Origin: Paludisphaera mucosa
Lineage (GTDB): Bacteria > Planctomycetota > Planctomycetia > Isosphaerales > Isosphaeraceae
Assembly: GCF_029589435.1 (NCBI RefSeq)
Contig: NZ_JARRAG010000002.1
Span: 930,001 to 994,000 of the forward strand
DNA length: 64,000 nt
Direction: 5' to 3'
The translations under genes and the position numbers were made by a program. Below the pieces are notes generated by a model, which made no database searches, was not told where the DNA came from, and saw only the letters and a list, made by a program, of their open reading frames with translations. Positions within the stretch are counted from its first letter, which is position 1; each line of letters begins with the position of its first letter. This document shows positions 1 through 64,000 of this stretch, piece by piece.

Positions 1-212
1 CTCGTGATTTTCCGCCCGTTCGAGGGTCTCCGGAACTCGTCGCCATTCGCCCGATCATCGATGACGCTCGCCCGCGCAAGCGATCCCAATATGATCATGG
101 GCCAGGATCGCCGATCTCGAAACAGCGGCCGGGACGAATCGCGGAGATCGCTCGGCTCCTGGGACGCCTCAAGGCGTAGCTCGGATCGTCGCATGCACCT
201 CGGCAGGCCGAA
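1..212. other. left-edge stretch, no gene recognised
   Basis: No reading frame here resembles a known protein and no hairpin terminator stands out. It lies downstream of the minus-strand TolC-like gene that ends at 213. Confidence 0.4.
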
Positions 213-1979
213 TCAGCGGGCGGCTTCCCGCCTCGTCGGCATGACCTGGCGCGGGAGGGGGAGCGGCCCCGGGGCGACGAGGCCGGCGAGCGGGGGCAGC
301 GGCGGCGAGGCGATGGGGGCGGCGGGCATGGGCGCGTCGGCCGGGCCGCTCAGCGGGGGCGGGGAGCCGAGCGCGACGAAGAGCCGAAGCTCGGCCTGGT
401 TGTAATCGGTCACGGCGCGGATGCGCGCGATGCGGGCGTCGTTCAGCAGCTGGAGGCTGTTGACGACCTCGATGGGCCGGCCGACCGTGCTGCGGATCCG
501 ATCCAGGTCCTCCCGGAAGCCCTTCTCGGCGCTGGCGAGCTGATAGGTCGTCACGTCGACCTGGCGTCGCGACGCGGCGACCGAGGCGTAGGCGGAAGCC
601 GCCTCGGCGCGGACGCCGGCGATCGTCCGGGCCCGCTCGCCGACGGCCTGGCCGACCTCGGCCTCGCGACGGCGCTGGAGCGAGAGGTTGCCCATCCCCA
701 GGTTGCGGACCGTCCAGAAGAGGGAGACGTCGAAGTCGCTCCGTCCGCCGAAGTTCCCGAGCTGGGTGCCGAAGGGGCTGCCGCCGCCGCCGAACCCGCC
801 GGCGCTGAAGCCGACCCAGAGCGTGGGGAGGAGCGGCCGGAACTGCTCCTGCTTGTGGCGATACTCCGCCGCGTCGATCGCGGCCGATCGCGCCCCGACC
901 TCGGGCCGTCCGGCCAGCGCGGCCTCCAGCAGTTCGGGGAGCGTCCGCGCCGGATCGACGATCGTGACGACCTCGGCGGCGGGGGCGACCGGCCGGATCC
1001 GCACCGACTGGTCGAGGTGGAGGCGGTGCGCCAGCCGGGCCGCGGCGACGGCGGCCTCCTCCTCGGCCTGGCGGACCTCGACGACGATCAACGCAAGCTC
1101 GGTCGCGGCCCGCTCGGCGTCGGCGTCGCGGCCTTCCCCGGCGTCGGCGTAGGCCCGCGTCAGCCGGGCGACCTCGGTCCCCTGCTCGGCGGTCTCGCGT
1201 CGGACCCGCAGGAAGGCCTCGGTCGCCATCAGCTCGAAGTACTGCTGCGAGACCTCCAGGAGGATGCTGTTGGCGGTCGCCCTGGCGTCGAACCGGGTCC
1301 TCACGACCTGCTGCCGCGCGGCCAGCGGCTCAAAAATGGCGTCGGTCAGCGGGCTGAAGACGCTGACGGCCGGGACCTCCACGGTGCTGGCGGCGAAGAC
1401 GTCCGACCCGCCGCCGAAGTAGAGCGACTGCTCCCGCAGGTCGAGGATCCGCCCCGAGGAGCGCTGGAGGTTCCCGAGGTGGTTGTGGTAGGTCGTCCCC
1501 AGGTTGAGCGACGGGAGCAGCAAGACCTGGGCGCCCTGCAAGGCGGCGGCGGCCTCGCCGATCCGCTGCCGTGCCTCGGCGATGAGCGGGTTCTCGGCCT
1601 CGGCCAGCCGCAGGGCCGCCGTCAGGTCGATCGCGAATTCGGAATCCTTGGGCGGGATCGAGGGGGCCTCGAAATCGGCCGGCGGAGGGGGCGCGGCGTT
1701 CGAGACCGGCACGACCTCGCGATCGATCGGGCCCGCGGCCGAGGCGGCCACCTGTTGAGTGCCGGCTCGGCCCCGACGGCCGGCCCCTCGCGACGCCGCC
1801 TCCCTGGCGGCGCCCGAAGTCGCGGGCGCCGATCCGCCGACCGCGGCCGGCAGCCCCGAAGCGTCCCGGCAGGTGGCGCAGCCGGGGACAAGTGCGGCCA
1901 GCAGGACCGAGGCGCAGGTCCATCGCAGGGGCGTTAGGGGCGTGATCGCCCGCTCTCGTCGACGTCCTGGTTTCGCCAT
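213..1979 (-). CDS. TolC-family outer-membrane efflux lipoprotein (copy 2)
   Basis: 588 residues. It is probably the outer-membrane channel of a tripartite efflux pump. The N-terminus is basic, followed by a hydrophobic stretch ending in a possible lipobox (LVPGC, Cys34), so it may be lipid-anchored. The rest is the long helical, Ala/Arg/Glu-rich repeat pattern of the OEP family, and two glycine-rich strands (around GGFGGGGSPFG) recur in its upstream neighbour. The ATG at 1979 is chosen because a GGAGGGG stretch precedes it; an in-frame ATG at 2006 also has a purine-rich leader and cannot be excluded. It begins 57 bp (or 30 bp) after the end of the preceding, clearly homologous gene, so the two form an operon divergent from the adaptor and pump genes. 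Confidence 0.85.
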   Translation of the reverse strand: MAKPGRRRERAITPLTPLRWTCASVLLAALVPGCATCRDASGLPAAVGGSAPATSGAAREAASRGAGRRGRAGTQQVAASAAGPIDREVVPVSNAAPPPPADFEAPSIPPKDSEFAIDLTAALRLAEAENPLIAEARQRIGEAAAALQGAQVLLLPSLNLGTTYHNHLGNLQRSSGRILDLREQSLYFGGGSDVFAASTVEVPAVSVFSPLTDAIFEPLAARQQVVRTRFDARATANSILLEVSQQYFELMATEAFLRVRRETAEQGTEVARLTRAYADAGEGRDADAERAATELALIVVEVRQAEEEAAVAAARLAHRLHLDQSVRIRPVAPAAEVVTIVDPARTLPELLEAALAGRPEVGARSAAIDAAEYRHKQEQFRPLLPTLWVGFSAGGFGGGGSPFGTQLGNFGGRSDFDVSLFWTVRNLGMGNLSLQRRREAEVGQAVGERARTIAGVRAEAASAYASVAASRRQVDVTTYQLASAEKGFREDLDRIRSTVGRPIEVVNSLQLLNDARIARIRAVTDYNQAELRLFVALGSPPPLSGPADAPMPAAPIASPPLPPLAGLVAPGPLPLPRQVMPTRREAAR

Positions 1980-2035
1980 CCTTCGGCCCCTCCTCCCCGG
2001 CTCCATCCTCGCCTCTCCCTCGAACCTCGCGACGG

Positions 2036-3670
2036 TCAGGGACCGGGGGGCGGGCCATTCGCGGGCGCGGCAGGGTTCGATGCGGGGGTGCCGGGGTTCG
2101 CCGCGGAGGCTGCGGCGGTCGGCCCCACGCCGTCGACCGGGGCCGGGTGGGCGAGCATGTCGGCGGGGGGCTGGCCCAGGGCGACGTAGAGCTCGAACTG
2201 GGCGCGGTCGTAGTCGATGATCGCGTCCAGGTACGCGTAACGGGCTCGGGCGAGCAGGCGGAGGCTGTCGACCGTCTCGATGGCCGGGGCCACCGTGTTC
2301 TCGATCCGGATCAGGTCCTCGCGGAACCCCTTCACGCCGCTCGCGACGGCCTTCTGCGACGTCCCGATCCGCGCGTAACGCGCGTGGGTCTTGGCGTAGG
2401 CCTCCGCCACCTCGGCCCGCACCCGGTCGAGGATCGCGATCTCCTGATATTTGGCCACGCCCAGCCGGGCCTTCGCGAGGTTGATCAGCGACGCGTTGCC
2501 GACGCCCAGGTTGCGCAGGGTCCAGTAGGCCACGACGTCGTAATCCGACCGGCCGCCGAACCCGCCGAAGACCGGCCGCACGAGGTTGCTGCCGCCGCCG
2601 AACCCGCCGGCGCTGTAGCCGATCAGCACGGTCGGCGAGAACGGCAGGGCGCGGGCCCCTTCGAGCATGATCAGCGACTCGCGGATGGCCGCCTGGCGGT
2701 CCTTCAGCTCGGGACGTTGGAGCAGCCCCAGCGCGATCAGCTCGGCCACCGGCGTCGGGTCGGGGACGATCGGGTGCGGGACGACGAACGCGTCGGTGGG
2801 GTGCAGCCGGATCGAGGGGTCGACGTTCAGCACGAAGCAGAGCCGCGCCGACGAGACGAGCACGGCCTCCTCGGCCGCCTGGACGTCGTACTCGCGGCTC
2901 TCCAGCTCGGTCTGCGCCCGGTGGGCGTCGGCGGCGCGGCCCTGGCCGGCGTTGGCGTACGACGCGGTCAGGTCGGCCACCCGCTTCGCCTCGTCGCGCA
3001 CCTGCAGGGCGATCGCGCGGCGGCCCTCCGCCCGCAGCAGCTCCGAATAGGCGAGGGTCGTCTGCAGGAACGCCTGGTTGCGGACGGCCCAGGCGTCGAA
3101 GCCGCGCTGGGCCACGACCTGCCGCGACGCGAGGTAGCCGAACACGGCGACCGCGACGTTCCCCTCGAGGACCACGCCCGGGACGTTGACGGTGCCCGCG
3201 GCCACCGCCCCGCTGCCGGCGCCGAGGTAGAGGGCCGAGCGGTTCACGGAGAGGATGTTGCCGTTCGACTGCTGGAGGTTGCCCGTGTGCAGGTCGTAGT
3301 TCCCGCCCGCGTTGAGCGACGGCAGGAACTGCGCCGCGGCGAGCTGCTGCAGCGCCGACGCCTCGACGACCCGCTGCCGGGCGATCAAGAGCTGCGGGTT
3401 CTGGGCCCCCGCCAGCCGCAGCGCCGAGTTCAGGTCGATCGGCCGGACCTCCGGCTCCAGGAGGCTCGGCGGCGAGGGGGGCCGGACGATCTCGTCGCGC
3501 CGGCCCTTCGCCATGTCGCCCAGGGGCGCGGCCTCCGGGATCGCGACCGACTCGGCGGCCGGCCGGCGAGTCGGTGAAACGTCCTGAGAATGGGCCGCGC
3601 CGGGTCGCCCGCCGATCAGGCAAGCCGCGACAAGGCCCAGGACCATCCCGTCGTGTCGTATTCGACCCAT
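2036..3670 (-). CDS. TolC-family outer-membrane efflux protein (copy 1)
   Basis: 544 residues. It has a Sec-type signal peptide (hydrophobic residues 9-20, likely cleavage near AHSQ at about 27), followed by the repeated OEP helical domain with the family feel of NPQLLIARQRV and ARAEVAEAYAK segments. It shares motifs with the downstream gene (EFA/LNAGGNYDLHTGNL versus LNLGTTYHNHLGNL; WTLRNLGVGNASL versus WTVRNLGMGNLSL), so the two are duplicates. The start at 3670 has an ideal AGAGGAGG ribosome-binding site seven bases upstream. A longer frame upstream lacks signal-peptide character and is not supported. Role inferred: outer-membrane exit duct for the RND pump encoded divergently from 4082. 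Confidence 0.88.
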   Translation of the reverse strand: MGRIRHDGMVLGLVAACLIGGRPGAAHSQDVSPTRRPAAESVAIPEAAPLGDMAKGRRDEIVRPPSPPSLLEPEVRPIDLNSALRLAGAQNPQLLIARQRVVEASALQQLAAAQFLPSLNAGGNYDLHTGNLQQSNGNILSVNRSALYLGAGSGAVAAGTVNVPGVVLEGNVAVAVFGYLASRQVVAQRGFDAWAVRNQAFLQTTLAYSELLRAEGRRAIALQVRDEAKRVADLTASYANAGQGRAADAHRAQTELESREYDVQAAEEAVLVSSARLCFVLNVDPSIRLHPTDAFVVPHPIVPDPTPVAELIALGLLQRPELKDRQAAIRESLIMLEGARALPFSPTVLIGYSAGGFGGGSNLVRPVFGGFGGRSDYDVVAYWTLRNLGVGNASLINLAKARLGVAKYQEIAILDRVRAEVAEAYAKTHARYARIGTSQKAVASGVKGFREDLIRIENTVAPAIETVDSLRLLARARYAYLDAIIDYDRAQFELYVALGQPPADMLAHPAPVDGVGPTAAASAANPGTPASNPAAPANGPPPGP

Positions 3671-3934
3671 CTCGCCTCCTCTGCCGTCGAATCCGTCCGG
3701 GGGCGGCCCAGGCGTCGCGTTCATCCTTATCGGCGCGGTCAACATTGCGGCTTTAACCCGCCCAGTCGCTCGTGGCCGACCGCATGACGCGCCGGTGCCG
3801 CCCGACGGCTTTCGAGTGGATGGACTCAATCGCGGCTCCCGCCCGATTCCGACGACACGTCCGGCGGCCGTGGGCCGGTCGGACGCGAACTTCGAGCGAA
3901 CCCCCGGCCCGAGGCGGGAGCGGAGACCTTCCGC

Positions 3935-3963
3935 TTGACCAAACAACTGATTGGCTATATAGT
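3935..3963 (+). promoter_or_regulatory. sigma70-type promoter of the efflux operon with candidate ArsR operator
   Basis: TTGACC (3935-3940) is followed after 17 bp by TATAGT (3958-3963), in a locally AT-rich island inside GC-rich DNA, about 120 bp before the adaptor start. Positions 3944-3959 read CAACTGATTGGCTATA, which matches 12 of 16 bases of the element in front of the arsR-like gene (9208-9223, minus strand). The rest of the 3671-4081 gap shows no gene; a promoter for the divergent TolC operon must also lie there but I could not pick one. Confidence 0.6.
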
Positions 3964-4081
3964 TTATTTAGGAATGGGGCCTTGGCGGCCGGGTGGTCGA
4001 GTCGCGACGGCCGCGCCCGCTCGAACTGGAGGTCGAGATGGATCGACCTCGCGGGATGGCTTGGCACGAGGGAGGTGGTCC

Positions 4082-5221
4082 ATGACCTCGGTCGCGGAGC
4101 GAGACGCCGGGACGCCCCGCCGAGGGGTTCGGCTCCTCCTCGGCTCGGCGCTCGCGGCGCTGTCCACGGTGGGGATCGTCGTCCTGATGATGGTCCTGGC
4201 CGGGGCTTTCGAGCCGAAGGTGAAGGTGGCGCGATCCGGCGGCGATGTCCGAGGGGCCGCCGCGCCGGTCGACCGGCGGTTGGGGGTCGTGAAGCGAGTT
4301 CGGCGGCCGCGGCAGGAGTCGGCGGTCGGCACGATCCGGGCCGTCTACGAGGCGGTCGTCGCCTCGAAGATCCTCGCGAGGGTGGAGCAGGTGCAGGTCA
4401 AGGCCGGGCAGGAGGTGAAGCAGGGCGACGTGCTGGTCGTCCTGGACAAGGCCGACCTGAAATCCAGGAACGAGCAGGCGACGTCGGGGGAGGCCTCGGC
4501 CAGGGCGAAGTACGACCAGGCGGAGACCGAATTCGGCCGCGCCCAGCGATTGGCGGCCCGGGCGTCGATCACGCAGAGCGAACTCGACCAGGCGAACACC
4601 GCCCTCAAGTCGGCGAAGGCCGAGTGGGATCGGGCCCGGCAGGCCGTCGAGGAGACCCGGATCGTCGAGGCGTACGCGACCGTGCGCGCCCCGATGTCGG
4701 GCCGGGTCGTCGACAAGAAGGTCAACGCCGGCGACACCGTCGTCCCGGGCCAGATGCTGCTGACCATGTACGACCCCGGCCGGATGCAGATGGTCGCCAC
4801 GGTGCGCGAGTCGCTGGCCCTCCGGTTGAAGGTCGGCCAGCAAGTCCCCGCGCGGCTGGACGCGCTGGAGCACGTCTGCCAGGCCGTGGTCAGCGAAATC
4901 GTCCCCGAGGCGCAGGCCGAGAGCCGGTCGTTCCAGGTGAAGGTGACCGGGCCTTGCCCACCGAACGTCTACAGCGGCATGTTCGGCCGGATCTTCATCC
5001 CGCTCGAGGACGAGGACGTCCTGATCGTCCCCGCGGGGGCGGTGCGCCGGGTCGGGCAGCTCGACGAGCTCGACGTCGTCGAAGGTGCGGCGATCAGTCG
5101 CCGGGCGGTGCAATTGGGGCGGACGCTCGACGAGGGCCTCGAGGTCCTCTCGGGCCTCGAGGAGGGCGAGCAGGTCGTGCTCCCGAAGGATTCCCCGGGT
5201 CGATCGGCGGGAGGCCGATGA
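4082..5221 (+). CDS. RND efflux periplasmic adaptor (membrane fusion protein)
   Basis: 379 residues, HlyD/AcrA type. One N-terminal membrane anchor (about 17-41), then the two halves of a lipoyl/barrel-sandwich fold (KAGQEVKQGDVLVVLD near 105-122 and APMSGRVVDKKVNAGDTV near 203-220) separated by an alpha-helical hairpin rich in Ala/Glu/Lys, then a beta-barrel and membrane-proximal domain. It bridges the inner-membrane pump and the outer-membrane channel. The ATG at 4082 follows a GGGAGGTGG site; the frame is open further upstream but without family features. The stop overlaps the pump start by ATGA (5218-5221), indicating translational coupling. Substrate unknown; the ArsR-type regulator downstream hints at a metal or toxic small molecule, but the protein shows no His/Cys-rich metal site. 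Confidence 0.88.
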   Translation: MTSVAERDAGTPRRGVRLLLGSALAALSTVGIVVLMMVLAGAFEPKVKVARSGGDVRGAAAPVDRRLGVVKRVRRPRQESAVGTIRAVYEAVVASKILARVEQVQVKAGQEVKQGDVLVVLDKADLKSRNEQATSGEASARAKYDQAETEFGRAQRLAARASITQSELDQANTALKSAKAEWDRARQAVEETRIVEAYATVRAPMSGRVVDKKVNAGDTVVPGQMLLTMYDPGRMQMVATVRESLALRLKVGQQVPARLDALEHVCQAVVSEIVPEAQAESRSFQVKVTGPCPPNVYSGMFGRIFIPLEDEDVLIVPAGAVRRVGQLDELDVVEGAAISRRAVQLGRTLDEGLEVLSGLEEGEQVVLPKDSPGRSAGGR

Positions 5222-8200
5222 TGGGCGAGCGGGATTCAGGGGCCGGCCCGAACGGCGTCGGGCCGAAGCGGCACGATTTCCTCAACGGGATCGTCCACGT
5301 CTTCCTCGACAATAATTTCTCGATCATCCTGATCGTCGTCTCCGTCCTGATCGGCCTGGCGGCCCTGCTGGTGACCGCCCGGGAGGAGGATCCGCAGATC
5401 GTCGTGCCGCTGGCCGACGTCATGGTGAGCATGCCGGGCCACTCGGCCGCCGAGGTCGAACAGCTCGCGGCGAACCCCCTGGAGAAGATCCTCTATCAGA
5501 TCGACGGCGTGGAATACGTCTACAGCATGTCGCGCGAGAACCAGGCCGTCATCACGGTCCGGTTCTACGTCGGCCAGGACCGCGAGCGGAGCCTCGTCAA
5601 GCTCTTCAAGAAGATCAACGAGAACCAGGACGTCATCCCGCCCGGCGTCTCCGGCTGGGTCGTCAAGCCGGTCGAGATCGACGACGTCCCGGTCGTCTCC
5701 CTGACGCTCGCCGGCGAGGAGGGCGACGGCTACGGCCTCAGGAGGGTCGGCGAGGAGGTCGTCCAGCGCCTGTCGGCGCTGCCCGGGGTCTCGCGGGCCT
5801 ACGTCGTCGGGGGCGAGCCCCGCAGGGTGCGGGTCGACCTCGACCCCGAGCGGCTCCAGGCGTACGCCCTCGGCCCCCTGGAGGTCCAGACGGCGATCCA
5901 GGGGGCGAACGTCACCCGTCCCGCCGGCGACTTCACCCGCGGCGACGCGGTCGTCCGGGTCGAGGGGGGCGTCGCGGCCGACCGCCCGGAGCGGATCCGC
6001 GACCTGGTCGTGGGGGTCTTCCAGAACCGCCCGGTCTTCCTCAAGGACGTGGCCACCGTACGCGACGGGCCCAACGAGGCGACCAGCTACCTCCGCCACG
6101 GCTGGGGCCCGGCGCGGGGGTTCGAGGCGCCCGAGGGGTTCCCGGGCGTCGAGGTCGCCGGACGCGGCGGATCCGGTGCGTCCCGACGCGCGACGGCCGG
6201 CGTCGTCGCCGCGAGGCCCGCCGTCACGGTGGCCATCGCCAAGCAGAAGGGGACCAACGCGGTGACCGTCGCGGAGTCCGTCCTCCGCGCGGCCGGGGAG
6301 CTCAGGAGCGACGTCGTCCCTTCGGGCATGGAGCTCGTCGTCACCCGCAACTCGGGGCTGACCGCCGACGAGAAGGTCGACGAGCTCGTCGAGGGCCTGT
6401 GGGTGGCGATCGTCATCGTCATCGCGCTCTTGACCCTCAGCCTCGGCTGGCGCGAGGCGATGATCGTCGCCGTCGCGGTGCCGGTGGTCTTCGGTCTGAC
6501 GCTCGGGGTCAATCTGCTCTTCGGCTACACGATCAACCGGGTGACGTTGTTCGCCCTGATCCTTTCGCTCGGCCTGCTGGTCGACGACCCGATCGTGGAC
6601 GTCGAGAACATCGCGCGGCATTTCGAGATGCGCGGCCGGGCGACGCGGGACATCGTGCTCGAGGCGGTCGCCGAGATCCGCCCGCCCCTGATCAGCGCGA
6701 CGCTGGCGGTGATCGTGAGCTTCCTGCCGCTGTTCTTCATCACCGGCATGATGGGCCCCTACATGGCCCCGATGGCGCTGAACGTGCCGGTGGCCATGCT
6801 GATGTCGATGCTCGTGGCGTTCACCATCACGCCCTGGATGGCCTACCAGGTCCTCCACAAGAAGTTCAACTCGGGCGCCCATGCGGGCCGCCCCCACACG
6901 GACGAGGAGGACCTCGAGGCGCTCCGCCGCACGTTCCTCTACCGCCTGTTCCGACCGATGATGGCCCCCCTGATCGGTTCGCGGCGGGCGGCCTTGACGT
7001 TCCTGACGTCGATCGCCCTGCTCACGGCCGCCGCGACAGGGCTCGCGGCGCTCCGGATGGTCCCCTTGAAGATGCTGCCCTTCGACAACAAGAACGAGTT
7101 GCTGCTGGTCCTCGACTTCGACGAAGGGACCACCCTGGAGCGCGCGAACGCCGCGGTCCGGGAGGTCGAGGCCGAGGTGGCGACGGTCCCCGAGGTCACC
7201 GACTACGTCAGCTACGTCGGCCTCCCCAGCCCGATCGACTTCAACGGCCTGGTCAGGCACTACTACCTGCGGCAGACGCCCCACAACGCCGAGGTCCGCG
7301 TGAACCTGGTCGGCAAGAAGCACCGCGCGGCGCAGAGCCACGCGATCGCCCTGCGGCTCCACGACCGCCTGACCGCGCTCGCCGGCAGGCGCCACGCGCG
7401 GCTCAAGGTCGTCGAACTGCCTCCGGGGCCGCCCGTGCTCGCCTCGCTCGTGGCCGAGGTGAGCGGCCGGCCGGAGCACTCGTACGACGACCTCACGTCC
7501 GCGGCCGCGACGGTCGCCCGGCGGCTCGGGGCGGAGCCGGGGGTCGCGGAGGTGGACGACACGGTCGAGGCCCCCGCCCGGAAGCTCGTGTTCGTCGCCG
7601 ACCAGGAGAAGGCCGCCCTCAACGGGGTCTCCGTCGACGAGATCGCCCGGACCCTCCGCCTCGTCCTGTCCGGCGGCGACGCCGGCACGGTGCGACTCGC
7701 GGGCGAACGGAACCCGCTCCGCGTCGAGCTCCGCCTGCCGCGCTCGCTCCGATCCAGCCGCCAGGACCTGGCGAGCGTGCGGGTCAAGGGCCGGACGGGC
7801 CAGTTCACGGCGCTGTCGGAGCTCGGCGGCTGGGAGGAGACCCGCGTCGACCAGACGATCTACCACAAGAATCTGGAGCGCGTGGTCTACGTGACCGCCG
7901 AGACGCTGGGGCGCACCCCGGCGGAGTGCGTCCTCGACGTGACCTTCGACCGGCGGCCCGACGGGACCTCGCCGACGGGCGCCTCGACGGATCAAGGTTG
8001 GGTGTCCGACGCCGAGCCGCGGAAGCTCTCCGAGCGGACGTTCCTCCGCAACGGCGGAGGCATCCCCTGGGCCGTGCCCGCCGGCGTGCGAGTCGGGTTC
8101 AGCGGCGAGGGCGAGTGGAAGATCACCCTCGACGTGTTCCGCGACCTCGGCCTCGCGTTCGCGGCGGCCATGGTGATGATCTACGTGATCCTCGTGATGC

Positions 8201-8712
8201 AGACGAACTCGTTCCTGATCCCGCTGGTCGTGATGCTCGCCATCCCGCTCACCGTACTCGGCGTGATGCCGGGCTTCTGGCTGCTGAACGCCATGAACGG
8301 GCAGGTCGTCGGCGGGCGCGCCGACCCCGTGCTCTTCACCGCCACGGCCATGATCGGCATGATCGCGCTCGCCGGCATCGTGACCCGCGACGCGATCATC
8401 CTGGTCGATTTCATCGGCCAGTCCGTCGAGAAGGGCCGCCCGCTCTTCGACGCCATCATGGAGAGCCGCGTCGTGCGGATGCGTCCGATCCTCCTGACGG
8501 CGGGTGCGGCGATGCTCTCGAGCATCCCCATCACGCTCGACCCGATCTTCTCGGGGCTGGCGTGGTCGCTGATCTTCGGGTTGTTCGCGTCGACGATCTT
8601 CACCCTGTTCGTGATCCCGGTGTCGTACTGGCTGCTCCACGCCGAGAAATCCGGCGTCGCGAGCCGCCCGCCGGCCGGCTCGCGCGACGTCGGTGCGGTC
8701 GTCGAGCCTTGA
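5218..8712 (+). CDS. RND-family efflux pump, inner-membrane permease
   Basis: 1164 residues, somewhat longer than AcrB-type pumps. Membrane helix 1 lies near 33-55; periplasmic porter domains follow, then helices near 395-540, a second periplasmic half, and the C-terminal helix bundle (about 980-1140). The proton-relay Asp pair of helix 4 is visible as LLVDDPIVDVEN (Asp456, Asp457), which points to the hydrophobe/amphiphile (HAE) branch rather than the heavy-metal branch. A low-complexity Gly/Ala/Arg stretch at residues 294-336 interrupts the first porter region. Tandem ATGs occur at 5218 and 5221; the first gives the ATGA overlap with the adaptor gene. Energy source is the proton gradient by family knowledge; substrate is not predictable here. 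Confidence 0.92.
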   Translation: MMGERDSGAGPNGVGPKRHDFLNGIVHVFLDNNFSIILIVVSVLIGLAALLVTAREEDPQIVVPLADVMVSMPGHSAAEVEQLAANPLEKILYQIDGVEYVYSMSRENQAVITVRFYVGQDRERSLVKLFKKINENQDVIPPGVSGWVVKPVEIDDVPVVSLTLAGEEGDGYGLRRVGEEVVQRLSALPGVSRAYVVGGEPRRVRVDLDPERLQAYALGPLEVQTAIQGANVTRPAGDFTRGDAVVRVEGGVAADRPERIRDLVVGVFQNRPVFLKDVATVRDGPNEATSYLRHGWGPARGFEAPEGFPGVEVAGRGGSGASRRATAGVVAARPAVTVAIAKQKGTNAVTVAESVLRAAGELRSDVVPSGMELVVTRNSGLTADEKVDELVEGLWVAIVIVIALLTLSLGWREAMIVAVAVPVVFGLTLGVNLLFGYTINRVTLFALILSLGLLVDDPIVDVENIARHFEMRGRATRDIVLEAVAEIRPPLISATLAVIVSFLPLFFITGMMGPYMAPMALNVPVAMLMSMLVAFTITPWMAYQVLHKKFNSGAHAGRPHTDEEDLEALRRTFLYRLFRPMMAPLIGSRRAALTFLTSIALLTAAATGLAALRMVPLKMLPFDNKNELLLVLDFDEGTTLERANAAVREVEAEVATVPEVTDYVSYVGLPSPIDFNGLVRHYYLRQTPHNAEVRVNLVGKKHRAAQSHAIALRLHDRLTALAGRRHARLKVVELPPGPPVLASLVAEVSGRPEHSYDDLTSAAATVARRLGAEPGVAEVDDTVEAPARKLVFVADQEKAALNGVSVDEIARTLRLVLSGGDAGTVRLAGERNPLRVELRLPRSLRSSRQDLASVRVKGRTGQFTALSELGGWEETRVDQTIYHKNLERVVYVTAETLGRTPAECVLDVTFDRRPDGTSPTGASTDQGWVSDAEPRKLSERTFLRNGGGIPWAVPAGVRVGFSGEGEWKITLDVFRDLGLAFAAAMVMIYVILVMQTNSFLIPLVVMLAIPLTVLGVMPGFWLLNAMNGQVVGGRADPVLFTATAMIGMIALAGIVTRDAIILVDFIGQSVEKGRPLFDAIMESRVVRMRPILLTAGAAMLSSIPITLDPIFSGLAWSLIFGLFASTIFTLFVIPVSYWLLHAEKSGVASRPPAGSRDVGAVVEP

Positions 8713-8738
8713 CGTGCGAAGCCGGCGGCGCGCACGTC
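8711..8738 (+). terminator. possible hairpin at the end of the efflux operon
   Basis: GACGTGCG (8711-8718) pairs with CGCACGTC (8731-8738), overlapping the pump stop codon. No T-tract follows, so termination is only a guess. Confidence 0.3.
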
Positions 8739-8826
8739 CGTCGTGCACCGAATCAAGGCCGACGACCTGGATCGCGAACTCGCCAACGGCGAGATCATCG
8801 CCCGCCACCGCGCGGCGGGAGCGGTC

Positions 8827-9180
8827 CTAGATCCGTTTCTGCCAGGTCTTGAGGAGCTTGCGGTTGCGATCGACCTCCGCCTGCGCCTCCTCGATGATGT
8901 TGCCGCAGACCAGTCGGCAGAGTTGCTCGACGAGGGGGTCGCCCACCGAGTAGAACACCTGCAGGCCTTCCTTTCGGCGGGAGACCATCCCGGCCTCCGC
9001 CAGCATCTTCAGGTGCTTCGAGACGTTCGCCTGGTTCTGCCCGGTCTCGACGACCACGGCCCCGACGTTCTTCTCGCCGGCCAGCAGGGCGCGGAGGATC
9101 GAAAGCCGCGTGCGGTCGCCCAGCATCCGGAACTTCTCGGCCACACGTTCCAGGAGTTCGTCGGGGATCGCGACAGCCAT
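8827..9180 (-). CDS. ArsR/SmtB-family transcriptional repressor
   Basis: 117 residues, a typical length. The winged helix is clear: FRMLGDRTRLSILRALL (about 17-33), recognition region QNQANVSKHLKMLAEAGMV (about 49-67) and the wing GLQVFYSVGD. The canonical alpha-3 metal site (ELCVCDL) is replaced by NVGAVVVETG without cysteines; the only cysteines are in LCRLVCG near the C-terminal dimer helix, so any metal sensing would use a different site. It converges on the pump operon and is the obvious candidate regulator of it, supported by the shared element in both promoters. The ATG at 9180 is fixed by homology; its ribosome-binding site is weak. Confidence 0.9.
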   Translation of the reverse strand: MAVAIPDELLERVAEKFRMLGDRTRLSILRALLAGEKNVGAVVVETGQNQANVSKHLKMLAEAGMVSRRKEGLQVFYSVGDPLVEQLCRLVCGNIIEEAQAEVDRNRKLLKTWQKRI

Positions 9181-9207
9181 GGAGCCCGCTGAATATCCGT
9201 TTGGCAG

Positions 9208-9223
9208 TATAGGAAATTGGTTG
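9208..9223 (-). promoter_or_regulatory. candidate ArsR operator/promoter of the repressor gene
   Basis: On the minus strand this reads CAACCAATTTCCTATA, sharing CAAC..ATT..CTATA with the efflux promoter at 3944-3959. It overlaps a -10-like TATACT. No good -35 hexamer was found. Autoregulation by the ArsR-type protein is inferred from the shared element. Confidence 0.45.
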
Positions 9224-9852
9224 TTCTACGAATAATAGCACGGCGTCCCGCGCTGTCCAGGACGGGACGAACGGGGAATCGTCCCGAAACGCGACATCGA
9301 TTCGATCATGCGTGGAAGCTTGATCGATGGATCGAACCCGATTGCGACGCGGTCGCCTCGACCTGGCAAGGAAGCACCCGCACACGCCGGCCCAAGAAAA
9401 TTCAGATCGATCATGTATACAAATATGAAATCCATGACTTCGTTCCGGAGTTCCGCGTCCGGTTCGCCACGAATGGAGCGGCCCCAACACCCGAAACCCC
9501 GATTGTCATCGACCGTCTGAAATTGGTCCCCCCGCACTGGCGTCGGACCGACGTCGCGTCGGGCCTCTGCCTCGCGAGATCGCCGGCGCCATGCCGTTTC
9601 GCGCCCCGACGGGCGATGAATCCTGGCGCGTCCCCCTCGGCGATCGATCTCCCACCGGGTTACTGTGCAGTCGTGGAACGAGAAGCGGGGGCGGGGCGAT
9701 GTACGGCGACGAACACCGGAGTGGGCTGGCCGCGGACGACGTCCCGGTCGACCGCCTGCCGCGGTTCGTCGAGGGCGCCGGCTTCCTCGCCGAGCGGACG
9801 GGGCCGGGGCCCAGCGCGATCCCTCGACGGCCGTGTCCAAAGGAAAGAGCTG
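9224..9852. other. gap between arsR and cas3, no certain gene
   Basis: 9220-9530 is noticeably AT-richer than its surroundings. From 9699 a plus-strand frame (starting MYGDEHRSGLAADD) has GC-rich third positions like real coding DNA, but it runs into cas3 in the wrong frame and resembles nothing I recognise; it may be a gene remnant. No CRISPR-type repeats are present. Confidence 0.35.
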
Positions 9853-12241
9853 ATGTCAGCCATCAGGACGACCTGGTACGCCCAGACCCTGAAGGACATG
9901 GCCCCGGAACATTGGCAGCCGTTGATGGAGCATCTGCGATGCGTGGCCGAGCTGGCCTCGGCCCACGCGTCCGCCTTCGACTCGTGCGAGTGGGGGCGGA
10001 CGGCCGGTCTCTGGCACGACCTGGGCAAGTACGCGGTCGACTTCCAGGACTACCTCCTCGGCTCCGCGGCGGCCCCCGGCCGTCCTCGACGCTTCGGTCG
10101 TCGACGGCCGCCCGGGACGGGTCGACCACTCCACCGCCGGGGCCGTCCACGTTCTCGAAGGCTGCGCCGGCCGCCTCGTCCGCCAGGGCGAGCTGCCCCC
10201 GGCCGAGGCGGCGTTGGCGATGCTCGTCGCCGGCCACCACTCGGGCCTGCCGCCGAAGTTGAACTTCGAGCCCGAACGGCTGACCAGGGCCGAGAAGAAG
10301 ACCCGCCTCGACGAGGCCTGTCGCGGCGGCGGGGCCGAGATCGCCGCCCTGCTCGGGCACGCCTTGCCGGGTGCTCCCGCGACGCTGCGCCCGGAGGCGC
10401 TCGCGGCATGGACCGGCCGCGAGCGCCTTCAAGAGTCCCTCCTGCGGCACGAATTCTGGACCCGCATGCTCTTTTCGGCCCTGATCGACGCCGACCGCCT
10501 CGACACCGAGCGGTTCAAGGATCGCGAGCGGGCCGAGGCGCGCCAGGCGTCGAAGGCCGGGGCGGACATCCTGAAAGAGCTTCGTGAGAAGCTCGGGCGG
10601 CGGCTGGAGGCGGTGTCCCGGGCCGCGCACGTGCGTACGGCCGCGCTGCCCGATGCGGCCCGGGCGCGGGCCGAGGCGGTCCTCAAGCTTCGGGCCGACG
10701 TGCTGGCCGCCTGCCGTCGCGCCGCCGAGCGCATTCCTGGGCGACACTCCCTGACCGTCCCCACCGGCGGGGGCAAGACGCTGTCGGCCCTCGCCTTCGC
10801 CCTCGACCACGCGATCCGCCACGACCTGCGCAGGGTGATCGTCGTCATCCCCTTCACGAGCATCATCGACCAGACGGCCGCGGTCTACCGCGAGGCGTTC
10901 GGGGATGCGGGGGAAGGGATCGCCCTCGTCGAACATCACAGCAACCTCGAGCCGTCGCGGGACACCTACGAGAACCGTCTGGCCTCGGAGAACTGGGACG
11001 CGCCCGTGATCGTGACGACGAGCGTCCAGTTCTTCGAAAGCCTCTTCTCCGCCCGCGGGACCGCCGCGAGGAAGCTGCACAACATCGCCCGGAGCGTCGT
11101 GGTCTTCGACGAGGTCCAGGCCCTGCCGCACCACCTCCGGACCCCGATCTTCGACGTCCTGAACCGGCTCGTCGACCATTACGGCGTCTCCGCCCTGTTC
11201 TGCACCGCGACCCAGCCGGCCCTCGAACTGGCGAGGAGCAACCGACGGGCGTTCCCGAACCTCCCCGGGGTGGTCGAGGTCGTCGACGACGTCCAGGCCG
11301 CCTTCGACGCCGTCAAGGAAAGGGTCGAAGTCGACTGCTCGCGAGCCCTCGATCCGACGACCTGGGAGGACCTGGCCGCAGAGCTTCGGGAGCCGGGCCG
11401 GGGACGCGTCCTCGTGATCGTCCAACGTCGCGACGACGCCCGCGCGCTCTGCGAACTCCTGGGACCCGGCGCGTTCCACCTGTCGGCCCTGATGTGCGCG
11501 GCCCATCGCCGCGAGGTCCTGGCGCGGATCGCCGGGGCCTTGCGAGGCGGGGGGGCCTGCCGGGTGGTCAGCACGACTCTCGTCGAGGCCGGCGTCGACC
11601 TGGACTTCCCCGTCGTCTACCGCGACCTCGGGGGCGTGGACGCCCTGGCCCAGGCCGCCGGCCGCTGCAACCGCGAGGGGCGGCTCGCCGACGAGCATGG
11701 CCGTCCGATCCCGGGGAGACTGATCGTCTTCCGCTCCCCCTCGGAACCGCCCCCCGGCCTGCGTCCCGGCGACGATACGACCGCGAGCCTCCTCAGGGAG
11801 CAAGAGGGCCGGCTCGACCTTTTCGATCCCTCCACCTACCGCACCTACTTCTCGCGTTACTTCGCCGACGTCACTCCCGACGCTCTCAAAGTGATGGAAG
11901 CCCGCCTCGCCCGCGACTTCCCCGAGACCGAGATACGCTTCCGCATGATCGATGACCAGGGCCGGGCGTCGATCGTCGTCCCGTACGGCGACGCCGCCGA
12001 GCGGGTCGAAGCCTACCGCTGCGCGCCCTGCCGATCGACGCTCCGCGACCTACAACCCTACATCGTGGACGTACCGCAATCGCAATTCACGACGCTCGTC
12101 CGCGGAGGCGTGATCGAGGCCATCCACGACCAGGTGAACTGGCTCGTCGCCATCGGCCCCCAGTATCACCCCACGTTCGGCCTGGAGGTGGAACGAATCA
12201 TTCCGGCCGATCCCGCGAGTTTGATCACTTCGCAAGATTGA
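9853..12241 (+). pseudogene. cas3: CRISPR-associated helicase/nuclease Cas3, frameshifted
   Basis: Cas3 is the HD nuclease plus SF2 helicase that degrades DNA bound by the type I effector. The start at 9853 follows an AGGAAAGAG site. The first frame carries WHDLGKYAVDFQDYLLG (HD motif); at about 10058-10080, in a C-rich run, the frame shifts by one and continues with GRVDHSTAGA (second HD histidine) through to 12241. The helicase core is otherwise complete: Walker A PTGGGKT (about 10758-10780), VVFDEVQALP (about 11098), CTATQP, and motif VI QAAGRCNREG (about 11650). About 796 residues if repaired, a normal size for the subtype I-C-like family. It is followed directly by a region in which cas5, cas8 and cas7 would be expected but are absent. 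Either a true pseudogene or a single base error; the neighbouring wreckage favours decay. Confidence 0.8.
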
Positions 12242-12517
12242 AAATCTCAGAAAACTCCGCGATGCCCTGTATATCGAACCAGAGATTGCTAGCCTGGCCG
12301 CAAGAGCGTATCCATCACCGCATGATTCGAGGCGTCAACGCCTTCCCGGGATGACGGAGCGACTAGGATTGCGGTCGAGACGATGAGAGATTGCTGCGCG
12401 ATGCGGACAGGATTCTTCACCTGATATGCGTTCCAATTAGCTTGACGGCAAAGCCAGCCTCTCGGCTGTAGGTCATGGTGGGAGTTCGTCGACCCATCCC
12501 CGTCCGAGGGGACCGCC
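12242..12517. other. deletion scar between cas3 and cas4
   Basis: In type I-C-like operons cas5, cas8c and cas7 lie here; instead there are 276 bp with no recognisable gene, lower GC than the flanks, and no CRISPR repeat. It looks like filler left after loss of the effector genes. Confidence 0.5.
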
Positions 12518-12988
12518 ATGAAGTCATGGCTCGACCTGGATGCGTCCTGGGAACCTGGCTGGGCCCGACGGTCGATGCGGGATCTCTTTGAATGCGAGGA
12601 GTTCCGGCGGGAGTTCCCCGTCGAGTACAAACGGGGCCGCCCCAAGTCCCGCGGGGCCGACGAGGTGCAGTTATGCGCCCAGGCGATGTGCCTGGAGGAG
12701 ATGCTGGGCCTGGACGTCCCCCGCGGCTCCCTCTTCTACGGCGAGACGCGCCGCCGCAAGCCGGTGGAGTTCACGCCCACGCTGCGATCGCGCGTCGAGG
12801 AGGCCGCGCGGCGATGCCGCGAGCTGTTCGACTCCCGGACCACGCCCCGGGTGGCGCGTCACAAGGGCTGCGACCGCTGCTCGCTCCTGGAGAGCTGCCT
12901 GCCCGAGGTGACGGGACGACCCACCGCCTCGCAGCCCGGCGCGACGGCCCAAACCCATTACGTTGAACTCCCGGAGGACGCCCCTTGA
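12518..12988 (+). pseudogene. cas4: Cas4 nuclease, N-terminally truncated
   Basis: From about 12605 the frame is clearly Cas4: FPVEYKRGRPK (RecB-type motif with the catalytic Lys), ADEVQLCAQAMCLEEM (QhxxY-like region), GSLFYGETRRR, and the C-terminal iron-sulfur cysteines in CDRCSLLESC (about 12868-12897). Cas4 proteins normally have some 85 more N-terminal residues, with the first cluster cysteine and active-site residues; here they are replaced by an unrelated 30-residue leader. The first ATG is at 12518 but lies in that leader. The stop (TGA 12986-12988) overlaps the TTG start of cas1, the normal coupled arrangement. In a working system it trims prespacers with Cas1-Cas2; this copy should be inactive. 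Confidence 0.8.
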
Positions 12989-13400
12989 GCAGCTACCACA
13001 ATACGCTCTACGTGACGACGCCGGGCGCCTACCTGGCCAAGGACCACGAGAACGTCGCGGTGCGGGTCGAACATCGGACCTGCCTGGAGGTCCCGATGCA
13101 CCACCTCGGCGGCGTGGTCTGCTTCGGGCCGGTGTCCGCCAGCCCCGAGCTCGTGGCCGCCTGCGTCGAGCGCGGGATCGGGTTCTCCTTCCTCGACGTC
13201 AACGGCCGATTCCCGGCCCGCGTCGAGGGCGAGGAATCGGGCAACGTCCTGCTCCGCCGCCGCCAGTACCGCCTCGCCGACGACCCGAGGGCTTCGGCCG
13301 GCCTGGCCCGATCGTTCGTCTTCGGCAAGGTCGCCAATTGCCGGGCCATGCTCGTGCGTTCCGCCCGCGAGCAGGCCGAGCCCCTCGCGGCCTTGCGCGA
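12985..13400 (+). pseudogene. cas1: Cas1 integrase, N-terminal third only
   Basis: It starts at a TTG overlapping the cas4 stop. About 135 residues match the N-terminal beta domain and linker of subtype I-C-type Cas1: NTLYVTTPGAYLAKDHENV, CLEVPMHHLGGVVCFG, ERGIGFSFLDVNGRFPARV and SGNVLLRRRQYRLADDP. Similarity ends between about 13385 and 13412, where sequence encoding a type I restriction subunit begins in another frame. The catalytic C-terminal domain (Glu, His and Asp metal ligands), cas2 and the array are missing. The frame itself stays open beyond the junction but encodes nothing Cas1-like. It is a dead remnant. Confidence 0.85.
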
Positions 13401-15230
13401 CGCAGCAGCCCGAATTCCACGCCTGGATCTTCAGCACCATGCAGTTCATCTTCGCCGGCAACGACACCTCCGGCCTCCAGCACGGCACCGTCCCGACGCC
13501 CGAGAAGTTCTTCCCGAGATGGAAGGAGGACGAGGCCGACGACGGCGGATGCAAGCTGGACAAGTACCTGCGGAAGATGTGCCGCGAGGACCGGCTCGTC
13601 GAGCTGATGCACGACTTCGTCCTGTTCGACGGCGGCGTCAAGAAGGTCCCGCGGGTGCACCAGTACTTCGGCGTCAAGGCCGCCCAGGAGCACGTCCGCC
13701 TGAGGAAGGGCGGCATCGTCTGGCACACGCAGGGCAGCGGCAAGAGCATCGTGATGGTGCTCCTGGCCAAGTGGACCCTCGAGAACGACCCCGAGGCCCG
13801 CGTGGCGGTCGTGAACGATCGCGACGAGCTGGACAAGCAGGTCGAGGGCGTCTTCGCCGCCGTGGGCGAGGAGATCTACCGCACCGGCAGCGGGCGCGAC
13901 CTGATGAAGCAGCTCGGCCTGGCGAGGCCGCGGCTCCTCTGCTCGCTCGTGCACAAGTTCGGCAAGCGGGGGAAAAGCCCGACCAGGAGTTCGACCAGTG
14001 CTTGAAGGACCTCCAGGAGCAGCCGAGCCTCACGGTCGGCGAGGACTTCGTGTTCGTCGACGAGTGCCACCGCACCCAGAGCGGCCGGCTCCACAAGGTG
14101 ATGAAGGCGATGACGCCCGACGCCGTATTCATCGCATCGGCTTCACCGGTACGCCGCTCTCGAAGACGGACCGGGAGACGAGCCTTGAGGTCTTCGGCGG
14201 CTACATCCACACCTACGAGTTCAGCGAGGCGGTCGAGGACGAGGTGGTGCTCGACCTCGTCTACGAGGCGCGGGACATCGATCAGAATCTGGGCTCCCAG
14301 ACGAAGATCGACGCCTGGTTCGAGGCCAAGTCGAAGGGCCTGAACGACTGGCAGAAGCTCGAGCTCAGGAACAAATGGGGCACGATGCTGCAGGTGCTGA
14401 GCTCGTAGTCGCGGATGGACCGCGTGGTGGCGGACGTCGTCTTCGACTTCAAGGACCTGTTCAAGAAGGTCGAGAAGGCGATCGCCGTCTACCCCTCCGA
14501 GCTGGACCGCAGCGCCGGCGGCTCCGACCCGGAAGTGCTGCTGCAGGACCGCCTGACGAAGGGCAAGGAACGCCTCGACGGCGCCATCGAGGCCCTCGAG
14601 TTGCTCCGCGAGCCGATCGATCGACCGAAAGGCGACCTCGAGCACATCCATTGTTTCTGCGGCAACACCGAGGTGCCGACGGACCTGAAGGACCGCGAGC
14701 CCCAGCGGGCGGCCCTGTACAAGGCGACGGTCTTCCTGCTCCGCTCCTACTCCAACATCGCCGACGAGTCGTCGGGCGCCGGCTACACGGACGCGGAGAT
14801 CGCCCGCATCCGGGGACGACTCGACCATTACCTGAAGGTGCGCGAGGTGGTCCGCCAGGCGAGCGGCGAGGTCCTCGACTTCAAGCCCTTCGACGCCGAC
14901 ATCGAGGCGTCCGAGCCGCGGAAGATCTCCCCCTTCGACGGCATCGGGCTTTTGGACCTCATCGTGAAGACCGGGATCGCCGACGCGATCGCCCAGCAGT
15001 TGTCGGGGCTCAAGGGGAACTCGACCGCGATCGCCGAGACGATCGAGAACGACGTCCGGAGCACGATCGTCAAGAAGCAGCTCACCGACCCGGCGTCCTA
15101 CGCGCGGATGTCGAAGCTGCTCGACGAGATCATCTCCGCCCGCAGGGCGAGGGCCGTCGAGTACGAGGAGTACCTGAGGCGGATCGCGGAGCTTGTGAAG
15201 AAGGTGGACGCCGGGCGGTCCGAGCGATCC
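13385..15230 (+). pseudogene. hsdR: type I restriction enzyme HsdR remnant, multiply broken
   Basis: HsdR is the translocase/nuclease subunit of type I restriction enzymes. Matching sequence begins abruptly at about 13405 (QPEFHAWIFSTMQFIFAGND), so the whole N-terminal nuclease domain is lost. The frame changes near 13978 and again near 14137. Helicase motifs survive: WHTQGSGKS (13723-13749), VFVDECHRTQSGR (about 14050-14088) and FTGTPLSK (about 14143-14166). An in-frame TAG interrupts it at 14406, between LQVLSS and SRMDRVV. At about 14450 VFDF joins directly to KDLFKKVEKAIAVY, skipping about 140 residues of the second helicase domain. At about 14900 FDAD joins IEASEPRK, dropping roughly 8 residues. 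The C-terminus stops against the YcaQ-like gene. No hsdM or hsdS is present. Confidence 0.85.
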
Positions 15231-16388
15231 TCACGCAGTCGAGACGACGATCCGTTCGAGTCCGAGCCAAGCTGCAATCGCCTGCAGCTCCTGGGCGAGT
15301 TCGTCCCGAGTCTCGGGCGGCGCGTCCGGCTCGAGGTGCACGGCGTGGACGAGCAGGCTCGACGTCGCCCGATCGCCTTTCAGGTCGACGCGTCCGACGA
15401 GCCGCTCTCCCAAAAGGAACGGCAGCACGTAGTAGCCGTACCGCCGCTTCTCCGCCGGCGTGTAGATCTCGATGCGGTATCGGAAGCCGAACAACCGCTC
15501 CGTGCGCGCCCGCTCCCAGACGAGCGGGTCGAAGGGGGCCAGGAGCGCCCGGGCCTCGATCCTTCGCGGGCGTCGGGCGTCCTTGTGGAGGAAGGCGGCC
15601 GTCCAGCCCGGGATCCTGACCGGCCGAAGCGTCCCCTGCTCCACGAGCGCGGCGATCGCGCGAGCCGCGTCGGCGGGGCGGAGCCGGAAGTAGTCGCGGA
15701 GCTCGATGGACGTCGCCACTCCCAGGGCCCGGGCGGAGAGCTCGACGAGACGGCGTTGCGCCTCCGCCTCGTCCGGCGTCGGCAGCGTCGAGATCTCGGC
15801 GGGGATGACGCGCTCGGCGAGGTCGTACACCCGCTCGAAGCTGGGGCGGCGCGTGGCGGTGGTGATGCGGCCCGCCCAGAACAGCCACTCGAGCATCCGC
15901 TTGGACTCGCTCCACTCCCACCAGCCGGTGCGGCTCCGCTCGAAGTCGGACGCCGAGAGCGGCCCTTCCTCCCTGATGCGGTCGAGCACCCGCATGGCCT
16001 CGGGCCGCCTCTCGCCGGCGAACACCCGAATGCCCTGATATCCGGCCTCGCCCCGATCCGCGCGCGCCATCCGCCACCGGAGCAGGGGATGGAGCGAGAG
16101 CGGCAGGAGCGAGGCCTCGTGGGCCCAGTACTCGAACAGCCGCCGTTCTCGCGGGCGGCCCCACGCCGCGCGGTCCAGGAGCGATCGATCGTAGCCGCCC
16201 AGCCGCGAGAAGGCGGGCAGATAGTGGGCGCGGGCGAGCACGTTGACGCTGTCGATCTGGTGAAGGCCCAGCCGTCCTATGGTGCGTTGGAGGTGGCGGC
16301 CGTCGGCCCGCTCCGGCCTCGGCGCGCCGAAGCCCTGGGCCGCGAGGGCGATGCGCCTGGCTTCGGCGAGGCTCAGGTGATCATTCAT
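15231..16388 (-). CDS. YcaQ/AlkX-like winged-helix DNA glycosylase
   Basis: 385 residues. The HTH_42/YcaQ family excises bulky or crosslinked alkylpurines. Visible family features are LHQIDSVNVLARAHYLPAFSRLG, containing the QxD motif regarded as catalytic, YDRSLLDRAAWG, RLFEYWAHEASLLPL, WWEWSESKRMLEWLFWAGRIT and the C-terminal FDPLVWERARTERLFGF and RVDLKGDR blocks. It starts at ATG 16388 (MNDHLSLAEARRIAL); a 27-residue upstream extension to 16469 is in frame but not family-like. It is divergent from DNA polymerase IV, a plausible damage-response pairing. Its stop codon touches the end of the hsdR remnant, so the left side of this gene marks the edge of the decayed island. Confidence 0.85.
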   Translation of the reverse strand: MNDHLSLAEARRIALAAQGFGAPRPERADGRHLQRTIGRLGLHQIDSVNVLARAHYLPAFSRLGGYDRSLLDRAAWGRPRERRLFEYWAHEASLLPLSLHPLLRWRMARADRGEAGYQGIRVFAGERRPEAMRVLDRIREEGPLSASDFERSRTGWWEWSESKRMLEWLFWAGRITTATRRPSFERVYDLAERVIPAEISTLPTPDEAEAQRRLVELSARALGVATSIELRDYFRLRPADAARAIAALVEQGTLRPVRIPGWTAAFLHKDARRPRRIEARALLAPFDPLVWERARTERLFGFRYRIEIYTPAEKRRYGYYVLPFLLGERLVGRVDLKGDRATSSLLVHAVHLEPDAPPETRDELAQELQAIAAWLGLERIVVSTA

Positions 16389-16583
16389 CGGTCGAGATGC
16401 GCCTCGCGGTCGGGTGGGACTCGTGCACGTGAACGGGGCCGTCGTGATTTTTCGTACACGGGTGGACATCCATGTGGTAGATTCCTAAAAAGTCTAACTC
16501 ATGGTCGCGACGATTCGACACCGCCGGCGCCGTTTCTCCGGCGGGCCGACCGATCCTGGTCGTCGAGTTCGAGGGGCGTGAAC

Positions 16584-17669
16584 GTGGTCAGGGCTGAACG
16601 GCGGCGGAAGATCATCCACATCGACATGGACGCCTTCTACGCGTCCGTCGAGCAGCGCGACGATCCGGGGCTCCGCGGCAGGCCCGTCGCGGTCGGCGGC
16701 TCGCGCGAGCGCGGCGTCGTGGCGGCGGCGAGCTACGAGGCGCGCAAGTTCGGCGTCCGGTCCGCCATGCCCTCGGTCACGGCGAAACGGAAGTGCCCGG
16801 GGCTCATCTTCGTGAAGCCGCGGTTCGACGTCTATCGGGCGGTGTCGCAGCAGATCCGCGCGATCTTCGCCGAGTACACGCCCCTCGTCGAGCCCCTCTC
16901 GCTCGACGAGGCCTATCTCGACGTCACCGAGAACCTGAAAGCGATCGCTTCGGCGACCGCGATCGCCGAGGAGATCCGCGCGAGGATCCGCGCCGAGACC
17001 GGCCTGACCGCGTCGGCCGGCGTCTCGTACAACAAGTTCCTCGCGAAGATCGCGTCGGACGAACGCAAGCCCGACGGCCTGTTCGTCATCACGCCGAGGC
17101 GAGGGCCGGCGTTCGTCGAGGGCTTGCCCGTGGGGAAGTTCCACGGCATCGGCCCCGTGACGAGGGCGAAGATGGAGGCGCTCGGGATCCGGAACGGCGG
17201 CGACCTGAAGGCCCGGACCTCGTCGTTCTTGCAGGAACACTTCGGCAAGGCGGGGCCGTATTACTTCCGGCTCGCCCGGGGCGTCGACGACCGCCCCGTC
17301 TCCGCCGACCGCGTCCGCAAGTCGATCGGCGCGGAGACGACGTTCGGCGCCGACCTCTTCACGGCCGAGGAGGCGCGCGCCGCGATCGAGCCGCTCGTCG
17401 GCAAGGTCTGGTCCTACTGCGAGGCCTCGACGCTCCGGGGGCGGACGGCGACGCTCAAGGCCAAGTACGCCGACTTCCGACAGGTCACCCGCAGCCGCAC
17501 GGTCGACGCCCCGGTCGCGTCGCGGGCCGTGCTCGAGGAGATCATATCCGCCCTCCTCGAGCCCCTCTTCCCCGCCGGCAAGGGGATCCGCCTGCTCGGC
17601 GTGACGTTGTCGTCACTTGAAGTCGACTCGGAGCCCCGCGACGGTCGGCAGCTCCGACTGCCGCTCTGA
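16584..17669 (+). CDS. dinB: DNA polymerase IV (Y-family translesion polymerase)
   Basis: 361 residues, normal for DinB. Catalytic motifs: HIDMDAFYASVEQRD (Asp14, with Phe18-Tyr19 in the steric-gate region) and PLSLDEAYLDVT (Asp108, Glu109). They are followed by the thumb helix-hairpin-helix (KFHGIGPVTRAKMEALGI) and the little-finger domain ending in LLGVTLSSLE. A C-terminal beta-clamp peptide is plausible at the RQLRLPL end. GTG at 16584 is chosen because GAGGGG lies about seven bases upstream; GTG at 16578 is too close to it. Role: low-fidelity extension past lesions such as alkylated bases. Divergent from the YcaQ-like gene across 195 bp. Confidence 0.93.
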   Translation: MVRAERRRKIIHIDMDAFYASVEQRDDPGLRGRPVAVGGSRERGVVAAASYEARKFGVRSAMPSVTAKRKCPGLIFVKPRFDVYRAVSQQIRAIFAEYTPLVEPLSLDEAYLDVTENLKAIASATAIAEEIRARIRAETGLTASAGVSYNKFLAKIASDERKPDGLFVITPRRGPAFVEGLPVGKFHGIGPVTRAKMEALGIRNGGDLKARTSSFLQEHFGKAGPYYFRLARGVDDRPVSADRVRKSIGAETTFGADLFTAEEARAAIEPLVGKVWSYCEASTLRGRTATLKAKYADFRQVTRSRTVDAPVASRAVLEEIISALLEPLFPAGKGIRLLGVTLSSLEVDSEPRDGRQLRLPL

Positions 17670-17975
17670 GCCCGGCCGGTCGGTCCGACCCCGCCGTCTC
17701 AATCGCCTCGTACGCCGCAATGCAGCAGGCGAGCGACGACCGCAGGCTCTCCGAGAGGAGGACGAAGCCCACGTCGCGACATCGGACGTCGGCTTCGACA
17801 GTCCCGTTTCCGGGGGTTACGAGGGTCGCGGGCCCGGCCGGGTCGCCGCGGGCGCCGGGACCGAATCCCCGCGGATGGGGCCCGCGACGGCGCCTGCGAA
17901 ACCTGCAAGAGCCTACGCAGCGTCCATCCGAGACATCGCGCTGGTCACGGCGCCGGCCGCCCCGGACCCTAATGT

Positions 17976-18253
17976 TCAGCGCGGACGCCCTCGCCCGACG
18001 GCCAGGCGGCGGGCGACTCCGCCGGCCCGGGCGGCCAGCCGGGCGTGGGCCTCCACCTCGCTCGCCCGCTTCCCCTGGAGGCGGTACCATTCCAGCAGGC
18101 GCCTGACCCCGTCGATCAGCTCGGGCGATTCGTCCCCCCGATGGATATCGACCGATGGAGCAGACGGCCGTCCACTTCGGCCGCGTACCGAACGACCCGA
18201 ACGCGGCGGCCGCGGGCCTTCTCGTGGACCAGCGTCCCCCGGGCGAGGCGGCC
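17976..18253 (-). pseudogene. short decayed frame downstream of the nitrilase gene
   Basis: Immediately after the nitrilase stop the minus strand reads GTLVHEKARGRRVRVVRYAA, continuing to HRSISIGG, then meets a stop. Adding one base at a run of six G (near 18136-18142) would join it to ELIDGVRRLLEWYRLQGKRA and on to a stop at 17976. Composition and the single lesion suggest a frameshifted small gene, but I do not recognise the family. The 17670-17975 stretch to its left shows nothing I can assign. Confidence 0.3.
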
Positions 18254-19102
18254 TCAGACGCCGCGATAGCCCCGGGCCTCCAGGGCCTCGGCGATCGCGG
18301 TCCCCCGGGCGATCGGGGGCCGGGGCGAAATCTCCACGTCCACGAGCGCCTCGGCCCGCTCGCCGTACGGGCCGCGGGCCAGGACGACGCCGCCCGGCCC
18401 CATCGCCAGCGAGCGGCCGATGACCTTGCGGCCGCTCCAGGGGCCGCCCGAGATCCGGCCCACGTTGCTGACGCCGACGACGGCGACGTCGTAGAGGCGG
18501 GCCAGCTCGGCGTAGGAGTCGAGCCAGAGTCCCCCGTAAGGTTCGCGATCCTCGTCGTGGTCGGCGTCCACCGCCCAGGCCGAGGGCGAGAGGATGACCT
18601 GCGCCCCCATCCGGGCGAGGACGTGGCCGATCGCCAGCGAGCGGCCGAAGTTGTCGGCGCAGATCGCCAGGCCGATCGTCCCGAGGTCCGTCTCGACGAC
18701 GCCCAGCCGATCGCCGACGGCGTAGAGGCCCAGGGCGACGTCCAGCTCGTTGATCTTGCGGTGGTGCAGCAGGATCCGGCCCTCGGGCCCGATCAGCACG
18801 GCGGCGTTGTACAGGCGGTCGCCCGCGCGCTCGACGAGCCCGGCGGCGACGTGGATGCGGTGCTCACCTGCAGCCTGGGCCAATCGCTCGGCGTGGGGGC
18901 CGGGGATCGCCCGGGCCAGATCGCGCGCCGACGGGTCGGTCCAGCCCAGGTCCAGGCATTCGGGCAGGACGACCAGCCGGCATCCCCGGGAGGCGGCCTC
19001 GCCGACGGCCCGGACGGCCCGGCCCAGGTTGGCGTCGGGCCGTCCCCCCTCGACCAGGATCTGGGCCATCCCGGCGCGAAAGCCTCGCTGGGCCGTCTCC
19101 AT
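18254..19102 (-). CDS. nitrilase-superfamily carbon-nitrogen hydrolase
   Basis: 282 residues. The catalytic Glu-Lys-Cys triad is in place: LPECLDLGW (Glu48), HHRKINELD (Lys116) and AICADNFGR (Cys148). The family hydrolyses amides (carbamoyl-putrescine or omega-amidase type) or nitriles; the substrate cannot be read from sequence, although AICAD(N) and the plain single-domain length favour an amidase. The start at 19102 has GGGAGG 9-14 bases upstream; a longer in-frame extension to 19255 is not conserved in character. Cytoplasmic, monocistronic apart from the decayed frame behind it. Confidence 0.88.
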   Translation of the reverse strand: METAQRGFRAGMAQILVEGGRPDANLGRAVRAVGEAASRGCRLVVLPECLDLGWTDPSARDLARAIPGPHAERLAQAAGEHRIHVAAGLVERAGDRLYNAAVLIGPEGRILLHHRKINELDVALGLYAVGDRLGVVETDLGTIGLAICADNFGRSLAIGHVLARMGAQVILSPSAWAVDADHDEDREPYGGLWLDSYAELARLYDVAVVGVSNVGRISGGPWSGRKVIGRSLAMGPGGVVLARGPYGERAEALVDVEISPRPPIARGTAIAEALEARGYRGV

Positions 19103-19358
19103 GGTCCCCGTCGCCTCCCCATGGTTCCGATCGCACGTCGATCCGGCTTCGACCCTCACCGTAATCGGGCCGGGCGACCAGGGGAAGGCCCTATGCGATC
19201 TTCCTGCTTCCCTCCCCGTCCCGGCGGGACGACCGGCGCCCTCGCTTCGCCGCACGACGGTCCCGGATTTGCTTCAGGAAGGTTAAGCTTCTTGAAAACG
19301 ATCGAGACTTCCACAAACCAGGGGATCGCGTCCCGCTCTTCAAGCAGGTGGTCACGCC

Positions 19359-21368
19359 ATGGCCGAAGGCCCGGATGATGAGGACCCCTCGGTCGGCGAG
19401 GTCCTGGAACTCGCCCAGAGCGTCATCGCCATCGTCCGCGAGCCGCTCGTCATCCTCGACGCGGACCTGACCGTCGACCAGGCCAACGACGCCTTCTACG
19501 AGGCGTTCGGCCTGGAGCCGCGGTCCGTGGAGGGCCGGCTCATCTACGACCTCGGCGATCGGCAGTGGGACATCGAGGAGTTGAAGACCCTGCTTGAGGA
19601 CGTGCTGCCGGGCGATTCCTCCGTCAAGGACTTCGCCGTCGAGCACGACTTCGGCCGCCTCGGCTTCAAGACCATGCTCCTGAACGCGCGGAAGCTCCAC
19701 CGGGACGGCAGGAAGATCCTGCTGGCCATGGAGGACGTCACCGACCGCAGGCGGGCCGAGCGGGATGCCGGCCGGAGCCGGGAGCTGCTGGACGAGACGA
19801 CCCGATTCTTCGCCGAGACGCTGGACGCCCTCGCCGGCCACATCGCCGTGCTCGACGAGCGGGGGGTCATCCTCTTCGTGAACGCCGCCTGGCGTCGGTT
19901 CGGCGAGCAGAACGGCCTCGTCGGCGACGGTTCCGGGGTGGGACGGAACTACCTCGACTCCTGCCTCCCGGCGCCGGGCTCGCCGGCCGAGGACGGCGGG
20001 ACCGTCGCGGGCATCCTGGACGTCATCGAGGGCCGGCGCGACGACTTCGCCTGCGAATACCCGTGCCACCCGCCCGGCGGATGCCGCTGGTTCACGATGC
20101 GAGTCAGCCGATTCGTCAGGCCGGGCCCGGTGCGCGTCGTCGTGGTCCACGACGACGTCACGGAGCGGCGGCGGGCCGAGGCCGCCGTGCGCGGCGCCCG
20201 GGACGAGGCCGAGGCCGCCAACCGCATGAAGGACGACTTCCTCGCCACGCTCAGCCACGAGCTGCGCACGCCGCTGAGCGCCATCCTGGGCTGGGCGAAG
20301 ATCCTGAAGTCCGGCCGCGTGGGCGAGGAGCATATCCAGGAGGGCCTGGCCGTCATCGAGCGCAACTCGGTCGCCCAGGCGCGGATCATCGAGGACATCC
20401 TCGACGTCTCGCGGATCGTCTCGGGCAACCTCCGGATCGAGGCCCAGCGGGTGCGCGTCCAGGACGTCGTCGAGGCGGCCGTCGCCGCCGCCATCCCGGC
20501 GGCGACCGCCAGGGGGGTGGACCTGCTCAGGATGATCGATCCCCTCGCGGCCCCGGCGATCGGCGACGCGTCGCGGCTGCAGCAGGTCGTCTGGAACCTG
20601 GTCTCCAACGCCGTGAAATTCACGCCCGAGGGCGGCTCGGTGCGGGTGTCGCTGGGGCGGGTCGACTCGCACCTCGAGATCAAGGTGGTCGACACCGGGA
20701 TCGGCATGAGCGAGGATTTCCTGCCCCACGTCTTCGACCGCTTCCGCCAGGCCGACTCGAGCACGACGCGGCGGTACGGCGGCCTCGGCCTGGGCCTCGC
20801 GATCGCCAGGCAGCTGGTCGAGCTGCACGGAGGGTCGCTGAAGGCCGAGAGCCCGGGCGAGGGCCGGGGATCCGCCTTCACCGTCTCCCTGCCGATCGCC
20901 GCCGTGAATCCGGGGCGGCCGACTCCGCCCGAATCCGCGCCGAAGCCGCGGGGCGGGGCCGAGGGACTCTGCAAGGACCACATGCTCGACGGCGTGCGCG
21001 TCCTCGTCCTGGACGACGAGCCCGACGCCCGGCACCTGATCCATCGCGTGCTCTCGGCCTGCCGGGCCGAGGTCGCGCAGGCGGCCTCGGTCCGCGAGGC
21101 CCTCGAACTCGTCGAGTCGTTCCGCCCCGACGTCGTCGTCAGCGACGTCGGGATGCCCGACGAGGACGGATACGACTTCATCCGTCAGGTGCGCTCGAGA
21201 CGCTCGCCCAAGGAGCTGCCGGCGGCCGCGCTCACGGCCTTCGCGCGGCCCGAGGACCGCAGGCGGGCCCTGTTCGCCGGGTTCCAGACCCACGTCGCCA
21301 AGCCGGTCGACCCGGAGGAGCTGCTGGCCGTCGTCGCCAGCCTCGCCGGCAGGACGCAGACCACCTGA
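19359..21368 (+). CDS. hybrid sensor histidine kinase with PAS domains and receiver
   Basis: 669 residues, apparently cytoplasmic because there is no signal or membrane segment. Domains: PAS (about 15-135), second PAS-like domain (about 145-275), HisKA with phospho-acceptor His300 (SHELRTPLSAILGW), HATPase with N-box NLVSNAVKF, G1 DTGIGM and G2 GGLGLGLAI (about 400-520), and receiver domain (about 545-665) with acidic pair LDDEPDA, phospho-acceptor Asp596 (VVVSDVGMPDEDGY) and conserved Lys in HVAKPVD. Asp596 would receive phosphate from His300. The first segment (MLLNARKLHRDGRKILLAMEDVT) is CheR-associated-PAS-like. No response regulator gene is adjacent; output would be through a partner elsewhere. 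Confidence 0.9.
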   Translation: MAEGPDDEDPSVGEVLELAQSVIAIVREPLVILDADLTVDQANDAFYEAFGLEPRSVEGRLIYDLGDRQWDIEELKTLLEDVLPGDSSVKDFAVEHDFGRLGFKTMLLNARKLHRDGRKILLAMEDVTDRRRAERDAGRSRELLDETTRFFAETLDALAGHIAVLDERGVILFVNAAWRRFGEQNGLVGDGSGVGRNYLDSCLPAPGSPAEDGGTVAGILDVIEGRRDDFACEYPCHPPGGCRWFTMRVSRFVRPGPVRVVVVHDDVTERRRAEAAVRGARDEAEAANRMKDDFLATLSHELRTPLSAILGWAKILKSGRVGEEHIQEGLAVIERNSVAQARIIEDILDVSRIVSGNLRIEAQRVRVQDVVEAAVAAAIPAATARGVDLLRMIDPLAAPAIGDASRLQQVVWNLVSNAVKFTPEGGSVRVSLGRVDSHLEIKVVDTGIGMSEDFLPHVFDRFRQADSSTTRRYGGLGLGLAIARQLVELHGGSLKAESPGEGRGSAFTVSLPIAAVNPGRPTPPESAPKPRGGAEGLCKDHMLDGVRVLVLDDEPDARHLIHRVLSACRAEVAQAASVREALELVESFRPDVVVSDVGMPDEDGYDFIRQVRSRRSPKELPAAALTAFARPEDRRRALFAGFQTHVAKPVDPEELLAVVASLAGRTQTT

Positions 21369-21698
21369 GGCGCCGAACGATGGGAGGCCCTCGCGCCCGC
21401 ATCGTCCGTCGTGGAGGTTCGGCCGCCGATCCGGGGCGGGACCGTCGCGTCGCCGGGTGCGCCGACCCCTTGCTCCGCCGGGCCGACGCCGCCCACGGCT
21501 GCGGCGGCGGGATCTCGCCGACCTCCTGCACGGCGTCGCCGCCCCTCCCGGGTCCTTCGAGCCGAAAGGGCTGATGCCCGTCGCGCCCGCCCCCGGCGAC
21601 GTCGTGGGCGGCGGCCTGCTCCTGGGGGGCGACGAGGGGACGGTCGAGATCCGGGTGAGCCTCGCGACCCCTTCGAGGTTCGGGGGCGGGCCGCGCGG
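21369..21698. other. gap between two convergent histidine kinases
   Basis: 330 bp. A plus-strand frame at 21572-21725 has coding-like composition but no family I recognise. No strong hairpin with a T-tract was seen. Confidence 0.35.
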
Positions 21699-24146
21699 CT
21701 ATCGGCCCGGGGCCGCGAGGAGCGTGATCAGGACGTCGTGGTCGAGCGGCTTGATGAGGTGGTGGTCGAACCCGGCCTCCTTCGACCGGCGGCGGTCCTC
21801 GTCCCGGCCGTATCCCGAGATGGCGATGATGACGGCGTCCTTGCAGCTCGGCTCCCGCCGCAGCCGGGAGGCGACCTCGTAGCCGTCCATGCCGGGCAGG
21901 CCGATGTCGAGGAGCACGAACTCGGGCCGATGCTCCTTCGCCTTTTCGATGCCCTGGGGGCCGTCGTGGGCCACGGCCACGTCGTGCCCGAGGAGCTTCA
22001 GGAGCTGGGCCATCCCCCAGGCCGCGTCGACGTTGTCCTCGACGACGAGGATGCGAGAGGGAATCCTCCCGCCTTCGGCCGGGGCCGTCCCCTCCGGCGC
22101 CGCGGCGACCGGCCTCGCGGCCCTCGGGAGCCGGATCGTGAACTCGCTCCCCTTGCCGCGGCCCTCGCTGCGGGCGTCGACCGTCCCGCCGTGCATCTCG
22201 ACGAGCTTCTTGACCACCGTGAGGCCGATGCCGAGGCCCCCTTCGGAGCGGGCGAGCGAGCGGTCCCCCTGGGCGAAGAGCTCGAACATCTGCGGCAGCG
22301 TCTCGGGCGGGATGCCGACGCCGCGGTCCCGCACGGAGACGACGACCTCGTCGCCTTCGTTCCGGGCCCGCAGGGCGATGAGCCCGCCGTTCTCGCTGTA
22401 CTTGGCCGCGTTGCTCAGGAGGTTCACGACCACCTGCTCGATCCGGGTCGGGTCCACGTCGGCCCACAACCCCCCGTGGCTCGTCGCGACTTCGAGCGTG
22501 TGCCCCCTCTCTTCCATCGACGGCTTCGCGGTGGCGGCGGCGGCGGCGAGGATGGACGTCAGGTCGACGAGTTCCCGTCGCAGCTCGATCTTGCCCCGGT
22601 TGATGCGGGAGACGTCCAGCAGGTCGTCGATGAGCCGCGTCAGGTGCCGCATCTGCCGCGTGACGACCCCCATCGACCACCCGATGTGCTCCTGGAGCCC
22701 GCTCCGGGTCGTGAGCGTCACGGCGTTGCCGATGGCCGACAGCGGGTTCCTCAGCTCGTGGGCGAGCATGGCGAGGAATTCGTCCTTCCTGCGGTCGTTC
22801 TCCCGGAGCCGCTCGGCCTGCTCGCGGATCTCCTGCTCGGCCTGCCGCCGCTCGGTCACGTCGCGGGTGGTGCCCGCCACGGCCACCACCCGGCCGTCCT
22901 TGCCGATGACGGGGACGAAGATGTAGTCGTAGATGCGCCGGCCGTTGGTCCCGGCGAAGGGCACCTCGCCGCGGATCGGCCGCCTCGTGGCCGCCACCCG
23001 CTCGATCTCGCCGTCGTGCATCTCGGCGTGCCACGGCTCGTACCCCAGCTCCAGGCAGTTCTTGCCCAGGGCGTCCTCCCGGGTCCGGCCCCACATCTGG
23101 AGGAGGGCCTCGTTCGCGTAGAGGAACCGGTGGTCGAGCCCGAACACGTAGACGAGGTCGGGCGTGTTCGACAGGGCGGCCTCGTAGATCCGCCGCTGCC
23201 GCTCGGCCTCGGCTTCGAGGCGGTCGTTCTCCTCCTCGGCCTGCTTGCGCGCGGTCACGTCGCTCGCCACGCCGAACCACTCGACGACCTCGCCGCCCGC
23301 GTCGAGGATCGGCACGGCGCGCGAGTACGTCCAGCCGATCGAGCCGTCGGCTCGCACGACCCGGTGCTCCAGCTCGAACATCCGCCTGGCGGAGACGGCC
23401 TCCCGGATCGCCCCCCGGACGAGGGCGTGCTCCGAGGCGGGGAGGTTCCGCTGCATCCAGTCGCGGAGCGGGGCGTCGCTGCTGGCGACCAGGCCGCGGC
23501 CGTCGAGCGGCTGCATCTCCGACCAGTCCGGGCTCATGCGATACATCACGTCCGAGGAGGCCGTGACCAGGGCCCGGAACCGCTGCTCGCTCCGGCTCGT
23601 CGTCTCCTCGGCACGCCGCCCCTCGCCCGCGTCGTGGTATGTCACGACGACCCCCGCGTTCCGGCCGTCGTCGTCGACGATGGGGGCGGCGCTCGCGTCG
23701 ACGTCCCGCTCGCCAGCCTCTCGCCGCAGGCGGACGACCTCCGTCACGTCCTCGAGCTGGTGGAGGATGTGGGCGACGGCGCCCTCCGCCGACAGGACCG
23801 GCGCGTTGAGCGGGCTCCAGTGACGCTCCTCGAAGCCGCCGCCGGGCCGCGGGACGTCGCGCCTCCGGACGGCCATGTGATCCGGGGCGCGCGTGGCCAG
23901 GACCCGGTCGAGCGAGGCCCGGAGGTCCCGCCCATCAGTCGCCCCGGGATGCTCGCGATCGTCGGCGAAGGCTTCGAAGAGCCCCCGACCGACGAGCGAC
24001 TCCCGCGTCGCGCGCGTCGCCCGAAGATACGAAGCGTTGACGGCGACGATGGTGAACCGGTCGTCGGGGCGGACCAGGAGCGACGGGGTCGGGACGGCCT
24101 CGAAGAGGGCCTGGAAGTCGGGGGCGAGGCCCGGGTGTTCGGTCAT
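21699..24146 (-). CDS. hybrid histidine kinase with multiple PAS domains and C-terminal receiver
   Basis: 815 residues, no membrane segment. There are about four PAS-type modules in the first 440 residues (for example TPSLLVRPDDRFTIVAVNAS; NTPDLVYVFGLDHRFLYANE; each ending in a DVTxR-type PAC strand). HisKA follows with His463 in LAHELRNPLSAIGN, HATPase with NLLSNAAKYS, RGVGIPP and GGLGIGLTVVKK, and a receiver with VVEDN, phospho-acceptor Asp747 (VLLDIGLPGMDGYE) and Lys in HLIKPLD. It differs from its neighbour in having HELRN rather than HELRT. Located tail to tail with the other hybrid kinase. A TATACT-like -10 lies about 95 bp upstream (24239-24244, minus strand) without a convincing -35. 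Confidence 0.9.
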   Translation of the reverse strand: MTEHPGLAPDFQALFEAVPTPSLLVRPDDRFTIVAVNASYLRATRATRESLVGRGLFEAFADDREHPGATDGRDLRASLDRVLATRAPDHMAVRRRDVPRPGGGFEERHWSPLNAPVLSAEGAVAHILHQLEDVTEVVRLRREAGERDVDASAAPIVDDDGRNAGVVVTYHDAGEGRRAEETTSRSEQRFRALVTASSDVMYRMSPDWSEMQPLDGRGLVASSDAPLRDWMQRNLPASEHALVRGAIREAVSARRMFELEHRVVRADGSIGWTYSRAVPILDAGGEVVEWFGVASDVTARKQAEEENDRLEAEAERQRRIYEAALSNTPDLVYVFGLDHRFLYANEALLQMWGRTREDALGKNCLELGYEPWHAEMHDGEIERVAATRRPIRGEVPFAGTNGRRIYDYIFVPVIGKDGRVVAVAGTTRDVTERRQAEQEIREQAERLRENDRRKDEFLAMLAHELRNPLSAIGNAVTLTTRSGLQEHIGWSMGVVTRQMRHLTRLIDDLLDVSRINRGKIELRRELVDLTSILAAAAATAKPSMEERGHTLEVATSHGGLWADVDPTRIEQVVVNLLSNAAKYSENGGLIALRARNEGDEVVVSVRDRGVGIPPETLPQMFELFAQGDRSLARSEGGLGIGLTVVKKLVEMHGGTVDARSEGRGKGSEFTIRLPRAARPVAAAPEGTAPAEGGRIPSRILVVEDNVDAAWGMAQLLKLLGHDVAVAHDGPQGIEKAKEHRPEFVLLDIGLPGMDGYEVASRLRREPSCKDAVIIAISGYGRDEDRRRSKEAGFDHHLIKPLDHDVLITLLAAPGR

Positions 24147-24516
24147 GACGGTGAGTCTTGCACTGGTACGGGCGGATGCCCATTCGCCCCGTCGTGGACG
24201 ACGGCCTCCTCCGCGAGGTCCCTCAAGCCGCTCGGAACAGTATAAAGCGCGAGCCCTCGTCGGCGACAGATTTCGGCCCGGGTCCCGTTCCGCGCTCGCG
24301 GGGCGTCACGGCGGGGACTCCTTCACGGAAGCCGCGACGGCGCGACGCGACGAGCCGGGTGACGACGAATCCCCTCGACCGCCGACTTGCTCCCGCCGAC
24401 GGGCGGGCCGGGCGGGAGCGGCGGCGGAAGAACGTCGAGCCGGCCTCGGGCCTCGGGCCCGGACCCTCGGCGACTCGAGGCGTGACCGCCCGCGAGCCCG
24501 CCCCGGGCGACGTCCG
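24147..24516. other. upstream region of the PAS kinase, no gene seen
   Basis: 370 bp, GC-rich. It contains the possible -10 noted for the kinase and nothing else recognisable. Confidence 0.35.
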
Positions 24517-25302
24517 TCAGTCGAGCCGCCGGATCCGGATGTCGCGAAAGGCCACCGGCCCGTGATCCCCCTGGAGCAGGATCGGCCCGGGACGGTCGGG
24601 GCCGTCCAATCCGGAGCGGGTGCAGCCCTCGCCGAAGAAGCCGACGTACTTCCCGTCCTTCCGTTCGAGCCGCACGCGAAGCTCCGGGGGCTTGCCCTCG
24701 TTCTCGTTCGTGAGTCGCTCGAAGGCGTCCTCGTCGGTCTCGCCGTAACGCACGTCCATGTCGCGATAGACGACCTTGCCGTTCCATGTGAGCGAGATCG
24801 TCTTGCCCTTCATCGTGACGTCGTAGGTCTGCCATGCGCCCGGGGCCCGGGCCAGGTTCTCCGGCGGCGAGGCCCGCTCGTAGAGCGCGCCGCAATCGTG
24901 GAACGCGGGCTTCGCCGCGCCGAAGCTGTCGAAGATCTGGATCTCGAAGAGGCCGCGATTGTAGACCCCGGAGTTGCTGCCCCTGGGGACCGTGAATTCC
25001 AGGTGCAGCTCGTAATCGCCGAAGTCCTCGACGGTCATGATGTCCGACGCGCGGCCGTCCTCGCCGCACAGCAAGACGGCGCCGGCCCCGCCGCCCTCGC
25101 CGACAGGCAGCAGCCGGCCGGGGTTCGAGGGGTCGAGCTTGACCTCGTCGCAGGCGACCCAGAGCTTCCTGGCGTCGGGGTTGCGGAACTTCCAGCCGGC
25201 GAGGTCCTTCCCGTTGAACAGCGGCGTCCAGTCGTCGGACGCCGGGCAGGACGAGGAGAGGACCACGAGAAGGAGGAAGAGGGCGGCTCGAACGGCGGTC
25301 AT
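24517..25302 (-). CDS. secreted DUF1080 (3-keto-disaccharide hydrolase-type) protein
   Basis: 261 residues. Short signal peptide (ALFLLLVVLSSSC; a Cys at the end of the hydrophobic stretch could be lipid-modified), then one concanavalin-like DUF1080 domain: DDWTPLFNGKDLAGWKF at the start, GDYELHLEFTVPRGSNSGVYNRG in the middle, and GPILLQGDHGPVAFRDIRIR at the end, the standard family closing motif. Members act on 3-keto-glycosides or bind carbohydrates in the periplasm. The start at 25302 follows GGAGG. Planctomycetes encode many such paralogues; the precise substrate is unknown. Confidence 0.88.
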   Translation of the reverse strand: MTAVRAALFLLLVVLSSSCPASDDWTPLFNGKDLAGWKFRNPDARKLWVACDEVKLDPSNPGRLLPVGEGGGAGAVLLCGEDGRASDIMTVEDFGDYELHLEFTVPRGSNSGVYNRGLFEIQIFDSFGAAKPAFHDCGALYERASPPENLARAPGAWQTYDVTMKGKTISLTWNGKVVYRDMDVRYGETDEDAFERLTNENEGKPPELRVRLERKDGKYVGFFGEGCTRSGLDGPDRPGPILLQGDHGPVAFRDIRIRRLD

Positions 25303-25737
25303 GGCGGGAAACCTCCGAGGGGAAGGAACGGGCCTGGCGAGAGGATAGGGCCGGCCGGCGCGACTTGCAACGCCTGCCGGCGGCCGGGCCTCTCGCTCGC
25401 CGTCCGATCGAGGTCGATCGAGAATGATCGAGGATCGGCTTCGAATCGGCTTCGTCCGCACCCGCGACCAATGAACCCATCGGACGCAACCCACTAAGCC
25501 GCATAATTTTAAGACCCGAAAAACCGGCAATTCCGCACAAATCGCAGCGCTCGATTTTCTGCAAGAAAGGCGATCGTGCGTCTCCGATCATCCCGTCGAT
25601 CCGCCGGCCCCGGCCCGCCGAGGTGTGGGTTCGGCGAACCCTCCCAGGATAGGATGCGCCGATTTGCACGATCCGTTCGGGGGCGGACCGGAATCGGGCC
25701 TCGCGAGCCTGGATGAGGGCGCGGCGGCGGGGTCGGC
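25303..25737. other. intergenic region, no gene
   Basis: 435 bp with a lower-GC patch near 25495-25560. Short direct repeats occur (ATCGGCTTCG twice near 25435-25457, and several GATCGA). No coding frame I can support. Confidence 0.35.
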
Positions 25738-27600
25738 TCAGTCGTCGTCCTCGTCGGGAGCGAGGGCTTCGAGGCGGGCGCGCATGCGTTCGAGGGTGGC
25801 CGCGGACCCGGGGGTGGGCGCCAGGTCGTGGAGTTGCCCGGGGTCGGCGGCGACCTCGTAGAGTTCCTCGCGGCCGTCGGCGTTGCGGATGTACGAGAAG
25901 CCCTCGGCGACCAGGGCCGCCATCGGCCCGCGCCAGGCGGGGGGGCGGGCGAGGTTCCTGGAGACCTCCTCCTTGATCCGGACCTCGGTCAGGACGGCGG
26001 CCTCGTCCGACGGCCGTCGCGCGAGCGACGCGCCGGGGAAGGCGGAGGGATCCAGGCCGAGGACGTCGAGGACCGTCGCGGGGACGTCGCGGAGGCTGAC
26101 GGGCGCGCCGATCGACTGGCCGCCGCGGGCTCCGTGGGGCAGGAAGACGAGCAGCGGCACCCGCGTCTCCTGGTCGTACAGGCTGCGGCCGTGGCCGATC
26201 AGGTCGTGCTCGCCCAGGCCCTCGCCGTGGTCCGAGGTCAGGATGACGAGCGTGTCGTCGAGCGCCCCGCGCCGCTCCAGCTCGTCGAACAGCTCGCCGA
26301 TTCGGCGGTCGAGGTAGGCGAGGCAGTCGTCGTACGAGTCCCGCGCCAGGGCGAGCTGCTCGTCGGAGAGGCCGACGCGCGAGCGGACGTCCCACTCGCG
26401 GATCAGGGCCTCCTCGTCGGCGTCCGCGGGGGGTCGGCCGAAGGGGCGGTCGGCGTCCGCGGGGGGGACGAACGGGCCGTGGGCGTCGAAGTAGTTGAGG
26501 AAGGCGAAGAACGGCCGGTCGTCTTCGCCCTTGCGGTCGAGCCAGTTCAGGAACGCGGCGTTGATCCGCCCGGCGTCCTTGCGCCTCCGCTCGACGCCGC
26601 CGAAGGGGTCGGAGAGCATCCGGACGGCCAGCCGGCCCAGCGACGAGCAGCGCAGGGCCTCTTCCATCGAGACCGCCGTCTGCTCCTCGTAGAAGTCGTC
26701 GTAGTGCTGGAAGCCGCGGCCGAGGCCGAACCAGGCGTTGCAGAAGAACGTGTTGGCGATGAACCCGGCCGTCGCGTAGCCGTGCGCCGCGAGGGCCTCG
26801 GCCAGCGTCGGGAAGGCCCGGCCCATCGGCTTGCGCTCGCCGACGTCCAGCTCGTGGGGCCATCGGCCCGTGAGCATGCTCGCGTGCGAGGGGAGCGTCC
26901 ACGGGGCCGTCGACCGCGCCTGGTCGAATCGGACGGCGCGGGAGGCCAGGCGGTTGAGGTTGGGGGTCGTGTCGCGGTCGTAGCCGTACAGGCTGAGGCT
27001 CTCGGCGCGCACGGTGTCGAGCACCAGCAGGAGGACGTTGGGCGTCTCCTTGACGGCGGCCGGCGCCGGGGCCGGGCGACGCTCCGCCAGGGCGGCGTGG
27101 ATCCGGTCCCAGCCGTGGAGGCTGGCGGCGACGGCGCCCAGGACCAGGGGCGCGACGACGAGCAGGCGCTGGAACCTCGGCAGGTGCGTCGAGCCGTGGC
27201 GGGACGTCATCGCCCCCACGCCCGCCGCCAGGGCCACCGCCGCGAAGGCGTAGAGCCCCGGGACCGTCAGCAGCAGGGCCAGGCCGCAGAGGAACCCCAT
27301 CGCCCAGAGCGCGACCCGCCCCGCCCACCGCGGCCGCAGCCAGGCGACCAGCCCCAGCACGGCCCCCGAGCCCCCGAAGATGACGAGGTTCGAGGCCGGG
27401 ATCATCCAGAAGAAGTGCCGGCTCATCTGGAAGTCGCCGAGCGACACCCCGCCCGAGACCGCGTTCCGCACGAGCCATTGCGTCAGCTCGAGCGCCCCCG
27501 TCAGCAGCCCGAACAGGAGCGCCAGCCGCGCCACGCCCAGCGGCGAGACCGTCCGCTCGGCCGCCGGGGCCGAGCCCTTCTGCGAGTTCGCGTCGTCCAT
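25738..27600 (-). CDS. membrane-anchored sulfatase-fold hydrolase with Ser/Thr nucleophile motif
   Basis: 620 residues. The N-terminal 170 residues form about four membrane helices, then an alkaline-phosphatase-superfamily sulfatase domain: metal ligands in LLLVLDTVRAESLSLYGY, active-site segment STAPWTLPSHASMLTG (Ser230-Thr231), and DHGEGLGEHDLIGHG. The consensus formylglycine signature CxPxR is not kept: Thr231 sits at the Cys/Ser place and Thr235 at the Arg place, so activation by the formylglycine enzyme is unlikely, and phospho-transferase or phosphodiesterase activity (as in related LtaS/EptA-like enzymes) is possible. ATG 27600 follows AAGGGGGG. It is the first of three minus-strand/plus-strand unrelated genes; no obvious partner. 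Confidence 0.85.
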   Translation of the reverse strand: MDDANSQKGSAPAAERTVSPLGVARLALLFGLLTGALELTQWLVRNAVSGGVSLGDFQMSRHFFWMIPASNLVIFGGSGAVLGLVAWLRPRWAGRVALWAMGFLCGLALLLTVPGLYAFAAVALAAGVGAMTSRHGSTHLPRFQRLLVVAPLVLGAVAASLHGWDRIHAALAERRPAPAPAAVKETPNVLLLVLDTVRAESLSLYGYDRDTTPNLNRLASRAVRFDQARSTAPWTLPSHASMLTGRWPHELDVGERKPMGRAFPTLAEALAAHGYATAGFIANTFFCNAWFGLGRGFQHYDDFYEEQTAVSMEEALRCSSLGRLAVRMLSDPFGGVERRRKDAGRINAAFLNWLDRKGEDDRPFFAFLNYFDAHGPFVPPADADRPFGRPPADADEEALIREWDVRSRVGLSDEQLALARDSYDDCLAYLDRRIGELFDELERRGALDDTLVILTSDHGEGLGEHDLIGHGRSLYDQETRVPLLVFLPHGARGGQSIGAPVSLRDVPATVLDVLGLDPSAFPGASLARRPSDEAAVLTEVRIKEEVSRNLARPPAWRGPMAALVAEGFSYIRNADGREELYEVAADPGQLHDLAPTPGSAATLERMRARLEALAPDEDDD

Positions 27601-27686
27601 GCCGCCCCCCTTCCCCATGCTGGGAACGGCCCACCAATACATTAAGACGGCGATCCGGGCAACGCCGATCCGCGTCCCCCCGGGCC

Positions 27687-28637
27687 TCAGGCGGCGGGCT
27701 TGACCGCGGCCGCCTCGGCCTGGGCGACGGCCCGGCGGATGGCCTCGGGGACGCCGACGGGGTGGATCCGGGGGAAGAGCTTCCGGGCGTCGTCGCCGCG
27801 GACGACGGTCGGGTTCTTGAGGCCCTCGATCAGGTGGCGGCCGACGCCGAACTTGTTGGGGGTGACGAGGGCGAGCCAGAGGCCCGAGAGCCAGGGCGTC
27901 AGGATGGGGACCGAGATCAAGACCCGGCGCAGGCCCTTCCGGCGCGCGTATTCCTCGATCAGGTCGCGGTACTTCACCACGTCGGCCCCGCCGATCTCGA
28001 CGACCCGGCTCGCGCCCGGGGGGAGGTCGAGGGCCGCGTCCAGGTAGGCGACCACGTCCTCGACGGCGATGGGCTGGGTGGGGGTGGAGAGCCACTTGGG
28101 GCAGATCATCACGGGCAGGCGGTCGGTCAGCGACTTGACCATGTCGTACGACAGGCTGCCGGGGCCGAGGATCGCCGACGCGCGGAACTCGATCGTCTCG
28201 ACGCCCGTGCTCCGGAGGATCTCGCCGACCTCGTGGCGGCTCTTCAGGTGCGGCGAGAGGTCGGGGTCGGCGTCGTCGCCCAGGCCGCCGAGGTAGATGA
28301 TCCGCCGCACGCCGGCGGCCTTCGCGGCCTCGGCGAAGTTCTTCGCGGCGCGGCGGTCCTGGGCCTCGAAGTCGTCGGAGTCGGTCATCAGGTGGACGAG
28401 GTAGTACGCCGTGTCGACGCCGGCCAGGGGGCCGTCGAGCGAGGCCCGGTCGAGCGCGTCGCCCGCGACGGCCTCGACGTCGGGGCCGAATTTCGCGCGG
28501 ATCGCGTCGGGCTTGCGGGCGAGGCAGCGGAGCCTCGCGCCGCGGGCCTTGAGGGCCGGGATCAGCCGGCCGCCGATGTAGCCGCTGGCCCCGGCGACGA
28601 GAACGAGCGGAGATGGTTCGGGATTCGCTTGCGACAT
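27687..28637 (-). CDS. NAD(P)-binding atypical short-chain dehydrogenase (NmrA/epimerase-like)
   Basis: 316 residues. Rossmann signature VAGASGYIGGRLIPAL (residues 14-29), then DTAYYLVHLM and RRIIYLGGLGDD, the usual strand blocks of the complex-I NDUFA9/YbjT-like group. A C-terminal DUF2867-type extension is not present; the protein ends after RIHPVGVPEAIRRAV. It probably acts as an oxidoreductase or a catalytically degenerate cofactor-binding regulator; the Tyr-x3-Lys catalytic pair is not evident. ATG 28637 has AGGATACCCC in front. Divergent from the DUF1990 gene by only 46 bp, so the two probably share a control region; in other bacteria DUF1990 and YbjT-like domains often co-occur. Confidence 0.85.
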   Translation of the reverse strand: MSQANPEPSPLVLVAGASGYIGGRLIPALKARGARLRCLARKPDAIRAKFGPDVEAVAGDALDRASLDGPLAGVDTAYYLVHLMTDSDDFEAQDRRAAKNFAEAAKAAGVRRIIYLGGLGDDADPDLSPHLKSRHEVGEILRSTGVETIEFRASAILGPGSLSYDMVKSLTDRLPVMICPKWLSTPTQPIAVEDVVAYLDAALDLPPGASRVVEIGGADVVKYRDLIEEYARRKGLRRVLISVPILTPWLSGLWLALVTPNKFGVGRHLIEGLKNPTVVRGDDARKLFPRIHPVGVPEAIRRAVAQAEAAAVKPAA

Positions 28638-28683
28638 GGGGTATCCTGGAGTCTTTGGATCGCGGCCTTCCCCGGTGAAGTCG

Positions 28684-29286
28684 ATGTTCACGTTCCGCAA
28701 ACCGTCTGCCGAAACCGTCCGCAAGTTCCTCGACGGCCAGGACGACCTCGATTTCACCTACGCCCCCGTCGGCGCGACGGCCGACGTGCCCCCCGCCGAC
28801 TACCGCCTGAATCATACCCGCAAACGGATCGGCGCGGGCCGTGAGGCGTTCGCACGCGCCCGGGCGGCCCTCCGGCGCTGGGACCAGTTCCGCATCGGCT
28901 GGGCCGAGATCCGGCCGGCCGACGCGGTCGTCCGCCCCGGGGCCGTCGTGGCGATCGTGGCGCGCCGCCTGGGCCTCTGGTGGCTCAACGCCTGCCGGGT
29001 CGTCTACGTCGTCGACGAGGACGGCGAGGCCGCCGCGCGCTTCGGGGTCGCCTTCGGCACGCTCCCGGGCCACGTCGGCTCGGGCGAGGAGCGGTTCCAG
29101 GTCGAGTGGGACGGCGCGACCGACGAGGTCTGGTACGACGTCTCGTCGTTCTCCCAGCCCCACCTGTGGCTGACCCGCCTGGGATACCCCTACATGCGAC
29201 GGTCGCAGAAGCTGTTCGGCCGGCAGTCCGCCGCGGCGATGGTCGAGGCCCTGGCGCGGGAGGCGACCGTCCCGCCCCCGGGCTGA
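28684..29286 (+). CDS. DUF1990 (UPF0548) family protein
   Basis: 200 residues. Family hallmarks: FTYAPVGATADVPPADYRLNH near the start, RWDQFRIGWAEI in the middle and RRSQKLFGRQSAAAMVEAL at the end, a normal full length. Function unknown; the fold is START/SRPBCC-like by family knowledge. ATG at 28684 follows GGTGAAG; an ATG at 28636 is in frame but overlaps the start of the divergent gene and is less likely. It is paired head to head with the NAD(P)-binding protein. Confidence 0.85.
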   Translation: MFTFRKPSAETVRKFLDGQDDLDFTYAPVGATADVPPADYRLNHTRKRIGAGREAFARARAALRRWDQFRIGWAEIRPADAVVRPGAVVAIVARRLGLWWLNACRVVYVVDEDGEAAARFGVAFGTLPGHVGSGEERFQVEWDGATDEVWYDVSSFSQPHLWLTRLGYPYMRRSQKLFGRQSAAAMVEALAREATVPPPG

Positions 29287-29443
29287 GCCGAGGGCCCGTT
29301 ACAATCTGTTACCGAAAACGGCGGCGAAAGGGCTTCATTCCCCGCGCCAGGGCCCCTACCCTTAGAGACGTCGGCCGCCTCAGGGTCGCGGCGTCGCCGA
29401 TCCCCGTCCCATCACGTCTCGACGGCCTTCCAGGAGCCTCGCC

Positions 29444-30157
29444 ATGCCCTCCCCCATCCGGCCGGCCGACCGCCGGGCCTTCCTCGGCGCCCTCTCGATG
29501 GGCGCGGCCTTCTTCACGACCCGCGGGCTCTTCGCCGAGGAGCTGGCGCGCACCCCCGCGCGGACCGAGGGGCCGTTCTACCCCGACAAGCTGCCGCTCG
29601 ACCAGGACAACGACCTGATCGTCCTGGGCGACTCGCTCACGCCCGCCGTGGGCGAGATCACCCAGCTCCACGGCCGGATCCTCGACGCCTCGGGCGGACC
29701 GATCAAGGACGCCACGATCGAGATCTGGCAGTGCGACGCGAACCAGGTCTACCTGCACTCGGCCGACAGCGGCCGCAACGCCGAGAAGCAGGACAAGAAC
29801 TTCCAGGGCTTCGGCCGGTTCACCACCGGCGCGACGGGCGAGTACCGGTTCCGCACGATCAAGCCGGTCCCCTACCCCGGCCGCCCCGCGCCTCACATCC
29901 ACTTCAAGATCAAGAAGGGCGACCGCACGCTCCTGACCTCGCAGATCAACATCGCCGGCCATCCCGGGAACAAGGTCGACGGCGTCGTCCTCGGCGGCAT
30001 CGGCGTCTTCGACCGCGAACTGCTCATGGCCGAGTTCAAGCCCATCCCCGACTCCAAGACCGGCGAGCTGGCCGCGGCCTTCGACGTGATCCTCGGCCGC
30101 ACGCCCGACGACCACGCCCTGCACGCCCTCCGCGACGCACGGCCGCGGAACGCCTGA
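29444..30157 (+). CDS. secreted intradiol ring-cleavage dioxygenase-like protein
   Basis: 237 residues. Twin-arginine type leader (ADRRAFLGALSMGAAFF, about 8-24). The single catalytic beta-sandwich domain contains the non-heme Fe(III) ligands in family order: Tyr103 (NQVYLH), Tyr144 (VPYPGRPAPHIH), His151 and His153. It aligns in style with the protocatechuate 3,4-dioxygenase beta chain. Export as a folded Fe protein by Tat fits the leader. No catechol-pathway gene is nearby, so the physiological aromatic is unknown. GGAG lies about ten bases before the ATG. Confidence 0.9.
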   Translation: MPSPIRPADRRAFLGALSMGAAFFTTRGLFAEELARTPARTEGPFYPDKLPLDQDNDLIVLGDSLTPAVGEITQLHGRILDASGGPIKDATIEIWQCDANQVYLHSADSGRNAEKQDKNFQGFGRFTTGATGEYRFRTIKPVPYPGRPAPHIHFKIKKGDRTLLTSQINIAGHPGNKVDGVVLGGIGVFDRELLMAEFKPIPDSKTGELAAAFDVILGRTPDDHALHALRDARPRNA

Positions 30158-30198
30158 ACCGGCACGTCTTCGACATCCAGAATTTGCGAGGTGATTTC

Positions 30199-30759
30199 AT
30201 GATCCGATTTTTGATCGTCGCGGCGGCCGCGCTCGCACAGGGGCCTCCGGGGGGCGGGCCGTCGCTCTCGAAGGAGGCCGACGTCCAGGACGTCGTCGCG
30301 CGGATGACGGCGTTCGACAAGGACGGCGACGGCAAGCTCGCCCGCGGCGAGGTCTCCGACGCGCGGCTGCTCGGCCTGTTCGACCGGGCCGACGCCGACA
30401 AGGACGGCGCGGTCACGAAGGCCGAGCTGACCGCGCTGGCCGAGGCCGAGCACTCCGACGCCCCCGACTTCGACTTCGGCCCGCCCCCGGGCGGGGGACC
30501 GGGCTTCGACGGCTTCCCCGGCGCGCCCCCATCGCGTCCGGGCGAGGTCCTCTCCCCTCCCCTGCGCCAGGCCCTGGAGCTGACGCCCGAACAGCGCGGC
30601 AAGATCGACGAACTCCAGGCGAAGGTCGACGCCGCCCTGGCCGAGATCCTCACCGACGCCCAGAAGGCGGAGCTGAAGGCCGCCGCGCGGCCGGGCCCCG
30701 GCCCCGGCGGACCGCCCCCCGGCCGCGGCCCGGGCCGACGACGGCCAGGCCCCCGCTGA
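30199..30759 (+). CDS. secreted EF-hand protein (paralogue A)
   Basis: 186 residues. Short signal peptide (MIRFLIVAAAALAQG). Two EF-hand loops: DKDGDGKLARGE and DADKDGAVTKAE (about 39-75), so calcium binding is likely. Then a Pro/Gly/Phe linker, and a helical segment LTPEQRGKIDELQAKVDAALAEILTDAQKAELK of the type found in planctomycete stress/periplasmic proteins, and a Pro/Gly/Arg-rich tail. GAGGTG precedes the ATG. It follows the dioxygenase by 41 bp and may be co-transcribed. A homologue with the same order of modules lies at 31894. Confidence 0.8.
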   Translation: MIRFLIVAAAALAQGPPGGGPSLSKEADVQDVVARMTAFDKDGDGKLARGEVSDARLLGLFDRADADKDGAVTKAELTALAEAEHSDAPDFDFGPPPGGGPGFDGFPGAPPSRPGEVLSPPLRQALELTPEQRGKIDELQAKVDAALAEILTDAQKAELKAAARPGPGPGGPPPGRGPGRRRPGPR

Positions 30760-30761
30760 TC

Positions 30762-30932
30762 GGCCTTCCCCTCGCGGGGGAAGGCATGCCCCGCAGGGGT
30801 CGGATGAGCGGGAGCCCGCGCGAGGCCCCTTCGGAATCCACCGGCAGGCCGGATGTCGGAGCGGCGGCTTTCGTGCTCGTCACCCCCTCATCCGGCCCTT
30901 CGGGCCACCTTCCCCCGCGAGGGGGGAAGGCC
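30762..30932. repeat. intergenic element bounded by imperfect inverted repeats
   Basis: The left end (30762-30784) is itself a hairpin, CTTCCCCTCGCGGGGGAAG; the right end (30908-30932) contains the same palindrome in the opposite orientation. Inward of each end the sequences stay similar (GGGTCGGATGAGCGGG at the left versus AGGGCCGGATGAGGGG read from the right). It looks like a small mobile or REP-like repeat placed between genes, and it could also end transcription of the EF-hand gene. Confidence 0.55.
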
Positions 30933-30970
30933 GTCGTCCGCGGACCCAGCCGGCCCATTGGAACGGCCGC

Positions 30971-31648
30971 TCAGTAGGCGACGTTGTCCTTGAGGCCCGC
31001 GTATTCCTTCCAGACCTTGACGGCCTCGTCGCGCAGCAGGGTCACCTCGGGGATCTTCCGCTCGGAGACGGGCGCGGCGAACTGCTCGTAGATGAAGGCG
31101 TCGTCGAAGCCGCCGTACTGCTTGGAGTCCTCGACGGCCGCGCCGTAGACGATGCCGTCGAGCCCCGCCCAGTAGGCGGTGGCCAGGCACATCGGGCACG
31201 GCTCGGACGACGTGTAGAGGACGCAGCCGTCGAGCTTGAGCACCTTGAGCGAGCCGCAGGCGTTGCGGATCGCCTCCATCTCGCCGTGCCAGGTCGGGTC
31301 GTGGTTGGCGACGACGTGGTTCGACCCCTCGCCCACGATCTCGCCCTGGCGGTCGACGATCACCGCGCCGAAGGCCCCGCCCGTCCGCTTCTCGACCCCC
31401 GCCGTCCGCGAATTCGCGATCGCCCGCCGCATGAAGGCCCGCGACTGCTCGGGCGTGTACCGCGACTCGACGTCCCGGGCCGTCACCCAGACCTTCTCCG
31501 AGACCGCGCGGTTCTTCGAGGGCTCGTCCGCCCCCCCGGCGAGGCTCGTCCGGGCCGCCCAGACGCCCAGCGAGATCCCCGCGACGGCCGCCGCAACCGC
31601 GGTCAACGCCAACCGCCGCCCGCCCTTGTAAACCGGCATCGAATCCAT
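30971..31648 (-). CDS. membrane-anchored cytidine/deoxycytidylate-deaminase-fold nucleoside deaminase
   Basis: 225 residues. An N-terminal hydrophobic helix (about 12-32) anchors or exports it, which is unusual for this normally cytoplasmic family. The zinc site is complete: HGE (His121, Glu123) and PCPMC (Cys151, Cys154), in the arrangement of guanine deaminase/TadA-like proteins (SSEPCPMCLATAYWAGLDGIVYG). The C-terminal FDDAFIYEQF resembles guanine-deaminase-type members. Start at 31648; Met at 31639 is an alternative. It is flanked on both sides by EF-hand secreted paralogues. Substrate uncertain. Confidence 0.85.
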   Translation of the reverse strand: MDSMPVYKGGRRLALTAVAAAVAGISLGVWAARTSLAGGADEPSKNRAVSEKVWVTARDVESRYTPEQSRAFMRRAIANSRTAGVEKRTGGAFGAVIVDRQGEIVGEGSNHVVANHDPTWHGEMEAIRNACGSLKVLKLDGCVLYTSSEPCPMCLATAYWAGLDGIVYGAAVEDSKQYGGFDDAFIYEQFAAPVSERKIPEVTLLRDEAVKVWKEYAGLKDNVAY

Positions 31649-31893
31649 AGGTGAATCCCCCCTTCGATATTCCCCTCGGCCTGACAGCCCACGCCCAGGC
31701 AAGGCTAGGTCACGCCGGACGGGTTGGGGGGGAAATCGCGAGGATCGTCGAAATCGCCCGGCCCCCGGGGCGCGAGGGGCGGCCGTCGACGAGATTCCGC
31801 GCGCGTTCCGCGGGATCCCGAACGATCCCTTCGAAGGGCGTCGCGACGACGCTCGATCTACCCATCACGCAGCCGAAGACCCGAGGGGCCGCC

Positions 31894-32733
31894 ATGACCA
31901 CGATCTGCATCCTGCTCGCGGCGACGACGCTCGCCCAGGGGTCGCCCGGCGGCGGCCGCTCGCTCCCGAAGACCGCCTCCGCCCGCGACGTCTTCGCCCG
32001 GATGAAGGCCCTCGACAAGGATGGGGATGGGCGACTGACCCAATCCGAGGTCGCCGACCCGCGCCTCGCCGCCGTCCTCGCCCGCGCCGACGCCGACGAG
32101 GACGGCGTCGTCACCAAGGCCGAGCTGGCCGCCCTCGCCGCCAAGGAGGGCGCCGCCGCCCGGTCGACGTCGCGGGCCCGGTCGTCGCGCACCACCCGTT
32201 ACCGACCGACCTCCGACGCGTACGCTCCCGATGCCGGGCCGTCCTCGGGCTCCGGCGGACCTCGCGAGATCTTCGCTTTCGCCGGCGCCCCGCCTCAGCA
32301 AGGCGGCGGACATGGCGGTATGGTCATGAACGGCGGCGGGATGAACGGCGGGATGGGCATGGGCGGCATGGGCATGAACAATGGGATGGGCATGGGCGGC
32401 GGACACGGCGGCATGGGTATGAATAATGGCGCGAGCACGAACACGAGCGGCACGAGCAATACCATGGGCATGAACGGCATGGGCATGAACGGCGGCTGGA
32501 ATCAGGCCGGCCAGAACACGACGAATCCGTCCGCCTCCACGTCCTCGCGTCCCGCCGAGATCCTGTCGACGACCGCGCAGGACGCGCTGGCCCTGACGGC
32601 GGCGCAGCGGAAGCAGCTCAGCGCCTTGCAGGCCAAGGTCGACGGCGCGCTCGACCAGATGCTGACCGAGGATCAGAAGCAGCAGCTCGACATGATGGCG
32701 TCCCGAGGGATGCGCGACGCCGGCCAGCCCTGA
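31894..32733 (+). CDS. secreted EF-hand protein with Met/Gly/Asn-rich repeats (paralogue B)
   Basis: 279 residues. Signal peptide ending near ATTLAQG; two EF-hands DKDGDGRLTQSE and DADEDGVVTKAE; a variable linker; a low-complexity region (about 140-205) built from MGMGG, MNNG and GHGGMGMNNG units; then the helical end LTAAQRKQLSALQAKVDGALDQML shared with the gene at 30199. The Met/His-rich repeat could bind Cu(I) or simply be a flexible spacer. GAGGGGCC precedes the ATG. The two paralogues face the same direction around the convergent deaminase gene. Confidence 0.78.
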   Translation: MTTICILLAATTLAQGSPGGGRSLPKTASARDVFARMKALDKDGDGRLTQSEVADPRLAAVLARADADEDGVVTKAELAALAAKEGAAARSTSRARSSRTTRYRPTSDAYAPDAGPSSGSGGPREIFAFAGAPPQQGGGHGGMVMNGGGMNGGMGMGGMGMNNGMGMGGGHGGMGMNNGASTNTSGTSNTMGMNGMGMNGGWNQAGQNTTNPSASTSSRPAEILSTTAQDALALTAAQRKQLSALQAKVDGALDQMLTEDQKQQLDMMASRGMRDAGQP

Positions 32734-32770
32734 CGGACGCCGGCGCGATGCGGCGGCCCGCCGAGCTTCC

Positions 32771-33007
32771 TCAATCGAGGATGATCCGCGGGCCGTCCTC
32801 GACGTCGATCTCGACGACGTCGCCGCGGGCCATCTGCCGGCGCTTGCGGAGTTCCTGCTCGCCGTTGACGCGGATCAGGCCCTCGGCGACGAGGTTCTTG
32901 GCCTCGCCGCCGGTCATCACGCAGCCGGCCCGCTTGAGGACCTGGATGAGGTTGATCTCGCGGTCGCCGACGTCCAGGCGGATCTCCTGGCGCTCGCCCT
33001 CGCTCAT
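32771..33007 (-). CDS. S4-domain RNA-binding protein
   Basis: 78 residues, about the size of YbcJ/YaaA-type single-S4 proteins. The S4 fold is readable: INLIQVLKRAGCVMTGGEAKNLVAEGLIRVNGEQELRKRRQMARGDVVEID, with the basic helix-strand surface used for RNA contact. Role in ribosome or RNA handling is inferred. The ATG overlaps the stop of the upstream CvpA-like gene (ATGA at 33004-33007), so it is translated from the same mRNA. Confidence 0.85.
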   Translation of the reverse strand: MSEGERQEIRLDVGDREINLIQVLKRAGCVMTGGEAKNLVAEGLIRVNGEQELRKRRQMARGDVVEIDVEDGPRIILD

Positions 33008-34080
33008 CGCGGGGCCGCCGCCGGGGCGGGATCGGGCAGGCCGAGCTTGTCGAGCCCCTTGTCGATGGCGTCGCTCAGCGACTTCTCCAGCTTGCGACGG
33101 CTGTCTTCGATCGTGCCGTCGGTCCCCTGCTCCAGCCGCTGCCGGGCCTTCTTGACGTCGTCCTGCACCCGGGCGATGCGGTCGCGGTACTTGCCGAGCC
33201 GCTTCGCGACCTCGCCGGCCTTGCCCTGCACCTTGCCGTCGGGGTCCTGGATCTGATCGGCCAGGTTGCGCCGGGTCTCGTCGACCGCGCCGGCGACGGC
33301 CTCCTTGAGGCGGCCCTTGTCCTTCTCGAACAGGTCGCGGATCGTGCTCGCCTTGCCGTCGGGGTCGAGCGTCTCGACCAGCGCCTGCTCGGCCTTGCCG
33401 CGTCCCTGCTCGACGAGCCTGTCCACGACGTCGCGCGTCGAGGCCGGCGCGGCCGTGGCCGTGTAGTTGTCGGCGTCCCCCTCGCGGCGCGGGCCGACCG
33501 CGGCGTCGAGCCGGGCGGAGGCGCGCGAGGCGACGGCCTGATCTCTCGCCTCCGGCTCCGGCGCGGCTTCGCTCTCGGCGGCGGCGACGGCCCCGGGCCA
33601 GTACGGGGCGAGGGCGTTGCGGACCTCGCCCGGCAGGATCGGGCCGACGTTGCTGACGAGGCTGTTGACGACCTTGCCCGTGGGGCTGGCGAAGATCGGC
33701 TGGCGGGTGCCGGGCGCGACGCTGACGACGAGCATCGTCGCCAGGATCCCGACGGCCGCCCCCTCGACGCCGCCGAGCATCATGCCGAGATGCCGGTCGT
33801 AGGCGTCGAACCTCAGCTTGCGGATGACGTTGCGGACCATCCACGCCAGCCCGAAGACCGCGCCCGAGACGACGAGGTACGAGCCCGCCATCGACATCGC
33901 GCGGGCCGCCTCGGGCGTGCCGGGCAGCATGGGGGCGATCGCCGCCGAGACCTGGTACGAGAACAGGTATCCCAGCACCAGCGACCCGATGCTCGCGAGC
34001 TGCCAGGTGATCCCCCGCCACGCCCCTCGGATCATCCCGGCGATCAGGACCGCCGCCATGGCCATGTCGTAGTACGTCAT
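33004..34080 (-). CDS. CvpA-family membrane protein with long helical tail
   Basis: 358 residues. Four membrane helices in the first 130 residues in the CvpA pattern (DMAMAAVLIAGMIRGAWRGI; GMMLGGVEGAAVGILATMLVV). An Asp/Glu/Ala-rich soluble region and a charged helical tail (about 230-345) follow, much longer than in colicin V production proteins, which are about 160-180 residues. The tail is probably an extended coiled coil on one side of the membrane. Function not known beyond the family link to colicin V production and envelope maintenance. Coupled to the S4 gene by ATGA. Confidence 0.8.
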   Translation of the reverse strand: MTYYDMAMAAVLIAGMIRGAWRGITWQLASIGSLVLGYLFSYQVSAAIAPMLPGTPEAARAMSMAGSYLVVSGAVFGLAWMVRNVIRKLRFDAYDRHLGMMLGGVEGAAVGILATMLVVSVAPGTRQPIFASPTGKVVNSLVSNVGPILPGEVRNALAPYWPGAVAAAESEAAPEPEARDQAVASRASARLDAAVGPRREGDADNYTATAAPASTRDVVDRLVEQGRGKAEQALVETLDPDGKASTIRDLFEKDKGRLKEAVAGAVDETRRNLADQIQDPDGKVQGKAGEVAKRLGKYRDRIARVQDDVKKARQRLEQGTDGTIEDSRRKLEKSLSDAIDKGLDKLGLPDPAPAAAPR

Positions 34081-34215
34081 GCGTGCCCCTCCATGCTTCG
34101 TGTCCGCCCGCGCCTCGTGCGCGGACCTTCCCCGAGGCGCGGCATGGTATCCCAGGAGCCGCGCCTCGGGAAGCCGGATTTGCTCAAGTCGCGGAGCCGT
34201 CAGGCCGACGACGAC

Positions 34216-37200
34216 TCACTTCCTCGTGACGTCCGACGACAGGCTGGACGCCAGAGACTGGAGCGCCACGAGGCGGCCGGCGGGCGTCTCGAAGGCCTCG
34301 ATCTGCTCGGGCGAGGGCGCCGTCCCGGACCGGCGATAGGCCTGCAGGATCGCCGCGGCGCGGGACTGATCGCGCTGACCGGGGGAGAGCGTCGAGGGGT
34401 CGGGGGCCGGGGCCTTCTCCGCCTCCAGGGTCGCCTTCATCGGGTGAGCCATGAATTCGCGGAGGACGCCGATCAGCCGGGGGGGGACCTCCCGATCCAG
34501 GTCGTAGTAGGCCATGGGTGTGAAGGCGTAGCCCTTCACCGATTTGTCGCGCGGCGGATCGGTGGGGCGGGGTTCGAGCACGACGAGGGCGCGGCGGGTG
34601 AGCGTCTGGTATCCATCATCGTCGCCGTCCTTGCGGAGCCTGACGGCGAGGGAACGGAGCCCGCGAGCCTTCTCGAGCCCCGGCTCGTCGCGGATCGCCT
34701 CGACGGTCTGGGTCGCCCGGGCGACGCCGTCCGTCTCGATCTGGACCTCGGCGAACAGGCAGAGGAGGCGCGATCGACGGGGTTCGGGCTGGGCGAGGGC
34801 CTTGGGGATCGCCTCGGCCACGACCGCCCTTGCAGCGTCCCGGCGACCCGTCGCTTCGAGTCTCCGGGCGAGCACGTACCAGGCGACGAGCTGCTGGTCC
34901 GCCGCGACGACGCCCCGGGCCAGTTCCGCCGAGCGGGTGAAGGACGCGTCGGCGCCGGCGCGGTCGCCGGCCTCGGACCGGGCCTGCGCGATGTGCGCGA
35001 ACGTCGCGGGCTTGACCGCGTCGTAGTCGCCGTCGCTCGGGCCGGGGTCGTCGGCCCGGCGGACGTCGGAGATCGACTCGGCGGTCGCCAGGCCCTCCGC
35101 GACGTCCCCTCGCATCGCCTGGAGCCGCGCCACCGTCGACAGCAGGCGAGCCTGCGACCTGGCGTCGCCGGCCGATCGCGCGGCGTCGGCGAGCCTGGGG
35201 AGCGAGACGCGGGCGAGTGGTTTGGAGTAAGGCCTCAGCGGGGCGTCGAGGCTGATCAGGATCGAGCCGGCATCGGTCGGAAGGGCGGTGTCGAGGTGGC
35301 ACAGGCCGTTCAGGATCTCCGTCAAGGCTGCGGCGCGGGCGGGCGGCTGGAGCGAAGACGCCAGGGCCAGGCCGTCGTCGAACGCGGCCGGGCCGCCCTG
35401 GCCCACCACGGACGCGAGGATGTGCATCGCGGAGTCGCGCTCGCGGGCGTCGGGGAGGGCGAGGGCTAGCCGTCGCGCCTCCGCGATCCTCTCACGGCCG
35501 CGGGGGACGTCGCCCGCCTGGAGCAGCAAGCGTCCGTATGAGGCGAGGACCACGGGCCTCGCGGGGCCCTGCACCGGCTCAAAGATCTTGAGGGCCTGGT
35601 CGACGAGTCGTCTCGTCTCGCCGGCCCCCACGATCTCCGGAGCCTGTTGCATCACCGAGAACAGGGCCTCGATCCGATCGTTCAGCTCCTTGGCGGTCGC
35701 GTCGGGCTCCTCGCCCCCGCCGGCCCGACGCACTTCCTCGTCATGACGGATCTCGACCACGACGGGAGAGCCGTCGGGGGCCACGCCGATGGAGCGACTC
35801 ATCGCCTCGCTGACCTGCGCTTCCAGCAACCGGGCGGCCCCAGGGCTCGGCATGACGTCCGTCGGCTGGATCGCCCCGATCAACTCTCGCACCATGGCCC
35901 GAGATCCTTCGGCGTCGCCCGCCTTGTCGCGAAGGATGGCGATCTGGACGATGGATTCAACGACATCCCGGTCCCGGGGCCTGAACGGCGCAGCCCGATC
36001 GGGGAGCTTCGGGGGGACGACCCGGCCGAGCGTCTCCAACGCGCCGGGCCGGTCGTCCCGGCCGAGCTGCGATTCGGCGATCGTCAGCAGCGTGTAGCGC
36101 AGCTGGTTGTCTTCCTTCGGGGCGGGCGTGACCGCTGCGGCCTCGGCCAGCCGCTTCAGCGTCGCGCGGACGTCGTGGTCGGCCTGGGCCTTCGGGTCGG
36201 GGGGCTCGGCGCGGGTGGGAAGCGCGAGGGCGGCGGCGAGCAAGGCCGCGGCGCACAGCGCGAGGGCCTCGGGGGCGGTGGGCTTCATCGTCATCGGGCG
36301 GTCCTCCTTGAGCAGGATGCGACGGATCCTCGTCGCGATCGGGCGTTCGGTCAGGGACGCGGCGGCGGGCGCGGCCGGGCGGGCGCCGGCCAGGGCGGCG
36401 AGCAGCTCGGCGTAGGCGCGGGGGCGGCCGGTGCGGGCGACGACGAGGCGGTCGCAGCAGGTCTCGCGCTCCAGGCGGACCCAGGCCGAGAGCCACCACG
36501 TCGTCGGGTGGAAGAATAAGAGCGCCTCCACGAGTTTCTGGAAGAGGCTTGTGAGGTTGTCGCGGCGTCGCAGGTGGGCCAGCTCGTGCAGCAGGGCCAT
36601 CTCGACCTGGTCGGGATCCCAGCCCGTCAGCGCGGCGGTCGGCAGCAGGATCAGGGGGCGGACGATCCCGATCAGCACCGGCGCGGCGATCCGGTCGCAG
36701 GCCGCGATCCCGACCTCGCGGGCGATCCCCAGCGACCGCGCCAGCTCTCGGCACCGCTCGACGATCGGCCCCGATTCGAGCGGCAGGCCGGCGCGGCGGA
36801 GCCGCTCGACGCCGACCAGGCCCGTCGCCAGCGAGGCCAGGGTCAGCAGCGAGCCGACGAACCAGACGCCGGGCAGGATCGCGACCCATGGATCGAGGAA
36901 TCGAAACATCCTGATCGATTCGGGGGCCCCGGTCGGCCGCGCGGGGGACGGGGCGAATTCGTAGGCGACGCGGGAATTCGCGTCGACCGCGAACGCGATC
37001 CTCGGGACGACCTCGGCGGGCCTCGCCGCGGCCGTCGGCGGGGCCGGGTCGTACACGGCGAAGAAGGCGGCGAACGGCGCGATCGCCAGGCCGATCAAGG
37101 CCGTCAGCGCGGCGGCGTGGCGGGTTTCGGCCGCGGCGCGGCGGAGCAGCCGGCGGGCCAGCGAGGCGACCAGGCCGACGGCCGCGCCGATCCAGAGCAT

Positions 37201-37257
37201 GTGCAGGAACGTCCAGCCGAGGGCCGTCCAGGCGGGCGAGGTCGTGGGGATGTTCAT
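34216..37257 (-). CDS. BlaR1/M56-family membrane metalloprotease with large helical sensor
   Basis: 1013 residues. Membrane segments near 12-30, 40-60, 120-140 and 330-350 surround a gluzincin M56 protease domain with the HELAH zinc motif (His224-Glu225...His228). Classical BlaR1 ends in a beta-lactam-binding penicillinase-like domain; here the last 660 residues instead look like a long Ala/Arg/Leu-rich array of helical hairpins (TPR-like), without SxxK/SxN/KTG penicillin-binding motifs. In the known mechanism signal binding activates the protease, which leads to loss of the BlaI-type repressor; the ligand here would be different. ATG 37257 overlaps the repressor stop (ATGA). Confidence 0.85.
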   Translation of the reverse strand: MNIPTTSPAWTALGWTFLHMLWIGAAVGLVASLARRLLRRAAAETRHAAALTALIGLAIAPFAAFFAVYDPAPPTAAARPAEVVPRIAFAVDANSRVAYEFAPSPARPTGAPESIRMFRFLDPWVAILPGVWFVGSLLTLASLATGLVGVERLRRAGLPLESGPIVERCRELARSLGIAREVGIAACDRIAAPVLIGIVRPLILLPTAALTGWDPDQVEMALLHELAHLRRRDNLTSLFQKLVEALLFFHPTTWWLSAWVRLERETCCDRLVVARTGRPRAYAELLAALAGARPAAPAAASLTERPIATRIRRILLKEDRPMTMKPTAPEALALCAAALLAAALALPTRAEPPDPKAQADHDVRATLKRLAEAAAVTPAPKEDNQLRYTLLTIAESQLGRDDRPGALETLGRVVPPKLPDRAAPFRPRDRDVVESIVQIAILRDKAGDAEGSRAMVRELIGAIQPTDVMPSPGAARLLEAQVSEAMSRSIGVAPDGSPVVVEIRHDEEVRRAGGGEEPDATAKELNDRIEALFSVMQQAPEIVGAGETRRLVDQALKIFEPVQGPARPVVLASYGRLLLQAGDVPRGRERIAEARRLALALPDARERDSAMHILASVVGQGGPAAFDDGLALASSLQPPARAAALTEILNGLCHLDTALPTDAGSILISLDAPLRPYSKPLARVSLPRLADAARSAGDARSQARLLSTVARLQAMRGDVAEGLATAESISDVRRADDPGPSDGDYDAVKPATFAHIAQARSEAGDRAGADASFTRSAELARGVVAADQQLVAWYVLARRLEATGRRDAARAVVAEAIPKALAQPEPRRSRLLCLFAEVQIETDGVARATQTVEAIRDEPGLEKARGLRSLAVRLRKDGDDDGYQTLTRRALVVLEPRPTDPPRDKSVKGYAFTPMAYYDLDREVPPRLIGVLREFMAHPMKATLEAEKAPAPDPSTLSPGQRDQSRAAAILQAYRRSGTAPSPEQIEAFETPAGRLVALQSLASSLSSDVTRK

Positions 37258-37670
37258 CTCCCGGCCCCCTTCCGCTTGCGGGCGGGCCCGGCGTCGTCGG
37301 CCTCGTCGAGCAGGGCGCGGATGGCCTCGCGGTCGCGGTCGTCGAGGGTCCCCTCCTCGATCATGTGGGCGACGAGGCTGCGGGCCGAGCCGTCGAAGAC
37401 GTGCTGCACGAGCTTGCCGAGCAGCCCCGAGGCGGCCGCCCCGCGCGTGGTCTCGGCGGCCCAGACGTACCCCTTCGCCCCGTCGTCGCGGCGGACGAGT
37501 TTTTTCGTGAGCATGACCTTGAGCGTCGTCGCGACGGTCGTCAGCGCCACCGACCGACGCGCCTGCAAGGCCTCGTGGACCTTGCCCAGCCCGGACGGGC
37601 CGTGCTCCCAAAGCACCTGCAAGATCGCCAGCTCCGCATCCGTCGGCTGGCCGCTCGGGCTCCTCGCCAT
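37254..37670 (-). CDS. BlaI/MecI/CopY-family repressor
   Basis: 138 residues. Winged helix: PTDAELAILQVLWEHGPSGLGKVHEAL, SVALTTVATTLKVMLTKKLVRR (recognition helix) and YVWAAE (wing), followed by the C-terminal dimerisation helices with LVAHMIEEGTLDDRDREAIRALL. ATG 37670 is preferred over the GTG three bases upstream because AAAGGAGG has better spacing to it. Operon with the M56 protease (ATGA overlap). It should repress its own promoter at 37734-37762, where a palindrome overlaps the -10 box. Confidence 0.92.
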   Translation of the reverse strand: MARSPSGQPTDAELAILQVLWEHGPSGLGKVHEALQARRSVALTTVATTLKVMLTKKLVRRDDGAKGYVWAAETTRGAAASGLLGKLVQHVFDGSARSLVAHMIEEGTLDDRDREAIRALLDEADDAGPARKRKGAGR

Positions 37671-37733
37671 CACGGGCCTCCTTTCCCCCTGGGGTGCTCC
37701 TGGTTGAACCGGACTCGCTCCGCGATGATTCGG

Positions 37734-37762
37734 TTTCTATAAAAATAGAATCGGCGCGTCAA
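37734..37762 (-). promoter_or_regulatory. blaI-type promoter with overlapping operator palindrome
   Basis: On the minus strand TTGACG (37762-37757) and TAGAAA (37739-37734) are 17 bp apart. A perfect inverted repeat TTCTAT-N4-ATAGAA (37735-37750) covers the -10 region, where a BlaI-family dimer would block polymerase. It is 64 bp upstream of the repressor ATG. Confidence 0.6.
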
Positions 37763-37791
37763 GGAGATTCGGCCGGGTTTCGAAACGCGAA

Positions 37792-37826
37792 CCGGCCGGC
37801 CGTCGCGGGATGCGAGGGCCGGCCGG
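37792..37826 (-). terminator. hairpin downstream of the pilin-like gene
   Basis: CCGGCCGGCC (37792-37801) and GGCCGGCCGG (37817-37826) form a 10-bp perfect stem with a 15-nt loop, 24 bp beyond the stop at 37850. No T-tract, so it is a weak call. Confidence 0.45.
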
Positions 37827-37849
37827 GGCATGCGATACTTCAGATCACA

Positions 37850-38884
37850 TCAATACTGGTCGGCGCTGATGACCTCGCCGCCGTTGCGGGTGGAGAGGGC
37901 CTGGTAGACGCCGAACTTCGAGCCCGGGGCGAGGGTGATGCCGTAGGGCGAGGCGGGCGTGCCGCCGGTGGGCAGGCCGTTGATCTGGGGCGAGGTGATC
38001 GTCCAGGAGTCGATCGAGTCCTTGAGGAAGCGGACGGAGCCGTCGCACAGGGCGACGTTGACGCCGCCGGGGTGGAAGCTCATGGCGTTGCTGATGGCCC
38101 AGTTGCGCAGGGCCTGGTTGCTCGGGTCGCCGGTCGGGTCGGAGTACTTGCGGCCCCAGTTGGGGGCGAAGCGGGTCTCCAGCGAGGCCCCGCTGGCGTC
38201 GTTGCCGCTCCAGATGTGGAACTGGGGCCGGGTCGTCTGGCCGAAGACGCCGTGGCCGTTCTCCGAGTACATCATCGTGTTGCTGGTGCCGTCGGTGATC
38301 GAGGCCAGGGTGACGAGGTCGGCGATGATGGGGCCCTTGGCGTACTGATTCAGGCCGGGCACGATGAAGAGGCCGCTGGGGCCGCCGGACAGCCCGAAGG
38401 CGTTCCACGGGCCGACGAAGCCCGAGTAGTGGCTGTGGACCTGGCGGAAGGTGTCCGGGCCGAACTGGAGCCTCTCGGCCTCGCCGGTCGAGGGGTCGCT
38501 GGGGCAGGTGAACGTGGAGATGGCGATGCCCGGGATGGTCCAGTTCTCGGGCTGGAAGAACGCCTGCATGAAGTTCCCCGCGTTGTACGCCGCGTTCTGC
38601 TCGATGAACGGGCAGAGGCGGACCAGCGACGCGAAGCCGAGGTTCGTCTGGAACCCGGCGCCCTGGACCATCAGCACCGGCGGCAGGGCGCCGGTGGCCG
38701 ACTCGTAGTTCACGGCCCCGAGGGCGATCTGCTTCAGGTTGTTCGTGCACTGCATCCGGCGGGCGGCCTCGCGGGCCGACTGCACGGCGGGCAGCAACAG
38801 GGCGATGAGTACCGCGATGATGGCGATGACGACCAGCAGCTCGATGAGGGTGAACCCTCGGCGCGGAAGGCGGCTCGTTTCCAT
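37850..38884 (-). CDS. DUF1559 pilin-like protein (H-X9-DG type), cassette 1
   Basis: 344 residues. Type IV prepilin-like N-terminus: short basic leader LPRRGF with cleavage expected after Gly and N-methylation of Phe, then [33 protein letters not shown] as membrane/helix stem (given here only as its start and end: residues 10-44). The variable beta domain follows, and the family tail [17 protein letters not shown] (His-X9-Asp-Gly) is present near 285-302. Such proteins are numerous in planctomycetes and are thought to be pseudopilins or surface fibre subunits. Two small lipoprotein genes lie just upstream on the same strand. Confidence 0.9.
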
Positions 38885-39017
38885 TTCCGACTCCTTGATG
38901 AATGACGGGTCGACTGGTGAGGGCCGGCGCGGGAACGCCGTCGACGGACGACGCGCCGGATCCCGGCCGCGCGGCCGGGGGGCGTTGGATCGGATCGGTT
39001 CGATTCGGAAGGGCGGG

Positions 39018-39206
39018 CTAGCCCTTGGGCTTCTGCGCCTTGCCCTTGGGCGTGACCTTGAGCTTCAGGTCCTCGGCCGGGATGTCGATCGAGCCGGCGC
39101 CGCGGACCGTCTCGTCCTTTTGGCAGCCGACGCCCGCCGCCAGGCAGGCTCCGCCCAGGAGCGCGAGCGCCGCACGGCGGCGCGACAGGAGGTCGTGACG
39201 ATTCAT
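39018..39206 (-). CDS. small lipoprotein with [11 protein letters not shown] motif
   Basis: 62 residues. Basic start [12 protein letters not shown], hydrophobic core [16 protein letters not shown] with the probable lipid-modified Cys at 28, and a mature part of only 34 residues: [19 protein letters not shown] and a Lys-rich end. The central motif recurs in the next small gene (39554). It lies 133 bp before the pilin-like gene and is probably co-expressed. Function not known; a lipid-anchored partner of the pilin-like protein is my inference. Confidence 0.65.
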
Positions 39207-39553
39207 GGGGATGACTTCAACTCCGTCGCGGCGCGGACCAGTACGTCGGTCCCGGTACGCGGGCCATGGAATGGCGAGAAACATCGGCGTCTTGGTGATG
39301 ATTCGGCAGCGGGTCGACTTCGAGTCGCCGCTTCGTCGCCCTGACGGGAGGGAGGATCAGGACGAGGGAGGCGGATCGTGTCGGGCCCGAGGGCCCGGGA
39401 GATGATAGGGGAGGATTCGTCTCGTTTCGCGACGGCGACGGTCTCCAGCAGTCATCCAGGCGGGATGAGGCGGAAACCCACCCCGCGCCCCCTGACGGCG
39501 GGCGCGGCCCGGGGTCCGCACGCATACATCTTAATTACATCGCACCATCTTGG
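39207..39553. other. intergenic region between two small lipoprotein genes
   Basis: 347 bp without a supportable gene. AT-richer at 39525-39560, where a promoter for the downstream lipoprotein/pilin-like genes could lie, but no clear hexamers were found. Confidence 0.35.
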
Positions 39554-39895
39554 TCAATCGCTTCCACCGTTATGTGGAGAATGCGGACCGGCCGGGACCG
39601 GGCCCCGGGGCGAAACGGCCTCACGATCGGCTTCGGCCTTGGCAGGCAGGGCAGACGGGTATGATGGGGATGGCGCGGAAACGGGGGCGGTCGGGGGCGA
39701 AGGCGCGGTCTGGGGTGTTTCCAGAGTCACGTCGGGCGTGCGTGGGATCTGGAGGGATTCCGCCGGGATGTCGATCGACCCGGCACCGCGGATCGAGTCG
39801 TCCGGCTCTTCGCAACTCGTCCCGGCGATCAGGACGACGCAGGATAAGAGGATCAGCCCGACGCGGCGACGCGACGGTGAGGCGCATGGGATCAT
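39554..39895 (-). CDS. small Pro-rich lipoprotein with [11 protein letters not shown] motif
   Basis: 113 residues from ATG 39895; a TTG at 39916 is a possible longer start, and neither has a good ribosome-binding site. Lipobox near LIAGTSC, then [20 protein letters not shown], nearly the same 15-residue core as in the 39018 gene, followed by a Pro/Ser/Ala-rich spacer that would span the periplasm. Same strand as the other lipoprotein and the pilin-like gene. Function unknown. Confidence 0.6.
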   Translation of the reverse strand: MIPCASPSRRRVGLILLSCVVLIAGTSCEEPDDSIRGAGSIDIPAESLQIPRTPDVTLETPQTAPSPPTAPVSAPSPSYPSALPAKAEADREAVSPRGPVPAGPHSPHNGGSD

Positions 39896-40003
39896 GATGC
39901 AAGGCGCTCGCGGCAAGGGTGGGGCCGGCCCGGGGCGGGCGGCCGCTGGCGATCGATCCTAGTCGCGAGGACGTCTCGGGGTCAACGCGACCCGGCACCG
40001 CGC

Positions 40004-41404
40004 TCAGGTCCCGAACAGGGGGGCGATGGGCGAGCCGTCGCAGAGGCGGATGGGGCGGTCGAGGCGGTCGCGAAGCTCGGAGGCGGGGTCGACGCCGAGG
40101 GCGTGGTAGAGGGTCGCGGCGAAGTCGCCGGGGGAGTACGGCGGGCTGGCCGGGTAGGCGCCGATGCGGTCGGACGCGCCGACGACCTGGCCGCCGCGGA
40201 CGCCGCCGCCGGCGAAGAGGGCCGAGAAGACCTTGGACCAGTGGTCGCGGCCGTCGGCCGTGTTGTTGTTCCCCGTGCTCGACCCGATCCGCGGGGTCCG
40301 GCCGAACTCGCCGGCGAGGACGACGAGCGTCTCGTCGAGCAGGCCGCGGGCCTTCAGGTCGTCGAGCAGGGCCGACATCCCCCGGTCGGTCGGCGGCAGC
40401 AGGTTGTTCTTGAGGTTCTTGAAGTTGGCCGAGTGGGTGTCCCACTGCTGCACGCGGCCGAGGTTGACCTGCACGATCGGCACGCCGGCCTCGACCAGGC
40501 GGCGGGCGAGCAGCAGCGACTGGCCGAACATGTGGCGGCCGTAGCGGTCGCGGACGGCCGGGTCTTCCTTGTCGAGGTCGAACGCCCCCGAGACCCGTCC
40601 CGACGTCAAAAGCGACATCGCCCGCGCCCGCTGGTCGCTCATCGGGTCGCGGCCCAGGTCGGTCTGGGGGAGCATGCCCGCGTTGACCTGGTCGAGCAGC
40701 GCCTGCCGCCGCCCCAGCCGTTCGACGCTGAAGCCGACGGGGAGCGCCAGGCTCTCGACCTGGAAGCCGGGCTTGTTGGGGTCCTGGCGGATCTGCCAGG
40801 GGTCGTGGCGGGGGCCGAGGAAGCCGGCGTGCTGGCCGGGCCAGGTGAGCGGGCCTTCCATCAGGTAGGTCGGCAGCATCACGCCGGTCGGCACGCCGTC
40901 GGTCCGGGGGCGGAGGTAGTCCAGGCCCGAGGCGTAGCAGGGGTAGTCGTCGCGCGAGGCGATCTTGTCGAAGAACGCGCCGGGCTGCGAGTGGCCGGTG
41001 AGCAGCTCGTGGGTCGCGTTCAGGTGGTTCGTGTACTTGTGCGAGAGCGAGCGGACGACGGCCAGGTCGCCGGCCCGCTGCGCCAGCAGGGGCATGTGCT
41101 CGCAGAACTGGATGCCGGCGACGGCCGTGTCGATCGGCTTGAACTCGCCGCGGATGCCGTCGGGGGCGTCGGGCTTCATGTCGACCGAGTCGATGTGGCT
41201 CAGGCCGCCGGACATGAAGGCGATGATGATCGACTTCGCCCGGGGCGCGCCGGCCGTCCGCCTGCCCGTCGCCTTCGCCGTCGGATCCGCCAGCGCCCGC
41301 GCCGAGAGGACCTGGGGCAGGCTCATCCCCAGGAAGCCCGAGAAGCCGACCTGCAAGACCTCGCGGCGGACGAATCCCCGCGTGTGCGTGTGGCCCGCCG
41401 TCAT
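40004..41404 (-). CDS. DUF1501 family protein (Tat-exported, sulfatase-like fold)
   Basis: 466 residues, full length. Tat-like leader FVRREVLQVGFSGFLGM at the N-terminus. Family blocks: KSIIIAFMSGGLSHIDSVDMKPDAP, YTNHLNATHELLTGH, WDTHSANFKNLK and VVLAGEFGRTPRI, ending with DRIGAYPASPPYSPGDFAATLYHALGVDP. DUF1501 proteins are abundant in planctomycetes, usually paired with DUF1553/DUF1549 cytochrome-like proteins; here the next upstream gene encodes a heme-binding domain protein instead. Alkaline-phosphatase-superfamily fold by family knowledge; enzyme activity unproven. Confidence 0.92.
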   Translation of the reverse strand: MTAGHTHTRGFVRREVLQVGFSGFLGMSLPQVLSARALADPTAKATGRRTAGAPRAKSIIIAFMSGGLSHIDSVDMKPDAPDGIRGEFKPIDTAVAGIQFCEHMPLLAQRAGDLAVVRSLSHKYTNHLNATHELLTGHSQPGAFFDKIASRDDYPCYASGLDYLRPRTDGVPTGVMLPTYLMEGPLTWPGQHAGFLGPRHDPWQIRQDPNKPGFQVESLALPVGFSVERLGRRQALLDQVNAGMLPQTDLGRDPMSDQRARAMSLLTSGRVSGAFDLDKEDPAVRDRYGRHMFGQSLLLARRLVEAGVPIVQVNLGRVQQWDTHSANFKNLKNNLLPPTDRGMSALLDDLKARGLLDETLVVLAGEFGRTPRIGSSTGNNNTADGRDHWSKVFSALFAGGGVRGGQVVGASDRIGAYPASPPYSPGDFAATLYHALGVDPASELRDRLDRPIRLCDGSPIAPLFGT

Positions 41405-41502
41405 GTCCGGTCCCCCATCCCTCGCCCCGTTCGTTTGAACAGGAGTTTAACAGACGCCCCGCGACCCCGGCCAGCGTAATCCTTCGGACCGGGGGCGCGG
41501 CC

Positions 41503-42819
41503 TCACTTCCCGGACGTCTTCATCAAGTAGGCGACGATGTCGCGGAGCCTGGCCTCGCCGAGCACGGGGACGAGGCCGACGGGCATGATCGAGGTCGTGC
41601 CGGGGCGGAATTCCTCGATCTCGGCGCGGGGGAAGGTCGCCGACTTGGCCTCGGCGTCGACGACCCGGATCGCGTCGGGGCCCTCGGCGCGGACGACGCC
41701 GGCGGCGACGCGGCCGTCCTTCAGCGAGACGGTGTACGTGACGAAGTCGGGCGTGATCGACTCGGTGGGGACGGCGATGCTGCGGTACAGGTGCTCAACC
41801 CCCTTGCGGCCGATCGTCGTGAGGTCGGGCCCCACCTGCCCCCCCTTGCCCCGGACGACGTGGCACTGCGAGCAGAGGGCCTCCTTGCTGAAGAAGGCCT
41901 CCTCCCCCTTCGCCGGGTCGCCGCCCGCGAGGTCGGGGATCGCCAGCGGCTCGGGCTTCGAGGTCGCCAGGGCCGACGAGACCCAGGGGAGCAGGAACCG
42001 CGGGGGCTTCGATCCGGCCGGCGCGGCCCCGTCGAGATCGATCCGGATGGGGCCGGCCGGGACGTCGGGGCCGGTGGCGACGGTCAGCGACAGGAAGACC
42101 GGCTGCGAGGCGTCGGCGATCGTGAACTTCACCCGGCTCCCGCCGGATTCGGTCTTCTCGATGGTGTTCTCGCCGTCGCCGAAGAGGCACTCGACGATCT
42201 CCGCGGGCGACCCGATCGTCCCCTCGACCTTGCCGGCGTCGAGGACGACCTGGGCGTCGAGCCGGAGCCGGCCCGGCTTCCGGAGGTCGGCGGCCCGGCG
42301 GGCCCGTCGGGGGCTCGTCGCGAGCCGGCCGAATCCGCGGACGTCGAGGTCGGGCAGCCCGTCCTTCCAGGTCGGCTCGGGCCCGGGCTCGGCGCCCGCG
42401 GACCACGAGGCCTCGACGCCGTCGAGGGTGTAGACGACCTTGCCGAGCCGGCCCAGGCCGTCGAGCGGCAGGACGTAACGCGCCGGCCGCGGGTGCGGGT
42501 CGGTCGCCAGGATCAGGGTCCGGCCGTCGTCCTCGGCCCTGGCCCCGGCGACCTTCAGCGCGCCGAGGGGCTCCGCCGCGGCGTCGGGCGTCCCCACGCC
42601 TTCCTCGTAATATGGGATCGTCCGGCCGACGAGCGCCGCGACCGCCGCCGGGTCGGCGGGGCCGGGCAGCGCGACGACGACGTCGAGCGGCCCCGACGTC
42701 CAGGCCGTCGCCGCGTCGTCGGGCGCGCGGGCCGACGCCGCGACGGCGATCAGCCCGAGCAGGACGACGGCGGCGGAACACGAGGCCCGGGCGAGTCGGC
42801 GTGCGGCGATCATGATCAT
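41503..42819 (-). CDS. secreted c-type cytochrome/heme-binding domain protein
   Basis: 438 residues. Signal peptide (residues about 8-30, ending VAASARA). The N-terminal 280 residues are a beta-rich region I cannot assign. The C-terminal 130 residues are a cytochrome c module with the CSQCH heme site (Cys316, Cys319, His320), followed by GGQVGPDLTTIG and the closing LVPVLGEARLRDIVAYLM, matching the Pirellula/Verrucomicrobium-type heme-binding domain (TIGR02603). It probably receives electrons in the periplasm. ATG 42819 versus 42813 cannot be resolved. Same strand as, and 98 bp upstream of, the DUF1501 gene. Confidence 0.85.
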   Translation of the reverse strand: MIMIAARRLARASCSAAVVLLGLIAVAASARAPDDAATAWTSGPLDVVVALPGPADPAAVAALVGRTIPYYEEGVGTPDAAAEPLGALKVAGARAEDDGRTLILATDPHPRPARYVLPLDGLGRLGKVVYTLDGVEASWSAGAEPGPEPTWKDGLPDLDVRGFGRLATSPRRARRAADLRKPGRLRLDAQVVLDAGKVEGTIGSPAEIVECLFGDGENTIEKTESGGSRVKFTIADASQPVFLSLTVATGPDVPAGPIRIDLDGAAPAGSKPPRFLLPWVSSALATSKPEPLAIPDLAGGDPAKGEEAFFSKEALCSQCHVVRGKGGQVGPDLTTIGRKGVEHLYRSIAVPTESITPDFVTYTVSLKDGRVAAGVVRAEGPDAIRVVDAEAKSATFPRAEIEEFRPGTTSIMPVGLVPVLGEARLRDIVAYLMKTSGK

Positions 42820-42954
42820 TCGGGCTCGCAGGATGATGCGTCGACGTCCGGGGCGCGTCCCGGACCGTCCCGCAACCATCGTAGCGGGCCGATCAAGGCC
42901 CCGGCGAGCCCGGCTTCCCCGGCCCCGCCGCCGCGGAAGGGCGATGGCCGGCGC

Positions 42955-44226
42955 TCACTCCCCGGGGGCGGTCGCCGCGTGCTTTTCGCCGGCCGCGAGG
43001 GACGCGTCGAACCACGCCTTCTGATCGAGCACGGCATGGACGAAGGTGCCGCGGTGATCGGCCAGGCTGCCGGCGGGCATCGCCCGGGTCTCGGCCCCGC
43101 CCATGAGGTCCTGGAAGCCGATCGGCAGGGTGGCGATGAAGGGCGGGACGACCTCGTCGACCTCGCCGTAGTACGACCGGAGCGGGGTCCGGCTCCGCCA
43201 GTGGTAGACCTGGCTTTCGCGGAGGATCCGCCAGAACCGCCCCTCGCCGACCGAGCTGGCCGACCGGAACTCCTCGCGCAGGAACTCGTTCAGCGAGGCC
43301 GGCGTCTTGCTCCGGAATTCCTCCCAGGTGATCCGGCCGTCGTACAGGTCGCTCGCCGCCTGCTGATAGGCCGGCTCGATCGCCGAGGCCGCCAGGCCGG
43401 GCAGGTCGTGGTACTCGGCGTAGGCGTTCAGCTGGAGGGCCAGAAGCGCCGGCAGGTAGACCGCGTCGAGGTCGCGGGGCGCGTGGATCCAGCGGTTGAC
43501 GATCGCGAAGAGGTCGTTCGGGGTGCTTGCCACGGCGGCCGCCGCCACGGGGACGCCCACGCTTTCGAGCTTCTCGAGGAAGGCCATCGTGCTCCAGGCG
43601 CCCTGCGACCAGCCGCTGACGAACAGCGGCCCCTGCCGGACCTTGAGCGCGTCGCAGACGGGGCGCGACGCCCGCAGCATGTCGAGGCAGGCCTGCTGGG
43701 TGCTCGCCTTGACGAGGTAGCCGTCGGGCTCGGCCGACTCCCCCTTGCCGAAGTAGTCCGCGCCGATGACCACATACCCCTGCCCTGCGAACTGGGCGAG
43801 CATCAGGCGGGTCTCCATCGACTCGTCGGGATGGCTCGGCACCGCGGTCTTGGTGAAGACCGTCCCGTGCTGGTACGACACGACGGGCATCGTCTCGCGG
43901 CCCGCGTCCGGCACGGCGACCAGCCCGGAGGCCGTCGTGGGCCGGTTGCCCCGCTCCGGGATCACCGACTCGTAGAGCACCCGGTAGAGCCTCACCGGGT
44001 AGCGCGCGGGCGGGAACTCGGCCTCGAACTTCGAGAACTCGCGGCGCTCCGTCGTGAGGATCCGATCGAGGCGGGCCACGTCGTAGGTCCCGATCTCGCG
44101 ATACCGGACGCCGCCGGCGACCGGCGTGTAGCCGTCCGGGGGCGCCTCGGCGGCCTTCAGCCGCGCGGCGTCCGCCGCCAGGAGGACGATGACGATCGAC
44201 AGTGCGACCCGCGTGCGAACGAACAT
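42955..44226 (-). CDS. secreted alpha/beta-hydrolase (lipase/esterase-like)
   Basis: 423 residues. Signal peptide to about residue 25 (ARLKAAEA). The alpha/beta-hydrolase core shows the nucleophile elbow GWSQG (Ser207), the HGT oxyanion segment SYQHGTVF, and late acid/base candidates GEVDEVVP and DHRGTFVHA. This arrangement resembles secretory lipases (LIP family) and related esterases. AAGGAGCCC precedes the ATG. It is divergent from the glycosidase gene at 44499, across 272 bp with no other feature seen. Confidence 0.82.
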   Translation of the reverse strand: MFVRTRVALSIVIVLLAADAARLKAAEAPPDGYTPVAGGVRYREIGTYDVARLDRILTTERREFSKFEAEFPPARYPVRLYRVLYESVIPERGNRPTTASGLVAVPDAGRETMPVVSYQHGTVFTKTAVPSHPDESMETRLMLAQFAGQGYVVIGADYFGKGESAEPDGYLVKASTQQACLDMLRASRPVCDALKVRQGPLFVSGWSQGAWSTMAFLEKLESVGVPVAAAAVASTPNDLFAIVNRWIHAPRDLDAVYLPALLALQLNAYAEYHDLPGLAASAIEPAYQQAASDLYDGRITWEEFRSKTPASLNEFLREEFRSASSVGEGRFWRILRESQVYHWRSRTPLRSYYGEVDEVVPPFIATLPIGFQDLMGGAETRAMPAGSLADHRGTFVHAVLDQKAWFDASLAAGEKHAATAPGE

Positions 44227-44498
44227 GGAGGGCTCCTTACCGGATCGGCTCGACGACTCCTGGACGGCCCGCGCGGGGCGCGCGAGGTCCCTGGAGAAAG
44301 CCTACGACGTCCGGCCGGATTTCGGGCCCATACCTCCCCTCCGGGGCTCCGTCGGCCGGGCCTTGGTCGCGGCCCCGGGCGCGGTTATGATCCGGGACGA
44401 GCGGCACGCCCGCCCCCCGCGTCCCCTTCCCGACGGCCCGCCCGCGCCGGGAACCCGCCCCGCACCCGCTTGCAGCCTCCCCGGCAGGAGCCGATCTC

Positions 44499-47261
44499 AT
44501 GAGCCCTCAACGTCACGCGCGGCTGTTCGCGTCCCTGCTCGTCGCGACGACCTCCTCGATCGCGGTCGCCCGCGCCGAGGAGTCTCTGGCGAAGCGGTTC
44601 GCGGAGCCTTCCCGGTCGACCCGCATCCTCAAGATCATCCACAACTGGCCCGACGCTCCCGAGGCCCAGGACGCGCTCGTCCAGCGGCTCGACGGCCAGG
44701 GCTTCGGGGGGGTCGTCTCGAACGTGGCGTTCGACCAGTACCTGGAGAGCGAGCCGAAGTGGGCCGCCTTCCGGCGCGGGATCGGCGAGGCTCGCAAGGC
44801 GGGCTTCACGCAGTGGCTCTACGACGAGAAGGGCTATCCCTCGGGCAACGCCGGCGGCCTGGTGCTGCGCGATCATCCCGAATGGGAGGCGAGCGGACTT
44901 TTGATCGCCGACGCCCGCACCGAGGGCCCGGCCGTCGCGCTCGTCGCGCCGCCGGGCGAGGTGTTCCTCGCCGCCGCCTTCCCCGAGCGCGACGGCCGCA
45001 TCGACCGCGACGCGCGGGTCGACCTGGCCGCCTCGGTGCGCGACGGCAAGCTCGCCTGGACGCCCCCGGCCGCCGGCGCCTGGCGGGTGGTGCTGGCGAC
45101 GCGGAGCCGGCTGTTCGACGGCACCCACGCCGACTCCAACCTGTTCAGCCACGTCCCGTATCCGAACCTGCTCATGCCCGAGCCGACGCGGAAGTTCCTG
45201 GAGCTGACGCACCGGGCGTACGCCGGCCGCCTGAGCTCCGACCTCGCCGCGACTTTCCAGGCGACGTTCACCGACGAGCCGTCGCTGATGAGCTTCTTCC
45301 TCAAGCCGATGACGTACAAGGTCCTCCCCTGGGCCCCCGGCCTGCCGATCGAGTTCCGCGAGCGTCGGGGGTACGACCTGTCGCCGTTCGTCGCCGACCT
45401 GATCGTCGACGCCGGCCCGGAGGGCTCGAAGCATCGCCACGACTTCTGGCTGACGGTCGGCGAGCTGGTCTCGGAGAACTACTTCGGCCAGATCCAGGCG
45501 TGGGGACGGTCCCAGGGCGTCCCCTCGGGCGGACACCTGCTGCTGGAGGAGCCGATCGCGTCGCACGTCGCCGACTACGGCGACCTCTTCCGCTGCCTGC
45601 GGCGGATGGACGCCCCGAGCATCGACTGCCTGACGAGCATCCCGTCCGAGGCTCCCTGGTTCGTCGCCCGGCTGGCCGCGAGCGCGGCGGAGCTGGAAGG
45701 ACACGCGCTGGTGATGTCGGAGACGTCGGACCATGTCCAGCGGTATCGTTCGCAGGGGGACGCTCGGCCCATCCGCAAGGTGAGCGAGGCCGAGATCCGC
45801 GGCACGATCCACCGCCTGATGCTCGGCGGCGTCAACTGCATCACCAGCTATTACAGCTTCGACGGCCTGGACGACGACGCGCTCCGCCGGCTCAACGCCC
45901 ACGTCGGCCGCGCCGGGATGATGATCCGGGGCGGCGCGCAGGTCGCCGACGTCGCCGTCGTGTACCCGATCGAATCGCTCTGGGCGCGGTTCGAGCCCTC
46001 GCGGCACATGACCGCCGACGCCGTCGAGGCGAACCGGGTCGAGACGATCTACCGCGAGGCGCTCGACCGGCTCTTCGCGGCCCGTCGCGACCCGACGATC
46101 GTCGACGCCCGCGCGCTGGCCGAGGCGAGGGTCGAGGGCGACGCCCTGGTCCACGGCGAGCTGCGATGGCGGGTCGTAGTGCTGCCGGGCGTGGACACGC
46201 TGCCGACGGCGGCCTGGGAGACGCTCGACCGCTTCGCCGCGTCCGGCGGGGTGGTCGTGGCGATCGGGGCTCGGCCCGAGAACAGCGCCTCGCGGTTCCC
46301 GGACCCGGACGTGCGGGCGATCGCCGCGCGGCTGCTCGGCGCCGAGGCGACGGTCGCCGAGCCGCGGGTCGTCGCCGACGCGGCCGGCGGGGGCGGCGTC
46401 TTCCTGCCCGACGGCTCCGCCTCGCTCCTGCCGGCGGTGCTCGACGCCGTGCTCGACCCCGACGTCGCCGCCACCCGTCCCGATTCGCCCCTGCGCGCCA
46501 CGCACCGGCGGATCGACGGCCACGACCTGTACCTCATCGCCAACGACGGCGACGCGGCCGTCTCCGAGGCCGTCCGCCTCCCCCTCGCCCCGGGCGCGAC
46601 GGCCGAGATCTGGGAGCCGGCGACGGGCGCCGTCCGGCCGCTGGCCGTCGTCGGCCGCGGCGAGGTCCCGATCGCGCTCGGGCCTTACGGGGCCGCGCTC
46701 GTCCGCGCGACCGGCGTCGAGCCCCGCGGCCGGCGTCCGCTCGCGACCGGGGCCCTGCCCAACGTGAGGCTGACGAGGCTCAAGCTCCCCGAGCCGGTCG
46801 TCGGCCGCGGCGAATTCGTCCGCGAGGCGACCGAACCGCGCGACGGCTCCTGGACGTTCCGCGCGACCCTGACGAAGGGGGCCGTCGACACGCACCTGTT
46901 CGCGTCCTTCCCCTTCGCGCCGGCGCTCGACCTCTCCGGGGTCGACGCCCTGGTCGTCGACGCGGCCGTCGCGCCCGGCCAGCGGACGCCGACCCGATTG
47001 CTGGTGGTCGTGCGCGAGGCGGACGGCGGGGAGTTCCTGGCCTCGACGTCGCGGTCGCTGGGCACGGCGGGGACCGCCCGCGCCTTCGTCCCCTGGTCGA
47101 GCTTCGCCAAGGCGGGCTGGTCCCACGAGGGCGACGAGGCCCTGGACCGCTCGCGGGTCGCCGAGATCCGCGTCGGCTGGGGCGGCTATTTCGGGGCCGA
47201 GGGCGAGACGATCGCCTTCCGGCTCGACGGCGTCGAGACGGCCGCCGTGGGCGCGAAGTGA
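44499..47261 (+). CDS. secreted glycoside hydrolase, GH106-like (alpha-L-rhamnosidase type)
   Basis: 920 residues. Signal peptide to about Ala26 (SSIAVARA). GH106-like features: WLYDEKGYPSGNAGGLVL near 107-124, ATFTDEPSLMSFF with the carboxylate pair Asp259-Glu260, YDLSPF, LLEEPIASHVADYGD, and MLGGVNCITSYYSFDG. A beta-rich C-terminal region (about 760-920) resembles a carbohydrate-binding or galactose-binding-like module. It would release terminal deoxy-sugars from polysaccharides outside the cytoplasm. GCAGGAG lies upstream. Subfamily assignment rests on motif memory only. Confidence 0.72.
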   Translation: MSPQRHARLFASLLVATTSSIAVARAEESLAKRFAEPSRSTRILKIIHNWPDAPEAQDALVQRLDGQGFGGVVSNVAFDQYLESEPKWAAFRRGIGEARKAGFTQWLYDEKGYPSGNAGGLVLRDHPEWEASGLLIADARTEGPAVALVAPPGEVFLAAAFPERDGRIDRDARVDLAASVRDGKLAWTPPAAGAWRVVLATRSRLFDGTHADSNLFSHVPYPNLLMPEPTRKFLELTHRAYAGRLSSDLAATFQATFTDEPSLMSFFLKPMTYKVLPWAPGLPIEFRERRGYDLSPFVADLIVDAGPEGSKHRHDFWLTVGELVSENYFGQIQAWGRSQGVPSGGHLLLEEPIASHVADYGDLFRCLRRMDAPSIDCLTSIPSEAPWFVARLAASAAELEGHALVMSETSDHVQRYRSQGDARPIRKVSEAEIRGTIHRLMLGGVNCITSYYSFDGLDDDALRRLNAHVGRAGMMIRGGAQVADVAVVYPIESLWARFEPSRHMTADAVEANRVETIYREALDRLFAARRDPTIVDARALAEARVEGDALVHGELRWRVVVLPGVDTLPTAAWETLDRFAASGGVVVAIGARPENSASRFPDPDVRAIAARLLGAEATVAEPRVVADAAGGGGVFLPDGSASLLPAVLDAVLDPDVAATRPDSPLRATHRRIDGHDLYLIANDGDAAVSEAVRLPLAPGATAEIWEPATGAVRPLAVVGRGEVPIALGPYGAALVRATGVEPRGRRPLATGALPNVRLTRLKLPEPVVGRGEFVREATEPRDGSWTFRATLTKGAVDTHLFASFPFAPALDLSGVDALVVDAAVAPGQRTPTRLLVVVREADGGEFLASTSRSLGTAGTARAFVPWSSFAKAGWSHEGDEALDRSRVAEIRVGWGGYFGAEGETIAFRLDGVETAAVGAK

Positions 47262-47268
47262 GCGGCCC

Positions 47269-47466
47269 TCAGCGCCAGTAGCGCGCGGCCCCGAACAGGC
47301 CGAGGGCCAGGGCCGCCAGGACCAGGAAGGTCAGGAAGACGTCCCTGAACTTCCAGCGGCCGTCCTCGGCCTCGAAGCCGACGAGGTTGCAGGGGCCGCC
47401 GTCGTCGAGCCTCGGCTCGGCCTCTTCCGACCCCGCGGAGTCGCGATCGCCGATATACGTCGTCAT
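47269..47466 (-). CDS. small single-pass membrane protein
   Basis: 65 residues. The soluble N-terminal part is acidic (DRDSAGSEEAEPRLDDGG), then comes a C-terminal membrane helix (DVFLTFLVLAALALGLFGAARYW). ATG 47466 has GGAGGTCC upstream, which supports it as a real gene. No family recognised. It abuts the glycosidase gene tail to tail. Confidence 0.55.
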   Translation of the reverse strand: MTTYIGDRDSAGSEEAEPRLDDGGPCNLVGFEAEDGRWKFRDVFLTFLVLAALALGLFGAARYWR

Positions 47467-47599
47467 CGCCAGGACCTCCGGCCAGCCGCCGCATCCCGGT
47501 CGTCCAACCTCGCACCCGGTCAAAGTACCAGAAGCGCCCCGTCATGAACACGATTCGATGCCGTCCCTGAAAGGGTTTAAAGAACCCCGGGGCGGGCGC

Positions 47600-50500
47600 T
47601 CATTTCGGGGCGGTCGGCGCGGGGAGGGGCTTCGGCTCCGGGTCGCCCTCGACGATCCGGTAGACGCGGTCGGGTTCGAGGTTCTCGAACACGTCGCGGC
47701 CGCCGGAGGGCCAGGCGACCTCGACGCGGTCGACCCTCGGGGCGGCGCCGAGTCCGAAATGGACGCGGGGCGAGACGGCCGACTGGTAGCTGCCGCCGCC
47801 GAAGCGGACGCCGACCTGGCGACGGCCGCCGGCCTGGATCGTCAGCTTCGCGCCGACGCCGTCGCGGTTGGATCTGGTCCCGACGAGTTGGAAGGCGACG
47901 GAGCGGCCGGGGGACGACGCCTGGTGGAAGCAGGCGAGGGGCTGGCCGTCGGCGACGATCAGGACTTCCGGCCGGCCGTCGCCGTCGAGGTCGCCGACCG
48001 CGAGCCCCCGGCCGACGCGGGGGGCCGACCAGGGCGCGCCGGCCTCGGCGGACGCGTCGCGGAGCCGGCCCCGGTCGTCGCCCAGGAAGAGCTGCGCGGG
48101 CATGGCGTAGCGGGTCGCCGGGCTGTAGTCGTTGACGTGGCCGTTGGCCTGCGCCAGGTCGAGCCGGCCGTCGCAGTCGGCGTCGAGCGCGGCCAGGCCG
48201 AAGCCCAGGACGTAGCGGGTGGCCGCGGCCAGGCCGGCGGCGGCCGAGCGGTCGCTGAACAGGCCGGCGCCGTGGTTGTGGTAGAGCGTGGTCGACTCGC
48301 CGAAGAAGTTGGTCACGGCCAGGTCGATGCGGCCGTCGCCGTCGAGGTCGCCGCAGGCGATCCCCATCCCCGCCAGGTAGCCGCCGCCGGCCGACGCCGC
48401 CAGGCCCGACTCCATCGCCTGCTCGACGAACTTCAGGCCCCCCTGATTGCGGAAGTACAGGTTCGACGTCGTGTCGTTGGCGACGAAGAGGTCGACGAGG
48501 CCGTCGTCGTCGAGGTCCACGGCGACGACCCCGAGGCCGCGGCCGTCGGGGTCGACGATGCCGGCCTCGGCGGTGACGTCGACGAACCGGCCGCCGTCGT
48601 TGCGGTAGAGGCGGTCGCCGATCGCCGGGAAGAGGCGGGGGTCGCAGTACGAGAGCCCCTGGCCGGACGCGTCGGGGCAGCGCTGGGGGTTCGTCTCGTC
48701 CCAGCGGACGTAGTGGCAGACGTAGAGGTCCAGGTCGCCGTCGCCGTCGAGGTCGGCGAAGGCGGCGGAGGTCGGCCAGTCGCGGTCGCCGCCCAGGCCG
48801 GCGGGCTCGGTGGCCTCTTCGAACGTGCCGTCGCCGCGGTTGCGGTAGAGGGCGTAGCGCCGCCAACGGGTGACGAAGAGGTCGGCGCGGCCGTCGCCGT
48901 CGTAGTCGCCGACCGCGACGCCGTGGCCGTAGCCGCCGGGGAGCTTCGCCAGGCCGGCGGCGTCGGTGGCGTCCTCGAACGCGCCGTCGCCGCGGTTGCG
49001 GAAGAGGCGGTCGCCGAAGGGGGCCGACGGGGGCGGCGGGAAGGTCCCCCCCTGCACCGCGTAGACGTCGAGCCGGCCGTCGCCGTCGTAGTCGAGCACG
49101 GCCAGGCCGCCGCTCATCGTCTCGGGGAGCTGGCGGGCGTCGCTGCGGCCGTTGTCGAACGTGAACCGCAGGCCGCGCGCCTCGGCGTCGTCGACGTAGG
49201 TCGGGACGGGCCCGGCCCCGGGCTCGGCCTTCGCGGCGGCGGCCTTGGCGAGGATCGGGCCCAGCCATTCGGCGAAGGGGCGGGCCGAGTCGTCGGCGTC
49301 GGGCTTCGCCGCGAGGGCGCGGGACTTCTCGTCCGCCTCGACGCGCGCGGCCGCGTCGGCCGCCTTGAGCGCGGCCAGCCGCCACCAGAGCCGGGCCTCG
49401 TCCGGGACGCCGGCGACTTCCGAGGCGCGGGCGATCTCGGCCGCGCGGGCCGCCGGGTCGGGCCCGGCCAGCAGGGCGCGGCGACGCTCGACGGCGGCCT
49501 CGACCTCGGCCTTGCGGCGGCGGAGGGCGGCGGCGCGGTCGCCGCGGCCCGCTTCCGCCTCCAGGTCGGCCAGCCGCTCCAGCGCCGGCAGGGCGGCGGG
49601 CTGGCGTTCGAGCCAGCCCTCCAGGGCGGCGCGCTCGCCTTCGCGGTCGCCGGAGCGGGCGGCGAGCCAGGCGCGGAGGGCGTGGCGCTCGGACGGCGAC
49701 AGGGCGTCGGTCGGGACGAGCCGGGCGGCCGCCACGGCGGACTCGGGGCGGTCGGCGGCCTTGCTCCAGAGCAGCCGCGTCCGCGCGACGAGCGGGTCGC
49801 CGGGCGCGGCGGCCTCGCACTTCGAGAGCCGTCGGCCGGCCTCGTCGAGCCTCCCCGCGCGGAGGTCCAGGTTCGCCAGGGCGAGTTCCAGGCGGTCGTC
49901 GTCGGGGGCCAGCTCGTACGCCTCGTCGAGCACCTGGCGGATGCCGTCGACGGGGTAGGCGGCGCCCTCCAACGCCCAGAGCGCCCGCAGGGGCTCGACC
50001 GGATCGTTGGTGCGCTCGGCCTGGCGGAGCAGGAGCCGGCGCTGGTCGCGGACGCGGCCCGTCAGGGCGTAGAGCCGGCCGAGGACGTCCCCGGCCTGGT
50101 CGGCGATCGTCCCGCCGCCCCGCGCGGCGCGATCGAGGGCCTCCTCGGCCGGTCGGTAGCGGCCGGCCTCGATCTCGACCCGGCCCAGCGCCAGCGCGGC
50201 CTCGCGCGCCAGCGGGTCCGCGTCGGCGACGCGCCGGAGCGATGCGGCGGCAGCCTCGCGGTCGCCGGCCCCCCACGAGGCGACGCCCAGCCAGTAGGCG
50301 AGGTCGCCCCGGCCGGGACGGCCCGCCGCCAGCGGGGCCAGCCGCGCGCGAGCCTCGGCGGGCCGGCCCGACTGCAGCTCCTCGCGCGCGGCGCGGAGGG
50401 CCTCGTCGACCCGCCCCTCGTCGACCAGGCGGAGGACGAACCAGCCGAGGGCGGCGAGGGCCCCCAGGACGCAGACGATCAGGCTCAGGCGGCGACGCAT
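47600..50500 (-). CDS. TPR plus FG-GAP/VCBS-repeat protein with ASPIC/UnbV domain (CRTAC1-like)
   Basis: 966 residues. One N-terminal membrane anchor (LSLIVCVLGALAALGWFVL), then about 380 residues of TPR-like helices, then a beta-propeller of FG-GAP repeats with calcium-type loops (DYDGDGRLDVY, DYDGDGRADLF, DLDGDGDLDLY, DLDGDGRIDLA, DLDGDGRPEVL), and the C-terminal ASPIC/UnbV domain (GTRSNRDGVGAKLTI ... VEVAWPSGGRDVFENL). Planctomycetes have many such exported scaffold or adhesion-type proteins. No ribosome-binding site is obvious ahead of the ATG at 50500. Monocistronic. Confidence 0.88.
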   Translation of the reverse strand: MRRRLSLIVCVLGALAALGWFVLRLVDEGRVDEALRAAREELQSGRPAEARARLAPLAAGRPGRGDLAYWLGVASWGAGDREAAAASLRRVADADPLAREAALALGRVEIEAGRYRPAEEALDRAARGGGTIADQAGDVLGRLYALTGRVRDQRRLLLRQAERTNDPVEPLRALWALEGAAYPVDGIRQVLDEAYELAPDDDRLELALANLDLRAGRLDEAGRRLSKCEAAAPGDPLVARTRLLWSKAADRPESAVAAARLVPTDALSPSERHALRAWLAARSGDREGERAALEGWLERQPAALPALERLADLEAEAGRGDRAAALRRRKAEVEAAVERRRALLAGPDPAARAAEIARASEVAGVPDEARLWWRLAALKAADAAARVEADEKSRALAAKPDADDSARPFAEWLGPILAKAAAAKAEPGAGPVPTYVDDAEARGLRFTFDNGRSDARQLPETMSGGLAVLDYDGDGRLDVYAVQGGTFPPPPSAPFGDRLFRNRGDGAFEDATDAAGLAKLPGGYGHGVAVGDYDGDGRADLFVTRWRRYALYRNRGDGTFEEATEPAGLGGDRDWPTSAAFADLDGDGDLDLYVCHYVRWDETNPQRCPDASGQGLSYCDPRLFPAIGDRLYRNDGGRFVDVTAEAGIVDPDGRGLGVVAVDLDDDGLVDLFVANDTTSNLYFRNQGGLKFVEQAMESGLAASAGGGYLAGMGIACGDLDGDGRIDLAVTNFFGESTTLYHNHGAGLFSDRSAAAGLAAATRYVLGFGLAALDADCDGRLDLAQANGHVNDYSPATRYAMPAQLFLGDDRGRLRDASAEAGAPWSAPRVGRGLAVGDLDGDGRPEVLIVADGQPLACFHQASSPGRSVAFQLVGTRSNRDGVGAKLTIQAGGRRQVGVRFGGGSYQSAVSPRVHFGLGAAPRVDRVEVAWPSGGRDVFENLEPDRVYRIVEGDPEPKPLPAPTAPK

Positions 50501-50540
50501 GATTGGGGGGTCGACTCGGGGTGCGGGCGGCCGGGAAATG

Positions 50541-50580
50541 CGAAGACCCGGCCGGGCGCGGACGCCGGGACGGGTCTTCG
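50541..50580 (-). terminator. strong hairpin after pilin-like cassette 2
   Basis: CGAAGACCCG... at 50541 pairs with ...CGGGTCTTCG ending at 50580 in a stem of about 18 bp with one mismatch. It lies 45 bp beyond the stop of the DUF1559 gene. The 40-bp sequence is identical at 39 of 40 positions to the hairpin at 52594-52633. Confidence 0.7.
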
Positions 50581-50624
50581 ATCTTACCGCATCTCGCCGT
50601 CGGGCTCGACCGGCTCGCTCAGGC

Positions 50625-51752
50625 TCAGTAGGAGTCGGAGCTGATCACTTCGCCGCCGGCCTTGGTCCCCAGCGCCATCCAGGTGCGAAGGTTGACCGAG
50701 TCCTTGATGAACTTCACGGAGCCGTCGGCCATCAGGGCGTTGACGCCGCCCGAGTGGTTGCTCTGGGCGTTCGAGTACGCCGAGTCGTCCGGGCCGCAGC
50801 CGCCGCAGTCGGGGCGGCAGGAGTTCCAGGGGTACTGCTTCGAGTTGGGCGGGACGATCGTGTGGAAGAGGGTGATCGTCGTGGCGCCCCAGCCCCAGCG
50901 GGCCCCGTTGGAGTTGCTGATGTTGGTGTTGGACTTGTAGGCCGTGGTGCAGGCCTGGAGCGACTGCACGAGGACGGCGTCGGCCAGCGTCGAGGCGTCC
51001 TGCACGAGGTTCGTCGCGCCGGTGACGCCCGTGACCGAGTTGTTGGGCCGATTCACCGAGATGCCGGCGGGGTCGCCGACGAGCGACTCGGAGAAGGCGA
51101 TCGTGTTCGAGCTGCCGTCGGTGATGTCGCGCAGGCCGTTGACGACCCAGTACGCGAAGACGCCCGTGGAATAGGCGCTGCAGCCGGGGTCGCCGCCCGT
51201 CTTGTTGTACGGGTCGGGCCGGCAGCTCGCGTAGCCGGGGTACTGCTCCCAGCGGGCGGTGGTGGTGCCGACGCTGCCCTTGTAGCTGTTGGTGTTGCCC
51301 GGGCCGTTGCCGCGGGGGACGCTCCCCTTGCCGGCGTTGCCGTCGGAGGGGCAGAGGAAGCCGCTGATGAGGGTCGTCCAGGCGGTGCCGTTGATGTTCT
51401 GGCCGTCGCCCTGGCCGCCGCAGTACATGAAGTTGATGGAATTGTAGATCGGGGTCTGCTCCATGTTGGGGAGCATCATGGCCTGGGGGCCCCACTCGGT
51501 CCACCCGGCGTAGCCCGCGTAGCCGAGGCTGGCCGACGACTGGGCCTGGCCCTGGGGGAACGAGCCGACCGAGGAGTGGTAGTTGTGCAGCGCCAGGCCG
51601 ATCTGCTTCAGGTTGTTCACGCACTGCGAACGCCTGGCGGCCTCGCGGGCGGCCTGGACGGCCGGCAGCAGGAGCGCGATCAGGACCGCGATGATGGCGA
51701 TCACGACCAGAAGCTCGATCAGCGTGAACCCTCTCCGATCATTCGATTTCAT
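50625..51752 (-). CDS. DUF1559 pilin-like protein, cassette 2
   Basis: 375 residues. Prepilin-like start [20 protein letters not shown] with the cleavage site after Gly8 and the long hydrophobic helix to about residue 30, then [20 protein letters not shown]. The family tail [20 protein letters not shown] (His-X9-Asp-Gly) is near the C-terminus, which ends [10 protein letters not shown]. It is a close duplicate of the gene at 52680, with long identical stretches (for example [19 protein letters not shown]) over the C-terminal half. A small lipoprotein gene precedes it by 187 bp on the same strand. Confidence 0.92.
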
Positions 51753-51939
51753 GGCGACCTTCCTGAAAAAACGGGGACGATGAACGAACGATGACGCGGA
51801 TCGCAGGCGCGCCGGGACGGATCCCGGACGTCCCCCCGGCGCGGACGTCGGGGGCGGGTGCCTGCTCGGATTGATCGGGAAGCCGTCCGGCGCGACGACC
51901 CGGAGGCCGCGGGACGGTCCGCGAGCCCTTGCGGGCCCC

Positions 51940-52182
51940 TTACCCCTTCTTCGCCGCCTTCTCGGGGTGCCGGCCGATCGGGATGCCCGCCTTGCCGTAG
52001 GCCTTCTGCCGGGCGGCGATCTCGTCGTCCTGACGCTTCTGGATCTCCGCCTCGGTCGGGACCGGGGCGGCCGGCGCGCCGCCGTCGCAGCCGACGACCA
52101 GGGGGGCGACGGCGACCAGGGCCGTCGCGGCGAGGAGCGGGATCACGCGGTGGAACCGTGAGCGATCATCCACAGGTGACAT
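51940..52182 (-). CDS. small lipoprotein with GIPIGR motif (cassette 2)
   Basis: 80 residues from ATG 52182; an in-frame ATG at 52206 is possible, and neither start has a well-spaced ribosome-binding site. Hydrophobic core and lipobox LVVGC, then [19 protein letters not shown] and [17 protein letters not shown] with a Lys-rich end. Its homologue at 53977 shares the CDGG.PAAPV.TEA.IQKRQ and [13 protein letters not shown] blocks. Each of the two precedes a near-identical DUF1559 gene. Probably outer-membrane anchored; function unknown. Confidence 0.7.
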
Positions 52183-52593
52183 CTCCCGTGATGGGAGCTC
52201 CTGCATGAGAGAGGATGAAGAATCGAAGCCGCTCCGAAACCGAGGCGAACTTCCAGGCACGACCTGCCTAGTCAGTATTCTTACGGAGTTGATTCCTTCG
52301 ATGCAACTACTATTTACGCGCGATTTTCGCGCCAAGACGATTTCCTTAGGAGATTTGGCGCGCGGTTTCGCGACGCGACGCCGCGGATTCGCGCCGGCCG
52401 TGCCCGACCCGCGACGGGGCGAGATCGATCGCCCGCCGCGGGGCGCGGGGAACGCATCAAGAATGGCTCGCATCAAACGTCCATACGTAAGATCACGCGT
52501 GATGGAGGGGTGCGGGGGCCGAGGTGCGTCGCGTCCGACGAGATGCGGCGGGAAGGGTGTCGGGGTGGGCCGAGGCGGGGGCGGGGGGAAACG
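52183..52593. other. upstream region of cassette 2 with an inverted repeat
   Basis: No gene. The 52255-52350 part is AT-rich and probably holds the promoter. CGCGCCAA (52328-52335) and TTGGCGCG (52355-52362) form a perfect 8-bp inverted repeat with a 19-nt spacer, an operator or hairpin candidate. Confidence 0.4.
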
Positions 52594-52633
52594 CGAAGAC
52601 CCGGCCGGGCGCGGACGCCGGGCCGGGTCTTCG
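52594..52633 (-). terminator. strong hairpin after pilin-like cassette 3
   Basis: Same 40-bp hairpin as at 50541-50580 with one base different, which makes this stem fully paired (CGAAGACCCGGC... with ...GCCGGGTCTTCG). It lies 47 bp after the stop of the DUF1559 gene, matching the other copy's position. Confidence 0.72.
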
Positions 52634-52679
52634 GATTCAGGTCGACGAGGTCAAGCCGTGGGGCTCGACGGGCTCGGGC

Positions 52680-53819
52680 TCAGTAGGAGTCGGAGCCGAC
52701 GACTTCGCCGCCGGCCTTGGTGCCGAGGGCCATCCAGGTCCGCATGTTGACGGAGTCCTTGATGAACTTGACCGAGCCGTCGGACATGAGGACGTTGACG
52801 CCGCCCGAGTGGTTGCTCTGGGCGTTCGAGTAGGCCGCATCGTCCGGGCCGCAGCCGCCGCAGTCGGGGCGGCAGGAGTTCCAGGGGTACTGCTTCGAGT
52901 TGGGCGGGACGATCGTGTGGAAGAGCGTCATCGTCGTGGCGCCCCAGCCCCAGCGCGACCCGTTGGCGTTGCTGATGTTGGTGTTGCCGTTGGTGGCGCC
53001 GGCCTTGTAGGCCGTCGTGCAGGCCTGGAGCGACTGGGCCAGAATCTGGTCCGACAGCGTCGAGGCGTCCTGGACGAGGTTGGTCGAGCCGGAGCCGGTG
53101 ATGGAGTTGTTGGGCCGGGCGACCGAGACGCCGGCGGGGTCGCCGACGAGCGACTCGGAGAAGGCGATCGTGTTCGAGCTGCCGTCGGTGATGTCGCGCA
53201 GGCCGTTGACGGCGTAGTAGACGAAGACGCCCGTGGAGTACGGGTTGCAGTTCGGCGGGCCGCCGGTCTTGTTGAACGGGTCGGGCCGGCAGCTGGAGTA
53301 GCCGGGCCACTGCTCCCAGCGGGCGGTGGTGGTGCCGATGCTGCCGCGATAGCTGTTGGAGTTGCCGGGGCCGGTCCCGCGGGGGATGGCGCCGCGACCG
53401 GCGTTGCCGTCGGAGGGGCAGAGGAAGCCGGCGACGAGGCTCGTCCAGGCGGTGCCGTTGATGTTGGCGCCGGCGTCGTAGCCGCCGCAGAAGGCGAAGT
53501 TGATCGAGTTGTAGAGCGGGGTCTGCTCCATGTACGGGAGCATCAAGGACTGGGCGCTCCACTCGGTCCACCCGGCGTAGCCCGGGTAGTTTTCCAGGTT
53601 GGTCGCCTGGCTCTGGCCCTGCGGGAACGAGCCGATGGCCTGGTGGTAGTTGTGCAGGCCCAACCCGATCTGCTTCAGGTTGTTGACGCACTGCGAGCGA
53701 CGGGCCGCTTCGCGGGCCGACTGGACGGCCGGCAGCAGGAGGGCGATCAAGACCGCGATGATGGCGATGACGACGAGGAGTTCGATCAACGTGAACCCCG
53801 ACCGCTTGCGCAATTTCAT
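52680..53819 (-). CDS. DUF1559 pilin-like protein, cassette 3
   Basis: 379 residues. Prepilin-type start [20 protein letters not shown] (cleavage after Gly8), helix stem, [21 protein letters not shown], variable middle, and [20 protein letters not shown] tail with His-X9-Asp-Gly, ending [10 protein letters not shown]. Cysteine-rich segment [13 protein letters not shown] near the C-terminus, conserved with cassette 2, may be disulfide-bonded outside the cell. ATG 53819 follows CGGAG. A lipoprotein gene sits 157 bp upstream. Confidence 0.92.
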
Positions 53820-53976
53820 TAGGCACGACTCCGAATCAGAGGAAGAAAGGAAAGGACGAGATCGACCGAGATGCGCCTCGCCGCAAACGGCGAAACGTAT
53901 TTGATGGATCCGCAGCTTTCGCGCCGAAGGCTGCGGATTCGAGGCTCGCGACGGAGGCCCGACGCGGCCTCGAGGA

Positions 53977-54261
53977 TCAGGGCGCCTTCTTCTCGGCGGG
54001 AGCGGCCTCGGCCGGGGCCGGCGTGTCGGCCTTGGCCGCGGCCTTGCCGGGGTTCCGGCCGATGGGGATGCCGCGGCCGCCGTAGGCCTTCTGCCGGGCC
54101 GCCAGCTCGTCGGCCTGCCGCTTCTGGATGTCGGCCTCGGTCTCCACCGGGGCGGCGGGGGGGCCGCCGTCGCAGCCGGCGAGGTAGAGGGGGGCGAACA
54201 GGCCGACGAGGAGCGTCCCCGCAAGCCGACGGGGCGCACGCGCGATTCGCGAAATGATCAT
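53977..54261 (-). CDS. small lipoprotein with GIPIGR motif (cassette 3)
   Basis: 94 residues. ATG 54261 ([15 protein letters not shown]), hydrophobic core [15 protein letters not shown] with a good lipobox (LAGC, Cys30), then [19 protein letters not shown] and [17 protein letters not shown], and an Ala/Pro/Lys tail longer than in its homologue at 51940. Same order as cassette 2: lipoprotein, DUF1559 protein, hairpin. Function unknown. Confidence 0.72.
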
Positions 54262-54595
54262 GGATGATGGATCCGAACTGAGGAGGCGATTCGACAAGGG
54301 CTGATTCTGGGCGAGGTGATACTGCAACCCTGTCGGCGGATCCGACCGCTCGACGATGCTGACACGTCTTTGTGAACGAATTCTTGCAGCCGACAAGGGG
54401 CGCGCCGCGATGGGCTCGCCATGAAACCTCGCACATGCGGAAAACTAACAGAGATGGCAAGGCACTGTCAATGACATGCCGACATGACATGCCATTTCTT
54501 ATGCCTAACTCCTAAATATTTCGGAGATCGTGGAAGGGCGGCCGACGAAACCTCAAGCCTCGGGTCCGATCGCGTCGATGAAAAGGGAGATAGGG
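54262..54595. other. divergent control region with short tandem repeats
   Basis: 334 bp between the minus-strand lipoprotein and the plus-strand MotA/TolQ-like gene. ATGACATGCC occurs twice (54471-54480 and 54484-54493), and TGTCAATGACA (54467-54477) is a palindrome overlapping the first copy. The area is AT-rich relative to the genome, as expected of a promoter. Confidence 0.45.
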
Positions 54596-56059
54596 ATGAC
54601 GACGATTCGCGGGGCGTCGCGGCGGAAACCGCCGTCCTCGTCGGAACGTCCTGGCCCGGCGTCGTCTTGCGACGCGGGCGGGACGGTCGGCCTCCCGATG
54701 GAAAGGGGACGTCCGAGGATGGCGAAGGGCGCGTCCGATTCACCCAAGGCGGCGTATCTCGCGGCGTCGGCGCTGCTTGCGCTGGCGTTCCTGTTCCCCA
54801 TCAGCCTGATGGTCTTCGACCCCACCCTGATGTTTGAGCGAGGCTGGGAGCAGTACGTCGGGACCGGCATCTATTTCTGGGCCGTGCTGACCCTCGCCGC
54901 CGAGCTGCGCCGGCTCTGGCGCGACGAGCAGGCGTTCGACGACGCCCCGGCGTTGCTGAAAGGCCTGGGCGCGATGCTGAAAAGCAACGCGGCCCCGGCC
55001 GAGGCGAAGGCGGTCGCGGTCGACGGCCGGGTCCTGCCGATGCGGGTCCGCCAGCTCGCCGTGTTCGCCCGCGAGGCCCGCTCGGCCCCGGCGGAGCAGC
55101 TCATGGAGGTCAACCGCGAGGCCTCGGGGCTCGACCAGGAGCACGCGGCCGGGCGGTTCACGCTCACCCGGTACATCCTCTACCTGCTGCCGGTCATCGG
55201 CTTCATCGGCACGGTCGAGGGCATCTCGAAGGCCCTCATGAAGATCAGCGAGGTCCTCCCCATGGTGAAGGACCTGGACGCGTTCCTGGGCAACCTGACC
55301 GGGGTGACCTCGGCGCTGCAGATCGCCTTCGACAGCACCCTGCTCGCCCTCTTCCTGAGCGCCTCGCTCATGCTGGTGCAGACCCTGGTCTTCCGCCTGG
55401 CCGAACGCCACCTGGCGCGGGTGGATCGCTGGGTGGTGGAGCACGTGCTGCCGGGCGTGGGCTCGCGCGACCCGATGGGCGACCGCCTGGAGGACCTGAT
55501 CGGCCCCCACGTCGAGCGGCTCCGCAACGACCTGGCGTCGATCCTGGAGCCGGCCGCGCGGGCCTTGCAGGGCGAGGCCGAGAAGATCGGCCGCAGCCTG
55601 AACGCCCCCGTGGAGCTGCTGGCGACGGCCGTCGACAAGCTGCCGGCCTCGCTCTCGGCCTTCCAGCAGGGCGCCGAGGCCATCGGCCGGGTCGGCGGCG
55701 AGTTCGAGGTGCTGGAGGCGTTCGGCGAGGCCTCGCGGCGGTCGGCGTCGTCGCTCTCGCGGATCGAGGACGCGCTGGCCCGCACGGACGAGCCCGACCC
55801 CCAGCTCCAGGAGATCAAGCGGGCGCTCGACCGCAACACGGCGGCCGTCGAGGGCATGGCCGCGTCGTGGTCGTCGGCCTACGAGAAGTCGAGCCGGACG
55901 ACCCAGGAGCAGCTCGCCAAGACGATGAACAACCTGAAGGACGCCCTGGACCTGATCAACGTCAGCATCGAGCAGGCCAACTCGCTGTATCGCAACATCG
56001 TCAAGCGGATGTTCGACGAGCGCGGCCGTTCGGGCGGCGACTCGTCCCGCGCGGCCTGA
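54596..56059 (+). CDS. MotA/TolQ/ExbB-like proton-channel family membrane protein
   Basis: 487 residues from ATG 54596, which has AAAGGGAG seven bases upstream; ATG 54719 would remove 41 low-complexity residues and is the alternative. Membrane helices near 54-76 and 86-106. The MotA/TolQ core lies at 210-300, with RYILYLLPVIGFIGTVEGISKAL and LQIAFDSTLLALFLSASLMLVQTL, the two helices that line the ion channel in the family. A long C-terminal helical, coiled-coil-prone region (320-470) replaces the short tail of ExbB. It probably converts ion flow into envelope work together with the membrane protein encoded 57 bp downstream. Confidence 0.75.
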   Translation: MTTIRGASRRKPPSSSERPGPASSCDAGGTVGLPMERGRPRMAKGASDSPKAAYLAASALLALAFLFPISLMVFDPTLMFERGWEQYVGTGIYFWAVLTLAAELRRLWRDEQAFDDAPALLKGLGAMLKSNAAPAEAKAVAVDGRVLPMRVRQLAVFAREARSAPAEQLMEVNREASGLDQEHAAGRFTLTRYILYLLPVIGFIGTVEGISKALMKISEVLPMVKDLDAFLGNLTGVTSALQIAFDSTLLALFLSASLMLVQTLVFRLAERHLARVDRWVVEHVLPGVGSRDPMGDRLEDLIGPHVERLRNDLASILEPAARALQGEAEKIGRSLNAPVELLATAVDKLPASLSAFQQGAEAIGRVGGEFEVLEAFGEASRRSASSLSRIEDALARTDEPDPQLQEIKRALDRNTAAVEGMAASWSSAYEKSSRTTQEQLAKTMNNLKDALDLINVSIEQANSLYRNIVKRMFDERGRSGGDSSRAA

Positions 56060-56116
56060 GCCGGGAGATCGCGGTCGCGAGGTCCCGTGGATCGATCTCG
56101 AGGAGGTTCGGAAGCC

Positions 56117-56896
56117 ATGCGACGGAATCGGCGAGGGGGCGGCCACCAGGAGTTCGGCGGCTCGGGCGAGGACTCGTTCGTCGCCGTCGTCGTGACCAAG
56201 CTCACGGGCGCCCTGCTGTTCATCCTGCTGCTCACGATGGTGATCATGGCCCTGCTGCCCAAGGCCGTCGACCTGGCGGCCCCGGGGGCCTCGAAGGCGG
56301 CGGCCGAGGCCCGGCCGCTGCGGATCGTCACGCCCCCGGACCTCCCCGAGGCGATCGCCGGCCGGCCCTACGCCGTCGCGGCGGCCGCCGACGGCGGCCG
56401 GGGCCCGCTGCGCTGGTCGCTCGACGGCGCGTTGCCGCCCGGCCTGACGTTCGACGCGGCGACCGGCCTGCTGAAGGGGACGCCCGCGAAGGGGACGCCG
56501 CAGCCGCTCCACCTGGCCCTGCGCGTCACCGACGGCGAGGCGCTCGCGGCCGGGCCGCTGCGGCTGGTCGTCTACCAGAGCGACGTCCCCCTGAGCACGC
56601 CCGTGTGGTGGAAGCCCGGCATCCCCCCCGTCCCCTGGCGGGCCTGGCTCGACAATGGGGTCGGCTTCCTGATCCTCTGGCTCGTCCACCTCGTCGGCAT
56701 GTCCGCCCTGGCCGGCTTCGAACGCCAGGCCGCGGCGATGGACCTGGCCATCGAGGGCGACGCGGGCGCGGTCGTCGCCGGCGCGGGCCCCGAGCTGGCC
56801 CCCCGACGGTTCGTCCTCTACCGCGCCATGGTCCGGCTGAGCACCCTCTCGGCCATGATCGGCCTGGCCGCCTGGCTCTGGTCGACCCGGCCTTGA
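56117..56896 (+). CDS. membrane-anchored protein with Ig-like (He_PIG) domain
   Basis: 259 residues. Cytoplasmic Arg/Gly-rich start, one membrane helix (LTGALLFILLLTMVIMALL), a periplasmic Ig-like domain ending in RWSLDGALPPGLTFDAATGLLKGTP (the putative-Ig signature), and two further membrane segments (VGFLILWLVHLVGMSALAGF; MIGLAAWLW). ATG 56117 is used; GAGGAGG lies about 12 bases upstream. The layout of one anchor plus periplasmic domain after a MotA/TolQ-like gene recalls ExbD/TolR or MotB partners, but there is no sequence likeness to those. Confidence 0.65.
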   Translation: MRRNRRGGGHQEFGGSGEDSFVAVVVTKLTGALLFILLLTMVIMALLPKAVDLAAPGASKAAAEARPLRIVTPPDLPEAIAGRPYAVAAAADGGRGPLRWSLDGALPPGLTFDAATGLLKGTPAKGTPQPLHLALRVTDGEALAAGPLRLVVYQSDVPLSTPVWWKPGIPPVPWRAWLDNGVGFLILWLVHLVGMSALAGFERQAAAMDLAIEGDAGAVVAGAGPELAPRRFVLYRAMVRLSTLSAMIGLAAWLWSTRP

Positions 56897-57074
56897 CTCC
56901 CGACGCCCGGGCGCGTACGGGAGCGGATGATTCCGAAAAGCTCCCTCAAGAACTGCGGCCACATCCACGCCGGAAGCCGCTATCATGAGGAAGTGGCTCC
57001 GGACCCGGGACGGCGATGGTCCGCCCCGGGTCGCCGGACGTAGCCTCGTTCGCATCCTTTGAAGGAGCATCCAC

Positions 57075-58529
57075 ATGACGCGACGTCGTCTCGCCGTGAT
57101 CGCGGGGGGGATCGCTGTCGCACTCGCGTTCGCTTCCGTGTCCGTGCTGGCGCAGGACCAGGGGCAGGGCCAGGGCGGCCGCAGGAACCGAGGCGGGGGC
57201 GGCCCCGGCGGCTTCCGAGGTCAGGGTGGGCCCGGAGGTCCGGGCGGGCCCGGCGGCGGCGGCCCCGGGGGCCCGGGTGGGCCCGGCGGACGAGGTGGAT
57301 TCGGCGGACCGGGCGGCCCCGGCGGCTTCGGGATGTTCGGTGGCGGCTCCCTCGTCGACCTCGCGAGCCGCGAGGCGGTCCAGGCCGAGCTGAAGGTCAC
57401 CGACGACCAGAAGGCCAAGATCCAGAAGCTCGCCGCCGACTCCCGCGCCAAGCGCGAGAAGGTCATGCAAGATCTGCGCGAGCGCGGACGACGCAACGAC
57501 CAGCAGGGTTCCAATCTCCCCTCGCGGGGGACGACCACGGCCGGCGTGATCCGTCGCGCCTCGTATCAGCCCCAGGACGGCGGCGGCTTCGGCGGCTTCG
57601 GCCAGGGCGTCGGCGGCTATTCCGATTCGCCCTACGTCCCCCAGCAGGGCCAGGGCGTCGACCCCGCCGCCGAGCAGCAGATGCTCCGAGAACAACAGCG
57701 GCAGATGCAGAATGAGCAGCGCATGGAGGCCATGCAGCGCATGGGCCAGGCGATGCAGAAGCTCCGCAAGGACGACGACGCGGCGCTCGCCAAGATCCTG
57801 GACGCCAAGCAGATGAAGCGGGTCCGTGAGATCTCGCTCCAGCTCGAAGGGCCGTTCGCCATCCTTCGCAACGAGGAACTCGCCCAGAAGCTCGACGTCA
57901 CCGAGGACCAGTACGCCGAGATCCAGGAGATCGAGCAGGCGGCCAACGAGAAGCGCCGGTCCGCCGGCAACCCGATGCGGGACATCATGGAGAAGTTCCG
58001 CGCCACCCAGCCGCAGCAGCCCCAGGATCCGGCCGCCGACAACAACGGCGGCGGCCGCGGCGGTCGGGGGGGACGCCCGAACTTCGACTTCGAGGCGATG
58101 CGCAAGTTCATGGAGCTGCCCGAGAACAAGGCCCAGATCGACAAGATGCGTGAGAACGAGCTGGCCCTCCGCGACCAGAACTTCTCCCAGGTCTTCAAGG
58201 CCCTCGACCGTCGCCAGGCGTCCAATTACAAGAAGCTGCTCGGCGACAAGTTCGACACCGATTCGATGATGCGTGGGATGTTCGGCGGGCCGGGCGGGCC
58301 CGGCGGTCCGGGTGGACCTGGCGGCCCGGGTCGTCCCGGCGGTCCCGGCCCGGTTGCGACCGCACCGGCCGCGGCCGCCACCCCAGCCGCCGCAGCGGCC
58401 CCCGCCACCGCGGCGACCCCGGCGGCGAGCAGCGACACGAAGGCCGCGACGCCCAAGGCGGCCGCGACCACCCGAGGCGGCAGCCTCCGCGAGCGCCGCG
58501 GGCTGGGCGGCGCCACCAAGCCCCAGTGA
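57075..58529 (+). CDS. secreted Gly/Pro-rich collagen-like protein with Spy-like helical segments
   Basis: 484 residues. Signal peptide to about Ala26 (VSVLAQD). Then a GGPGGPGG-type tract (about 38-90), a helical segment VDLASREAVQAELKVTDDQK, a Gln/Met-rich helix (about 190-235), a second helical segment EELAQKLDVTEDQYAEIQEI, a third ending QVFKALDRRQASNYKKLLG, another GGPGGPG tract (about 395-425), and an Ala/Pro-rich tail. The LxVTxDQ helices resemble Spy/CpxP-like periplasmic chaperone or sensor proteins of planctomycetes. GAAGGAG precedes the ATG. A strong terminator follows. Confidence 0.75.
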   Translation: MTRRRLAVIAGGIAVALAFASVSVLAQDQGQGQGGRRNRGGGGPGGFRGQGGPGGPGGPGGGGPGGPGGPGGRGGFGGPGGPGGFGMFGGGSLVDLASREAVQAELKVTDDQKAKIQKLAADSRAKREKVMQDLRERGRRNDQQGSNLPSRGTTTAGVIRRASYQPQDGGGFGGFGQGVGGYSDSPYVPQQGQGVDPAAEQQMLREQQRQMQNEQRMEAMQRMGQAMQKLRKDDDAALAKILDAKQMKRVREISLQLEGPFAILRNEELAQKLDVTEDQYAEIQEIEQAANEKRRSAGNPMRDIMEKFRATQPQQPQDPAADNNGGGRGGRGGRPNFDFEAMRKFMELPENKAQIDKMRENELALRDQNFSQVFKALDRRQASNYKKLLGDKFDTDSMMRGMFGGPGGPGGPGGPGGPGRPGGPGPVATAPAAAATPAAAAAPATAATPAASSDTKAATPKAAATTRGGSLRERRGLGGATKPQ

Positions 58530-58545
58530 GATCGCTCTAACGCGG

Positions 58546-58581
58546 ACGGCCCGCCGACGGCATGCGTCGGCGGGCCGTTTT
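58546..58581 (+). terminator. intrinsic terminator of the Gly-rich protein gene
   Basis: Perfect 14-bp stem, ACGGCCCGCCGACG (58546-58559) with CGTCGGCGGGCCGT (58565-58578), 5-nt loop, followed by T residues. It is 17 bp beyond the stop codon. Confidence 0.85.
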
Positions 58582-58604
58582 CGTTTCGAACGCGTCTCGT
58601 CGCC

Positions 58605-59369
58605 TCAATCGAGCATCTCGGCGCGGCCGCGGTAGCCCGAGGGCATGGGCAGGGCGTCCAGGGCCCGGCGGGCGCTCCAGCGGTACCAGAAACGCGAGGC
58701 CCGGGCGCGGACGAGGACGCTGCGGCCCGAGACCCGGACGTCCACGTCCTTCACGCGTTCGCCGAGCGTCTCCTGGATCTGCTTCTCGATCCGCCGCTTG
58801 ACGGCCGCCTCGACGGCCGGGTCGCCGTGGGACTCGATCGTGAGGCCGTCCCGCGCCGCCGGGCCGCTTCCGTTCGCGCCGAGGAGCCGTCCCAGCCCCG
58901 CGGGCCGGCGAGCGGCGGGGGGCGCGGTCGCGGCCGGCTCCCGGCCTTCGGGCATGGGGCGCGAGGACGCCTCGCGGCCCGGGCCGGTCGCTCGTGGACC
59001 GGACGGCGCGGCCTGCCGCTCGTCGCTCGCGCCGGGGGCGATCGGTTCGAGCCTCAGCGGGATGTTCGGCGCGGGCTCGGGATCGGTCGAGGGGCCGTCG
59101 AGCGCGGGGGGCGCCGGCGGGGCGGCGACGTCGGCCGTCGGCTTGCGTGCGGCGCGGGTGGCGAGCGGGGCCGTGACGCCGGGGATCACCAGCAAGGGGC
59201 GGCTCGGAGCCGGCTCGGGCGTCTTGACGGGCTCGGCCGGGGGGGGCGTCGGGGGCGCGTCGGCCGTGGCCTCGATCGGAGGTTCCAGCGCCGGCGGCTC
59301 CTGCGCGTCGGCCCGGCCCGCCCCCAGGGCGAGGACGCTCAGGGCCGCGACGACGATTCTTCGTGCCAT
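58605..59369 (-). CDS. secreted Pro-rich protein with C-terminal BON-like domain
   Basis: 254 residues. Signal peptide (ALSVLALGAGRADA), about 140 residues of Pro/Ala/Glu-rich linker, and a C-terminal 70-residue domain whose pattern (DPAVEAAVKRRIEKQIQETLG, VKDVDVRVSGRSVLVRARA, ARRALDALPMPSGYRGRAEM) fits a BON-type alpha/beta fold, which usually binds phospholipid or the envelope. AAGGCGGGG precedes the ATG. No operon partners. The BON call is by pattern only. Confidence 0.6.
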   Translation of the reverse strand: MARRIVVAALSVLALGAGRADAQEPPALEPPIEATADAPPTPPPAEPVKTPEPAPSRPLLVIPGVTAPLATRAARKPTADVAAPPAPPALDGPSTDPEPAPNIPLRLEPIAPGASDERQAAPSGPRATGPGREASSRPMPEGREPAATAPPAARRPAGLGRLLGANGSGPAARDGLTIESHGDPAVEAAVKRRIEKQIQETLGERVKDVDVRVSGRSVLVRARASRFWYRWSARRALDALPMPSGYRGRAEMLD

Positions 59370-59535
59370 GCTTGCCCCGCCTTCGTGAACGGGCCGCCCG
59401 GGAGAGACTGAAGTCTATCGTTTCAAAGATCGGACTCGGGCCGGGCCGGGCATGCGTTTTTCTCGAAACGCCGGGGTTCGGGTATCCTGGATTTCGCGTC
59501 CTCGGACAGTGCGACGGCCCGCCTCGGAGAGGTCC

Positions 59536-60048
59536 ATGCCCACGGCCCAAGAGCTCATCGACGCCCTGAAGCTCCAGCCCCACCCGATCGAGGGGGGATT
59601 CTTCCGCGAGACCTACCGCTCGGCCGGGACGGTCCCCGACGCCGACCTGCCCCCCGGCTATCGCGGCCGGGGCGTACGCTCGCTCGGGACGTCGATCTAC
59701 TACCTGCTGACGTCCGAGACCTTCTCCGAGATGCACCGGCTCCCCACCGAGGAGGTCTTCCACGTCTACCTCGGCGGCCCCGCGCGGATGCTCCAGATCG
59801 ATCCCGACGGGACCCATCGCGAGATCCTCCTGGGCTCGGACGTGCTCGCCGGCCAGTCCCCGCAGGTGGTCGTCCCGCCCGACGTCTGGCAGGGGACGCT
59901 CCTGGAGCCGGGCGTCGACTTCATCCTGGTCGGCGCGACGATGGCTCCCGGTTTCGACTACGCCGACTACGAGCAGGGCAAGCGCGCCGACCTCGTCGCC
60001 CGCTTCCCCCGCTCCGCCGAGATGCTCCGCAGGCTGACGCGCGTTTGA
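59536..60048 (+). CDS. DUF985 cupin protein
   Basis: 170 residues. The cupin_5/DUF985 blocks are clear: HPIEGGFFRETYRS, TSIYYLLTSETFSEMHRLPTEEVFHVYLGGPARML and VVVPPDVWQGTLLEPG, with DFILVGATMAPGFDYADYE at the end. Possible metal ligands are the His in EMHRL, Glu/Glu in TEE and His in FHVY. Family members are sugar-epimerase-like or unknown in role. GGAGAGG lies upstream of the ATG. Confidence 0.9.
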   Translation: MPTAQELIDALKLQPHPIEGGFFRETYRSAGTVPDADLPPGYRGRGVRSLGTSIYYLLTSETFSEMHRLPTEEVFHVYLGGPARMLQIDPDGTHREILLGSDVLAGQSPQVVVPPDVWQGTLLEPGVDFILVGATMAPGFDYADYEQGKRADLVARFPRSAEMLRRLTRV

Positions 60049-60373
60049 AGGCCGCGATCCGAGGGCCGGCCGCCCTCCGGACGACGGCCTTACCGACGAT
60101 TCGGCGCTGAAAGCGGCTTCGGGGTCGATCGCGGCTCCAGGCCGACGTCCCCGCCAGCCCGATGCCGAGCAGGACGAGCAACTCAGCCCGCCGTGGATGT
60201 CCGAAGGCAAGCCCGACGTAACCCTCGGCGAGGGCCGTCGCCGCATCCGCACGGGCCTGGACGACCCCGCCCCCCTGCGTCGGCCGCCGCGCGGGCCTCG
60301 GCCTGCTCAAGAACGAGTCGATCGAGATCCGACTCCGCGTCTGATGGAGAATCTTATTATATCCACATGCTTA
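60049..60373. other. intergenic region, no certain gene
   Basis: A GC-rich part (to about 60340) contains frames on both strands with no recognisable family; GC drops sharply after about 60340. Confidence 0.35.
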
Positions 60374-60460
60374 TTACCGCCTGCGCATGAAGATCACGAC
60401 CAGGGGTAGTGTGAGGAAAGTGACTGCATAAGCAAGGTAAACGAGCGCAACCGTAGCCAT
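60374..60460 (-). CDS. candidate 28-residue membrane mini-protein
   Basis: The minus strand encodes MATVALVYLAYAVTFLTL followed by PLVVIFMRRR and a TAA stop. It is almost wholly a single membrane helix with an aromatic AY..T face and a triple-Arg C-terminus, which sets a clear inside-positive topology. A modest AGGGTT site lies about 12 bases before the ATG. It sits alone in an AT-rich gap. The pattern is reminiscent of CcmD-like mini-proteins, but no cytochrome maturation genes are nearby. It may also be chance. Confidence 0.35.
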   Translation of the reverse strand: MATVALVYLAYAVTFLTLPLVVIFMRRR

Positions 60461-60770
60461 GTTAAACGAACCCTACAGGATTGGACCGAACGCCACCGGA
60501 GACGCCGACCTCTAGTTCGGCCTGAGATGTTGTTGCACTAAAGAGGAAATGATGGCATGCAATAGATATAACAATATGTCATTTATGCCGCATTCGACGA
60601 TTTTGCATCGGGCTCCGATCCTGCCGATCGCACAGACGTCGCCCCCAGGGCGATCGCGCCATGATGGTCCGGCCGCGAAGATCTTGACGATCGATCCTCG
60701 GCGTTCGGGCTGGAGCCCGGCGGGAGACTCGGCGTCCGAAGCCCTGGCACGGGCCTGACCGAGAGCACCC
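60461..60770. other. AT-rich intergenic region
   Basis: 310 bp, with 60461-60610 much lower in GC than the rest of the window. No gene, tRNA or repeat recognised; probably control sequence for the flanking genes. Confidence 0.35.
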
Positions 60771-61178
60771 ATGAACACCGCGGTCGAACTCCACGACTCG
60801 ACGCTCGCCGGCATGACCCACGACGGTCGCGATCTCGTCTTGCGCCTGTCGCCCGCCTATGTCCATCGCTCGACGGGGCGGCCCGGCGTCGATCCGGGAT
60901 CCGGGTGGCTCCAGGACGTCGACCTGGTCATCTTTGAAGCCATGGTCGATACCTTGCCCTCCGAGTTCCCCGTCGACCTGAGCGACGGGTCCTTCTCGGT
61001 CGGCGAGGTTCTTTGGGACAACAGCATTCCCCTGCCCCTGGCCGTCACGGGCGCTGTGACGCTCACCGCGGTCACATGCGGTGGCGAGTTCCTGACCGTC
61101 CGCGGTACGGGGGCGTCGACCGTGATGCACGGGGAGTCGAGGTATTTTGAGCAATTCCCGGGATCGGCCGACGGCTGA
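60771..61178 (+). CDS. conserved hypothetical protein
   Basis: 135 residues, soluble, mostly beta strands. Recognisable recurring features are ELHDSTLAGM at the start, LSPAYVHRSTGRPGVDPGSGWLQDVDL, DLSDGSFSVG, NSIPLPLAVTGAVTLTA and HGESRYFEQFPG at the end. Small proteins of this type occur singly in several phyla without known function. It stands alone between the AT-rich gap and the sulfatase. The ATG at 60771 has no strong ribosome-binding site. Confidence 0.65.
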   Translation: MNTAVELHDSTLAGMTHDGRDLVLRLSPAYVHRSTGRPGVDPGSGWLQDVDLVIFEAMVDTLPSEFPVDLSDGSFSVGEVLWDNSIPLPLAVTGAVTLTAVTCGGEFLTVRGTGASTVMHGESRYFEQFPGSADG

Positions 61179-61296
61179 TCTCTTGCTGGCGCAAGCCGGG
61201 CACCCGGATGCATGAGGTTGCGAATAGCGCAATGCCGTTGGAGCCGTCCGCAATCCCGGATCGTGGTCCTTGGTTTCCGACCCGTAAGATCGGCCC

Positions 61297-62928
61297 CTAG
61301 CGTGCGGGCTCGCCGGGGCGCGGCGGGCGGGGGCTGGTGGCGGCCTGGCGGCGGTATTCCTCGTCGTTCCGCTTCCAGAGGTCGGCCATCTCGCGGACCT
61401 TCTCGGGGTGCCGGGCGGCGAGGTCGTGGACCTCGGCGCGGTCTTTCGCCAGGTCGTAGAGCTGCCAGCGGCCCTCGGCGGCGGCCGGCGCGGGGGCGAC
61501 GATCTTCCAGTCGCCGACCCGCAGGCCGCGGTTCCCCTCGTGGTTGAAGTAGAGGAAGGGCCGCTCGACCGCCGCGTCCTGCGCGAAGGCCGGGAGGAGG
61601 CTGCGGCCGGGAGGCGCGGGGCGGGTCGCGCCGTTCCAGGTCTCCGGAGGGGTGACGCCGGCCACCTCCATCAGCGTGGGTGCGACGTCGATCAGGTGGC
61701 CGGGCGTGTGCCGCAGCTCGCCCCGGGCCTTGACGCCGGCCGGCCAGTGGACGATCAGCGGGGTAGAGACGCCCCCTTCGTACGTCCAGTACTTGTGAAG
61801 TCGGAAGGGCGTGTTGGCGGCCGTCGACCAGCCCGGCCCGACGCCCAGGTACGTCATCGCCGAGCCCAGGGGGGCGGCCGGGTCGTGGCCGGTCGAGCGG
61901 ATGAGCTGCTCGGCGCTGGCGCCGTTGTCGGACGCGAACAGGATCAGGGTATCGTCCTTCGCCCCGATCGCCTCCAGGCGCTCGAGGATCCGGCCGATCT
62001 CGCGATCCATCCGGTCGACCATCGCCGCGTGGATCGCCATCTTGGCCGCCTGGAACGCCTTCTGCTCGGCCGTCAACGACGCCCAGGGGACGGCGCGTCC
62101 CACCTCGCCGGGGCCGACCCGGCGCTTCAGCTCTTCCTCGGCGAGGTTCCAGGACGGGACCGTCGTCGGGTCGAGGGGCGAGAGCGGGCCGTCGTAGACC
62201 CCCAGCTCGCGCTGGCGGGCCCAGCGGCGGGCGCGGATCACGTCCCAGCCCTCGGCGTAGCGGCCCCGATAGCGCTCGATGTCCTCGGGGAGCGCCTGGA
62301 GCGGGAAGTGGGGGGCGGTGAAGGCGACGTAGAGGAAGAACGGGTCGCCGGGATGCTCGCGATGGTGGCCGTCGAGCCATTCGACCGCGTGCGAGGCGAT
62401 GGCGACCGTCGAGTAGTGCCCGTCCTCGGGCTTCGGCCGGGGCAAGGGCTTGTCGTCCAGCCTCTGGAAGGCGGGCGTGAAGTAATCGCCCGAGTCATCC
62501 CCGGAGTACGAGCGGAGGAAGCCCGCTTCGAGCACCGGGCCGTCGACGTGCCACTTGCCCGAATGGTAGGAGCGGTAGCCGGCCGGCCTGAGGAGGTCGG
62601 GCAGCAGCGCGGCCCACGTCGGTCGTGACCCGGCCGGGTCGCGGTTGACCTGCTGCGCGTAGTAGCCGGTCATCAGCGCCGCGCGCGAGGGCCAGCAGCG
62701 TGCGGTGTTGTAGAACTGCGTGAACCGCAGCCCGCCGGCCGCCAGGCGGTCGAGGTTCGGCGTGGCGATCTCGCCGCCGTAGCAGCCGAGGTCCGAGAAG
62801 CCGAGGTCGTCGGCCAGGATGACCACCACGTTCGGCGGCGCGGCGGCCCGCGCCGATCCGGCCGGGACGGCGATCGTCGAGAAGGCCAGCGCGAAGGCCG
62901 CTCCGAGGCGAAGTCTCCGAGGCGTCAT
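61297..62928 (-). CDS. secreted type I sulfatase
   Basis: 543 residues. Signal peptide to about Ala28. Canonical sulfatase motifs: metal-binding ILADDLGFSDLGCYGG (Asp40-Asp41), formylglycine site ARCWPSRAALMTG (Cys78 in C-x-P-x-R), SGKWH, and the metal-site segment LFASDNGASAEQL. Cys78 would be converted to formylglycine for sulfate-ester hydrolysis. The size and the C-terminal RWQLYDLAKDRAEVHDLA block are those of arylsulfatase-A-like planctomycete enzymes acting on sulfated polysaccharides. Contrast with the motif-altered enzyme at 25738. Confidence 0.93.
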   Translation of the reverse strand: MTPRRLRLGAAFALAFSTIAVPAGSARAAAPPNVVVILADDLGFSDLGCYGGEIATPNLDRLAAGGLRFTQFYNTARCWPSRAALMTGYYAQQVNRDPAGSRPTWAALLPDLLRPAGYRSYHSGKWHVDGPVLEAGFLRSYSGDDSGDYFTPAFQRLDDKPLPRPKPEDGHYSTVAIASHAVEWLDGHHREHPGDPFFLYVAFTAPHFPLQALPEDIERYRGRYAEGWDVIRARRWARQRELGVYDGPLSPLDPTTVPSWNLAEEELKRRVGPGEVGRAVPWASLTAEQKAFQAAKMAIHAAMVDRMDREIGRILERLEAIGAKDDTLILFASDNGASAEQLIRSTGHDPAAPLGSAMTYLGVGPGWSTAANTPFRLHKYWTYEGGVSTPLIVHWPAGVKARGELRHTPGHLIDVAPTLMEVAGVTPPETWNGATRPAPPGRSLLPAFAQDAAVERPFLYFNHEGNRGLRVGDWKIVAPAPAAAEGRWQLYDLAKDRAEVHDLAARHPEKVREMADLWKRNDEEYRRQAATSPRPPRPGEPAR

Positions 62929-63053
62929 GGGTGAGGTCTCGCGGGGCGTGCGTGCGGGATCGAACGGAACGGCGATTCTGGCGCCGGCCCGCACGCCTGG
63001 GAACGCTCCACCGCCCCGGGCGCGCGGATTTCCCGCCCGGGGCGCGTCCCCGT

Positions 63054-64000
63054 TCAGGAGTTCCCGGCGGCCGGCGCGAAGGCCAATTCGAGCTGACGCC
63101 AGCCCCGCGGCGAGGCGCCGGCGCGGTCGGAGGCGGCGGCCCGGCTGCGGCCGCCGAGCCAGCGCGAGGGGCGGAAGAAGGACCCGAGCGCGGCCAGCTC
63201 GTCGGGGTCGAGGAACAGCAGGTAGAGCGCGGTCATCTGCTCGCCGAACAGGGGGACGTTCACCATCGGCCAGATCCCGACGTGCAGCGCGACGCCCAAA
63301 AGCGCGACCCACCGCCGCGTGGGGCGGAACCAGAGCAGGAACACCAGCGCGAACTCGACGGCCAGGGCGGCGAAGGTCATGAAGTTCACGACCAGCGGGT
63401 AGCCCGCCACCCATTCCAGGTTGAACTGGCCGACCTCGTGGTTGAAGAGCACGTAATGCACGGCCGTGCCGCCCAGCCAGGCCCGGCCGTTGCACTTCAG
63501 GAAGCCGGTGACGAAGTAGATCAGGCAGAGCTGGAGCTGCATCAGCCGCTGCGCCCACGGGTAGATCAGCGGCTCCGCGAGCGTCCCGCGGCGGGCCGCC
63601 GCGCGGCGGGCGTCGAGCGAGAAGGCCGCGCCGCAGGGGGCGAGCATCATGTAGAAGGTGGTGATCATCATCACCTGGTCGGGCCCGCAGTTCGTCAGCA
63701 GGTTGCGGTTGTAGAAGGACATCTGGGCCAGGTACAGCAAGACGCCCGCGACCCGCGTGCGCCAGCCCAGCGTGAACGCGACGGCGACCCCGATCGTGAT
63801 CGCCAGCGCGACGCGGACCGACGTCGGGTCCTGGAAATAGGCGAGCGGCGTGGGCCGCAGCGGGCCGGCGGTGACGGCCGCCTCGTCGCCCCGGAGCAGG
63901 CCGGCGTCGGTGTACCAGTAGTCGAGGTCGACCGAGATCAGGGCCAGGTGGCCCAGGACGAACAGGCCGAACAGGATCCGGAAGACCCCCAGCGGCCGGG
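63054..64000 (-). CDS. HTTM / vitamin K-dependent gamma-carboxylase-like membrane protein (partial)
   Basis: The 5' part lies beyond the right edge; about 315 C-terminal residues are present. Several membrane segments alternate with conserved loops: LFGLFVLGHLALI, DYWYTDAGLL, YLAQMSFYNRNLLTNCGPDQ, QRLMQLQLCLIYFVTGFLKCNG, WLGGTAVHYVLFN and LLGVALHVGIWPMVNVPLF, which fit the HTTM (horizontally transferred transmembrane) family. Enzymatic function in bacteria is unknown. Frame confirmed from 64000 to the stop at 63054. Confidence 0.8.
   Translation of the reverse strand, partial: RPLGVFRILFGLFVLGHLALISVDLDYWYTDAGLLRGDEAAVTAGPLRPTPLAYFQDPTSVRVALAITIGVAVAFTLGWRTRVAGVLLYLAQMSFYNRNLLTNCGPDQVMMITTFYMMLAPCGAAFSLDARRAAARRGTLAEPLIYPWAQRLMQLQLCLIYFVTGFLKCNGRAWLGGTAVHYVLFNHEVGQFNLEWVAGYPLVVNFMTFAALAVEFALVFLLWFRPTRRWVALLGVALHVGIWPMVNVPLFGEQMTALYLLFLDPDELAALGSFFRPSRWLGGRSRAAASDRAGASPRGWRQLELAFAPAAGNS

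What the first reader, a model, noticed from the sequence alone, without database searches (positions are those of the whole stretch)
12985..13412. cas1 fused head-on to the middle of a type I restriction hsdR
The first third of a subtype I-C-like Cas1 (from NTLYVTTPGAYL to about LVRSAREQAEPL) ends between about 13385 and 13412, and the very next bases encode HsdR residues (QPEFHAWIFSTMQFIFAGND) in another frame. This is a single recombination junction between two defence systems that deleted the Cas1 catalytic domain, cas2, the CRISPR array and all of hsdM/hsdS and the HsdR nuclease domain. It captures a defence island that once held both systems side by side.
Basis: partly seen in the sequence, partly recalled or inferred. 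Interest (0 to 1): 0.72.

Follow-up and report, generated by a model that had tools for sequence, protein, structure and literature searches.

The report
Decayed CRISPR and restriction gene remnant
In this planctomycete bacterium the leftovers of a dead CRISPR system run directly into the leftovers of a dead restriction enzyme gene, a genuine-looking but ordinary example of how spare bacterial immune genes rot away by deletion.

Summary
The junction is in the sequence. Window 12985-~13400 encodes residues 1-138 of a subtype I-C Cas1. From ~13403, one frame over, comes HsdR from about residue 170. Both lie on the + strand, so the join is head-to-tail, not head-on. It is one of several lesions in a 5.4 kb wreck (9871-~15228). 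cas3 is frameshifted; cas5, cas8, cas7 and the first 94 residues of cas4 are lost; cas1 is cut before its catalytic domain. hsdR has two frameshifts, a TAG stop, an in-frame ~483-bp deletion at a short shared sequence, and a lost 3' end. No cas2, array, hsdM or hsdS remnant was found. The same genome keeps a complete second I-C operon with a 47-repeat array, so the lost copy was probably redundant. The postulated ancestor (cas operon, array, hsdM, hsdS, Schlafen gene, hsdR on one strand) was not seen in sister genomes. One planctomycete contig shows that order, with another Cas subtype and an hsdR that is itself cut. Codon counts hint at relaxed constraint on the cas3 and hsdR pieces, not on the cas1 piece, and are mixed. 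Nothing points to misassembly, but no reads were available. Best reading: a pseudogenised defence island. Ordinary, low interest.

The parts
9871..12241 (+). cas3 (subtype I-C type) pseudogene: HD part 9871-10068 in one frame, remainder 10076-12241 in another; the second part is still an open frame of 675 aa
   Evidence: tblastn of the intact own-genome Cas3; PADLOC Cas3c E 8.9e-168
12242..12607 (.). about 370 bp of unassigned sequence where the intact own-genome operon has cas5, cas8, cas7 and the 5' part of cas4 (about 5.2 kb)
   Evidence: blastn against own intact operon: 12145 maps to L047:5524 and 12614 to L047:10747; no second copy in own genome; Cas5c, Cas8c and Cas7c of L047 (profiled) do not match the window
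12608..12988 (+). cas4 3' part (residue 95 onwards of 215; 5' part lost)
   Evidence: tblastn; PADLOC Cas4c E 1.1e-43, 91-201 of 229; Pfam Cas_Cas4
12985..13400 (+). cas1 5' part, subtype I-C, residues 1 to about 138; C-terminal domain lost
   Evidence: 82% aa identity to own intact Cas1, 79% to G032
13393..13409 (+). cas1/hsdR junction; at most a few bases of shared sequence
   Evidence: blastn of the two closest cas1 genes ends at 13393 and 13403, of hsdR relatives starts at 13403-13409; base-level alignments
13403..14408 (+). hsdR middle part (from residue ~170), Walker A-like GSGKS kept (motif read by eye); frameshifts near 13960-13975 and 14133-14136; TAG at 14406
   Evidence: tblastn pieces in three frames; alignment to G032 hsdR
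14409..15228 (+). hsdR C-terminal part after an in-frame deletion of ~483 bp (relative to G032) at a short shared sequence around 14440-14453; 3' end lost next to an AlkZ-like gene
   Evidence: blastn offsets L051 3310/3782; alignments; PADLOC PDLC03044 683-955 of 1034

Best explanation
The region is the wreck of a defence island: a second, redundant subtype I-C CRISPR-Cas operon followed on the same strand by a type I restriction-modification operon, taken apart by several independent deletions and point lesions. The cas1/hsdR join is one of those deletion junctions. Shown here: the two homologies, the breakpoint, the same strand, the additional lesions and the complete second I-C operon in the same genome. 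Inferred: that the two systems once lay side by side in the order cas...cas1-cas2-array-hsdM-hsdS-(Schlafen gene)-hsdR, that one illegitimate deletion from inside cas1 to inside hsdR made the join, and that the remnant no longer works.
For: Profile matches of the pieces. Sharp breakpoints against intact relatives. Independent lesions on both sides of the join. Own genome has an intact I-C locus: cas3, cas5, cas8, cas7, cas4, cas1, cas2 and 47 repeats; its cas1 is 82% aa identical to the piece. Silent versus amino-acid-changing codons in three-sequence comparisons: cas3 remnant 34:43 against own intact copy 54:25 (Fisher p 0.0035); hsdR remnant 21:34 against G032 42:15 with G041 as third sequence (p 0.0003). 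One planctomycete contig (G147:C75, which contains L063 = JACPPF010000120.1 letter for letter) shows cas operon, short repeat array, N6-methylase, specificity subunit, Schlafen AlbA_2 protein and HsdR on one strand. 64 of 80 related hsdR loci carry hsdM on the same strand.
Against: Codon counts are mixed. The cas1 piece shows no excess of changing codons (16:4 against 20:6, p 1.0). With G018 as third sequence the hsdR shift is weaker (34:37 against 29:15, p 0.08). Some intact genes are as skewed as the remnant: cas3 of G032 57:56; the hsdR C part of G041 23:24 and of G018 24:38; these are the third sequences, whose branches are longer, so the comparison is not even. Side-by-side arrangement is rare: 1 of 80 related hsdR loci has any of nine Cas queries in the held flank (up to 10 kb, many shorter). 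Of 20 class genomes with listed places for both genes, 1 (G147) has them within 20 kb, with another Cas subtype. In G147 the hsdR is itself cut: HsdR-like only to about profile position 460, then unrelated sequence and stops within about 130 bases of the contig end.
Confidence: 0.87

Rival explanations
1. The join is an assembly chimera of two unlinked loci.
For: No reads are available here; the window lies in a 5.27 Mb contig of a 9-contig assembly of unknown method.
Against: The hsdR part has no second copy in the genome; the only other close cas1 is 82% identical at protein level, too different to be confused; cas3, cas4 and cas1 pieces keep operon order; both sides carry independent damage.
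Confidence: 0.05
2. The two systems were never neighbours: a decaying cas operon and a decaying hsdR were brought together by a rearrangement (translocation or insertion) at this plastic site.
For: Sister genomes hold the two genes apart; the AlkZ-like gene next to the hsdR end was found in none of the 5 other genus genomes, so material may have been exchanged at this site.
Against: Same strand, and the order expected from a cas-then-hsd island as on G147:C75; the two pieces abut with no extra DNA between them.
Confidence: 0.25
3. A functional fused or repurposed protein: the 452-aa frame starting at Cas1, or the 675-aa Cas3 frame, is made and used.
For: Both frames are open; the cas1 piece shows no excess of changing codons.
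Against: After the junction the Cas1 frame is mostly out of register with hsdR, and intact hsdR genes of relatives have wrong-frame open runs of 156-529 codons in the same offset; cas3 has lost register with its HD part and its codon counts differ from the own intact copy.
Confidence: 0.03

Closest known systems
Truncated type I-B CRISPR-Cas loci of Bacteroides fragilis (PMC5704556; passages read)
   Same: A deletion removes most cas genes and leaves truncated cas1; other CRISPR systems remain in those strains.
   Different: There cas2, cas6 and an array survive and the deletion runs from cas1 to cas5; here the array is gone and the join is to a restriction gene.
Type I-C CRISPR-Cas operon at G000:C1, about 845-858 kb (own genome, L047)
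   Same: Same subtype and gene order; cas4-cas1 81% and cas3 73% DNA identity to the remnant.
   Different: All seven cas genes are present as open frames and an array of 47 repeats follows.
G147:C75 planctomycete defence contig
   Same: Cas operon, short array, hsdM, hsdS, Schlafen AlbA_2 gene and hsdR on one strand.
   Different: Fused cas4-cas1 and Cas_TM1802/GSU0054-type genes, not I-C; the cas operon is not joined to hsdR. Its hsdR is also cut, near the contig end, and its GSU0054-type match is partial (245-439 of 552).
Defence genes gained and lost at high rates, with frequent multiple events in one locus (PMC5379612; abstract and section list read)
   Same: Fits a locus with repeated losses.
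   Different: A statistical survey, not this locus.

Membership tests
Functional type I-C CRISPR-Cas system | Intact cas3, cas5, cas8c, cas7 | tested here: not met
   cas3 frameshifted; own-genome Cas5c, Cas8c and Cas7c do not match the window at E 0.01
Functional type I-C CRISPR-Cas system | Complete cas1 with C-terminal catalytic domain, and cas2 | tested here: not met
   cas1 stops at residue ~138 of 343; no cas2 match. That the catalytic residues lie in the lost part is from recall
Functional type I-C CRISPR-Cas system | CRISPR array | tested here: not met
   no tandem-repeat row between 7990 and 25826; best window match to the own-genome I-C repeat 24 of 37 bases, to the G029 repeat 21 of 32
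Subtype I-C as origin of the cas pieces | Best profile matches to I-C models | tested here: met
   Cas1c, Cas4c, Cas3c are the top PADLOC matches
Functional type I restriction-modification system | HsdR with nuclease and complete helicase, plus HsdM and HsdS | tested here: not met
   HsdR starts after the N-terminal domain and has frameshifts, a stop and a 483-bp deletion; no hsdM, hsdS or Schlafen-gene match in the window. That the nuclease motif lies in the lost N-terminal part is from recall
Type I HsdR as origin of the hsdR pieces | Match to hsdR profiles | tested here: met
   TIGR00348 and PDLC03044

The most novel reading that the evidence does not exclude
The deletions were made by CRISPR itself: the resident I-C system on C1 once targeted a now-lost part of this island and its Cas3 chewed through cas1 to hsdR (that Cas3 makes long deletions repaired at microhomologies is from recall). 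The remaining spacers give no support: of the 46 spacers of the C1 array none has a convincing match in the window (longest exact matches 15 bases; best partial matches 22 bases with 2 mismatches and 28 with 4). But the target would lie in the deleted DNA.
Probability: 0.03. Interest if true: 0.5.

Novelty: new member of a known kind. Interest (0 to 1): 0.12.

Why it matters
It documents loss of a spare CRISPR-Cas and restriction island in a planctomycete while an intact copy of the same CRISPR subtype persists elsewhere in the genome. It is a useful caution for defence-gene annotation, since profile scans (Cas1, Cas3c, Cas4c, HsdR) ring on a locus that is very probably dead. It does not change any mechanism.

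Tried and rejected
Repeat-mediated deletion: among the 20 direct-repeat families shown (of at least 60) for 8500-16800, none lies at the cas1/hsdR breakpoint; this says little, because the partner copy would have been deleted. A repeated element filling 12242-12607: no second copy in the own genome; no other search for mobile elements was made. Self-targeting spacers: no convincing match. Arrays or repeat fragments in the window: none found. Conserved synteny of the flanks in the genus: the AlkZ-like gene was not found in the 5 other genomes, and the 16500-24500 and 1-9200 stretches match only piecewise (the list was cut), so no empty site was identified. A first screen of the 80 hsdR loci with I-C Cas1, Cas2, Cas4 and Cas7 alone gave 0 hits; it missed the contig of G147, which the wider screen found. 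Literature: three searches; abstracts and section lists of PMC5379612 and PMC5398294 and passages of PMC5704556 were seen, the rest only as search listings. I did not search the literature for this exact junction.

Full report
What is there. The window is G000:C2:930001-994000 of an 8.2 Mb, 9-contig genome. A genome of the same genus, G032, is the record 'Planctomycetales bacterium 71-10' (its contig C128 is identical to L060 = MKTT01000128.1), so this is a planctomycete. Window 12985-13410 encodes the start of a Cas1 of subtype I-C. From 13403 on, one frame over, the DNA encodes HsdR from about residue 170. Comparison with intact cas1 (own genome and G032) and with intact hsdR (G032, G041, G018) places the change at about 13400-13405. 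Both are on the + strand.

The join is not alone. cas3 is split by a frameshift at 10069-10075. Between the cas3 stop (12241) and cas4 residue 95 (12608) the intact own-genome operon has about 5.2 kb with cas5, cas8, cas7 and the cas4 start; here there are about 370 unassigned bases (identities of the intact genes). hsdR is read in three frames, has a TAG at 14406, and lacks about 483 bp relative to G032 at a short shared sequence near 14440-14453. It also lacks its last ~80 residues, ending within about 20 bases of the end of an AlkZ-like gene on the other strand. That gene was found in none of the 5 other genus genomes.

Redundancy. A complete I-C locus with 47 repeats lies at G000:C1, about 845-858 kb. 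Its cas1 is 82% identical to the piece and its DNA 73% (cas3) and 81% (cas4-cas1) identical, so it is a divergent copy, not a recent duplicate. The hsdR stretch 13395-15230 has no second match in the own genome.

Decay. Codons that differ in one of three aligned sequences were split into silent and amino-acid-changing. cas3: remnant 34:43, own intact 54:25 (p 0.0035), but G032 (third sequence) 57:56. cas1 piece: remnant 16:4, own 20:6 (p 1.0), G032 16:12. hsdR with G041 as third, N part then C part: remnant 10:16 and 11:18, G032 16:6 and 26:9, G041 20:10 and 23:24; summed remnant against G032 p 0.0003. hsdR with G018 as third: remnant 13:14 and 21:23, G032 10:5 and 19:10, G018 21:10 and 24:38; summed remnant against G032 p 0.08. 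These are simple counts, not a fitted model; the third sequence has the longer branch. Codons with stops or gaps were dropped, and the hsdR stretch 13961-14438 was not counted. I take them as a hint only; the case for decay rests on the lesions.

Was it one island? In the family search 24 of 45 genomes (own included) matched the Cas1 piece and 13 of 45 the HsdR piece. Of the 5 other genomes with a close hsdR (over 50% identity), 3 have cas1 on another contig, 1 more than 1 Mb away and 1 none. In 397 class genomes, 37 hsdR places in 36 genomes passed E 1e-100 and 160 genomes had cas1 at E 1e-30. The cas1 place list was cut: 20 genomes had listed places for both genes; 3 more (G183, G190, G359) had both genes but no listed cas1 place, and further cas1 copies may be unlisted. 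Of the 20, one (G147) had them within 20 kb, 14 kb apart. G147:C75 carries, on one strand, fused cas4-cas1, a TM1802-type gene, cas7, cas5, cas3, a partial GSU0054-type match, six repeat copies, N6-methylase, specificity subunit, Schlafen AlbA_2 protein and HsdR. That HsdR frame holds HsdR sequence only to about profile position 460 and then unrelated codons and stops near the contig end, so it too is cut or misassembled there. Of the 80 best hsdR loci kept from 176, 64 have hsdM on the same strand and 1 (the same contig as G147) has any of nine Cas queries, by its cas3, in the held flank. So the proposed ancestral layout exists but is rare, and it was not found for I-C here.

Verdict. Very probably a decayed defence-island remnant whose cas1/hsdR join is one of several deletions. 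Known kind of event: deletions leaving truncated cas1 are described in Bacteroides fragilis (PMC5704556, passages), and defence genes are lost often with multiple events per locus (PMC5379612, abstract).

Noticed in passing
window 1-3823: 92% identical copy on contig C5 of the same genome (C5:85006-88837, minus strand): a duplication.
   Followed up: no
window 18249-19187: 97% identical copy at G000:C2:1725978-1726925, overlapping a gene that looks like a nitrilase-type protein (name by eye, not profiled).
   Followed up: no
window 4146-9182; G029:C9:43980-48949: The RND-type pump (named by eye) and ArsR-type regulator next to the cas3 remnant have relatives in G029 about 11 kb downstream of that genome's own I-C cas1, beyond a 52-copy repeat array.
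   Followed up: partly
L047:27-1401: The intact I-C operon lies just downstream of a cluster of 14 tRNA genes (ARAGORN).
   Followed up: partly
window 15234-16469, minus: AlkZ-like DNA glycosylase (Pfam AlkZ-like, E 4e-73), not found in the 5 other genus genomes, abutting the broken hsdR end.
   Followed up: partly
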